Positions 1 through 45,437 of a stretch of DNA of 45,437 bases are shown here, piece after piece. Each line of letters opens with the position of its first letter. Positions within the stretch are counted from its first letter, which is position 1. This stretch comes from Patescibacteria group bacterium (GTDB lineage Bacteria > Patescibacteriota > Minisyncoccia > Phycocordibacterales > Phycocordibacteraceae), in the NCBI GenBank assembly GCA_019752595.1, contig JAIELV010000003.1:1-45437 (forward strand). Direction: 5' to 3'. The translations under genes and the position numbers were made by a program. The notes below the pieces were generated by a model that was not told the DNA's origin, searched no databases, and was given only the letters and a program-made list of their open reading frames with translations.

Positions 1-983
1 GTGATACTGCCTCCTGTGATTTCAACATTCGCGAGTTTATCAATGTTGTTCAAGAGTGCGATGGTGTTTGCGATACCACCGAAGGAAGGTGCAGGATAGT
101 ACGGCGTTGGGTTGCCAACCACCTGGGTGATGCCCGAGAGAGTTGAAGAGAAAGAGGTGCGGAGTTTGTTTTCAAGATTCGTGAGTGCGTTCGCAAGTTC
201 AGTTTGCGAGACTCCTGAGAGAATCACGCTTCTCGTGATGTTTTCGATGACAGTGGTTGGTGCTGGTTGTTGCACAACACGCACTGGTTCACGAACAACA
301 ACAGTGGTGGTGGTTGCAACAGGAGTGACAACCACTGGTTGCACCTTCACTGGTGGTGTGACCACCACAACCGCATCACGAACAAACAGTGACGTGATGA
401 AGCGCCATGCGCGTTCGTACCAGGGGATGCCTTGAGAGAAGTTGGTGGTGGTGTTTCTCACAGAAGTCGAAAGTGAGTCTGTGGCGTTCAAAGCAGTTGC
501 GGTGCGAGTTTCTGATGTAAATATTTTTTGTGCTGAAGAAAAAAGTTCAGCAGTGGGTACATACGTACTTGCAAAACTAAAGGCAGAAACCATAAGAAAC
601 AAGGCGACCGCAAACGGCGCAAGAACAGGCATCGAGAATTTTCTGTTCGAATGCGCGGTGACCGACTCGAAAGTCGGCATATCTGTGGGAGGAACAATCG
701 GCAACGGAAGCGGTTTTTGTGAGAGTGCGGTCTGGTAATCCTTCTTGCGCTGGTCGCTGATTTTCTGAGCCAATTCACGCTTCTTTTCGGCAAGTCGGAC
801 AAGGTAGTCGGAAAGAGATTCCTTCTCAACAAACCACTCCCTGCCGACTCGGATACAGACAATCTCACCCCCCCTACAAATACGGCCTATATGTGTCTGA
901 CTGACGGAAGCAAGGCGAGCTGCGTCGCTTGTAGTGATAAATTCTTTCCCAGGATGTTCCTCAAAAAGTCGTGGCTCACTCAT
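1..983 (-). CDS. Partial (runs off left edge) membrane protein: N-terminal excisionase-like HTH, one TM segment, then Thr/Val-rich extracellular adhesin-like region
   Basis: Manual translation from ATG at 983 (not in the ORF track): MSEPRLFEEHPGKEFITTSDAARLASVSQTHIGRICRGGEIVCIRVGREWFVEKESLSDYLVRLAEKKRELAQ...NRKFSMPVLAPFAVALFLMVSAFSFASTYVPT..., no stop to position 1. Excisionase-type winged-helix pattern (..SDAARLASVSQTHIGRICRGGEI..RVGREWFV). Confidence 0.8.
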   Translation of the reverse strand, partial: MSEPRLFEEHPGKEFITTSDAARLASVSQTHIGRICRGGEIVCIRVGREWFVEKESLSDYLVRLAEKKRELAQKISDQRKKDYQTALSQKPLPLPIVPPTDMPTFESVTAHSNRKFSMPVLAPFAVALFLMVSAFSFASTYVPTAELFSSAQKIFTSETRTATALNATDSLSTSVRNTTTNFSQGIPWYERAWRFITSLFVRDAVVVVTPPVKVQPVVVTPVATTTTVVVREPVRVVQQPAPTTVIENITRSVILSGVSQTELANALTNLENKLRTSFSSTLSGITQVVGNPTPYYPAPSFGGIANTIALLNNIDKLANVEITGGSI

Positions 984-1175
984 AGGCAGATTCCGAACAT
1001 AGCTATATTTTACAAAGCGATGTTGAAACTCACCCTACCTTTAAAAAGTCGAACTGTGTATGAAATGTATACGCGCGCGCTCAACTAAAAAATTAAAAAC
1101 TGAAACTACCCTTAACTCTAAAGATGATTCTTAGTTCACAAAATGATTAGAGGCCGTTTGGTCTCACTGACTTAT

Positions 1176-1206
1176 CAAAAAAAGAATCTCGGATAAACGA
1201 GATTGA
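1176..1206 (-). terminator. Rho-independent terminator downstream of the holin-like gene
   Basis: Minus strand AATCTCG-TTTATC-CGAGATT followed by CTTTTTTT. Confidence 0.7.
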
Positions 1207-1241
1207 AAAATAAGGCTTTTATAGCTAGCTATGTCGGTGAG

Positions 1242-1577
1242 CTATTTTACAATTCTATCGACAACCCAACCAACAATTGCAATAACTAATCCGCCGAGGA
1301 GCGCAGGGACAAAACCAGAGACATCAAAACCTTCGACAAAAGAAGCGATACCGAGTATCAAGCCTGCATTTATGACAAAAGTGAAAAGACCTAGCGTGAT
1401 GATATTCAAGGGCAATGTCAAGAGCACGAGAATCGGTTTGAGTGTGATGTTTAGAACGCCGAGTAAAAGCGCAACGATTGAGGCAGTATAAAAACTTTCT
1501 ACAGTGAAACCAGGAATGAGATACGCTGAGAGAAAAAGAGCTCCTACGGTCGCTAAGAATTTAAGAATGAGATTCAT
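1242..1577 (-). CDS. Phage holin family 4-type small membrane protein
   Basis: 111 aa, four hydrophobic segments; NITLKPILVLLTLPLNIITLGLFTFVINAGLI is typical of the family. Confidence 0.8.
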   Translation of the reverse strand: MNLILKFLATVGALFLSAYLIPGFTVESFYTASIVALLLGVLNITLKPILVLLTLPLNIITLGLFTFVINAGLILGIASFVEGFDVSGFVPALLGGLVIAIVGWVVDRIVK

Positions 1578-1599
1578 ACGTACTCATTCATGGTAACAC

Positions 1600-4065
1600 T
1601 TATTTGCTTTCAACTATCTTCCACCCCTGCGTCAAAAGGGGTTCTGCTTTTTTGTATTTCATCTCTTTAGTTTCTTTACCGTTCGTTATGGTTACATGAT
1701 CATTGCGACCAATCTTATCTTTTCCAGGCTCAAGTGCAGAAACAACAATACGCGGAACCGATTGTGCGGAAACTTGAGGGGCGCCAAGCTTTTCAATTTG
1801 CTCAGCAATGGTAGCTGAAAGACCATTTTCAAGATCTCGGAACAGCCGTAACCCTTCTCTTCTGTATTCAATGAATGGATCTCTGCCGCCGTATGAGCGC
1901 AAGTTTACACTGCCACGCAAATGCTCCATCGTTTCCAAGTGCTCTATCCAAAACATGTCATATGTCTGAAGTAGCGTATTTCGAAGGACATGGATAAATG
2001 AATCTCCAAGCTCCACTTTCTTTGCTTGATATGCCTCTTCCTCCTTCCCTGCTGTTCTAAGGTGCTCACGTGCAAGCGTTTCAATTTCTTCTGGAGTGCC
2101 TACTAAAATCGCTCGTCGTTTTCCGTAGATGAGTGTTCGCTGATGGTTTAAGACATCGTCGAATCCGAGCACGTGTTTTCTTGAGTCGAAGTTTACTCCT
2201 TCTATTTTTTCCTGGGCGGATTCTAATGTGCGCGTTACTATCCCCGACTGTATGGGTTCATCTTCAGGAATTCCTAAACTCCCCATCATGTTCTTTACAG
2301 TGTCAGACGCAAAGATGCGCATCAGTTTATCTTCAAGTGAAACGAAAAATTGAGTCTCGCCAGGATCTCCTTGTCGCCCTGCTCTTCCCCGTAACTGATT
2401 GTCTATTCTTCGTGCATCGTGCCTTTCGGTTCCGATAACATACAAACCACCAAGCGCTTTTACTTCTTCATACGCTTCAAGTGTTGAGGGATTACCGCCG
2501 AGCTTAATGTCGACACCGCGGCCAGCCATGTTGGTAGCAACAGTCACCCCACCCTTAATGCCTGCTTGTGCGATGATTTCTCCTTCTCGCTCATGATTCT
2601 TTGCATTCAACATTTGATGTGGTATTCCCGCAGAACGAAGCGCAGATGCCAAACGTTCGTTCACCTCAATTGAGGTTGTACCAATAAGTACGGGCTGTTT
2701 CTTCTCGTGACGCTCCTTTACTGCCTTTACAATCGCCTTAAACTTCCCTGCTTCAGATTGGAATATGAGGTCATGTGAGTCCTTTCGAGCTATTGCGCGG
2801 TGCGTCGGGATGACCACCACATCTAAGTCGTACACCGAGCGAAACTCCTCCGCGCTTGTAGCCCCCGTACCAGTCATTCCAGCTACTTTCTCGTACATAC
2901 GGAAGTAGTTTTGGAACGTTACCGACGCATACGTTTGGCTCTCCTTTTGCACAGAAACACCTTCTTTTGCCTCAATTGCCTGATGCAATCCTTCAGACCA
3001 ACGTCTTCCTGGCTGTAAGCGACCCGTGAACTCGTCGACAATAACAATATTCCCGTCTTTTACGACGTAATCCTTATCCTTTATATAGATTGCTTGCGCT
3101 TTCACCGCCGATTCCAAGTGGTGGGCGTACTTTGTTCCGCCTTCAGCGTACAAGTTATCAAGCCCCAGCGCTTTCTCGGCTTTCTCAACCCCTGAATCGC
3201 TAATAATGACTGCGCGTAATTTTTCATCAACGGTATAATCGTCCCCTGCTTTCAAGGAGCGAGCAATAATAGCAAACGTTTTATACAACTCGCCTGCGTC
3301 GCGCGCGGGACCTGAAATAATCAACGGGGTACGCGCTTCGTCGATAAGAATAGAGTCTACTTCGTCGACAATAGCAAAATAATGATTCCGCTGGCGAATA
3401 TTAGCGGGGTCATACTCAAGGTTATCTCTCAAATAATCGAATCCATACTCGTTGTTCGTGCCGTAGGTTATGTCGGTCGCATACGCTTCTTTTCTTGAAA
3501 CGGGACGAAGAAATTCATATACAACCTTGAAAGAGCCGACCTCATCACGCTCTGCATCCTTCTCGCTGTGTGACGGGTCATATATATATGAAGAGTCGTG
3601 ATTGATGACGCCAACGGTGAGACCTAAAGCGGAATACACCTGCCCCATCCATGCAGCGTCACGACGAGCAAGGTAATCGTTCACGGTCACCACGTGCACA
3701 CCTTTACCCGTGAGTGCGTTCAAATACGCAGGCAATGTGGCAACCAAGGTCTTCCCCTCCCCTGTGCGCATTTCCGCAATTGAATGGTTATGGAGCACAT
3801 ACCCGCCGATAAGCTGTACGTCGTAATGACGCTCATTCAAAGTTCTCCTGGAGGCTTCGCGAGTAGCAGCAAACGCATCTGGCAGAAGCTGTTCGAGCGT
3901 TTCCCCTTCTGTTAGGCGTACACGCAAGGCTTCAGTGACTGCCCGAAGCTCTTCATCGCTCTTCGCTTGGTAGGCACTCTCCAGAGCGTTAATTTTGGGA
4001 ACGATGTTTTGAGCCTCTTTTAAGAGCGGGCTTTGGCCTTGAAAAATTTTATTGAGATCGAACAT
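1600..4065 (-). CDS. secA: Preprotein translocase subunit SecA
   Basis: MRTGEGKTLVATLPAYLNAL, DEVDSILIDEARTPLIISG, TNMAGRGVDIKLGG, RIDNQLRGRAGRQGDPG; the likely start is the internal MFDLNKIF rather than 4086. Confidence 0.97.
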   Translation of the reverse strand: MFDLNKIFQGQSPLLKEAQNIVPKINALESAYQAKSDEELRAVTEALRVRLTEGETLEQLLPDAFAATREASRRTLNERHYDVQLIGGYVLHNHSIAEMRTGEGKTLVATLPAYLNALTGKGVHVVTVNDYLARRDAAWMGQVYSALGLTVGVINHDSSYIYDPSHSEKDAERDEVGSFKVVYEFLRPVSRKEAYATDITYGTNNEYGFDYLRDNLEYDPANIRQRNHYFAIVDEVDSILIDEARTPLIISGPARDAGELYKTFAIIARSLKAGDDYTVDEKLRAVIISDSGVEKAEKALGLDNLYAEGGTKYAHHLESAVKAQAIYIKDKDYVVKDGNIVIVDEFTGRLQPGRRWSEGLHQAIEAKEGVSVQKESQTYASVTFQNYFRMYEKVAGMTGTGATSAEEFRSVYDLDVVVIPTHRAIARKDSHDLIFQSEAGKFKAIVKAVKERHEKKQPVLIGTTSIEVNERLASALRSAGIPHQMLNAKNHEREGEIIAQAGIKGGVTVATNMAGRGVDIKLGGNPSTLEAYEEVKALGGLYVIGTERHDARRIDNQLRGRAGRQGDPGETQFFVSLEDKLMRIFASDTVKNMMGSLGIPEDEPIQSGIVTRTLESAQEKIEGVNFDSRKHVLGFDDVLNHQRTLIYGKRRAILVGTPEEIETLAREHLRTAGKEEEAYQAKKVELGDSFIHVLRNTLLQTYDMFWIEHLETMEHLRGSVNLRSYGGRDPFIEYRREGLRLFRDLENGLSATIAEQIEKLGAPQVSAQSVPRIVVSALEPGKDKIGRNDHVTITNGKETKEMKYKKAEPLLTQGWKIVESK

Positions 4066-4100
4066 GGTGGTCGATAATCGTACCACGGAACAAATAACGA

Positions 4101-4127
4101 AAAAACGCCCTCTTGTTAGGGCGTTTT
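4101..4127. terminator. Rho-independent terminator
   Basis: aaaaacgccctcttgttagggcgtttt; A and T tracts on both sides. Confidence 0.7.
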
Positions 4128-4135
4128 AAGGAATT

Positions 4136-4162
4136 AAAAACCCGAGTTTCCTCGGGTTTTTA
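4136..4162. terminator. Rho-independent terminator
   Basis: aaaaacccgagtttcctcgggttttt. Confidence 0.75.
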
Positions 4163-4233
4163 AATTACCGACAAGCGAGTGAGGGAAATAGAAAGTGTAC
4201 TTTCATATTTCCGAACGAGCGATGTCGGAAAGA

Positions 4234-4260
4234 AAAACCCCGGCTTACCGGGGTTTCTTC
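4234..4260 (-). terminator. Rho-independent terminator right after the Lys-rich mini-ORF
   Basis: Minus strand AAACCCCGGTAAGCCGGGGTTTTTC. Confidence 0.75.
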
Positions 4261-4317
4261 TTATTTTCGGCGCTTTGCGCTTTTCTTTGCTTTCTTTGCC
4301 GCTTTTTTCTTTGCCAT
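4261..4317 (-). CDS. Putative 18-aa Lys/Arg-rich micropeptide MAKKKAAKKAKKSAKRRK
   Basis: ATG-to-TAA read by hand on the minus strand; followed directly by a terminator. No clear SD. Confidence 0.45.
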   Translation of the reverse strand: MAKKKAAKKAKKSAKRRK

Positions 4318-4505
4318 AATAGTTTTTGAGATTTGCGACTTGTATCTCTTGTTCGACGCCCGACCGAAGTAATGCGTTGTGCAAACATTACTCCGCGTCT
4401 CAATACAAGCTTATATTCAGTATATAGAGCTTTGTTTGTATTCAAGAATAAAAATCAATGCCTGTGGATAACAAATGAATGTAAAAATATTTTAAAAATA
4501 AAAAA

Positions 4506-5543
4506 TTAGGAAAATTTTTCTTTATCTTTTCCAAACACACGAACTTCGGGAGAAATTTTAATTCCCGTCTCTGCAAAAAAATCTTTTACAATTCCTTCTG
4601 CTAAGACGAGTACATCACGTGTCGTAGCGTTTTTCTCTCCTGCAATAACCAAAGGTTGTTTCTCCCAAATAAACGCCCCCCCTTCTCGACGTCCCTTTGC
4701 GTGAAGAATTTGATCAAAAATCCACGCGAGGGGAACTTTCACACCTCCTTCAGGTAATTCATACACGGGCATCATGGGATATTTCTCACGTATCGCTTTC
4801 ACGCTCGTCGCTGTGAAAATAGGATTAAGGAAGAACGAGCCTGCGGTTCCGTATGTATCAAGCGGCGGGAATTTTGATGTGCGTATTTCCGCGACTGCAT
4901 CACGCACACGCACGAGGGTGGGTTCAATTGGTTTTTTTTCAAAATAAACGGTGAGGTCGCGATACTGCAAATTCGGCATACCTTTCGAGGAGAGTGCGAG
5001 CATGACGGAAACAATAACGTACCGATCGGCATTAGTTTTAAAAATACTTGTTCGATACCCGAATTCGCATTCCTCGCGCGAGAATGTGCGAAATTTTTCT
5101 TCATGCGTATCGAATACCTCAACTGAATGAAGCGTGTCACCGATAACCGCACCGTAGGCGCCAATATTTTGTACAACTGCAGCGCCTGTCGTTCCAGGAA
5201 TTGACGCAAGGTTTTCTATTCCCCACAAACCGCGCGAGACTGCATATGACACGAGCGCGTCCCACACTGCACCTGCCTCAGCGATAACGAATGTCTTTCC
5301 GTCTTTTTCCGTTTCGGAAATTGAGTTCGGAAGATATTTCAAGAGCGCCACGGGAAGACCGTCATCTGGCGGAAGCATGTTTGAACCATGACCAATCGGC
5401 ACGAGCGGAAGATTCTGCTCTCGCGAAAATGCGACAGCCTGTGGTAATTCTTCTTTTTTTTCAACACTAATCAAAAACCGCGCGGGGCCACCCGTGCGGA
5501 ATGTAGTCAAAGAGCTTAATGGTACGTTTTCTTCTATTTTCAT
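4506..5543 (-). CDS. murB: UDP-N-acetylmuramate dehydrogenase (UDP-N-acetylenolpyruvoylglucosamine reductase)
   Basis: LTTFRTGGPARFL, GHGSNMLPPDDG, GIENLASIPGTTGAAVVQNIGAYG, FGYRTSIFK; ORF track start 5558, likely start at MKIEENV. Confidence 0.93.
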   Translation of the reverse strand: MKIEENVPLSSLTTFRTGGPARFLISVEKKEELPQAVAFSREQNLPLVPIGHGSNMLPPDDGLPVALLKYLPNSISETEKDGKTFVIAEAGAVWDALVSYAVSRGLWGIENLASIPGTTGAAVVQNIGAYGAVIGDTLHSVEVFDTHEEKFRTFSREECEFGYRTSIFKTNADRYVIVSVMLALSSKGMPNLQYRDLTVYFEKKPIEPTLVRVRDAVAEIRTSKFPPLDTYGTAGSFFLNPIFTATSVKAIREKYPMMPVYELPEGGVKVPLAWIFDQILHAKGRREGGAFIWEKQPLVIAGEKNATTRDVLVLAEGIVKDFFAETGIKISPEVRVFGKDKEKFS

Positions 5544-5549
5544 ACGGAG

Positions 5550-5570
5550 CCCGCACACTAACTTTCGTCT
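5550..5570. repeat. Left arm of a perfect 21-bp inverted repeat flanking the GIY-YIG gene
   Basis: cccgcacactaactttcgtct; exact reverse complement at 5828..5848. Confidence 0.95.
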
Positions 5571-5821
5571 TTGAGACTTCGCGAAATTCTCGTCATAAGG
5601 TGCTTTCGCGCTTGTCCTCGTAGCTTAAGCGCATCTTCACGATGGCGTGCGTCATCGTGGCTACGATACGCTTCATAGTAACAAAGTATAAACGGCGCGC
5701 GAGGACTGGTTGAACGTGACTTTTTTTCCTGATGCTCGCGAAGTCTCCGACGCAAATCACTGGTAACGCCTACATATAAATCACCATCTCGAACACTTTT
5801 CAGCACATACACATAAAACAT
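5558..5821 (-). CDS. GIY-YIG nuclease family protein (UPF0213-like)
   Basis: MFYVYVLKSVRDGDLYVGVTSDLRRRLREHQ... catalytic-motif layout typical of small GIY-YIG proteins. Confidence 0.9.
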   Translation of the reverse strand: MFYVYVLKSVRDGDLYVGVTSDLRRRLREHQEKKSRSTSPRAPFILCYYEAYRSHDDARHREDALKLRGQARKHLMTRISRSLKDES

Positions 5822-5827
5822 GTAGGC

Positions 5828-5848
5828 AGACGAAAGTTAGTGTGCGGG
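5828..5848. repeat. Right arm of the 21-bp inverted repeat flanking the GIY-YIG gene
   Basis: agacgaaagttagtgtgcggg; exact reverse complement of 5550..5570. Confidence 0.95.
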
Positions 5849-5863
5849 GGAAGAGGGGGTTAC

Positions 5864-5938
5864 CTGCGCCATGCGACCGACGGGTGCGAGCTCCAAGCAA
5901 AAATCTTTGTGAGTGCAGTCGTCGGCCGCATGGCGCAG
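5864..5938 (-). repeat. Long imperfect inverted repeat / RNA hairpin
   Basis: Arms ctgcgccatgcgaccgacg and cgtcggccgcatggcgcag: 19 bp with one mismatch, which becomes a G-U wobble in minus-strand RNA. Confidence 0.85.
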
Positions 5939-6019
5939 ACAACTCTACTACTGTACGCCTATCTACGGTTTCGAACAACTTTTTTAGCTGTAAAAATTAT
6001 ATAGTGCGAGGCGTGGAAA

Positions 6020-6066
6020 AACGACTCTTCAAACCGTAGGTGCTTCTACGGTGTAGAAGAGTCGTT
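6020..6066 (-). terminator. Two-tier hairpin, possible terminator on the minus strand
   Basis: acgactcttc/gaagagtcgt plus inner ccgtag/ctacgg; the minus strand continues into TTTTT. Confidence 0.5.
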
Positions 6067-6111
6067 CGGAACCGCAACGAAGCAATGGGTAATTTTAACG
6101 CTAAGAAACGC

Positions 6112-6132
6112 AAAACCCCGCCGAGGCGGGGG
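6112..6132 (-). terminator. Rho-independent terminator of a putative small RNA
   Basis: Minus strand CCCCGCCTCGGCGGGGTTTTG. Confidence 0.7.
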
Positions 6133-6178
6133 CTTACGCAGATTTTTGTCGAGCTAACACTTTTAGTTAGCACTCACC
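6112..6178 (-). ncRNA. Putative ~65-70 nt small RNA or leader/attenuator
   Basis: Near-consensus promoter, hairpin GCTAAC-TAAAAGT-GTTAGC, then GC-rich terminator; no sizeable ORF inside. Confidence 0.45.
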
Positions 6179-6183
6179 TCCAT

Positions 6184-6211
6184 ATTATAGCAAAAACGGC
6201 TGGTTTTGCAA
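6184..6211 (-). promoter_or_regulatory. Predicted sigma70-type promoter
   Basis: Minus strand TTGCAA (6211-6206), 16-nt spacer, TATAAT (6189-6184). Confidence 0.6.
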
Positions 6212-6225
6212 GTCTTGCGGGGCGT

Positions 6226-8394
6226 CTAAGGGTTTCTACCTGCGGTAATCTCCTGTATATAGAATTCGCCCTGTTCCCTGAACGTGGCATCCAAAGAAAT
6301 TGCGGTACGGATAGAGTTTATCGCCGCCTCTCTGTTTCCAGCAGTTAGGTACGCCGCCGCGAGCTGTACATGAAGCTGGGCATTTTGGGGGTTCGCGTCA
6401 ACACGATTCTTTACTATAACTACCACTCTTTCAAAATTTTTCACTTCAAGATACGCCTGAAGAATGTACTCATTGTTAGGAGTTAGCGTCTCCCACTTCT
6501 CCATCATCAGCTTTTCAGCGAGGGCATTCTCACCCGCACGTATAGCAGTGGATGCGTAGTACGCAACTGCATCTTCATATGACGGATATATATCGTACGC
6601 TTTCTTAAACCATTCAAGAGAACCTGCAGCGTTTCCACGATTGAATTCAAGAACCGCGAGTTCAAATATGATTTGCTGTTTATTTGGCGAGAGTTCGTGC
6701 GCCTTCAAGAGTGATGCCAGTGCGCCTTCGTAATTACCCATCTGTCTCCAGAACGAACCGAGAAACATATGGAGCCGCGCATCATTCGGCGCTTTTAGGA
6801 GTTCTTTCTCCATTTCGGAAACAGCGTAGAGCGCCGCTTCTTGCTGAAACGCTGCATCCCCCGCGTTCAGACTTTTAACCTGCACCGCAAACTGAATCAA
6901 CTGCTCTGCACTTTCCTGACTTCCCAAACCTCCTGCGGCGCGAGCTTTTTTGAAATACTCCAAATTTTCATTGATAGTCGCGTGCGGTGAGATACCCTGA
7001 ATGATGTTTGAAGCCGTTGCCATCCCAGGCACGTTGACGAAATAGAATACGGCGCACATGACAAGAATAATCGCGGGTGCGATAACCATGTTGAGATTCC
7101 CCGAGACTGGACTGCCAGAAACTGGCGCATCGTCCGCATACGATCGGTAATAGATATAGGCGAGCGTAGACATAAAGAAGACGTAGCTCAAAAGATGATC
7201 AAACACGAAGAGGTTGTGGAATGCGTACGCGGCAAGAAGTCCGGTAAATATACTTCGCTCAAAATTCGTCAGCGCTGAGCCAGGCCTCCAAATTGCCCAC
7301 ATGGTAGCGACGTACAGCGACACATAGAGAATGAGTCCGACAATACCTCCCGCAACGAGCCAGTCTACGAATGCGTTATGGGCTCGATCAAACCACGGCT
7401 CCTGTGAGTGTAATGATGGTTTAAAGTAGGTATTAAAGATGTAGTTGTATCCTTCCTGACCCCATCCGAAAATCGGCCGCTCGGCAACCCCCTGAAGGGC
7501 CATGTCCCAAATCGCAAAACGTGTTTCTCCTTGCGCAATGTTGATGGAAGCAAGTCGAGTAAGGATGCCATCGTTTTGGACAAACTGAGTATCTTTTATC
7601 GCAAAGAAGCCTCCGACTACGACTGCAGTCGCAACAAGTGCCACAGCTCCCCATTTTTTCATCTCAGCATTTCCTTTCCCAAGGAACAGAAGCAAAATAC
7701 CAGTGAGAAGCGTGCCCCCGATGAGTGCAAGCGTGGTGCCACGAGTGGCGGAAAAGAAAATCATTGTCACCTGAAGCGCAATAGCGAACAGGTAAAAATA
7801 ACGCATCAGAAATGTCTTCGCCCACGTTTTTACCAAGTAGTACACAGAGACAAATGCGTGGAAAAGCATATAGACCGCCATATAGGTCGCGTTCCCGAAT
7901 GTCCCGTCAACACGCAATCCGCCCTGATTGATCGTGAGCGTACCAGAAAGTTGCAAGAGACCATAGAGGCTCATCAAGACCGAGACGACAATGGACGTGT
8001 TCCAAAACCACTTCCACGCTTTCTCTGTCTGCATCACGGACCACAACAGGAAGAAATACGCGGTTGAGTGCGCGAGGCCAATCCAACCTTCCATACGTTC
8101 AAAGTTAGACCAAAATGCTTTCTCAGGATTTACTGCGAAAAGTACGGAAATACCGGCCGATGCAAGGAATGCGAGCATGAGAACCGGAAGCGCTTTGAAG
8201 CGCGGGCGTGCCGAAACATCTTTCAGCATCAGTATCAGCCATAGCGCAAATGCAATCTCTACAATAATCCGAAACGCAAAGTTCTTACCCGTAATGAACG
8301 GAAAAAAGAATGAGTTCGCTACGATAAACGGGATCAAAGTCGCGAGGCACAGGAGGACGATAACGGCGTTCCGCAGGAAAGAATCAGAATTCAT
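6226..8394 (-). CDS. O-antigen ligase/polymerase family membrane protein with C-terminal TPR repeats
   Basis: Many TM segments, RLASINIAQGETRFAIWDMALQGVAERPIFGWGQEGYNYIFN, then TPR-like LHMFLGSFWRQMGNYEGALASLLKAHELSPN. Confidence 0.88.
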   Translation of the reverse strand: MNSDSFLRNAVIVLLCLATLIPFIVANSFFFPFITGKNFAFRIIVEIAFALWLILMLKDVSARPRFKALPVLMLAFLASAGISVLFAVNPEKAFWSNFERMEGWIGLAHSTAYFFLLWSVMQTEKAWKWFWNTSIVVSVLMSLYGLLQLSGTLTINQGGLRVDGTFGNATYMAVYMLFHAFVSVYYLVKTWAKTFLMRYFYLFAIALQVTMIFFSATRGTTLALIGGTLLTGILLLFLGKGNAEMKKWGAVALVATAVVVGGFFAIKDTQFVQNDGILTRLASINIAQGETRFAIWDMALQGVAERPIFGWGQEGYNYIFNTYFKPSLHSQEPWFDRAHNAFVDWLVAGGIVGLILYVSLYVATMWAIWRPGSALTNFERSIFTGLLAAYAFHNLFVFDHLLSYVFFMSTLAYIYYRSYADDAPVSGSPVSGNLNMVIAPAIILVMCAVFYFVNVPGMATASNIIQGISPHATINENLEYFKKARAAGGLGSQESAEQLIQFAVQVKSLNAGDAAFQQEAALYAVSEMEKELLKAPNDARLHMFLGSFWRQMGNYEGALASLLKAHELSPNKQQIIFELAVLEFNRGNAAGSLEWFKKAYDIYPSYEDAVAYYASTAIRAGENALAEKLMMEKWETLTPNNEYILQAYLEVKNFERVVVIVKNRVDANPQNAQLHVQLAAAYLTAGNREAAINSIRTAISLDATFREQGEFYIQEITAGRNP

Positions 8395-8441
8395 TGTGCA
8401 TCTATAGTACCACCAGTACTCGGCTGCTTATGCCCCCGCTT

Positions 8442-9242
8442 CTATTTTCTTCCGAAATCATCTGCAAAACGAATAATATCCTCTTCGTGCACGTTCGTTC
8501 CGTGAGCCACCTCAACAATCGCGCCGCCGTTTGCAGAAGAAAGCCTGTGCCTTACCCCTTTTTTAAACGTCACAAAGTCCCCTGGTTTCAATACCTTCTT
8601 TCTCTTTCCTATTTCGGCAATGACCGTACCTTCAATGCACACCCAGAACTCGTCCCGATGCGCGTGCTTTTGAAGCGAGAGGCGCCTGCCCGGAGAAACA
8701 TTAATCGTCTTTATCCAAAAATGCTTATCCTTCTTGTAGGTGTGCATGTACCCCCACGGGCGAACATCCAAAATACCGTTTGCCGCAATGTTGTTGGTAA
8801 GCCAGGATGAAGATTGCACCTTTCCGCCCGAGCCGACACCGAATAACATTTTGATTCCGTATTTTTTACACACGGTTGTTTCAGGGATGTCCACTTCGCT
8901 TTTCCGGTCGCCGCCGTTTGCAAAAATATCTGGTTTCACTTTCGCGAGTACTTTAGAGACACTTCTATCAGGATCGTTGGTTTTGTGTCCGGTAACGACG
9001 ACGCGATCAACAGCCTTAATCCCCATCAACACTTCAATGCGCTCAGATTCGGGCATGAAGACAAAGCCTTTTTTTTTCTTCAGCCAGTTGTCGTTATTCA
9101 AAATAACTACAAGCTCCGTCCCCAGTTTTTTTGCTTCTGTCAGGTACCGCACGTGGCCGATGTGGATGGGATCAAAACCGCCTGAAACCGCGACCACAAC
9201 CCGTTTCTTTTTCCCTTTCGCGTCTTTCTTCATCTGGGGCAT
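8442..9242 (-). CDS. Cytidylyltransferase-like nucleotidyltransferase fused to a mannose-6-phosphate-isomerase-type cupin
   Basis: VVAVSGGFDPIHIGHVRYLTEAK (HxGH) at the N-terminus; PWGYMHTYKKDKHFWIKTINVSPGRRLSLQKHAHRDEFWVCIEGTV...PGDFVTFKKGVRHRL cupin at the C-terminus. Confidence 0.85.
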   Translation of the reverse strand: MPQMKKDAKGKKKRVVVAVSGGFDPIHIGHVRYLTEAKKLGTELVVILNNDNWLKKKKGFVFMPESERIEVLMGIKAVDRVVVTGHKTNDPDRSVSKVLAKVKPDIFANGGDRKSEVDIPETTVCKKYGIKMLFGVGSGGKVQSSSWLTNNIAANGILDVRPWGYMHTYKKDKHFWIKTINVSPGRRLSLQKHAHRDEFWVCIEGTVIAEIGKRKKVLKPGDFVTFKKGVRHRLSSANGGAIVEVAHGTNVHEEDIIRFADDFGRK

Positions 9243-9280
9243 TCTAATGCCTATCTAACCGAACGCAAACCAGGAAAGTT

Positions 9281-10921
9281 TCAGGGGCGAGGGACCTCCA
9301 GAGCAGAAGGACAGAGAGCCGTATCATAGACGTAAATGTTTTTGCCAAGTTGACTCAGTTTATAGTACGACGGCATCAGCAAGCGGCCGAGGTTGATATC
9401 AATATCAAACACTTCATCGTCCGGGATGTCATTACCAAATCTTGCGAGTGGCGTGCAATCCGCGATAGCGCGCTCCGTAATCACCAGGTCGGGGGGAGGC
9501 AGTGTGGTCAATACCGCACTGTCCGTTTCATTCGTTACCACGAGCGGACGAAATGGGATATCTGTTTTAAGTGTCCGTAGGTTCCGGCACGTGGAACCGC
9601 AGTGCGCATCCGCAAAAAACGTATACGATGCCTTGTTCATGGGGAGCGTGAATTCAAAAATATTCTCATCAATACGGATTTCTTTGTCTCCATATTTTGA
9701 AACAATAAAATCAGAGGCCGCATTGTATGTTGTTGGGATGGAGAGCAGTACCGCAGTGTAGATATAGAGCGCTAGCCCGACTGACGCAAAAATAATCGCT
9801 ACTCGCTTCCCTGGTGGAGGATACGCTGCGATAAGAAACATGAGGAAAAAGCCAATTGGAAAGATATGCCGAACGTTTAGCGCAAGGCCGTGGTCTATTC
9901 TGAAAACAACAGAAACAGCCACGATGTACACCACGATGTAGGTAAGTGCAAGGATGGCGAGCGTCTTGTCGCGCACTCGTGCCCTAAGCACCGGAATGAG
10001 CGCCAAAAGAAGGAGTGGGAATGCTTCAATGGCCTGTCGTGCATTCACGATAAACGATTCAAGCGGTGTGAGTGTGGGTTGAATATTTGAAATAGCCTGA
10101 AGAGATGCATTAAAAAATTGATTCACAAAAGTCCATACGAGGTCAACCGTGTTTTGCAAGTTGAGTGCAAAAATCCCGAAAAAAACCGCGAACCCCCCGC
10201 TCACAATAAGAAAAAGTCGCTGTAGCGATTTCGCGGTGCGTGAGAAGAAAAGAAAGATAATCGGGATGTTAATCAAAAAGACAGCCGCAAATGGGAAATT
10301 CGCTGTTGCCAGGAACGCGGTAACAACCGAAATGAGTGATAGTCGCCCAGGGACTCCCCGTTCCCGCTCCTCTCTGAGCGCGCGATACAGATAGATGAAT
10401 GACACAATGCAGAGAGCAGTTGAAAGCATCCACATCTTGCCCGAACGCGTCAAAAGAATAGCGAGCACGTTTCCGAAGGTCAGCACAAGAAGCGCAAAAC
10501 GCCACCACGCGGATGATACGTGAGTCTTTAAAAATCGATACACCACAAAAAGAAGCGCGACGGCCGCGAGCACGGACGCGATGCGGGGTACGAGTAAGCT
10601 GTATGACGGGTTGAGGATAAGAAATAACTTCAGTGCCTCAATATCTAATCCATTGAACAGAAACCCAACGGCGAGTGCAACGGCCATGAGTATATAGCTC
10701 TGATAGAATGAAATCGTGCCGTAATTGACATCACTTCCTGGGAGAAGTGTGTGGGCTTCCATAGCACGCAGTACTCCTCCTCCAAACGCCCATACATCGC
10801 TTATGGTATTTACCATCGGAAACGCGTACCAAACACCAATAAAGAAAGTGACTCCAAATAGGGCCACGACCACATCTTCCTTTGCGACGGTTCGCGACCA
10901 CTCTTTGAGCTTCCTCAGCAT
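9281..10921 (-). CDS. Multi-pass membrane glycosyltransferase-like protein (GT39/ArnT-PMT-like)
   Basis: 546 aa, around 10 hydrophobic segments, N-terminal periplasmic-loop-like region, soluble C-terminus. Confidence 0.6.
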   Translation of the reverse strand: MLRKLKEWSRTVAKEDVVVALFGVTFFIGVWYAFPMVNTISDVWAFGGGVLRAMEAHTLLPGSDVNYGTISFYQSYILMAVALAVGFLFNGLDIEALKLFLILNPSYSLLVPRIASVLAAVALLFVVYRFLKTHVSSAWWRFALLVLTFGNVLAILLTRSGKMWMLSTALCIVSFIYLYRALREERERGVPGRLSLISVVTAFLATANFPFAAVFLINIPIIFLFFSRTAKSLQRLFLIVSGGFAVFFGIFALNLQNTVDLVWTFVNQFFNASLQAISNIQPTLTPLESFIVNARQAIEAFPLLLLALIPVLRARVRDKTLAILALTYIVVYIVAVSVVFRIDHGLALNVRHIFPIGFFLMFLIAAYPPPGKRVAIIFASVGLALYIYTAVLLSIPTTYNAASDFIVSKYGDKEIRIDENIFEFTLPMNKASYTFFADAHCGSTCRNLRTLKTDIPFRPLVVTNETDSAVLTTLPPPDLVITERAIADCTPLARFGNDIPDDEVFDIDINLGRLLMPSYYKLSQLGKNIYVYDTALCPSALEVPRP

Positions 10922-10941
10922 ACGGATTAGTATACTGCTAC

Positions 10942-11388
10942 ATGAATACCCTTAAGACACTGTATCAATGGTTAGAGGCGCGCGTCGGAGTACGCATGTT
11001 TCGGCTGATGCGTTACGTGTTCTCCGGCGGCACAGCTGCCGCATGCAACGTCATCGCACTTTTTCTCTTAGTGGAATTTGCGAATGTGCACTACCTATAC
11101 GCATCTATACTCTCATTCATTTTTTCTCTAGCAATATCATTTACACTACATAAATTTCTGACATTTCGTAACCAACAAACAGACGGCATTCATAAACAAA
11201 TCGGCCGCTACCTTGCCGTTATTCTTGGAAACCTCGCACTTAATACCACCCTCGTGTATGCATTGGTAGAGTTGCTGGGCGTATGGTACCTCTTTGCGCA
11301 AATAATTGGTGCGGCTTTGGTTGCGGTGACCGGCTATATTGGCTACAAGTATTTCGTCTTTCGTGAGCCACGTTCGCATTCCGTATGA
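10942..11388 (+). CDS. GtrA family protein
   Basis: RYVFSGGTAAACNVIALFLLVE..., SFTLHKFLTFRNQ, GYIGYKYFVFRE. Confidence 0.88.
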   Translation: MNTLKTLYQWLEARVGVRMFRLMRYVFSGGTAAACNVIALFLLVEFANVHYLYASILSFIFSLAISFTLHKFLTFRNQQTDGIHKQIGRYLAVILGNLALNTTLVYALVELLGVWYLFAQIIGAALVAVTGYIGYKYFVFREPRSHSV

Positions 11389-12686
11389 GTTTCATACGCA
11401 CGCACACAATAGAGATCTTTCTCGTACTGCTCTCATTGATAGTTCACCTTGCCAGTTTTGCCGCTGTTACACAAGAGAATGGCAGTGTACTTCAAGCGGT
11501 GCGGGCCGACGACGGGTATTACGAACTTGCCCAAAACATCATTGCAGGGAATGGTTTTTCCTGGAGCGCAGAAGCTCCGTATGCACCAAATCCCTTGCGG
11601 ACCCCTGGTTACAGTTACACTCTTGCAGGACTAATGGCAACGGTGGGGGTGTTGGGCGCGGCACTCATACAACTTGTTGCTGCTTCCGCAATTCCTATTT
11701 TCGGAATGATGATTGCGCGCACCATCACTGATTCGCGCACTATTGGAATAGCGACAGGAACTATACTTGCGGTCGACCCAACACTTGCCCTCCTCTCTTT
11801 TCAGTTCTATACAGACACTTTGTTCTTACTTCTCTTCTTGCCATGGCTCATACTCACTCTGCGCTACATAAAACAACCGAACATAAAAACACTTGCTTTG
11901 AGCGCAGTTTTACTGGGCGCAGCAATTCTGGTACGGCCTGTGGCGCAATTTCTTCCACTTATTATCCTGCCTCTCATACTTTGGCACTTTCGTAAAACCG
12001 AACGACGACAAGGACTGGCGCATGCAGGGATATATATACTTCTTATCGGCGCGATGCTTACGCCGTGGGTATTGAGGAACATGCACGAGTTCGGTGTTCC
12101 CTCTTTGAGCGCACAAACACCATTTGTGTTGTACACCAACCTCGTCCCTGCCGTACTGAGTGTCGCAAACGGAAGCGACTTTTTATCTGAACGAGATTCA
12201 TTCTTAACTCCCGAAGAATACAAAGGCAACGCTATAACGCCTGCAAACGGTAGTGCGTACACGAAAGAAGCCCTAACTATCGCACTTGCACATCCTACAG
12301 CTTCAGCGTTCGTCGTCGCTAAATCACTCTTCACATTCTTTACCAATGATGGTTTCTACTCGTTCCTTGTACAAATAGGGCACAATCCCGATACATTTAT
12401 GCCACTTCTTGTAGTCGCACGCCTCGTATGGATTGCCATAACGCTCCTTGCGCTCATAGGCGCGGGTATATATCTCTTCACCAAAAGAACACCCCAAACA
12501 CTGCTCATTGTGTTTTTGGTTGCGTATTTTGCACTCACAAGCACCATCGCTGCTTTTGGCACGAACCCACGCTACCGGCTTCCCGTAGACCCCATTATCA
12601 TTGCGCTTGCAGGGGTCGGCGTCACCGAAATTATCACGCGCGGACAACGACTTCTCTCGCGTAATCAGAAAAAAGACGCCCTATAA
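11385..12686 (+). CDS. ArnT/PMT-like (GT39/GT83-type) membrane glycosyltransferase
   Basis: DDGYYELAQNIIAGNGFSWSAEAPYAPNPLRTPGYSYTLAGL, RPVAQFLPLI, NPRYRLPVDPIIIALAG. Confidence 0.8.
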   Translation: MSFIRTHTIEIFLVLLSLIVHLASFAAVTQENGSVLQAVRADDGYYELAQNIIAGNGFSWSAEAPYAPNPLRTPGYSYTLAGLMATVGVLGAALIQLVAASAIPIFGMMIARTITDSRTIGIATGTILAVDPTLALLSFQFYTDTLFLLLFLPWLILTLRYIKQPNIKTLALSAVLLGAAILVRPVAQFLPLIILPLILWHFRKTERRQGLAHAGIYILLIGAMLTPWVLRNMHEFGVPSLSAQTPFVLYTNLVPAVLSVANGSDFLSERDSFLTPEEYKGNAITPANGSAYTKEALTIALAHPTASAFVVAKSLFTFFTNDGFYSFLVQIGHNPDTFMPLLVVARLVWIAITLLALIGAGIYLFTKRTPQTLLIVFLVAYFALTSTIAAFGTNPRYRLPVDPIIIALAGVGVTEIITRGQRLLSRNQKKDAL

Positions 12687-12693
12687 TGGCATT

Positions 12694-12990
12694 ATGCAAA
12701 GCGTCTCAGACTGGCAAAAGACCCTGAAAAAAGCGGCTGATAGTAAATACCCGAATAATGCGTTGGGTGGATTTGACCGTATTCAATCAGTACAAGAACA
12801 ACTTGATGATGTGAAGGCTGCGCTCAAGGTAGAGCAAGGAGCGCTACAGAGCAACGACCATGCGCATCAGGACCCCAATCACCGCATCGGGGCCTTACTC
12901 GCCGATATTCTTATTCTCGCCGAAGAGCGTGGAATTAATACTGAAAGTGAACTTGAGAAAATCCTCGCGTGGTTTGAGGGTCGCAAGTAA
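12694..12990 (+). CDS. Small MazG-like protein
   Basis: 98 aa from internal ATG: MQSVSDWQKTLKKAADSKYPNNALGGFDRIQSVQEQLDDVKAAL...HRIGALLADILILAEERGINTESELEKILAWFEGRK. Confidence 0.5.
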   Translation: MQSVSDWQKTLKKAADSKYPNNALGGFDRIQSVQEQLDDVKAALKVEQGALQSNDHAHQDPNHRIGALLADILILAEERGINTESELEKILAWFEGRK

Positions 12991-12998
12991 CGCGCACT

Positions 12999-13994
12999 CT
13001 ATAACACTACCCGCCTTCCCTCTCGCGCAGATACACGCATAGCCTCAAGTACCTTTGCCTGACGAAGAATGCGATCGTACATATCTTCAAATTTTTCTTT
13101 GTTACCCTCGGCAACTGTTGTGCAAAAGAAATCAAAACTCTTCGTGAATTGATTTGTCGCGGGAATATCAACACTCTGGTGTATATCTTTCGTGCCATCG
13201 TTCGTGATAATTTCGATGGTCGGCGCAAACGTTGGTGGTATGGCGAACGCGCGATTGGCCTTCACCATTCCGCTTGAGCCCCAGACCGAGTAGGTATTCT
13301 GATAGAAATGATCAAAACCGAACGACATGTGTGCCGTTCCATTTTCAAACTCAAACAACGCTGAGCCTGCGATATCTACCTCATTCCCATTCTTGGAGAG
13401 TGAGCAAGTGACGGCAACCGGCTCTTGCCTCATGATTTTCCTCGCCATGAAGGTGGTATAACAACCACAGTCATTGAGCGCTCCTTCCTTCAAATCTGCC
13501 CGGTAGCGAATATTTTGTTGAGGAAAGGGTGGAAAACCGTATGCGCCAACCCATACGCGAGGGATGCCTATCCCCCCTGCCTCGATAAGCGAAAGGATCT
13601 CGGCGTGTTGCGGGTGGAATTCGGGAACGAAATTTTCATACAAAGCAACACCGCTCTCTTTGCACGCGGCTATCATGCGCTGTGCAGATTCAAGGCTATA
13701 CGTGATGGATTTCTCGCATATCACATGCTTCCCCCCTTTTGCTGCCTTCACGGCCCACTCTTCTTGAAGTCCGACAGGAAGCGGACTGTAGATCGCGTCA
13801 ATATCGTCACGCTGAATCAATGAATCATAATTTTCGGGTTCAAGACTGTGCCGTGCGGCAAATTCTTTTGCTTTATCACTATTCCTACTTGCTATCGCCA
13901 CCAGTTCAACATTCTGGAGAGATTGAAACGCTGGAATAGCATACCGCCCAGCGATTTCTGCAACACCCAAAATACCGACGCGAATTTTTTTCAT
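12999..13994 (-). CDS. Gfo/Idh/MocA family oxidoreductase
   Basis: MKKIRVGILGVAEIAGRYAIPAFQSLQNVELVAIASRN, DAIYSPLPVGLQEEWAVKAAKGGKHVICEKSI. Confidence 0.92.
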   Translation of the reverse strand: MKKIRVGILGVAEIAGRYAIPAFQSLQNVELVAIASRNSDKAKEFAARHSLEPENYDSLIQRDDIDAIYSPLPVGLQEEWAVKAAKGGKHVICEKSITYSLESAQRMIAACKESGVALYENFVPEFHPQHAEILSLIEAGGIGIPRVWVGAYGFPPFPQQNIRYRADLKEGALNDCGCYTTFMARKIMRQEPVAVTCSLSKNGNEVDIAGSALFEFENGTAHMSFGFDHFYQNTYSVWGSSGMVKANRAFAIPPTFAPTIEIITNDGTKDIHQSVDIPATNQFTKSFDFFCTTVAEGNKEKFEDMYDRILRQAKVLEAMRVSAREGRRVVL

Positions 13995-14001
13995 GGTTTC
14001 G

Positions 14002-14640
14002 TTAGAGAAGAGCACACACGTTTCTGGCGAGAGAATTCACCACTTTATCGACCCGAAGAAGCTTTTTAATCTCGGGCAACGTAAGCCAGATGTAGTCCTC
14101 GGTGACAGGGACTTCTTCAGATTCGGGAATCTCAACAAGCATAGAGCGATTTAGTTTGTGGTAAAAGCGCCCACCGTCCTCAACTCCCAAAACAGACGCC
14201 ACTAGTGTCCCCTTGGTGCCATCAAAATATTCCGCAAGTCGCGGGCGTTTGCCTTTATGTGCGAGCGAAAGGTTGCCCTCAGACGCTTGGAGCGCAGGCG
14301 AAATCTGCACCGTATCTACATTGCCTGGCTCAAACTTCGCATAAAAAAGATAGCGCGTCGCTCCGTTTTTCTTTTGCATCAAAACTCCAGAAATACCAAT
14401 TTCCTCTTGTTTCAACATCGGCTGGTCCCACGAAGGTATTTCACGGTCAGCTGCCCCCGTCACTTTGACCCCGATAATTGAGAAGAACTTCCCTGATTCA
14501 TGGGTAATATTCCCTGTTGCAGGGTCTGTATGCCAACCCTTAGCCTCGTTCACCCCTACCTCTGTTACGGTCACTGGGTACGATTTCTGCCGTTCTTTAA
14601 GCCAGGCGAGAATGGGCACAATATCTACGTCGTCGTTCAT
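14002..14640 (-). CDS. NDP-hexose 2,3-dehydratase family protein, single-repeat (half-length)
   Basis: GWHTDPATGNITHESGKFFSIIGVKV, SWDQPMLKQEEIGISGVLMQ, AKFEPGNVDTVQISPALQASEGN, LAEYFDG, EDYIWLTLPEIKKLLRVDKVVN. Confidence 0.85.
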   Translation of the reverse strand: MNDDVDIVPILAWLKERQKSYPVTVTEVGVNEAKGWHTDPATGNITHESGKFFSIIGVKVTGAADREIPSWDQPMLKQEEIGISGVLMQKKNGATRYLFYAKFEPGNVDTVQISPALQASEGNLSLAHKGKRPRLAEYFDGTKGTLVASVLGVEDGGRFYHKLNRSMLVEIPESEEVPVTEDYIWLTLPEIKKLLRVDKVVNSLARNVCALL

Positions 14641-14650
14641 GTAATTTCAA

Positions 14651-15880
14651 TTATACAATTTCAACTTTAGGTATAGGAATAATGAACTTCGCACCACGTG
14701 AGCGTAACTCACGTTCTTTCTCAAGTATAAAGTCACGATAGTTCCACGCCAGGAGGAGAATATAGTCTGGCGTCTCGGTTTTAAGAATTTCTGGGGAAAC
14801 AACAGGTATATGACTGCCTGGCGTAAGTAAACCAATCTTGTACGGCGTGGTGTCGGTTACATACTTGATATCATCCGCGGTAAAACCACAGAAATTAAGA
14901 AGGGTATTCCCCTTGGCAGGTGCGCCATATGCGGTCACGGTCTTCCCTTCTCCACGTATACCGCGCACGAGTGAAACGAGCTTTTCTTTGACGGTCTCTG
15001 CCTCTTTCTGAAAATCACTGAACCGCTTCAGACTATGAAGCCCTGCCTTTTCTTCGGTCAGAAGTAATTCCTCTACACGCGCATGAACGGGCATTCTTGT
15101 TTTTTTTCGAGCGTAGACACGAATTGAACCGCCGTGCACATTCACACGTCGCACATCAAACACTTCCATATCAAACCGTTCAAACAAGTGCATCAAGGGC
15201 TTCACGCTGTAGTAGCACAAGTGCTCGTGATACACCGTATCAAACTCCGTGTGTTCAATGAGGTCTAAGAGGTAGTGAGATTCTGTGACAAACACACCGT
15301 CATCCGTGAGCAACTCGTTCACGGCACGAACAATCTCGTCTATATCGTCAATGTGCGCAAAGACGTTGTTTGCTGAAATGACCTTTGCCTTTCCGTGTGT
15401 CTCTACAATTTTCTTCGCCATCTCTACGGAAAAGAATCCGTCAATTGTTTCCACGCCCTTTTTTCGAGCTTCTTCTGCCACGTTTGCTGAAGGTTCAATG
15501 CCGAGCACGCGATATCCCTCAACGAAATTCTGAAGAAGAATGCCATCGTTACTGCCAATATCAACAATCAGATCACCTGCGACAAGTTGTTCTTTTTTAA
15601 GATCCTCAGCATACGAGCGAAAATGGTCCACGAGAGGCTTGGATGCTGAAGAGAAATACGCATAATTTCCGTGAAAGAGTTCATCCTCTGCAACCACATC
15701 CAAGAGTTGTACCAAGCTACACGTGTTGCAGAAATACACATCAAGCGGGTAGCGCTTCTCATCTTTTATACGTTCCGCGTCGGTAAAATTATCAACCGGG
15801 GGATGCTCGCCAAGAGAGAGAATTAACGTCAAATCATTTCCCTTGCAGACGCGACAGGTGTCCTTATGAAAGTAGCTCAT
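14651..15880 (-). CDS. Sugar C-methyltransferase (TylC3/NovU-like class I SAM methyltransferase)
   Basis: CRVCKGNDLTLILSLGEHPPVDNFTDAE..., VDIGSNDGILLQNFVEGYRVLGIEPSANVAEEA, APAKGNTLLNFCG, LLLAWNYRDFI. Confidence 0.9.
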   Translation of the reverse strand: MSYFHKDTCRVCKGNDLTLILSLGEHPPVDNFTDAERIKDEKRYPLDVYFCNTCSLVQLLDVVAEDELFHGNYAYFSSASKPLVDHFRSYAEDLKKEQLVAGDLIVDIGSNDGILLQNFVEGYRVLGIEPSANVAEEARKKGVETIDGFFSVEMAKKIVETHGKAKVISANNVFAHIDDIDEIVRAVNELLTDDGVFVTESHYLLDLIEHTEFDTVYHEHLCYYSVKPLMHLFERFDMEVFDVRRVNVHGGSIRVYARKKTRMPVHARVEELLLTEEKAGLHSLKRFSDFQKEAETVKEKLVSLVRGIRGEGKTVTAYGAPAKGNTLLNFCGFTADDIKYVTDTTPYKIGLLTPGSHIPVVSPEILKTETPDYILLLAWNYRDFILEKERELRSRGAKFIIPIPKVEIV

Positions 15881-15919
15881 CTGGCTATTGTAGGTGTCTG
15901 ATACAGTACGCGCAATGTT

Positions 15920-16717
15920 CTACACGTTCTCGTCACCAAGTATGGTCGTTGGTGGTCTATTTTGTGGCTGACCGTACGTTCCTGCTCGTATCTGCTCGGC
16001 GGCATTGTCCTGTCTCGCTTTCGACATTCTATAGAGCTCTGTTTCCCTCACCTCTTGCATAAGTCTTGCGTACCGTTCATCCATACGCTCGAGCGCGTCT
16101 TCTGCTGCAACAATACTTATCTTCACTTCACCTTTCTTCCGCTTTTCAAGGAATGATGCGAGCACCTTCTGAATCTCAGGCCGTTCGCGAAACTTAAGGG
16201 GATCGAAGACTGTGTCTATTTTTTCCAAGGCCGCCCTTGCCCGCTCCACTTGTGCCCCATTGGTGAATATGACGAGATGCTTCCAGTTGCGCTCTTCAAC
16301 CAGACGAATGTTTTCAAGTAATTCAGTGACCGTTGAGACCGAATCCTGTTGCACGATGATATCCTCCTCGGATATACCCGCGGATCTGAATTCAGCAGCC
16401 GCAACTTCCGCATGACGCTCTTCGGGCCAATCCTTTGTCGCTGTATTGAAACTATTGGCAATCACTTTTGCCTCGGTGAAATATTCAGTCTTCAGTCTCC
16501 GTATCGCAATCTCGCCTCCATGAGATCCATTGATATCTCCGCGCGCGCCAACGTCACTATACCCGCCCGTCTTCCAACGTCCCACCGTACCAACTTTCTT
16601 GACTCCGTTTGCGAGCAAAGAAAACGCGTCTGGCACGCCACCACCCCATAAAGATTCATATAGTTTCCTACTCTCCCCTCTGGACACTCGCCCGTTTGAT
16701 GATTCTGTAAATCTCAT
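15920..16717 (-). CDS. DUF218/YdcF-like protein
   Basis: SLLANGVKKVGTVGRWKTGGYSDVG..., IIVQQDSVSTVTELLENIRLV...KHLVIFTNGAQVERARAALEKI. Confidence 0.5.
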   Translation of the reverse strand: MRFTESSNGRVSRGESRKLYESLWGGGVPDAFSLLANGVKKVGTVGRWKTGGYSDVGARGDINGSHGGEIAIRRLKTEYFTEAKVIANSFNTATKDWPEERHAEVAAAEFRSAGISEEDIIVQQDSVSTVTELLENIRLVEERNWKHLVIFTNGAQVERARAALEKIDTVFDPLKFRERPEIQKVLASFLEKRKKGEVKISIVAAEDALERMDERYARLMQEVRETELYRMSKARQDNAAEQIRAGTYGQPQNRPPTTILGDENV

Positions 16718-16738
16718 AAAAATAATTGTGTCGCAACA

Positions 16739-17566
16739 CTAGCACTCCTCGTTAAGATATTCAACAAGTGCCTCCTGCCACGGCCGCAGAGTGATATGTT
16801 TTGATGCAATAGATTCATTCGTCGGCAAGGGGGAGCCTGTGGGGAAGAAACTCCGACCAACCGCACGTACCACAGCATCAGGTTTTATCTGCAGTGCCAT
16901 CGCACTAGCAAGGTCGTAGCGCGTAGCAATACCTAAATTCGCGACATGAAATGTGCCGAAATTGCCTTCGCTCATCAGAGTCTTAATTGCGGCAATGTAG
17001 TCTTTTCCGTACGTCGGGGAGCCGTGAACGTCATTAAGACCGACGATTTCTGATTGCCCCGATTGTAACTGCTGAAAAACTTTTCCGTAAAACTTGGTGT
17101 CATTTTGAATCTTGCCACCAAACACCCACGAAGTGCGCGCAATAATATGTTTCGGAACGAGGGTTGCAGTGATAATTTCCCCAATGTGTTTCGTGCGACC
17201 GTAGTGCGTCTCGGGTTCTGGAAGATCGTCTTCCGTATATGGATCTGGTTTATTTCCTTTGAACACACGTGAAGTCGACGCATAGACCATTACTGCACCA
17301 TGTGAGCGAGCGGCTCGTGCGACGTTGTAGGTGCCACGTACGTTCAACTCATATGCATATGCGGGTTCCGCTTCGGTGCGAGTCATATCAGTTGCGCCCG
17401 CAAGGAGAATAATCGCACTTGGCTTATAGCGTGCAACAACCTCTTCTACCGCATCTGCATCTGTAATGTCGCATTCTGCGTGCGTAGGGCGCGAGCCGAA
17501 ATCAATATAAGAGCCGATCGTGCCACTCGCACCAAACGTAAGTACCTTCTCAAAATCAAAGCTCAT
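16739..17566 (-). CDS. RmlD-like NAD(P)-dependent sugar-nucleotide reductase/epimerase
   Basis: VLTFGASGTIGSYI, DITDADAVEEVVARYKPSAIILLAGATDMTRTEAEPAYAYELNVRGTYNVA, HYGRTKHIGE. Confidence 0.85.
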   Translation of the reverse strand: MSFDFEKVLTFGASGTIGSYIDFGSRPTHAECDITDADAVEEVVARYKPSAIILLAGATDMTRTEAEPAYAYELNVRGTYNVARAARSHGAVMVYASTSRVFKGNKPDPYTEDDLPEPETHYGRTKHIGEIITATLVPKHIIARTSWVFGGKIQNDTKFYGKVFQQLQSGQSEIVGLNDVHGSPTYGKDYIAAIKTLMSEGNFGTFHVANLGIATRYDLASAMALQIKPDAVVRAVGRSFFPTGSPLPTNESIASKHITLRPWQEALVEYLNEEC

Positions 17567-18279
17567 GCTGCGCGTTTCGCCATCTCGTTTGTAACCCTCA
17601 GGAGCGACTCAAACGTCCCTGCGTCTGACCACAGGCCCTTAATGATGCCGTAGGAAAGCTTCCCATACTTTAAATATGCGTTGTTCGCGTCTGTAATTTC
17701 TAACTCACCTCGCCCAGAGGGTTTCAGTGTTTTGATGATTGGGAACACATGGTGGTCATACATATAGAAACCTGTCTGTGCGAACTGTGACTTTGGTTTT
17801 TTCGGCTTCTCTTCTATCTTCAGTATTTTTTTACCTGTTCTATCGAAAACGGGTACGCCGAACCGTGAAGGATTTTTTACCGCCTTGAAAAAAACTTTTG
17901 CTCCCTCTTTAAAGGCAGCGACGTCTTTTTTGAAATTTTGTTCAAAGATATTGTCTCCAAGGATAATGGCAATCGGGCCCTCATCGGCAAAATCTTCGGC
18001 ATAGGAAAGCGCATCGGCAATACCTCCGTTGTCTTTGTCTTGAAGTGCGTACGAAAGTTTAACTCCCCATTCTTTTCCAGAACCCAAGAAGCGCATAAAG
18101 TGCCCCGCGTGCTCGCGACCTGTGACAATCATGATGTCGGTAATCCCAGAGTTTTTCAGCGTCTCCAAGGGATACAAAATCATCGGTTTGTTGTATACAG
18201 GCAAAAGGTGCTTGTTGGTTATGCGTGTTATGGGGTGTAGCCGTGTGCCTAACCCCCCAGCCAAAATGACGCCTTTCAT
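17563..18279 (-). CDS. rfbA: Glucose-1-phosphate thymidylyltransferase (RmlA family)
   Basis: MKGVILAGGLGTRLHPITRITNKHLLPVYNKPMILYPLETLKNSGI; start trimmed from 18315. Confidence 0.93.
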   Translation of the reverse strand: MKGVILAGGLGTRLHPITRITNKHLLPVYNKPMILYPLETLKNSGITDIMIVTGREHAGHFMRFLGSGKEWGVKLSYALQDKDNGGIADALSYAEDFADEGPIAIILGDNIFEQNFKKDVAAFKEGAKVFFKAVKNPSRFGVPVFDRTGKKILKIEEKPKKPKSQFAQTGFYMYDHHVFPIIKTLKPSGRGELEITDANNAYLKYGKLSYGIIKGLWSDAGTFESLLRVTNEMAKRAA

Positions 18280-19376
18280 TTTTTTCGTTTGCTTGTGACT
18301 GCGTGACCTCGCCATAAATCAATATGCGGGTTGAAAACACCAGTCTTCTTGCGCACCTTTTCTATCCATTTTCCATTTTGAGTATACCACCGCACCGTTT
18401 CGGCAAACGCCTCATCAAAATCATACTCGGGCTTCCAGTCTAATTCGTTCATAATGCGGGACGCGTCTATGGCGTAACGGCGATCGTGCCCTGGTCTTTC
18501 GGCGACAAACTCAATCATGTCCTTCCCCTTGCCGAAATACTTGAGGATACGGTCTGCGATTTCCCGATTATTCATTTCATTATCTGCGCCGATGTTGTAT
18601 ACCGCGCCTGACTTACCGCGCAACAAACACAGCTCAAGCGCCCGTGCGTGGTCTATGACGTAAATCCAATCACGTACGTGATTTCCATCGCCATACAGAG
18701 GGAGTGTTTTCCCTTCAAGCATACGGAGGACGAAAAACGGAATGAGTTTTTCTGGATACTGCTGTGGGCCATAGTTGTTAGAGCAGTGCGTCACGATTGC
18801 AGGCACACCCCAGGTGTTGTGATACGCACGGCACAACATATCGCCCCCAGCTTTCGTAGCCGCATACGGAACGTTCGGTGCAAACGCTGTGTCTTCAGAG
18901 AATTTCTCCTTCGACGTAAGACTCAAGGACCCATACACCTCGTCAGTTGAAACCTGAACGAATGACGTGACGGCGCCAGACGCCTTTACGGCTTCAAGAA
19001 TGTTGAACACCCCAACGACGTTCGTGTTAATGAATTCAAGTGCACCGACGTGAATACTTCTATCAACATGGGTCTCGGCGGCGAAATTGATAACGTAGTC
19101 TGGTCTGTATTTTTTAAACGTTGCATTTACCTTCTTCTGGTCGGCAATGTCACCGCGTACGAACGTATACCGCGGGTCTTTTGCCACTTCGCGTAAGTTA
19201 TCCAAATTGCCCGAATACGTAAGTTTATCTAAATTGATTATCTTTGCTTTCGGATATTTCTTCAGGATGTAGTGAATGAAATTGGAGCCAATAAAACCCG
19301 CTCCACCGCAGACGAGTAATTTTTTCCCGTTGAACGTAGAAGAGGAGATTTTTTTCGGTCGCGCCTTTCCAGTCAT
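18276..19376 (-). CDS. rfbB: dTDP-glucose 4,6-dehydratase
   Basis: LLVCGGAGFIGSNFIHYILKKYP, AAETHVDRSIHVGALEFINTNVVGVFNILEA, STDEVYGSL, YAATKAGGDMLCRAYHNTWGVP, NIGADNEMNN. Confidence 0.96.
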   Translation of the reverse strand: MTGKARPKKISSSTFNGKKLLVCGGAGFIGSNFIHYILKKYPKAKIINLDKLTYSGNLDNLREVAKDPRYTFVRGDIADQKKVNATFKKYRPDYVINFAAETHVDRSIHVGALEFINTNVVGVFNILEAVKASGAVTSFVQVSTDEVYGSLSLTSKEKFSEDTAFAPNVPYAATKAGGDMLCRAYHNTWGVPAIVTHCSNNYGPQQYPEKLIPFFVLRMLEGKTLPLYGDGNHVRDWIYVIDHARALELCLLRGKSGAVYNIGADNEMNNREIADRILKYFGKGKDMIEFVAERPGHDRRYAIDASRIMNELDWKPEYDFDEAFAETVRWYTQNGKWIEKVRKKTGVFNPHIDLWRGHAVTSKRKK

Positions 19377-19388
19377 GAGTGTCGCATT

Positions 19389-20321
19389 TTATACTTCCTC
19401 CTCAACGAAGTAAATCGGTCGTTTTTTTACTTCTTCAAATGTTTTTCCAAGATAAAGCGCAATAAGTCCAAGAATTGTTGAAATCATTCCGAAGATGAGC
19501 CAGAGCGAGCCCACGAGTATCTCAAACTGCCCGATGACGCTATTTCCCAACAAGCCCTGCAAGAGAACGAATGTTAGATAAACGACGGCGAGAAACGTTA
19601 CCACCAAGCCGAATTTGATAATGAGCCTCAGTGGCTTGTCCGAGTACGCAAGAATAATGTCTGCCGCAAGGCTCAATAATTTCCGAAGCGAATAGCCAGA
19701 CTTGCCACCCTTCCTTGCGCCGTGCTCCACTGGCACGCTCGCCGTCTTGAACCCCACCCAGCGCCTCATTACTGAGAAATAACGCATGTGTTCAGGAAGC
19801 GCCAAAATGGCATCAATAACTTTTCGATGATAGATACCAAAATTTGCTTCCGTACGATCCTGATGTCTTCCCGTAAGGTAACTCAAGGTTGCATAAAACA
19901 CTCGCGATACAAATGAGCGTATGAAACTATCGTGACGCTTTTGCCGTGAACCGACAACGACAAAAAATCCTTCCTGCGCTTTCTGATACATCTTTTCAAT
20001 CTCTTCTGGCTGGTCCTGAAGGTCGCAGTCCATAACCACAACCCACTCACCCTTGCTTTTAGCAAGGCCAGCGGTAATTGCAGGATACTGACCAAAATTT
20101 CGAGAGAGGTTTATGCCACGAACACACTTGTCTTGCCCTGCCAATTTTTTTATGACCTGCCACGCGTTATCAGGGCTCGCGTCATTCACGAAGATAATTT
20201 CAAAGGCAGGAGTAATTTTTTTTAGTATGAGAGCGACGCGCCTATGAAGCTCGGGCAACACATCATCGGACCCATACACGGGTATGACCACTGAAATATC
20301 TGGCTTACCCTTTTCTTCCAT
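19389..20321 (-). CDS. GT2 (DPM1/GtrB-like) membrane-anchored glycosyltransferase
   Basis: DISVVIPVYGSDDVLPELHRRV, FVNDASPDNAWQVI, MDCDLQDQPEEI, two C-terminal TM segments. Confidence 0.92.
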   Translation of the reverse strand: MEEKGKPDISVVIPVYGSDDVLPELHRRVALILKKITPAFEIIFVNDASPDNAWQVIKKLAGQDKCVRGINLSRNFGQYPAITAGLAKSKGEWVVVMDCDLQDQPEEIEKMYQKAQEGFFVVVGSRQKRHDSFIRSFVSRVFYATLSYLTGRHQDRTEANFGIYHRKVIDAILALPEHMRYFSVMRRWVGFKTASVPVEHGARKGGKSGYSLRKLLSLAADIILAYSDKPLRLIIKFGLVVTFLAVVYLTFVLLQGLLGNSVIGQFEILVGSLWLIFGMISTILGLIALYLGKTFEEVKKRPIYFVEEEV

Positions 20322-20461
20322 ACAGGTCCTATAGTACTAGGTTTCCACACCCTCCGCGAGACCGCTATTAGCAAAGGAACTAATCCCGGTTGACGTAGAA
20401 ATAACCACATTCAGAGCCATGTAAACTGTATGTATTAGCATTTTGATTAACTAAATACAGT

Positions 20462-21979
20462 ATGAAGACAACGACCATAGCGAGAACATCTTTTGCCCTC
20501 GCAACAATTGCGGCACTCTTGGCCGCTTTTTTTATTAATCCATTCAATGTCAAAGCAGCAAATACTTTCTCAGCTCAACTAGACGAAACATCGGGTCAGT
20601 ATTTTTCCGTAAATGATTCCCCTTCACTCTCTATTACCGGTGACATATCCGTTGAGGCTTGGGTTAAACCTGAATCCCTCGTTGACGGAACAACCTACTA
20701 CATTGCCGCGAAAGGAACGACAAACGCGTTCAACGCGTGGCGTTTTATGGTGCATTGGAGAAATGACGTACAAAAGCATAGTCTTGCTTTCACCGTCGAC
20801 GAAGATGGGACAAATAACACTGTTGCATATTCATACGCTGACGTAGACATGGCAACTTACGTTGGGACGTGGGTACATGTAGCCGCAACGTGGGACGCAA
20901 CAACAGGGACTTCAACACCTAGAGTCTACATCAACGGCTCAGAAGTTGCCTCATATATACCTCCTCATAGTAACGATCTAAACACAAATGCGATTGTTGA
21001 TACTAATAGCCCGACATACATTGGAAATTCACCCAATGAAACATTCAATTGGGATGGAAAGATTGACGACGTACGTATATGGAACACGGAACGAAGCCCC
21101 GCTCAAATCTCTTCAAACTATAATATTGAGCTGACTGGTTCCGAGTCTGGTCTGGTAGCTTACTGGAAATTCAATAATGATGCAGGAGAGGATAGCACCG
21201 CGAACGGAAATAATCTGTCAGACATTAATGGTCCGACCTACAGTAACGACCCGGCATTCATTGTAGATGGGGCATTGCCAGTTGTGACTGTAACATACCC
21301 GACTGCATCTCAGACTGCCTCTGGCACGATTGTACTCACCGCAAGCTCAACCGACAACGTAGCCGTCGCTGGAGTACAGTTCAAAGTTGATGGAAACAAC
21401 TTCGGCGCAGAAGACACTTCCGCCCCGTACTCAATCAATCTTGACACCACCACTCTCGTAAACGGAGCACATACGGTGTCTGCTGTCGCCCGAGACACAT
21501 CAGACAACACCGCCTCATCATCGGTAATAAACTTCACCGTCAATAATGTGGCTCCGTATGTACCGACACTAAAAGTAAGGAAGGCGACGAATCAGCAACG
21601 AGTAAGCACAACGACCGTTCAGACTGATACGGACCTTACATTAGGGCTCGAAGGCGGAAAAACATACATTATCGACGGGGTGATTTTTGCTTCAGCAGTC
21701 AATGGCACACCAGACATTAAAATCAACTTCGGCGGAACAGGGATTACAACAGCAACCATCGGATACACAAACGACGGAAGCCAGGGGATGCTTGCTAACA
21801 ATGCGACAAGCCCCGTCATCCAACTGACTGCAACCCCCGAAGGAATACACATCCACGGGACTGTGGTTACGAATGCAAATGGGGATTTCGAACTGAAGTG
21901 GGCGCAAAACACGTCAAACGTAAACGCTACATCTGTGTTACTCGGAAGCTACCTGCGAGCAGAAGAGATTAATAACTAA
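20462..21979 (+). CDS. Secreted LamG/concanavalin-A-like domain protein with an Ig-like domain
   Basis: Signal peptide; ISVEAWVKPES...WVHVAATWDATTGTSTPRVYINGSEV...GKIDDVRIWNTERSPAQI; PVVTVTYPTASQTASGTIVLTASSTDNVAVAGVQFKVDG Ig-like. Confidence 0.88.
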   Translation: MKTTTIARTSFALATIAALLAAFFINPFNVKAANTFSAQLDETSGQYFSVNDSPSLSITGDISVEAWVKPESLVDGTTYYIAAKGTTNAFNAWRFMVHWRNDVQKHSLAFTVDEDGTNNTVAYSYADVDMATYVGTWVHVAATWDATTGTSTPRVYINGSEVASYIPPHSNDLNTNAIVDTNSPTYIGNSPNETFNWDGKIDDVRIWNTERSPAQISSNYNIELTGSESGLVAYWKFNNDAGEDSTANGNNLSDINGPTYSNDPAFIVDGALPVVTVTYPTASQTASGTIVLTASSTDNVAVAGVQFKVDGNNFGAEDTSAPYSINLDTTTLVNGAHTVSAVARDTSDNTASSSVINFTVNNVAPYVPTLKVRKATNQQRVSTTTVQTDTDLTLGLEGGKTYIIDGVIFASAVNGTPDIKINFGGTGITTATIGYTNDGSQGMLANNATSPVIQLTATPEGIHIHGTVVTNANGDFELKWAQNTSNVNATSVLLGSYLRAEEINN

Positions 21980-21982
21980 CCG

Positions 21983-22025
21983 AAACGCCCGACGCTACGA
22001 TTAGCTGTAGCGTCGGGCGTTTTTA
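21983..22025. terminator. Strong rho-independent terminator
   Basis: ACGCCCGACGCTAC-gattagct-GTAGCGTCGGGCGT then TTTT; 14-bp perfect stem. Confidence 0.9.
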
Positions 22026-22081
22026 TGTGCAAAATGAATCTGCCGACATACGTCTGTCTGATCGATACTTTGAGTGCGATG

Positions 22082-23557
22082 TTAAATTCTCCGGGCAATT
22101 ACGAGATACCCAAGAGGAAACTTTTCCTTTGAAAACAGGCGCGGACGGACAAGGTGCAATAAAACATCCAAGAGGCATACGGAGGGAACCGTGACAATAC
22201 GCAAAAAACGCGGTACCAGAGAGTCAATTTGATAATACCCTGCAAGAAATGGACCGGTGCCAAAAGGTAGAATCGTGTCGCAGGTAAAACCCGCACGCTC
22301 AAATTCTTTTTGGAGTCCCTGACGAGTCATGCGTCTGAAGTCGGCAGGAGTGGGGTGCACATTTACCAGAAAAGGCACGACAGCGTATGCAATCCCGTCT
22401 TTTGCGAGAATGCGATGAGTCTCTCTCAGAGTCACACCGACATCGGAAACATGCTCAAGGACGTTCATCAGAAAAACGGTATTGGCATAACCATCAACAA
22501 GGGGGAGCTTCTCGGTAGCAATATCAGCTACAATATCCGGTTGTTCCTTTGGATCGATGTCTACCGTAACAACACGATGCCAACGACGAAATGTAAGGTA
22601 ACGGTAATGACTCCCGCGTTTTTTACCACCTCCGATGTCGATGATACGCCCGTATGCTTCGTGATTCAAAAGAGTACGGTTTGAGAAAAAACGATAACTA
22701 TCCTTGCCACGCAGGCATTCAACGAGAAAATCAACCGGGAGCGAACGAGAAAATGCCTTCCAGAAAGCTCCTACAAAAATGGAGACGTGGTACCAAAGCC
22801 ACGCAAATTCAATCCGTAACGGCATCGTTCCTTCCCGACCCCATTTTACATATGCGCGCACTACTGACAGTGCATATCCAAGAAAAGCCTTGATTCGGAA
22901 GAAAACCGCCCAACGAAAATATGAACTGAGTGTAGGAAAAGAGTCTGAGTATACCTCCCACTCTGCGTAACGCTTAAGAAATGAACCGAAGTTTTTAAAC
23001 CGCTCTGTGTCCCAGTGAAATTCATATGCACTGCGCGCCGTTCCTATCGGAAACTTCGTGCCATCAAAGACCAAGCGTTCGTGGACGTGTCCTTTAAATC
23101 GCGCGCCAACACTTTTATGCACAAGTCTGACTTGGTACCCCGGTTCAGACGCCGCGTGGTGAAAACGTTGTCCATCGTCTACTACCACGTAGGTGGGAAA
23201 ACGATATCCCAAATACGGCGGATGCGAGTCAGTGACAATACGCCGGATTTCTTCAATCCCTCCCTCAGAAAAAGTGTCATCAGAGTCCAAAAAAAGTCGC
23301 CAATCGTACGTACTTGCATCAAATGCTCTTTGGCGTACGGCTGCCTTATCCATCACACAACGAGTGTTTGGTTCATCAGTGTCATACTGTGACATAACTT
23401 TTGCCCCTGCGGCACGTGCCACGTCCCTCGTTGTGTCGGTACTGTTTCCGTCGGAAACAATAACTTCGGCAAAATGCTTTACTAATTCAAGCGCTCGGGG
23501 GAGGTCTCGGTCAGAATTGAGGGTGATAATACTCACCGAACACGGGATCTTTTGCAT
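22082..23557 (-). CDS. Fusion of GT2 glycosyltransferase and class I SAM methyltransferase
   Basis: N-term SVSIITLNSDRDLPRALELVKHFAEVIVSDGNSTDTT...LFLDSDDTF; C-term GRIIDIGGGKKRGSHYRYLTFRRWHRVVTVDIDPKEQPDIVADI...MNVLEHVSD. Start trimmed from 23695 to MQKIPC. Confidence 0.85.
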   Translation of the reverse strand: MQKIPCSVSIITLNSDRDLPRALELVKHFAEVIVSDGNSTDTTRDVARAAGAKVMSQYDTDEPNTRCVMDKAAVRQRAFDASTYDWRLFLDSDDTFSEGGIEEIRRIVTDSHPPYLGYRFPTYVVVDDGQRFHHAASEPGYQVRLVHKSVGARFKGHVHERLVFDGTKFPIGTARSAYEFHWDTERFKNFGSFLKRYAEWEVYSDSFPTLSSYFRWAVFFRIKAFLGYALSVVRAYVKWGREGTMPLRIEFAWLWYHVSIFVGAFWKAFSRSLPVDFLVECLRGKDSYRFFSNRTLLNHEAYGRIIDIGGGKKRGSHYRYLTFRRWHRVVTVDIDPKEQPDIVADIATEKLPLVDGYANTVFLMNVLEHVSDVGVTLRETHRILAKDGIAYAVVPFLVNVHPTPADFRRMTRQGLQKEFERAGFTCDTILPFGTGPFLAGYYQIDSLVPRFLRIVTVPSVCLLDVLLHLVRPRLFSKEKFPLGYLVIARRI

Positions 23558-23625
23558 GTTCTCGGCATTGTACACTTTTAGCTTGCTCCTACGCAAAGAA
23601 TCCTGATACCATTCCATTCTCTGCC

Positions 23626-24323
23626 ATGCACACACTAAAAGAATTTTTGAAGAGCATCTTGAAACTACCCCTCGGGCGAGGCGTGAGAAAGTCATACAGT
23701 CAGTTTGGAGAGGATGCGTTCATTCAGTGGCTTGTTGAAAAAATACGAAAAAAACGTACGTGGATGTAGGAGCATATCATCCCGTCTTGTATTCAAATAC
23801 GTATGCACTGTACACGCATGGTTGGAGTGGTTTAGTTATTGACCCAAACAACACCCTCTCGCCGCTTTACCACCTACTCCGACCTCGTGATCTATTTGTT
23901 TCGGCGGCTATTGGGAGTGCAGGAGTGGGTGTCTATTACTCTTTTTCTGATGGTGCCTATAACACGCTTGATCCTGAAGTGGCTGAAAAAAGAATCGCCC
24001 TTCCGTGGCTTCAACTTAAAAAGAAAATAGAAATTCCGCTAAAACCACTTTCACAACTGCTCGAAGAGAATTCCATTACAGAGATCGGGCTACTCACGAT
24101 TGATGTAGAAGGAAGAGATTTGGAGGTCTTAGAATCGCACAATTGGACTATCCGACCAGACGTCATCGCGGTAGAAGACGAACATTTTAACCCCGATGAA
24201 CCGCACGCAAGCGCTATCTATGCATACCTAAAAAATAAAAATTACACACTAGCGGGTCTTTGCGGACTAACCCTGCTTTTTAAGAACCGAACGACCAACA
24301 CAACTAGGTCCAATGCCCTGTAG
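23626..24323 (+). CDS. FkbM family methyltransferase interrupted by an apparent -1 frameshift at A7 (23748-23754)
   Basis: Frame 0 from ATG 23626: MHTLKEFLKSILKLPLGRGVRKSYSQFGEDAFIQWLVEKIRKKR..; continues in the -1 frame as ..TYVDVGAYHPVLYSNTYALYTHGWSGLVIDPNNT. Confidence 0.85.
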
Positions 24324-24345
24324 TGGAGTCGCGAGACATTGGACC
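24307..24345. repeat. Inverted repeat (9-bp perfect arms) across the FkbM stop codon
   Basis: ggtccaatg (24307-24315) / cattggacc (24337-24345); no T tract. Confidence 0.7.
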
Positions 24346-24427
24346 CTACAAAGAGGCGCTCGCTACCGTAAGATAGTTGGATGCGAGAGGTTGCAACACT
24401 TAGAAACCGACCCTTTCTTGGGGTAGT

Positions 24428-25708
24428 ATGACCGAGATGGAGACACTCCGCGCTCACGCTTACCGCTTTCTTCGTTGGAGTGAAAAATATACCAAAACTG
24501 ACATGGTCTACGCCGCCTCCGGTGGTGTTTGGCTCATGGTAGGACAGAGCATGTCAAGCCTCTCAGTATTCCTGCTGTCTCTTGCTTTCGCCAATCTGGT
24601 ACCACCAGAGACCTACGGTGTGTATAAATATGTGCTTTCGATAGCGGCACTTTTCGCCCTCTTCACACTTCCAGGCATGCACACTGCAATCGGACGAGCA
24701 GTGGCACGAGGCAACACCGGGGCTATACCCGAAGCAATGCGCGCTCGGATACTTTGGAGCCTTTTTGGGATGCTTGTAGCATTCTTGGGTGGTGCATACT
24801 ACTTTATAAAAGGAAACAACGAATTAACCTTCGCATTTCTCCTGATTGGCGTTATCTTGCCTGTATTTGATACCTACACCCTGTATAACGCCTACCTCAC
24901 GGGCACACGCAACTTTAAAACACAGACCATAGTCCATGGTGCCGTGCAGCTCGTAAGCACCGCAAGTCTCGTGCTGACTCTTTTTTTTACCACAAACCTT
25001 TTGTATATACTTGTGGCGTATTTTTTACCGCTTGCCATGGCACGCTTCATCGCATATCGATTCATTTTAGGAGACATTCCACACGAATCCCCGGATCCTG
25101 CAGTCATTCGATACGGAAAACAACTAAGCGTTATAGGAATTTTGAGTACGGTTGCGAGTAACGTTGACAAAATACTTCTTTGGAAATTCTTAGGTCCCGC
25201 ACAACTTGCTGTATACGCATTTTCAATCGCCATACCTGAACAACTGAAAGGCCCTCTTCGGGGAGTTGGTGAACTCGCCTTTCCCAAATTTGCCGCGCAA
25301 ACTCCCGAACAAATAAGCAACTCTTTACCACTCCTGTGGAGAAAGCTCATCTTGTATGGAGTGGTACTGGTTACCATTTCTGTGATCTATATCCTGCTTG
25401 CCCCCTATATTTTCGCGTTTTTCTTCCCGCAGTATATGGAAAGCGTGCTGTACTCACAAATCTTTGCCACATCATTGGTTGCAGGAATAAGCGTTATTCC
25501 TGTTGCGGCACTCGAGGCTCAGAAGAAAATTGTTGCACAATACTTTTTAAACACTATTCAACCCATTACCAGTATTGTACTCATGCTTATGCTCATACCC
25601 ATATTCGGAGTGATGGGCGCAATAAGTGGATTAGTAATCGGACGATTGATGTCGACCTTATATATTATTGGCACTACTATCTTTATCTTCAGAAATCGAC
25701 AAACCTAA
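24428..25708 (+). CDS. Wzx-like flippase / polysaccharide biosynthesis membrane protein (MOP superfamily)
   Basis: 426 aa, ~12 TM; VWLMVGQSMSSLSVFLLSLAFANLVPPETYGVYKYVLSI; NVDKILLWKFLGPAQLAVYAFSIAIPEQ. Confidence 0.88.
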   Translation: MTEMETLRAHAYRFLRWSEKYTKTDMVYAASGGVWLMVGQSMSSLSVFLLSLAFANLVPPETYGVYKYVLSIAALFALFTLPGMHTAIGRAVARGNTGAIPEAMRARILWSLFGMLVAFLGGAYYFIKGNNELTFAFLLIGVILPVFDTYTLYNAYLTGTRNFKTQTIVHGAVQLVSTASLVLTLFFTTNLLYILVAYFLPLAMARFIAYRFILGDIPHESPDPAVIRYGKQLSVIGILSTVASNVDKILLWKFLGPAQLAVYAFSIAIPEQLKGPLRGVGELAFPKFAAQTPEQISNSLPLLWRKLILYGVVLVTISVIYILLAPYIFAFFFPQYMESVLYSQIFATSLVAGISVIPVAALEAQKKIVAQYFLNTIQPITSIVLMLMLIPIFGVMGAISGLVIGRLMSTLYIIGTTIFIFRNRQT

Positions 25709-26379
25709 CGACGGGTGACTTTTGCGAATTGAATCTCCAAAGCACCGAAGTCCTTGTGTGTAAACTTATCTATAATCGGGAGGATTTCAACAATATATTT
25801 ATTTGTATCAATCGCATCAACAACGGGCTTAGCACCCGCATTAAAGTTATGCGGCCAATAATCGTCGAAAATAACCACTGTGGTTTCGTGCATTAACTGT
25901 GAAGTGCAATTCCAATCGTTTTGTATTGTTTCAATGCTATGCCCTCCGTCAATAAACACAAAGTCCACCTTTGGGAGTGCGCGTAATGCTGCGGGTAAGG
26001 TTTCTTTAGTGTCGCCCTTGTAGAGCTGTAACGCAACACCTGTAGCGTTGAGCTTCCGTTTAACCTCATCAACTGAGGGTGGCCATTTTGAAATCTCCGA
26101 TTTAAATTGAGCGTCATTTAAAGATTCAAAAAGATCGAAGCCGTAGTACTCGACTTCCGAGGGTGGGGTGTAATGTAATGCTGTACGAATCATGCTCAGC
26201 GCACGATCCCCTCTCCATGTACCCACTTCAAGTATTCTTCGCGCCCGTACCCTCTTGATTTCTTTGTAAAGATACCGATAACGACGCGCGCCTCTCAAAA
26301 GATCGTGTAGCTGGTTGTACAGTGGCGCATAGAAAGGACGAGCGACACGTTTGATAAAGTGGAGCGCCGTGAAGTTCAT
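25705..26379 (-). CDS. Class I SAM-dependent methyltransferase
   Basis: RARRILEVGTWRGDRALSMIRTA, LPKVDFVFIDGGHSIETIQNDW, VIFDDYW. Confidence 0.82.
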   Translation of the reverse strand: MNFTALHFIKRVARPFYAPLYNQLHDLLRGARRYRYLYKEIKRVRARRILEVGTWRGDRALSMIRTALHYTPPSEVEYYGFDLFESLNDAQFKSEISKWPPSVDEVKRKLNATGVALQLYKGDTKETLPAALRALPKVDFVFIDGGHSIETIQNDWNCTSQLMHETTVVIFDDYWPHNFNAGAKPVVDAIDTNKYIVEILPIIDKFTHKDFGALEIQFAKVTRR

Positions 26380-27463
26380 TGTAACATTTTAGAGAAGTGG
26401 TTTACGTGCAGATCCGCTATTCGTTCCCATGCAAAGGTCCGCGCACGAGCTTCTGCTGCCGCGCCCATATGTTGCGATAATTTTTCATCAGTAAGTAATC
26501 TACGTAATGCTTGTGCAATAGCAGCAGGGTTTGGCTCCACAAGGAACCCGGTTTCCCCATCAATAATTGCCGCTTCGGCCCCACTGTTTCGTGTACCCAC
26601 AGACGGAATTCCACATGACCCGGCTTCGAGATATACCATACCGAATCCTTCAATTGCATCCTGAGTAGAGACCGGGGTAAGAAGAAAAAGTCGTGCATTG
26701 TTGTACGCACGCACTAATTCAACATCAGATATCCCAGACAAAAAGGTAATGCGTTCAGTGAGCTTAAGCTCTTGAATCCTCTTTTTCAAGTTACTGCAAT
26801 ACTCACTATCGTCCAACATACCCACAATGGTATAGCGTAAACCCGGAAAATCTTGAGCTACGAGCGCGAACGCCTCAACAGAAAGAGATACCCTTTTCGC
26901 GACTTGACTGCACCCACACTTATTATAGTCGTTGACTGTTCTGGAGAAACGGGATGGCGTGCAAACACTGACACATCAACACCAACAGGAATGATTGTAT
27001 AGTTAGAAAATCGATATCCTGCTAACTCAATTTGACGTCGGACAAAATCACTCACTATAAAAATAGAATCGGCTGAGAAATACACCCAACGGATTAAGAG
27101 ATTTCGAAACTTGTTTTTAGTAAAAAGTGAGTACGTGCCGAGACAATGAATAATCCTTTTTATGGGGAGTCCAATTGATGCAAGGGTAACTATTATGCCA
27201 TACGGGTTGGCGTCATAACACAACACTATGTCATAGTGCGCAATAAACAATCGCAACCTGTGTAAAGTAGAAAACAAGGTCAACGGTGCATACAACGACA
27301 GACCGCGTAATGGTAGATTCAAAACGCTCTCACCGGAACTCCCCGAACCCGAAACATAACCAACTTTGTGACCACGCTCGACAAGTCCCTGACCCACTTG
27401 AGTCGCGAGACGTCCCCACCCAGCCTTTGGGGCAAGGCTGTCCACCACAATACAGATCTTCAT
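26376..27463 (-). pseudogene. GT4 glycosyltransferase split into two ORFs by a 1-nt frameshift near 26881-26890
   Basis: 26858..27463 carries the N-terminal half (KICIVVDSLAPKAGWGRLATQ...GAVKSRKGY); the downstream frame reads SVEAFALVAQDFPGLRYTIVGMLDDSEY...EGFGMVYLEAGSCGIPSVGTRNSG. Confidence 0.8.
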
Positions 27464-27858
27464 ACATTTGTAATTCTGACAGTATCCTGCTCGTACCCAT
27501 CATCAGTGCGACTGAGAGTGGTCATGTCAAGTATCTTTGAATCCTCAAGCGCTTCGTACCTGTGTACATATAAGGGCGGGATCCTACTAAAACTACCAGG
27601 GACAAGGATTGTCTCTTCTTTTTGTGAACCATCAACCGCATAAGTGGTAAGTCGGATCTTCCCTTCAAGTACATACGAGTACTGTGTAGATTCCCGATGA
27701 TAATGATTTGCGCGTACAGCTCCTTTTGTGAAAGTGATCATACCTACGTGTCCGACTTTTTCCTCGAGGAGGTCAAAAATGTCACCACGTGCATCACTAA
27801 ACGCAGGCGTCAATGTCTTGTGCTCTACTGCCAAGCCGTTATGAATTGGTTTCGCCAT
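27460..27858 (-). CDS. Cupin-domain sugar-modifying or sugar-binding protein
   Basis: GDIFDLLEEKVGHVGMITFTKGAVRANHYHRESTQYSYVLEGKIRLTT...PGSFSRIPPLYVHRYEAL; start trimmed to MAKPIHN. Confidence 0.75.
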   Translation of the reverse strand: MAKPIHNGLAVEHKTLTPAFSDARGDIFDLLEEKVGHVGMITFTKGAVRANHYHRESTQYSYVLEGKIRLTTYAVDGSQKEETILVPGSFSRIPPLYVHRYEALEDSKILDMTTLSRTDDGYEQDTVRITNV

Positions 27859-29110
27859 AAATTCGTGGATACGGTATCGGAATAATAAAACGACCACCTT
27901 TCTCGCGATATGTAGTCATGTTTTTCATTATCTCATCAGCAAAATTCCATGCAAGCAACAAACAGAAATCAGGAACGTCCTCAATAATCTTTTCATCCGG
28001 ATATATAGGTAAGTGTACCCCGGGAGTATATCTCCCTACCTTGAGAGGGTTCTTTTCTGTCGCATAGTTCAAAAAAGATGCGTCAAGGTGGCAATAATTT
28101 AGAAGGGTGTTGCCCTTAGCCGGCGCAGAGAGGGCCACGATACTTTTACCTTGCTTCTTGAGCGACAACACGAGACTAAGAAGTGCTTCTTTTTGTCCAC
28201 GCACCCGGTCGGCAAACTGAGCAAGCTTTTCAACTGAGTACAAACCCGCGAGCTCTTCTTCGTTAATGAGGGAATCAACAGTACTCGAAAGTTCATGCCG
28301 ACCGGGGTGTCCCACAAAAAAGCGAAGACTGCCTCCATGAATAAGGTTCTTTTCGACATCAAACAATTCAAGTCCCATAGACTCGAAATAAGATCTCATA
28401 GGTTTCACTGATAGGTAGGAGATATGCTGGTGGTAAATAGTATCGTACTCAACGTTTTCAATAAGCGGCAGTGCATGTGGAGCCTCTATAACGATAACCC
28501 CCTCGTCTGCCAAGAGTTCCTTCATTCCAAGAACGCTGTCGTCAATCTCGTGAAGGTGTGCAAAAACGTTAGTCGCAGTAATAACTTGTGCTTTCCCGTG
28601 CGAAACAGTGATAGCTTTTGCTAATGCGCTTCCAAAAAAATCAACGATAGTGTCGATACCCCCTGCAATAGATTTCTCCGCAATATTTTGAGCAGGGTCT
28701 ACGCCAAGTACCCGCATCCCCACCTCTTTAAATCCAGCAAGCAAGACACCCACATTACTCCCTATGTCCACCACTAGTGACCCTGGTGGTATCGAAAAAC
28801 GTCGAACGATACTTTCAGCCATAGTGGCATAATGCGCGCGACCAGTCGCTGTGGTTGACGACTGATAAAGATAGTCAGTTTGATAAAGGATTTCAGGATC
28901 TACAAAATAATCTATTTGCAAAAGCCCACACCGCCCGCAGGACATTAAGCGCAAAGGAAAAGTGATTTCTGCATTGTAGAGCTGTGCCTCAGTCGGGAAA
29001 AAATCTGAATGCGGGTGCATCCCAAGGTCAATCACCAAAAAGAGAGACTCCTGTTTGCACATATGGCAACGATTCGAAGCATGCCCGAACTGTGTATTTT
29101 TTTGACTCAT
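27839..29110 (-). CDS. Sugar C-methyltransferase (second TylC3/NovU-like paralog)
   Basis: CHMCKQESLFLVIDLGMHPHSDFF, VDIGSNVGVLLAGFKEVGMRVLGVDPAQNIAEK, APAKGNTLLNYC, LLLAWNFADEI; same layout as 14651..15880. Confidence 0.9.
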   Translation of the reverse strand: MSQKNTQFGHASNRCHMCKQESLFLVIDLGMHPHSDFFPTEAQLYNAEITFPLRLMSCGRCGLLQIDYFVDPEILYQTDYLYQSSTTATGRAHYATMAESIVRRFSIPPGSLVVDIGSNVGVLLAGFKEVGMRVLGVDPAQNIAEKSIAGGIDTIVDFFGSALAKAITVSHGKAQVITATNVFAHLHEIDDSVLGMKELLADEGVIVIEAPHALPLIENVEYDTIYHQHISYLSVKPMRSYFESMGLELFDVEKNLIHGGSLRFFVGHPGRHELSSTVDSLINEEELAGLYSVEKLAQFADRVRGQKEALLSLVLSLKKQGKSIVALSAPAKGNTLLNYCHLDASFLNYATEKNPLKVGRYTPGVHLPIYPDEKIIEDVPDFCLLLAWNFADEIMKNMTTYREKGGRFIIPIPYPRIYGETNS

Positions 29111-29142
29111 AATCCGAGATATAGATATATTGAGGACTGAAT

Positions 29143-30198
29143 TTATGTAGCAACTGGATTAAGACCTTGCAAAAGTTCAATATCAGACCTTACCATAGAT
29201 GTGACGAGGGTATGGAATGTGGTTTTCGGCACCCACCCAAGCTTTTCTCTTGCTTTCGTAATGTCGGCTAACAGATAATTTACTTCGCGCGGACGATAAA
29301 ATTTCTCATCAACCATAACCCGCACAACACCGTTTTGGTCTCTCCCTATCTCCTTCACACCTTCCCCCTCCCAGGTGATGTTCAAACCGACAGCGTCTGC
29401 AACAACTTCAACGAGTTCGCGAACAGAGTGTGACTCTCCTGTGCCGATAACGTAATCATCCGGCGTGTCTTGTTGTAGCATTAACCACATCATTTCTACG
29501 TAATCGCCCGCAAAGCCCCAGTCTCGTTTTGCATCAAGGTTACCGAGAGTGATCGTTTCGCGTTGACCTAGAGAAATCTTTGCGAACGAAAGTGACGTTT
29601 TTCTGGTAACAAAATGTTCGCCACGGCGAGGGCTTTCATGATTGAAGAGGAAACCTGAACAAATAAAAAGTCCGTGCTTCTGCCGGTACCCGACAACGTA
29701 ATCTTCGTGCGCCTTCAGTTTCGCCTCGCCGTACGGAGAAACCGGATTCATGGGCGATGTTTCCGCTTGTGGCGGATTAGTCGAGCCAAACATTTCTGAT
29801 GTGGATGCTTGATATATGCGCACCTTCGGATTGTGTCGCATAGCCACATGGACCAAATGGCCCATGCCCTTGTAGTTGATTTCATAGGTTTCTTCCGGGC
29901 ACTCAAACGAGATACCGACATGAGATTGTGCTCCTAGGTTGTACACCTCATCAGGGTTTGCTTTTAGTATGACACGCTCCAAAAGAGCGATATCACGCAA
30001 ATCGCCATAGTGAATATGAATACGATTTTTGACATTTACGAGACGTCCGAATACGTCGTGGCTCGAACGCCGAACAAGACCATGTACTTCGTACCCTTTG
30101 GAAAGTAAAAATTCAGCGAGATACGAACCGTCTTGGCCGGTAATCCCCGTAACGAGGGCGCGTTTTACGCCACCTGAAGTAGTGAGAGATGTGTCCAT
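29143..30198 (-). CDS. gmd: GDP-mannose 4,6-dehydratase
   Basis: RALVTGITGQDGSYLAEFLLSKGYEVHGLVRRSS, NLGAQSHVGISFECPEET, STSEMFGS, YGEAKLKAHEDYVVGYRQKHGLF. Confidence 0.95.
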   Translation of the reverse strand: MDTSLTTSGGVKRALVTGITGQDGSYLAEFLLSKGYEVHGLVRRSSHDVFGRLVNVKNRIHIHYGDLRDIALLERVILKANPDEVYNLGAQSHVGISFECPEETYEINYKGMGHLVHVAMRHNPKVRIYQASTSEMFGSTNPPQAETSPMNPVSPYGEAKLKAHEDYVVGYRQKHGLFICSGFLFNHESPRRGEHFVTRKTSLSFAKISLGQRETITLGNLDAKRDWGFAGDYVEMMWLMLQQDTPDDYVIGTGESHSVRELVEVVADAVGLNITWEGEGVKEIGRDQNGVVRVMVDEKFYRPREVNYLLADITKAREKLGWVPKTTFHTLVTSMVRSDIELLQGLNPVAT

Positions 30199-30333
30199 AG
30201 TGAAGGATACGGCGTATTCTCTCACAATTCAGAAATACTGAAAAGTGTCACTCATAGGTTTAATCATGAAGCAAATTGGATCAACTTCCTTCGCGGGCAT
30301 AAACCTAAAATAAGTTCATAGGAGGGTTATTCT

Positions 30334-30636
30334 ATTGCCTTTGCCGTTCCTTGGGCTCTTCCCGAACTCAGGAATATTTTGGATGTCGCGATTGAAAACA
30401 TGCCGCCGAATGTCTCTGCAGAAATTGACAGAGGTTGGATCACAGACCCTGCACACTGCAGTTTGCTTTCCGGAAGTTCGCAATTCATTTTGGGACAGAA
30501 CGTAAATTCTGAAGGAGTAATAGTTATCATATTGAGTGCCTTCCTCATGCTATCCCTGGGCTTTATTCTCCACTACCTTTATGTTCACATTACACCAAAG
30601 AAAGACGCGGAGAGGCACGAGCAATACACGCCGTAG
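30334..30636 (+). CDS. Small single-pass membrane protein of unknown function, start uncertain
   Basis: ORF track starts at TTG 30379, but the frame is open upstream to an in-frame stop at 30319; GGAGGG at 30321-30326 sits 7 nt before ATT 30334. TM: VIVIILSAFLMLSLGFILHYLYV. Confidence 0.4.
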   Translation: MAFAVPWALPELRNILDVAIENMPPNVSAEIDRGWITDPAHCSLLSGSSQFILGQNVNSEGVIVIILSAFLMLSLGFILHYLYVHITPKKDAERHEQYTP

Positions 30637-30663
30637 CGAGCGGGCTGCGCATCAGAAGATTAT

Positions 30664-32040
30664 TTAGTGTTTTTTCTTTTTGCCGTCCCCGAACTTCTTT
30701 AACTTTTCAAGCACTCCAGATAGCGTATTTTTCTCTGAAGTTTTTTTCTCTTCTTTGAGGTCTTGTTCAATCTCTTTCAATTCCTGTTTTGCTTCTTCTC
30801 TTCTCACTAGTTGAAGTGCGCGAATCATATTTTCAAAGACGTGATGTCCGAAGATGTACCGTCCTCCAAAGAAAAGAACGACAAGCGTGAGTACAAGAAG
30901 AAGAATCCACACAAGGTAACTTTCAAGGAACTGTGCAATCGCGTTTGGAGGTCGAACATCAATTGATTCATCGCGTACGTTCCCTGCTTTGTCGACAGCG
31001 CGCACAATGACAGTTACTCCTGACACCGAAGCGGACGGCACCTGGAACGGGCTTTCCGCGTCAACAAAAACTGGAGATGCGGTCGGTGCAGATGATGTAT
31101 CGATAACACCTACCTCGTAGTGATCAATACCTGAAAGATTGTCAGTGGTAAAGAACGAGACTAGCGTGCGATTTACTAAGACCACAGCGGCAACAACGTA
31201 GTTCACTTCGGGTTTAAACCGCGCTGGTGGTGTGGTGTCTATACGGATTAAAAAATGCGTCGTACCGCCCCACACACCGTTTTTGTAGGCTTTTATGTGA
31301 AAGTACCATAGTCCGTCAGCAAGATTTTCAAAACCTTTTGTTGTTCCAGTATCCGTAACAGCATTCCCTGGAATAGTGTTCGGTTTGTTGTCTAACACAT
31401 AACTGAAGCCTGTGACTCCCTGTTCAACCTCCCACGCAAGTACGGGACTATTATTGTTATACCAAGTACTCTGCGACGGATGGGTTTCGGAATACACTGA
31501 TGCACCTCCTGGTGCTTTTGCGATAATCACATACTCTGCTCTCCCCTTCTCCAAAGTCGCAGGACTTCCCAAGCCGTCATTTAAAAGAATATTTGAATCT
31601 GAACGGACGGAGAGGACAGCGCCCCCAGTAGATTTTGCACGAAATGTAATAGTGCCGATGACGCCTGAATCGGTCACGATGCCGTTTGGTATAACCCCAA
31701 CGTAACTCGCAGTACCTCGAGCATTGTCATACGTCGGTGGCTCTACCCACACACCGACGATTGATTGGCCTGTTGATGCTTGGACTATGGAAAGTCGGTC
31801 AGCATCAAAATTTAACCGCACCTCAATGCCGTTAATAGACGTGCCATTCGTATCCAAGACAATAGGCACCTGAAACGTGGAGCCTTCCTCGAAAGAACCG
31901 CTTCGCGGAGAAAATGACACAGCAACGTTCGGCACCAATGTGGACGCATCCACCGTGACAGACGCAGCAAAAAGCACTCCTGGGATTAAAAGGACCAAAA
32001 CAAGAAGTGCAAGATATACGAAAGAGAACCTACGCGTCAT
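30664..32040 (-). CDS. Membrane-anchored cohesin-like domain protein with C-terminal TM and charged cytoplasmic tail
   Basis: Signal peptide; SFSPRSGSFEEGSTFQVPIVLDTNGTSINGIEVRLNFDADRLSIVQAST..GVWVEPPTYDNARGTASYVGVIPNG; TM YLVWILLLVLTLVVLFFGG. Confidence 0.75.
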   Translation of the reverse strand: MTRRFSFVYLALLVLVLLIPGVLFAASVTVDASTLVPNVAVSFSPRSGSFEEGSTFQVPIVLDTNGTSINGIEVRLNFDADRLSIVQASTGQSIVGVWVEPPTYDNARGTASYVGVIPNGIVTDSGVIGTITFRAKSTGGAVLSVRSDSNILLNDGLGSPATLEKGRAEYVIIAKAPGGASVYSETHPSQSTWYNNNSPVLAWEVEQGVTGFSYVLDNKPNTIPGNAVTDTGTTKGFENLADGLWYFHIKAYKNGVWGGTTHFLIRIDTTPPARFKPEVNYVVAAVVLVNRTLVSFFTTDNLSGIDHYEVGVIDTSSAPTASPVFVDAESPFQVPSASVSGVTVIVRAVDKAGNVRDESIDVRPPNAIAQFLESYLVWILLLVLTLVVLFFGGRYIFGHHVFENMIRALQLVRREEAKQELKEIEQDLKEEKKTSEKNTLSGVLEKLKKFGDGKKKKH

Positions 32041-32078
32041 ATGCGCTTGTCTTCATTGTACGCCACGAAACACGCGCC

Positions 32079-33248
32079 TTAACGGTTTTTGCCCGATGAT
32101 GCGGAATCTATGTCGTGAATTTCCTTCTCAATGACTTTCTCGGCGTCATCCAAATCTTTTCTAATAGAAAGTATGTCGGTTTTCTCGCCTTCAGGGCTTT
32201 TGCGCGACGAACCTTTTGCGTGCTCAGAAAGATCTTGGCGCAAAAGTGTGAACGAACGATGCACTACGTCTTCCGCCTCTTTTACTTCGCGCTTGATTGC
32301 TGTAAAGGGGCGCGCGGGTTTTCCGAAATATCCGCGCTTAAGAAAATAGCCTATGAGGAACAGCAGGCCAAGAATAACGGCGAGCGCAACATAGACTGCG
32401 TATTCCCAACTCAGAAAACCTGCAATCCCACCAACTTGAAGCGTGAGCGGGTCGGAGGTCTCTGACTGGCGTCCATCCTCAAGAATCATCGTCGCGGTCA
32501 CCGCATACGGACCATTTCGTAGTATCGAAGGGACCAGAAGCTCAAAACTTCCTTCAGCATCCGCCGTGCCTGTTATGTAGACCTTCGATCCCGACACTGC
32601 GACAAATGAAAGTACGACGTCAGCCCTGCTGTGGTCTGACTTTCCTAAAATTGCATCATTCCCGTCGAGTAGGCCGAAACGGATTGTCGGCGCATCAAGA
32701 ATAGTAGCAACAGGCTTCGGTGCTTCTACAATAGGCTCTGGTTCAGGTTCAGGCTCTGGGGTCGGCTGAGGAGACGGCGCTGCGCCTACCGCAAGCGTAT
32801 AGGTCGCGGTCCGTAACCCTGTGGTGATGTCAGTCCCCTGGCCATCATTTGCCAATATTTGTCCCGATTCAAATGCGATAGTTGCCTGACCTGCTTTTTT
32901 CGCCCGAAGCGCCATCGTTAACACTGAACCGTTTGAACCCTGAAATCCTGAGAGCGAAACTCCTTCAAATGTCACTCTTCCTGATGCGTTTGAATACGAA
33001 GGCTCGGTAACCCAAAAGTTCAATACTGATCCTTTATTTACGTATTCAACTGAAAATAAATCCGTCGGGAAAGAAACAACACCTGAAGCGGCGTTCATTG
33101 CAACGTCACTCGTCACCGTGACGTTGACGATAACGCGCTGCCCTACCGTGTAGCTACCGCTTGCAGGGCTAAGCGACATTGTTGCCGCGTCTACCCCCGA
33201 CGGAATGAGCGCTATAAGAAACAAAGCGAGTGTGAGCAATTTCTTCAT
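32079..33248 (-). CDS. Membrane-anchored cohesin-like domain protein
   Basis: LSPASGSYTVGQRVIVNVTVTSDVAMNAASGVVSFPTDLFSVEYVNKGSVLNFWVTEPSYSNASGRVTFEGVSLSGFQG; PEPEPEP linker; TM AVYVALAVILGLLFLIGYFL. Confidence 0.75.
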   Translation of the reverse strand: MKKLLTLALFLIALIPSGVDAATMSLSPASGSYTVGQRVIVNVTVTSDVAMNAASGVVSFPTDLFSVEYVNKGSVLNFWVTEPSYSNASGRVTFEGVSLSGFQGSNGSVLTMALRAKKAGQATIAFESGQILANDGQGTDITTGLRTATYTLAVGAAPSPQPTPEPEPEPEPIVEAPKPVATILDAPTIRFGLLDGNDAILGKSDHSRADVVLSFVAVSGSKVYITGTADAEGSFELLVPSILRNGPYAVTATMILEDGRQSETSDPLTLQVGGIAGFLSWEYAVYVALAVILGLLFLIGYFLKRGYFGKPARPFTAIKREVKEAEDVVHRSFTLLRQDLSEHAKGSSRKSPEGEKTDILSIRKDLDDAEKVIEKEIHDIDSASSGKNR

Positions 33249-33250
33249 AC

Positions 33251-34165
33251 TTACTTCAAGGATACCCTACGTCTAGCAGTAAAAATTGCAAAAAAGAGAA
33301 ATCCTACAAAGAGCAAGAGCGCCACAGGCAAGCCCCAGGTCAAAAGGAATGAAGTAAGCCCAGGCTCTGTAGGCGCCAGGGTTGCAATACGAACATTCCC
33401 TTGGCTGTCGATTGCCCTAACAAACACGTACTGCCCAAGAACTTCTGTGCTGATTTGGTGCGGTGATTCAGCAGACACCCACGATACAAGAAACTCGGGC
33501 AGGAATCCTATATATGAAAAACCAATGTCATACGCGCGGATACCTGAATCTTTATCTTGTGTAGCAAATACCACAACGTCACCCTCGAGCCCGTACGGGG
33601 CTCCCGAAACTACAGCGGGCGTAAACGCTTCGGGTGCATATGTATCGGCTCCAAGACCTGCCGTCACTGGAGCGTCAGAAGCAACAACTGAAAATTCGGC
33701 AGAACTTTTCGAAAGAGAAATAGATGTTCCCTCGCCATCATTTAAATACGCTTTCGGCGCATCATTGAATGCAAACCTTCCAATTCCCTCACTGTTTGCC
33801 GTCAGGATAAGTGTAAACAAATTCCCGCTACCCGTACGCTCAGGACTCGCCTGATACCCGCCTGGCACCACACCTTCGAAATCGATAACTCCACTCGTGC
33901 GCTCGGCTGGTGGTGAAAGCCACAACGACACGACAGAGCCACGATACCGGACTTCAGAAACAGAAACGTTTTTAGGAAGTAACACTGAGCCCTCAATTGC
34001 GTTTATATTTTTCCCCTCAGTATCGAGAAATACCTCTACTGCGAATTGCCCGCCTAGATTCACAGCTTCCGGCGCCACAATACGAATCGTTGCGGCATTC
34101 GCGCTATGCGGAATAAGAACCAAGAGTAGTGTGAGTATAAAGTAGCGCATAATTACCCGGTCCAA
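33251..34165 (-). CDS. Membrane-anchored cohesin-like domain protein
   Basis: IVAPEAVNLGGQFAVEVFLDTEGKNINAIEGSVLLPKNVSVSEVRYRGSVVSLWLSPPAERTSGVIDFEGVVPGGYQ; C-terminal TM. Confidence 0.75.
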   Translation of the reverse strand: MDRVIMRYFILTLLLVLIPHSANAATIRIVAPEAVNLGGQFAVEVFLDTEGKNINAIEGSVLLPKNVSVSEVRYRGSVVSLWLSPPAERTSGVIDFEGVVPGGYQASPERTGSGNLFTLILTANSEGIGRFAFNDAPKAYLNDGEGTSISLSKSSAEFSVVASDAPVTAGLGADTYAPEAFTPAVVSGAPYGLEGDVVVFATQDKDSGIRAYDIGFSYIGFLPEFLVSWVSAESPHQISTEVLGQYVFVRAIDSQGNVRIATLAPTEPGLTSFLLTWGLPVALLLFVGFLFFAIFTARRRVSLK

Positions 34166-35478
34166 TTAGACGCCATAATTGAGAAATTGATAAGTGAAAT
34201 CTGTTTGTCGTTATTTAAATCGTACGCGACAGGGAATCCTTTCTTTTTATACCAAAACGCCTGAATCGAGAAGTCGACCAAGTTCACCCTGCCGTCGCAG
34301 TTTAAGTCACCACGGCGACCGCAAGAGTTCGTCGGTTTTTTACTTTTCAAAATATCCTGAAGACCAACCTTAAATGCTACTGAGGTGCTGGTCTTAGACA
34401 CTTGCCCAGACTTTGAGGTGAGAGAGCGTGTACTGTGCTGACCCATTTCAAGAGGGGATGTTACAAAGCTGTACGCATACACACCGTCAGCATCTGAAGC
34501 TGTCTCAAAAAAAAGTTCATTCTCCGAATTCACCATAATTGATACGGTGGACGTAGGTGATGTGTGACCGAATACGCGAATCGGACTTCCCTGACGAACC
34601 TCTTCTTTATCAACATCGATTGTCGGCGCGAGATAAATACCAGTCACTGTTACGGTGACGCCAGGAGCAAGTGTGACAGGAACTGGAGTTGAGGCGGATT
34701 GGTATCCGCTCTTATCTGTTGCATAGAGATTAAACAAGTACGTTCCCGCAGCAAGGTTATTTACTGTTATGGAGAATGCGGCAGTTTCTCCCACTGGCTG
34801 CCGCGCAAGCAACACTGAGTCTCGCAGTGTCGTAATCGTACTGTCTGGATACGCGCGTCCCATAAGAATAACGGTTGCATCGCCACCGCTCGGAATCGGC
34901 GCCCCGCCTCCTCCGCCACCTCCGCCGCCGCCACCTCCTCCGCCACCGGGCGGAGTAACAGGCGCCGAAGGAGTTGCTGAAACCTGTGTTGAAGTTGCTA
35001 TCGGATTTCCAAGAGCATCATGGGTGCGCACGACGAAATAGTATGTGGTGCCGTTCGTAAGTCCTGAGCGTAGAGAAGAAGTCACATTACCTACATTGGT
35101 AAACGTATACGGACCGCCGTTTGTGGTTGACTGGCCAATACGATACGAACCGACGTTGTATCCCAGTCCTGCACCAGACGCCGTCCAAGAAACAGTCGCT
35201 TCACCGTTACCCGCACTTGCCGAAACGGCCGAAGCGGCGGTCACAAACGGAAAATACAAAAACCCGAATCTTCCGATAAAACTTGCTGCAGTCGAACTTC
35301 CAATAATGGGGTCGCCAGCAGTGAACATTCTAAAACTTGCCGAAGTTCCGAAGCTACCTCCACTGTTTAAGATCGGCGCACGGATAATGAAGCTGGAACT
35401 TGTCATGTCTTCCGCGCGTGCAAAAAAAGGCGCGACAACCGCGAATGTAAGAAAAATTGCAACGAGTATGCCCCGCAT
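34153..35478 (-). CDS. Secreted FnIII-like protein with a C-terminal dockerin type I-like module
   Basis: Signal peptide; FN3-like GNGEATVSWTASGAGLGYNVGSYRIGQSTTNGGPYTF...SGLTNGTTYYFVVRTHDALGN; C-terminus DLNCDGRVNLVDFSIQAFWYKKKGFPVAYDLNNDKQISLINFSIMASNWTG. Confidence 0.85.
   Translation of the reverse strand: MRGILVAIFLTFAVVAPFFARAEDMTSSSFIIRAPILNSGGSFGTSASFRMFTAGDPIIGSSTAASFIGRFGFLYFPFVTAASAVSASAGNGEATVSWTASGAGLGYNVGSYRIGQSTTNGGPYTFTNVGNVTSSLRSGLTNGTTYYFVVRTHDALGNPIATSTQVSATPSAPVTPPGGGGGGGGGGGGGGGAPIPSGGDATVILMGRAYPDSTITTLRDSVLLARQPVGETAAFSITVNNLAAGTYLFNLYATDKSGYQSASTPVPVTLAPGVTVTVTGIYLAPTIDVDKEEVRQGSPIRVFGHTSPTSTVSIMVNSENELFFETASDADGVYAYSFVTSPLEMGQHSTRSLTSKSGQVSKTSTSVAFKVGLQDILKSKKPTNSCGRRGDLNCDGRVNLVDFSIQAFWYKKKGFPVAYDLNNDKQISLINFSIMASNWTG
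34903..34950 (-). repeat. In-frame GGN triplet run encoding a ~15-Gly linker
   Basis: Plus strand ccgcctcctccgccacctccgccgccgccacctcctccgccaccggg. Confidence 0.85.
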
Positions 35479-35536
35479 TTCCCTTCTATAGTACCTCAGG
35501 AAAATATTGAATATTGGTCGCGAAAACGAATAAGCT

Positions 35537-35556
35537 TGATATGATATATCATATCA
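35537..35556. repeat. Perfect 20-bp palindrome
   Basis: tgatatgatatatcatatca in the gap upstream of the dockerin operon. Confidence 0.9.
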
Positions 35557-35622
35557 GAGCAACAGCGCGGTAATGCAGCTACTGCACTGAAACGAGCGCG
35601 CTATGGCGCTCATGAGCGCTCA

Positions 35623-36048
35623 CTATTGACCGAGGTTAAGCGTGGCAACCTCGACGATAATGTCTTTCTTTGGATCGTAGAGAAACGCTTTCTGCGCATT
35701 TGGATATAAAAGAACTTGGAAGCCTATCTCGGCTTTTGCAAAGAACGGTTGATCTTTTAATTGCGCAGGGTCAGTGACCGTTGCCAAAGTCGGAGTTTCT
35801 CCTTCAGGAAGTGCAATCAAACGACCAATTTTCTCTACGGCTTTTGCAGTTTCTTCCGCCGCCTGCACCTCGGGAGTTAGATTTTGTGAGTTCGTATACA
35901 CCAGATAGCCTGCAACGATAACTCCCACAACAAGAAGCGCGACACCGACTTTTACCAAAACGCCTTTCGATAGCTTTGGCTTTTCTGAGTTCGTCTCGTT
36001 TTTTATTTCGGCAAATTGTTCAGTCATACGATTCTTATTCGGTCTCAC
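35623..36048 (-). CDS. Small single-pass membrane protein, LPEGETPT family, paralog B
   Basis: TM VLVKVGVALLVVGVIVAGYLVY; KIGRLIALPEGETPTLATVTDPAQLKDQPFFAKAEIGFQVLLYPNAQKAFLYDPKKDIIVEVATLNLG. Confidence 0.8.
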   Translation of the reverse strand: MRPNKNRMTEQFAEIKNETNSEKPKLSKGVLVKVGVALLVVGVIVAGYLVYTNSQNLTPEVQAAEETAKAVEKIGRLIALPEGETPTLATVTDPAQLKDQPFFAKAEIGFQVLLYPNAQKAFLYDPKKDIIVEVATLNLGQ

Positions 36049-36388
36049 CGAATGTTACGGGCGCAACTTCAAGAATTTTATTCGCTTTCGGGTCAAAAAG
36101 GTATGCCCGACCTGCTTGCGCATAAATAAGTACTTGATCCCCCACCTTTGCTTTTGCAAAGAACGCTTGGTCTTTGAGTGCATCTGTGTCTGTCACTTCT
36201 GCAACTGTTGGTGTTTCTCCTTCAGGAAGTGCGATTAATTTTGAAACCGCGGTCACCACAGAGGCTGACTGAGAACCTACGTCAGTATTTTGCGCTAAAG
36301 AATTACCTTGCTGACTTAAAAAAACTCCCGCGCCCCCAAACAGAACGACAGCAACAAGGAGCAATGGTCCCGCAATGTTTTTATTCAT
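36035..36388 (-). CDS. Small single-pass membrane protein, LPEGETPT family, paralog A
   Basis: TM plus VSKLIALPEGETPTVAEVTDTDALKDQAFFAKAKVGDQVLIYAQAGRAYLFDPKANKILEVAPVTFG. Confidence 0.8.
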   Translation of the reverse strand: MNKNIAGPLLLVAVVLFGGAGVFLSQQGNSLAQNTDVGSQSASVVTAVSKLIALPEGETPTVAEVTDTDALKDQAFFAKAKVGDQVLIYAQAGRAYLFDPKANKILEVAPVTFGETE

Positions 36389-36488
36389 ATTTTTTCCATT
36401 ATAACTCCCACTGTTGGGTCAGCAAGTGCTCATTGGCGTACCTGTCCCCTGGCTATTGAAATTAATGGCATACTAAACGCGGAGACGT

Positions 36489-37466
36489 ATGAATAAAAAG
36501 CTTATCGCGGGGGGTATTGGTCTTTTCGCTTTCGGGGCTTTGCTCGGCTTTTCGTTTTTTCCACTTTTTCTCATGCCAAAAACAGGATGTGTGTCGGAAT
36601 ACAAACATATCAACCCAGAACCAGATTGCGAAATCTACGACGAACGATCAGAAAAACTGGAAACACTCCAGGCAAACCTGGAATCGAAAGTTCGAGAACT
36701 AGAACTGCGCGCCGATATTGATCACGTTGCCGTCTTTACGCGCGACCTCACGTCGCGTCGGTTTGCCGCAGTCAACGACGATCGCGTGTTTGTACTTGCC
36801 TCACTTTTGAAAGTCCCTATTCTTATCGCCTACTACAAATTTGCCGAGGTAGAACCAGCAATACTTTCCGATGAAGTGGTGTACGCGGGCGGACAAAACG
36901 CATACGACATTCAGTCAGAGATACCACCCGAACAACAACTCATTGCAGGTCAGCGATACAGCATCGATGAACTTCTTTCACAAATGATTATCTATTCGGA
37001 TAACGCCGCTGCCGACATACTACTTCCCCGCATGACTGACACCTTCATGGTGAAAACGTTGTCATCCCTAGGAATACAAGTTGAAAAAAAACCTGGGGAA
37101 AAAGAAGCATTAGTCACGGCGCGTACATACGCAAACGTCTTTCGCGGTCTCTACAATGCCTCGTTTCTCTCACGCGAGTATTCCGAGAAAGCGCTCAGTG
37201 TTTTGACACAAACCACATTCCCCCGCGGCACACGTGGCGCATTACCGAGTGGTGTTGAGGTGGCCGAAAAATTTGGAGAACGGACAAATACGGACGCGCA
37301 AGGAAACGTGCTCTCACGTCAACTACACGACTGTGGCATTGTGTATGCAAACAACGGAAAAACACCGTACACGTTCTGCATTATGACTGAAGGAGCAGAG
37401 TACGGCGCACTCGAAGATGCCGTACAAACACTAGCAAAAGAAATCTACAAGACGTTAGGAGATTGA
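36489..37466 (+). CDS. Serine hydrolase, class A beta-lactamase/PBP-like
   Basis: VFVLASLLKVPILIAYYK (SxxK), MIIYSDNAAADIL (SDN), EKFGER (KxG-like); N-terminal TM anchor. Confidence 0.8.
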   Translation: MNKKLIAGGIGLFAFGALLGFSFFPLFLMPKTGCVSEYKHINPEPDCEIYDERSEKLETLQANLESKVRELELRADIDHVAVFTRDLTSRRFAAVNDDRVFVLASLLKVPILIAYYKFAEVEPAILSDEVVYAGGQNAYDIQSEIPPEQQLIAGQRYSIDELLSQMIIYSDNAAADILLPRMTDTFMVKTLSSLGIQVEKKPGEKEALVTARTYANVFRGLYNASFLSREYSEKALSVLTQTTFPRGTRGALPSGVEVAEKFGERTNTDAQGNVLSRQLHDCGIVYANNGKTPYTFCIMTEGAEYGALEDAVQTLAKEIYKTLGD

Positions 37467-37467
37467 A

Positions 37468-37854
37468 TTACGGAGCGCCAGTACCAAGATTGACTGGCGC
37501 AACTTCAACAATTTTATTCAATGAAGGGCTGTAGAGAATGGCCTTCTGTGAGGTCGCGTAAATGAGAACCTTATCTCCCGTCTTTGCGTTCGTAAAGAAT
37601 TTTTGGTCTTTCAATTTTTCAGGGTCGGCTACAGTAGCCAAGGTTGGTGTTTCCCCTTCAGGCAAGACCATTAACTTTCCTACTTTTGCGACCACGTCCT
37701 TTAGTTCATTTTCCGCCACCGCTTTGGAGTTTGGGCCGCCAAGCATGTAGTATCCGAGCCCGCCGCCAGTCAAAACAAGAAGCACCACTAGGGCAATAAT
37801 AATATTTCGTGTTGAAAAAAGGCTTTTTTTCACCATTGCTACTGTTTCGTTCAT
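37468..37854 (-). CDS. Small single-pass membrane protein, LPEGETPT family, paralog C
   Basis: TM NIIIALVVLLVLTGGGLGYYML; VGKLMVLPEGETPTLATVADPEKLKDQKFFTNAKTGDKVLIYATSQKAILYSPSLNKIVEVAPVNLG; start trimmed to MNETVAM. Confidence 0.8.
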   Translation of the reverse strand: MNETVAMVKKSLFSTRNIIIALVVLLVLTGGGLGYYMLGGPNSKAVAENELKDVVAKVGKLMVLPEGETPTLATVADPEKLKDQKFFTNAKTGDKVLIYATSQKAILYSPSLNKIVEVAPVNLGTGAP

Positions 37855-37952
37855 ATTGTCTAATGATACCAGTAATGCTCTCGACGCCAAAGGGATATCA
37901 ACCTGAACACCGCATGCTGACGTAGAAAGAGCTACTATATAGACTGACTTCT

Positions 37953-38945
37953 ATGAAACTTCCAAAATCAACCATCTGGGGTATCGGTGGTATTGCGATA
38001 GGTATCGTATTAGGTTGTACGGCTACGGAAATTTTAGACAATACTGAACACTTACTTCAAGGCGAGGACGAACAGGTGCGACTGGGGGTTGGAAAGTTTA
38101 CCAACCCTCTTCTTGAGTGCGAGGTTGCGCAAGGAGCTATTAACTCTCCGAAGATAAACTTTGAGCCACAATTAAAACAGTTTTTACAATCGCTTGAATC
38201 AAAAGCGGGTATTGAAAGAATTGGCGTCTATTATCGCGACCTCAACAATGGCCCTACGTTAGGCATAAACCAAAACGAAGGTTTTGTTCCCGCCTCACTC
38301 TTGAAAGTGCCAATTATGATTGCACTCTTGAAAGCTGCAGACGACAAACCAGAAATTCTGAATCAGAAAATAACGTTCAATACTCCACAATCAACGGACT
38401 ACTTTAATCAGCAGATAGACCCTGAATCCATTCTCGAGTCTGGCACTAGCTACACCGTGCTTGAACTCATGAACAGAATGATTGTCTATTCTGACAATGA
38501 AGCGGCGGTACTGCTTGCGGGCGCGGTTGGTCTTGAAAACCAAGGCGAACTTTTTAGGCTCCTCGGTGTTGACCCAGGCTCCATTACTGACCCACGCGCA
38601 ACACTTACCGTACGCCAGTATGCTGCTTTTTTCCGTATACTTTTTAACGCCTCATTCGTCTCGCAAAAAAATTCAGAGCTTGGGCTTGAAATTTTGTCTC
38701 GAACAAAGTTTGACCAGGGTTTACGTAAAGGAATCCCCACGGATGTCTCTTCGGCACACAAATTCGGTGAGCGAAAGCTTGAAAACGGTATGCAACATTT
38801 CCACGATTGCGGCATCGTCTACTACCCAAAACACCCCTACCTCATCTGCGTCATGACGCAAGGTGAAGACCCTGCAATGCTCGAAAACGCAATCGCTGAA
38901 ATTTCACAATTCGTGTACAAACAAGTTGAAGCTCAGTACAAATAA
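37953..38945 (+). CDS. Serine hydrolase, class A beta-lactamase/PBP-like, paralog
   Basis: GFVPASLLKVPIMIALLK (SxxK), RMIVYSDNEAAVLLA (SDN), HKFGER. Confidence 0.8.
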   Translation: MKLPKSTIWGIGGIAIGIVLGCTATEILDNTEHLLQGEDEQVRLGVGKFTNPLLECEVAQGAINSPKINFEPQLKQFLQSLESKAGIERIGVYYRDLNNGPTLGINQNEGFVPASLLKVPIMIALLKAADDKPEILNQKITFNTPQSTDYFNQQIDPESILESGTSYTVLELMNRMIVYSDNEAAVLLAGAVGLENQGELFRLLGVDPGSITDPRATLTVRQYAAFFRILFNASFVSQKNSELGLEILSRTKFDQGLRKGIPTDVSSAHKFGERKLENGMQHFHDCGIVYYPKHPYLICVMTQGEDPAMLENAIAEISQFVYKQVEAQYK

Positions 38946-38970
38946 AAAATACTAGCTAAAGAAGCAGGCA

Positions 38971-41900
38971 CTAGGCTTGCTCGGGAGTTGGTTCTTCAAC
39001 AACCTCAACAGGTTGAGTATCTGAAGACGCTCCTGGAGAAACTTCTTCAGCGGGTGGACTCTCTTCAATCACTGCTTCTTCTTCGGGAATAGGCGCAATA
39101 TCGGGAGTTGTGGTGGACACATCTCCCCCGCCACTTGGTGTGGTGGTGCTGGTATCTTCAGGAATTAAATCAGGAAGAGTGATTATCGGCTCCGACTCAA
39201 CAGTGCGTGAGGTAAATTCTTTTGAATCCTTAACGGCGAGCGCTATCCAGGTAAAGGTCATATCTTCAGGCGCCGCTTTGCTGAGTCTGATTGTAAAGCC
39301 TGTTGTGTGACGCTTCGTTACCGCATAATTCACTCCTTCTGAGAGTATTGTTTCAATAATCGCATCATCAGTTGTGGTGCCGAAGGCAAGGGACGCGGAC
39401 ACAATCGGAGTTTCTACGTATTCCCTCCCAAACGTTACATCCACATCGCGCGCGCCTTTTTTCACGACCGCCGTACCGCCTGTATCCGACGTAAAGTATG
39501 GGGTGCCAAAGAAGAGCGCATCACCCATGACCGCAAGCGTGGTAGACGCATTTCCTGTTGTGCCGACTGAAAGTCCGCCTTCAAACGTTGCGGGGCCCGA
39601 AACCGCAAGCGCGCCAGTTGAAATACTTTTCGCTATCAAATCCCCTGCAAAGAATGCATTGCCCTCCGTATCAAACGACACCACAACTTCAATTTCAGGT
39701 TCAGGAAGAGTGACTACAGATGATTCAGTGGACGACGCGATCTCAGTAGTCGTTGAAGCAGAATCAAGTGCAAGAAGTGCAGCAGCTGCCTGCTCCGTAG
39801 ATGATGCAGAAGTTTCTGAAACCGCCGATGCCGCACGCTTACCACGAATGACCAGTGTTCCTCCTTCTATGCTCATTTCAAGCGAGCCGAGCGTCGTTCC
39901 TGAAATTTTGTTTGTCGTCAGCGCGTTTGCGCGTACGTTGTTTGCAATCAACTCTGGCGTAATCACTTCGACGACCGCGCTCAAAGAATCGGTAAATATT
40001 TCTGATACTGCGCCATACGGATTATCCGCACGTTGCGCTTTGAGTTGCGTCAGGAAGTCCAAAATCTCTGCTTCGCGTGTTTCAAACACCACCCCGCCCA
40101 CCTCGACATCAGTTTCAGGAATCGGAGTCCCTGCTTCAATAAGTGCGCTTTCTTCCTGAGCCTTCGCAATTTTCCACTCAAGAAGAGCGCTATCAACTGA
40201 TTGGCCGTTGAAATCCACGAGATTCACAAACATCATAATGGAACCGCACTTCGTATCTGCAAGCATGCCAAGCGCTTCTGCAGGACATGCCACCGCATCC
40301 ACCTCATTAAAGTCTTCAAGAGCTCTACCCAACACACGACCACTGACGGTCGCACGCATTGCATATCCTGCAATTGATGCTGATGTCAGAGGATCACCAG
40401 ATTTTATAGAACCGTTTTCAGTCGATATTTTTACTGGCACTCGCCCCACAAGCCCTATCGGGAACGAATCCTCTGTGTACGAGCCCGCCACAAAGCCTGG
40501 CTCTGTTGAAACAACACCGAGTATCGTGGGGTTGTACTGCCCACGCGAACGCAAGACGCCGAGCGGGTTCCCAGGATCATTCATCACCACTTCTCCAGGC
40601 TCTAATTTCTGGGTGGACGTATAATTTTCTGCAAGGTCGGCACCACCTGAGAAGAAGCCTCCGACCGCTGAGGAGTACACATTACCGTTTGCGGTGACGC
40701 GAAGCATTGATATTCCTTCGTTCTGCAAATCCAAAAGGTCTGAACCGCTACCGAGTTTGAACTCATATACTGTCGGCACGGGTACGTTCCTGTACGCATA
40801 TGCGCGCCCTGCTGCACCCATGACCCCTGACACCGAACCGTTAATTGCGCCGTTCAAAACGCCGTCAAATGTCGGGAAGTCACGACGGAAGTTGACTGTT
40901 ATCTGAGCCCACGTTTCACCGCCTGCGTTATTAATACTTGCCCCTGGTTTTCCAATAGTTCTAAAACTTGAAGTGGCGAGGTTTGCTTGGGATGTTGCGG
41001 TGCGGATCTCAAAAGAGACAAAGTTATCTGGGCCTTTCTTCCAATCAAGCGTGGTATTCGCTGGGAGCGCGGGAACCTGAATTTGCTCAGATAGGTATTG
41101 CCCGTCCGCATACCAACCTGCGTCATAGAACTGCGTACCAGTACTGCCTCCGCCGTTTATAATCACAAATTTTCCGTCCGGACGCTGAAACGCTGTTGCT
41201 CCGCCTGCAAGCGGTGCGGCAAATGTAGGTCCTGCCACAACTGACCCAGGAAGACCTCCCGCCACAGGTACACCTCCCCAAGGAAATACAATTGTCGATG
41301 GGATTGAAGAGCTTGCTTGCGGAACCACAAATGTGCCGTCAGGGCGCGGAATCATGATTCCGCCTCCGGCCCCAATCGCATTAGTGACTGCTGTGGCGAC
41401 ACCTGTTACACCGTTATCAGGGTTAATAATACTACTCAATGCTGAAGCGACACCGTTTGTGCCTCCCCCCGCTGCAAAGCTTCTCCAGTAACCGTCAGCT
41501 TGCTGAACAACGAACGAGCCGCACCCATGGGCTCCCGAAAGAACCGGGGCGGTAGCACTGAATATCTTTGCGCGAGGATCATAGTTCATGTTCGCCGTAG
41601 ACCCTGCAGCACCGACTGCGGCACCCTGGAACACTTTATACATTCCGTTTCTTAGTGGTATCGCCCAGGAACCGCAGTTTGCAGCAGATGTGAGGGTCGG
41701 TCCTGCTGGCAGGGTACCTGAAGTTTGGCGCACCGGGTCGTAGAGTGATGACGTGGTAAGAGCGTTACCGTGGACTATGGTCGCTGTACCATCACTGTTA
41801 GTTATTGCGAGTGCACCCAATCCTGCGTTGCCCGAAAGTGCAGGGCCAGCGGTAAATGTGTTTGTTTCTGGATCATAAATGTTTGTTGTTGCTGTGTTGT

Positions 41901-44900
41901 TGCCAAGTACAACCAAGTATCTGCCATCAGGGCGTTTGTATGCAAACCCACCAAGACCGTTTGCGGCGGTTGGGATGTTAGAGCCGGCCTGCGCACTAAA
42001 CTGTTGAGTATTTGGATCGTAGAGTGCCGCATTCGCGACCGGTGTTGGATTTGCCGCAATAATTACAAAGGTTTTATTTGGACGCGCAATAACGATCGTC
42101 GAAGTTCCTGCCGCCGTCGGAAGTACTGGATGGGCACCCGACGTCGTGCCGATATAGAATCCTGTCGTTCCCGCTTGTGTAGTCGGAGTAAGACGCCCGA
42201 ACGGAAGATACAATCGATCAGAAAGGGATTCAACGCGTGTCAACACTGGCCCCGAAGCTTCCGTCACGGGCGAAGTAGAAGCGGCGTTTGGAAATACGAA
42301 GTCAAAATTATTCCTTCTGACAAAAGATGAATTGTCTACATAGATGTCAAACAACGTAGGTCCCTGATAATCCAAGCGGGTGACCGTTGAATTATTTCCG
42401 CGGAATACGCCTCGGTCATCAATAATTTTCTCGGGGAACGGGCGTGTCATTTTTACCGTGACGCGAATACAGTTGTGTGTCGGATCGGGCTTTATCAAAT
42501 CTCCTGAAAATGCAACTTCTCTATCAACTGCACTGTTCAAAGGCGTGGTACAACCACTTGAATTGACTGCGGTCCTTACCAAGAACTGCAGTGTTGAAGT
42601 CGCATTTCTTCCTGGTGACTGTTGAGCCTGGCGGTCTGCAGTCCATCGCAAAATAGAACCCATGTTGAGTGCTGTTGTTGATATGTCGTCGGAGGTCCAC
42701 TGTGTGGCGGCGCCACTCATCGGAAGACCAGTGTCGAGATTGTTTGACGTGGTGCTACCGCCAACCAATATTTGCCATGTGCCGTCATGCCTCAGTATCG
42801 AATGTGCACCTGTAGTAACCGCAGTTAGGTTGGTACCGTGCGAAGTAAAGGTATCTGAGTTCGGATTGTAAATATATGAAGCCTGTGAAGTTCCACCGAC
42901 AATAACGAGGAACGTGCCATTCTGAAGCGGAATCGCATGTGCACCATCACCAAGCGCAACCCCTGGACCGTTTGAAGTTCTGCAAGTAAACGTATTCAAC
43001 ACGGGGTCGTAAATCGTTGAAGCGTTTATCTTTGAGAGCACAACGTACTTCCCGTCCGCACGACGAAGTGCAACAGAACCCGCACCGTTAATTTCGCAAC
43101 CAGTACCCATTGTTGGCCCTGCAACGAAGACACCTGTGTTTGCCGCACCGGCACCGACTGATGACTCACGGTACAACTGCGTGTTTCCCGTCGCACCACC
43201 AACCACAAGAAGATATGTAGAAGTTGCTGTCTTTAACATCAATGCGCCGGCACCTGTAGTACCTGTAGTCAAAGATGGACCTGTGGCAAACGTATCTGCA
43301 ACAGGGTTATATACCTGTGAAGTCGCCGCGCCTCCGTTCGTCATAATGTATTGTCCATTAGAACGCAGTGCTGCAACGGTCCCGGCGTTTGATGCGTTAA
43401 CTGCAGACCCCGCGTATGCGGCAAAGTTACCTTGCGGGTCAACAACGGTTGTTGTGGTCAGACCGCCTCCATGAACAATACGGTATTGACCTGAAGGGCG
43501 AGGGAGCGCAACGGCCCCTGCGCCAGCGGCGGCAGTTAACACCTGCGCGGAGTTTGTAAATGTTCCTGCAACGGAATCATATACATCCATACCCGTACCG
43601 CCACCGCGAATCACTAAGTACTTACCGTCGGCGCGCAGAATGGACATCGCACCCGCACCTATCGTGCCTGATGTTGCGGGCTGACCTGCTGTCGTTATTG
43701 TGCCTTTTTCGCTATTCGGTATGGTTCCTTCAGACATTTCCAACTGCCCGTTCGTATTATTTAATCCTGATCCAACCGTACCAAGAGCAAAATCCTCGCT
43801 CGTCGTGCGTGACACTGAATTGCTGTCAGTATTGATAGTAAGCCCGCCTGCGTTTGCAACCGTGAACCGATCTACACCCGATTGTTGCAGAGTAAGCAAG
43901 CCTCCCGAACCGCGCTGATCAAGAACCGCGAGCGGAAGCGCCGTTGTTGAAGATGCGGCAATCGTTACCCACGGCGTTGATGTGCCAATACCGAGACGAT
44001 TTGTGGAACTCAGCCACACCAAATCCGCATCGCCACCAAAACTGCCACCTGAATAGAATTGCACTGCGCCTTCAGGACCTGTTGGTGTACCGCCCGATCC
44101 GCCGTCGTCCGAACCGCAGATAACGTTGCCACTTGCGTCAGTCTGAAGAAGCTGTGCGCCCGATGAGCAGTTAAGTGCGGTGATTGCCAAATTTGTCGTT
44201 GTTGCATTGCCGAGCACTTTCAAATTTCCTGTCGTTGTTGCGCCACCGGAAATGGTAAGACCGCCTGCTTGTGTGCCGTCTCCTATAGTAGAAGAAGCCG
44301 TTGCAGAAATACCTTGGAAGGCTGAGAGAAGGCCGGACGGACCATCCACTGAAACGAAGCGTGTTGAGGCCGTTGAGGAGCCGACTTCAAACAAAGGATT
44401 CTGCTGACCAGAAGTACCCGCGATTGCAAGCTTGCCCCACGGGGTTGTAGTGCCGAGACCAAAGTTCCCTGTCGTACCGACCGTGAGTTCCGCAGTAGTT
44501 GATGTAGCAAAACCTCCTGGCGTCGCGAGACCTATGTAAAGGTTTCCGTTGATGCTTCTAAATGTCCAGTGGTTAGAGGTATTTGAGCCATCGGAAAGCG
44601 CGAGCTGAGGCCTAGTAGACGTTGCAAGTTGCACCAACCACCGTGGCGTCGTAGTACCAAAACCGGTAAATCCAAGCGATGTCATGCGGGCAACTTCATT
44701 CGCGCCGTTGTTACCTAAACCAAAGATAATTGAATCAGCTCCTATGCCTGTGCCTGACGTTGAACGAAGCGTGAGGTTAGAACCTGCAGCAGTGCCACCA
44801 ATAAGAAGAGGTACTGTGAGCGAGGTTCCAAGTGTTGGTGACGCGGAGAACGTTGGTGCTGCGTTGTTGCCCACCAAGAGCGTGTTTGCTGTCGTGTTTG

Positions 44901-45437
44901 TGTTACATACGAAGCGCGTACCGTCGTAGTACCAGATGCCGTTGGTGTTTGCACATGCCGTCGCATTCGTACCCCCTCCTGCTATACCAAGGTTCAGTGT
45001 TGAGGTTGCGGTGTACAGAATCGCCGTTCCCGCACCGTTCACATACGGAATGGTGTTTGCAGAGAAGTTTGCGGTGTTAAGTGCGCCAGTACCGCCTGAG
45101 GTGTAGACAAGACCGTTTCCTGTAAGATTCGACAACGTCGTGATGTTCTGTGATGCATTGACGTTGAATGCCGTACCTGTGTACGTCAGTCCCGTGCCTG
45201 CAGTGGTGGTCGCCGCACCAAACCATCCCGTGACGCCACCCTGTGTACCGTATGCCAACACTTGTCCAGGAGTGCCCGTGAAGAGATTGTTCGTGGTGGT
45301 TGCGATGGAGAGAGCTGAAGGAGTGGTGCCTAAGATAACCACAGGGTTTGAGAGTGCGAGTGCACCTGATGCAGTGAGTGTGGTGGTTGATACAGAACCC
45401 AAGGTCGTTCTGCCTGTGGTCTGCGTATAGTATGCAA
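38971..45437 (-). CDS. Giant repeat-rich adhesin-like surface protein, partial at the N-terminus (runs off right edge)
   Basis: >2150 aa; the frame stays open from the TTG at 45402 to the edge (..AYYTQTTGRTTLGSVSTTTLTASG); Thr/Ser/Gly-rich stretches, kelch/beta-propeller-like repeats, GGADLAENYTSTQKLEPGEVVMND region, acidic Pro-rich C-terminus. Confidence 0.9.
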   Translation of the reverse strand, partial: AYYTQTTGRTTLGSVSTTTLTASGALALSNPVVILGTTPSALSIATTTNNLFTGTPGQVLAYGTQGGVTGWFGAATTTAGTGLTYTGTAFNVNASQNITTLSNLTGNGLVYTSGGTGALNTANFSANTIPYVNGAGTAILYTATSTLNLGIAGGGTNATACANTNGIWYYDGTRFVCNTNTTANTLLVGNNAAPTFSASPTLGTSLTVPLLIGGTAAGSNLTLRSTSGTGIGADSIIFGLGNNGANEVARMTSLGFTGFGTTTPRWLVQLATSTRPQLALSDGSNTSNHWTFRSINGNLYIGLATPGGFATSTTAELTVGTTGNFGLGTTTPWGKLAIAGTSGQQNPLFEVGSSTASTRFVSVDGPSGLLSAFQGISATASSTIGDGTQAGGLTISGGATTTGNLKVLGNATTTNLAITALNCSSGAQLLQTDASGNVICGSDDGGSGGTPTGPEGAVQFYSGGSFGGDADLVWLSSTNRLGIGTSTPWVTIAASSTTALPLAVLDQRGSGGLLTLQQSGVDRFTVANAGGLTINTDSNSVSRTTSEDFALGTVGSGLNNTNGQLEMSEGTIPNSEKGTITTAGQPATSGTIGAGAMSILRADGKYLVIRGGGTGMDVYDSVAGTFTNSAQVLTAAAGAGAVALPRPSGQYRIVHGGGLTTTTVVDPQGNFAAYAGSAVNASNAGTVAALRSNGQYIMTNGGAATSQVYNPVADTFATGPSLTTGTTGAGALMLKTATSTYLLVVGGATGNTQLYRESSVGAGAANTGVFVAGPTMGTGCEINGAGSVALRRADGKYVVLSKINASTIYDPVLNTFTCRTSNGPGVALGDGAHAIPLQNGTFLVIVGGTSQASYIYNPNSDTFTSHGTNLTAVTTGAHSILRHDGTWQILVGGSTTSNNLDTGLPMSGAATQWTSDDISTTALNMGSILRWTADRQAQQSPGRNATSTLQFLVRTAVNSSGCTTPLNSAVDREVAFSGDLIKPDPTHNCIRVTVKMTRPFPEKIIDDRGVFRGNNSTVTRLDYQGPTLFDIYVDNSSFVRRNNFDFVFPNAASTSPVTEASGPVLTRVESLSDRLYLPFGRLTPTTQAGTTGFYIGTTSGAHPVLPTAAGTSTIVIARPNKTFVIIAANPTPVANAALYDPNTQQFSAQAGSNIPTAANGLGGFAYKRPDGRYLVVLGNNTATTNIYDPETNTFTAGPALSGNAGLGALAITNSDGTATIVHGNALTTSSLYDPVRQTSGTLPAGPTLTSAANCGSWAIPLRNGMYKVFQGAAVGAAGSTANMNYDPRAKIFSATAPVLSGAHGCGSFVVQQADGYWRSFAAGGGTNGVASALSSIINPDNGVTGVATAVTNAIGAGGGIMIPRPDGTFVVPQASSSIPSTIVFPWGGVPVAGGLPGSVVAGPTFAAPLAGGATAFQRPDGKFVIINGGGSTGTQFYDAGWYADGQYLSEQIQVPALPANTTLDWKKGPDNFVSFEIRTATSQANLATSSFRTIGKPGASINNAGGETWAQITVNFRRDFPTFDGVLNGAINGSVSGVMGAAGRAYAYRNVPVPTVYEFKLGSGSDLLDLQNEGISMLRVTANGNVYSSAVGGFFSGGADLAENYTSTQKLEPGEVVMNDPGNPLGVLRSRGQYNPTILGVVSTEPGFVAGSYTEDSFPIGLVGRVPVKISTENGSIKSGDPLTSASIAGYAMRATVSGRVLGRALEDFNEVDAVACPAEALGMLADTKCGSIMMFVNLVDFNGQSVDSALLEWKIAKAQEESALIEAGTPIPETDVEVGGVVFETREAEILDFLTQLKAQRADNPYGAVSEIFTDSLSAVVEVITPELIANNVRANALTTNKISGTTLGSLEMSIEGGTLVIRGKRAASAVSETSASSTEQAAAALLALDSASTTTEIASSTESSVVTLPEPEIEVVVSFDTEGNAFFAGDLIAKSISTGALAVSGPATFEGGLSVGTTGNASTTLAVMGDALFFGTPYFTSDTGGTAVVKKGARDVDVTFGREYVETPIVSASLAFGTTTDDAIIETILSEGVNYAVTKRHTTGFTIRLSKAAPEDMTFTWIALAVKDSKEFTSRTVESEPIITLPDLIPEDTSTTTPSGGGDVSTTTPDIAPIPEEEAVIEESPPAEEVSPGASSDTQPVEVVEEPTPEQA

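Follow-up and report, generated by a model that had tools for sequence, protein, structure and literature searches.

The four-gene operon on the minus strand (35478 to 30664) of the window, i.e., the whole stretch of 45,437 nucleotides of a Patescibacteria group bacterium that was analysed, very probably encodes a membrane-anchored, non-cellulosomal cohesin-dockerin display system. In this reading doc, the first gene, would encode a secreted adhesin-like protein (fn3, Ig-like) that lacks its own membrane anchor. The dockerin at its C-terminus would plug, presumably with calcium, into the cohesins of three receptors encoded in the same operon (coh1, coh2, and coh3). These cohesins would face outward behind a signal peptide and be held by a C-terminal transmembrane (TM) helix, and coh2 would extend past this helix into a conserved helical cytoplasmic tail. 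Because the anchorless payload protein would dock by its dockerin into anchored cohesins, the attachment site would stay constant while the payload could be swapped. The model is computed from domain identities, hydropathy topology, gene pairing, co-occurrence, co-divergence, and the modelled docking of an orthologous pair. It predicts that doc binds the cohesins of the window's own proteins, that the complex is exposed on the surface, and that it may serve to attach the bacterium to a host cell or to a surface. Docking would depend on calcium; the ligand residues are conserved in sequence.

The sequence-only reading had described four same-strand, nearly gapless genes, with two dockerin-like calcium-binding repeats at the end of the first and a signal peptide, a cohesin-like domain, and a C-terminal TM in each of the other three. 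All four ORFs are present where that reading placed them and all of these features were found again (Table 1), the repeats with support from PF00404 and the PDB. The intergenic gaps are 2, 2, and 38 nt when coh1 is counted from its ATG at 34150, which is the likelier start and lies 2 bases past the doc stop. A promoter scan of the operon returned 0 promoter-like sites, and terminator predictions in the operon were at chance level. The source genome has 903,456 bases in three contigs and its completeness is rated 100%. The closest named relatives of doc are found in Ca. Zambryskibacteria (47% identity) and Ca. Magasanikbacteria (42%).

Table 1. Features of the operon, with positions in the window
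Feature	Position	Strand	Description or evidence
doc	34153..35478	-	441 aa; signal peptide, fn3, Gly-rich linker, Ig-like Big_6/Big_13, C-terminal dockerin
Dockerin module	34156..34344	-	PF00404 on domain alone; PDB profile match; sole genome match
Dockerin Ca-loop repeats	34308-34273 and 34221-34186	-	two repeats at doc C-terminus
coh1	33251..34165	-	304 aa; signal peptide, cohesin, second domain, TM, short cytoplasmic tail
coh1 cohesin domain	33689..34099	-	profile A4, E 2.6e-41; ortholog fold search
coh1 TM anchor	33275..33331	-	hydropathy
coh2	32079..33248	-	389 aa; signal peptide, cohesin, Pro-rich/Ig-like region, TM, conserved cytoplasmic tail
coh2 cohesin domain	32796..33188	-	cohesin profile search, E 9.9e-47
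coh2 TM anchor	32370..32426	-	hydropathy
coh2 conserved cytoplasmic helical tail (predicted)	32109..32300	-	HMM made without window copy, E 3.8e-13
coh3	30664..32040	-	458 aa; signal peptide, cohesin, OmpL47-like domain, TM, lysine/glutamate-rich tail
coh3 cohesin domain	31525..31926	-	cohesin profile search, E 4.5e-52
coh3 TM anchor	30862..30918	-	hydropathy

Three paralogous small TM proteins adjoin the operon (35623-36388 and 37468-37890) and share the motif LPEGETPTxAxVTD...LKDQxFFxxAxxGxxVLxY. This family (LPEGETPTxAxVTD motif) also adjoins the dockerin operon in L031, L034, and L024. Interleaved with the small TM proteins are two membrane-anchored proteins that have the class A beta-lactamase fold (PF13354; 36489-37466 and 37953-38945). 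Their scores are far under the beta-lactamase equivalog cut-offs, and they are probably peptidoglycan-related serine enzymes and not resistance genes. A giant protein of 2,143 aa with no confident Pfam domain is encoded at 38971-45402. The place upstream of the dockerin operon is taken by a relative in L031 and by a different giant in L034 (2,573 aa, without matches in a Pfam scan). A wider conserved neighbourhood was found in few loci only; the DOC/COH block alone is widely kept.

Whole-protein Pfam and NCBIfam scans were indecisive for coh1, coh2, and the dockerin, and profile searches with relatives were required. The isolated dockerin domain passes PF00404 (23.9 bits against a cut-off of 22.9), the whole doc protein scores under the cut-off (18.3 bits), and all 22 aligned dockerin relatives match the family. 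The dockerin profile also matches solved dockerins in the PDB, best 2y3n_B (E 3e-11). Orthologs of doc in relatives have 40-59% identity and carry the dockerin at the extreme C-terminus; in doc itself, fn3 occupies aa 89-167 and Big_6/Big_13 aa 202-268 and following. The module is type I-like, with two calcium loops of the form DxNxDxxxNxxD, although position 12 of the second loop holds Asn in place of Asp. This Asn is unique among 59 unique adjacent dockerin/cohesin pairs, over which the calcium-loop ligands are almost invariant.

Hydropathy shows a hydrophobic signal at the N-terminus and a TM at the C-terminus of coh1, coh2, and coh3. Each contains a single cohesin, and they match one another by tblastn (E about 1e-11 to 1e-12). 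The cohesin beta-sandwich fold is assigned to coh3 by PF00963 (33.3 bits against a cut-off of 24.1, E 6.4e-8; its match to NF047446 is weak) and to the coh1 type by an ortholog model. The identity of the coh2 cohesin rests solely on homology to coh1 and coh3, because the coh2-type profile found nothing convincing among PDB sequences. The Pfam scan gave no cohesin match for coh1 and coh2 themselves; PF00963 is matched by 4 of 14 aligned coh1-type domains and 5 of 12 aligned coh2-type domains. The coh1-type profile matches 5m2o in the PDB (E 6e-4). When an AlphaFold2 model holding a coh1-type ortholog cohesin was searched with Foldseek, the best 50 PDB matches were all cohesins, led by 6kgc_A (E 5e-10) and including Archaeoglobus 2xdh (E 1.4e-9). 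Pfam profile, PDB sequence, and fold searches together uphold the cohesin and dockerin assignments of the sequence-only reading. A viral origin was also considered and rejected: in BFVD the model finds mostly low-TM hits, and these matches are weaker than those to cohesins in the PDB.

The charged cytoplasmic tails of 65-95 residues that follow the TM in coh2 and coh3 had been overlooked in that reading. In coh2-type proteins the stretch past the TM contains a charged, helical segment of some 70 residues that is conserved and, from this position, predicted to be cytoplasmic. When 3,554 ORFs from the fetched loci were searched, a tail HMM matched cohesin proteins or the gene immediately following one (L024, L086), and 21 of its 22 matches in 106 whole genomes fall inside cohesin genes. 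The lone non-cohesin match is in a genome without a listed cohesin (G051). A Pfam search with the coh2-type tail found no family. In L024 (11831-12562), a 243-aa protein carries the coh2-type tail; its separate gene comes directly after a short-tailed cohesin gene. To our knowledge, based on a non-exhaustive search, no cohesin anchor bearing such a cytoplasmic tail is known. A tentative possibility, which we consider doubtful, is that in episymbiotic Patescibacteria the TM cohesin receptors relay adhesin docking or host pull to the conserved tail, acting in contact sensing or cytoskeleton tethering and not as a passive display rack.

Pairing of the two modules was followed in two samples, 106 genomes of the family and 380 genomes from across the phylum to which the search tool assigns the window. 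The window's genome has one dockerin and three cohesins by genome-wide profile searches; the scan for further dockerins that had been called for thus leaves doc as the only one. In the family, every one of the 31 strong-dockerin genomes also has a cohesin; a cohesin alone occurs in 4 genomes and neither module in 71 (Fisher P 9e-23, uncorrected for phylogeny). In the phylum sample, 117 genomes have a dockerin, 128 a cohesin, and 85, spanning 59 families, both. Cohesin is thus found in 85/117 dockerin genomes vs 43/263 without dockerin (P 2e-26, again uncorrected for phylogeny), and 7 of 60 strong-dockerin genomes lack a cohesin at threshold. A cohesin lies downstream on the same strand within 1.5 kb (<=1.5 kb) for 48 of 70 strong dockerins of this sample; about a third do not adjoin one.

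The usual order is DOC first, then one to four COH genes, and the gaps in the 59 adjacent pairs are mostly -20 to +55 nt. Dockerin and cohesin distances in these pairs are correlated (r 0.66, reached in 0 of 2000 permutations), which partly reflects shared ancestry. A dockerin subgroup of DFN type (L025-L028, L049) pairs with a cohesin subgroup without the SxxxW motif. A non-N-terminal TM is present in 102 of 124 cohesin-only ORFs (many of the others are cut by locus ends) vs 3 of 59 dockerin-only ORFs. In L101, L104, and L106 the cohesins are divergent, and two or three hydrophobic stretches lie ahead of the cohesin domain; the C-terminus of the protein upstream of each weakly resembles a dockerin (E 1e-5 to 1e-6). 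These cases suggest that pairing may reach beyond the profile thresholds used.

Docking was modelled in L036, where the dockerin gene shares its reading frame with the cohesin gene that follows it. With the stop translated as Gly, they form a single dockerin-signal peptide-cohesin chain; this fusion is a modelling device with the signal peptide as linker, and no readthrough is claimed. For this adjacent DOC+COH pair of 223 residues AlphaFold2 gives a pTM of 0.80 and a dockerin pLDDT of about 90; the linker is disordered. The control, a natural COH-linker-DOC adaptor of similar size (L117), reaches a pTM of 0.60 and a dockerin pLDDT of about 70. By our own estimate, two such domains without a fixed relative position give a pTM of about 0.6. 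The comparison rests on pTM and pLDDT, and the control's alignment is shallower (11 rows vs 24). The lower values of L117 are what an adaptor with a different dockerin partner should give. The models are supportive of cognate docking of the adjacent-gene pair, though not proof of it.

That dockerin and cohesins bind other partners (e.g., host-cell proteins) and not one another is very unlikely: some genomes are cohesin-only or dockerin-only, and orphan cohesins exist (L053-L056), but the tight pairing, the co-divergence, and the selective AlphaFold2 docking argue against it. The earlier description of a self-contained plug-and-socket is supported by the genome's one dockerin and three cohesins, their near-perfect co-occurrence and frequent adjacency in relatives, and the controlled single-chain docking of an ortholog.

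While the paired modules are kept, what they carry varies. Dockerin proteins are 175 to 1,608 aa long, with short ones of 175-213 aa (L025-L028, L064-L066) and swapped payloads of 1,404 aa and 1,413 aa at the same gene position (L047, L048). Immediately upstream of the short pair in L025, which consists of just the two genes for dockerin and cohesin, lies a 1,664-aa HYR/Ig-like/fn3 protein (4337-9331) with homologs in four loci. Natural COH-DOC proteins occur in L045, L050, L051, L117, and L119, and L118 has a COH-COH-DOC protein, the sole two-cohesin protein observed, beside two dockerin proteins of 920-949 aa. Dockerin genes stand six in a row in L109 and four in L108. It is highly improbable that a single old operon has merely been co-inherited, its modules past binding and now structural calcium-binding and Ig-like domains. 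The slightly degraded second calcium loop of the window would fit such a loss, but plug and socket cores are kept while payload and copy number vary, the calcium ligands are near-invariant, and the further architectures (COH-DOC, COH-COH-DOC) exist. The recurrence of the gene pairing throughout the phylum suggests a general, non-cellulosome means of dressing the patescibacterial surface.

Another reading is a minimal cellulosome, in which displayed carbohydrate-active enzymes scavenge polysaccharide. Cellulosomes share the docking principle, and in PMC9123182 (2022) expressed cohesin and dockerin genes of Ca. Shapirobacterales (CPR) are interpreted as a cellulosome. Some relatives' payloads also point this way. 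A dockerin-like gene product of L119 (2499-3713) matches GH39 (E 3.7e-10), its gene being followed by two cohesin-TM genes and then a COH-DOC gene, and a dockerin gene product of L108 matches a PQQ-type propeller and DUF5060. L119 is a possible enzyme-bearing version, and given the GH39-like and PQQ-propeller payloads, enzyme clients may exist in some members, not in the window. Most scanned payloads, however, have no enzyme family: they either match no known domain or carry domains of the Ig-like, PKD, or MBG kinds. The genome's sole dockerin sits on an fn3/Ig-like protein without enzyme families, so that a dockerin-bearing glycoside hydrolase is lacking. Pfam and NCBIfam scans found no glycoside hydrolase in the operon, as had been noted from the sequence, and no carbohydrate-binding module in its four proteins. 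Every socket of the window is a single cohesin with a TM anchor; there is no multi-cohesin scaffoldin among them and no SLH match, and in place of an SLH or sortase anchor the proteins have a C-terminal TM followed by cytoplasmic residues. The minimal cellulosome is therefore very unlikely. The earlier label "cellulosome-like" holds for the docking principle but not for the operon's content.

Most Patescibacteria are thought to live on other cells, and how bacteria with such tiny genomes attach and display proteins is a main open question. A plug-and-socket module found in about one fifth to one third of the sampled phylum genomes would be a concrete and testable answer. Its payloads are interchangeable, its clients can be read from any genome through their dockerins, and new cohesin-dockerin pairs become available for engineering. 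It also offers a testable hypothesis for SEML1_0315, a dockerin protein of a Saccharibacterium that a genetic study counts among the essential genes (PMC10633639).

Clostridial cellulosomes (type I; CipA/CelS, Acetivibrio ScaB/Cel5) resemble the operon in dockerin sequence (2y3n_B, as above), in cohesin fold, and in having the plug at the C-terminus of secreted clients. The operon differs from them in that no scaffoldin array, cellulase, or CBM was found in it, in the TM that replaces SLH or sortase, in the hydrophobic L(V/I)DFSI of both dockerin repeats, and in the conserved cytoplasmic tail. The Ca. Shapirobacterales genes and SEML1_0315, essential in an epibiont, are of the same phylum and likewise involve dockerin proteins; the available parts of PMC9123182 and PMC10633639 describe neither gene pairing nor receptors. 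In the literature covered, with subscription papers outside the scope, the pairing in an operon, the receptors with their TM, and the cytoplasmic tail were found described nowhere, nor was there any paper connecting cohesin and dockerin with Parcubacteria. The pairing is read as a real, phylum-wide non-cellulosomal display system, and while cohesins and dockerins in single CPR genomes have been noted before, the system as such is undescribed as far as we found.

That cohesin and dockerin modules also occur outside cellulosomes is established (Peer et al. 2009, cited by PMC10066038 and PMC9012536). The non-cellulosomal cohesins of Archaeoglobus fulgidus (2xdh) and Clostridium perfringens glycosidases are likewise single cohesins outside cellulose degradation, and 2xdh, 2jh2, and 2vo8 rank among the best fold matches of the coh1-type ortholog model. 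Unlike these, plug and socket genes here are operon-paired phylum-wide and have dedicated membrane receptors. Dockerin/cohesin proteins of ANME archaea have been proposed to act in something other than cellulose degradation, perhaps in a partnership between cells, and their payloads are variable (PMC9012536). There, up to 5 cohesins occur with a dockerin and the clients are ABC-transporter binding proteins, whereas the system described here uses single-cohesin TM receptors with a tail.
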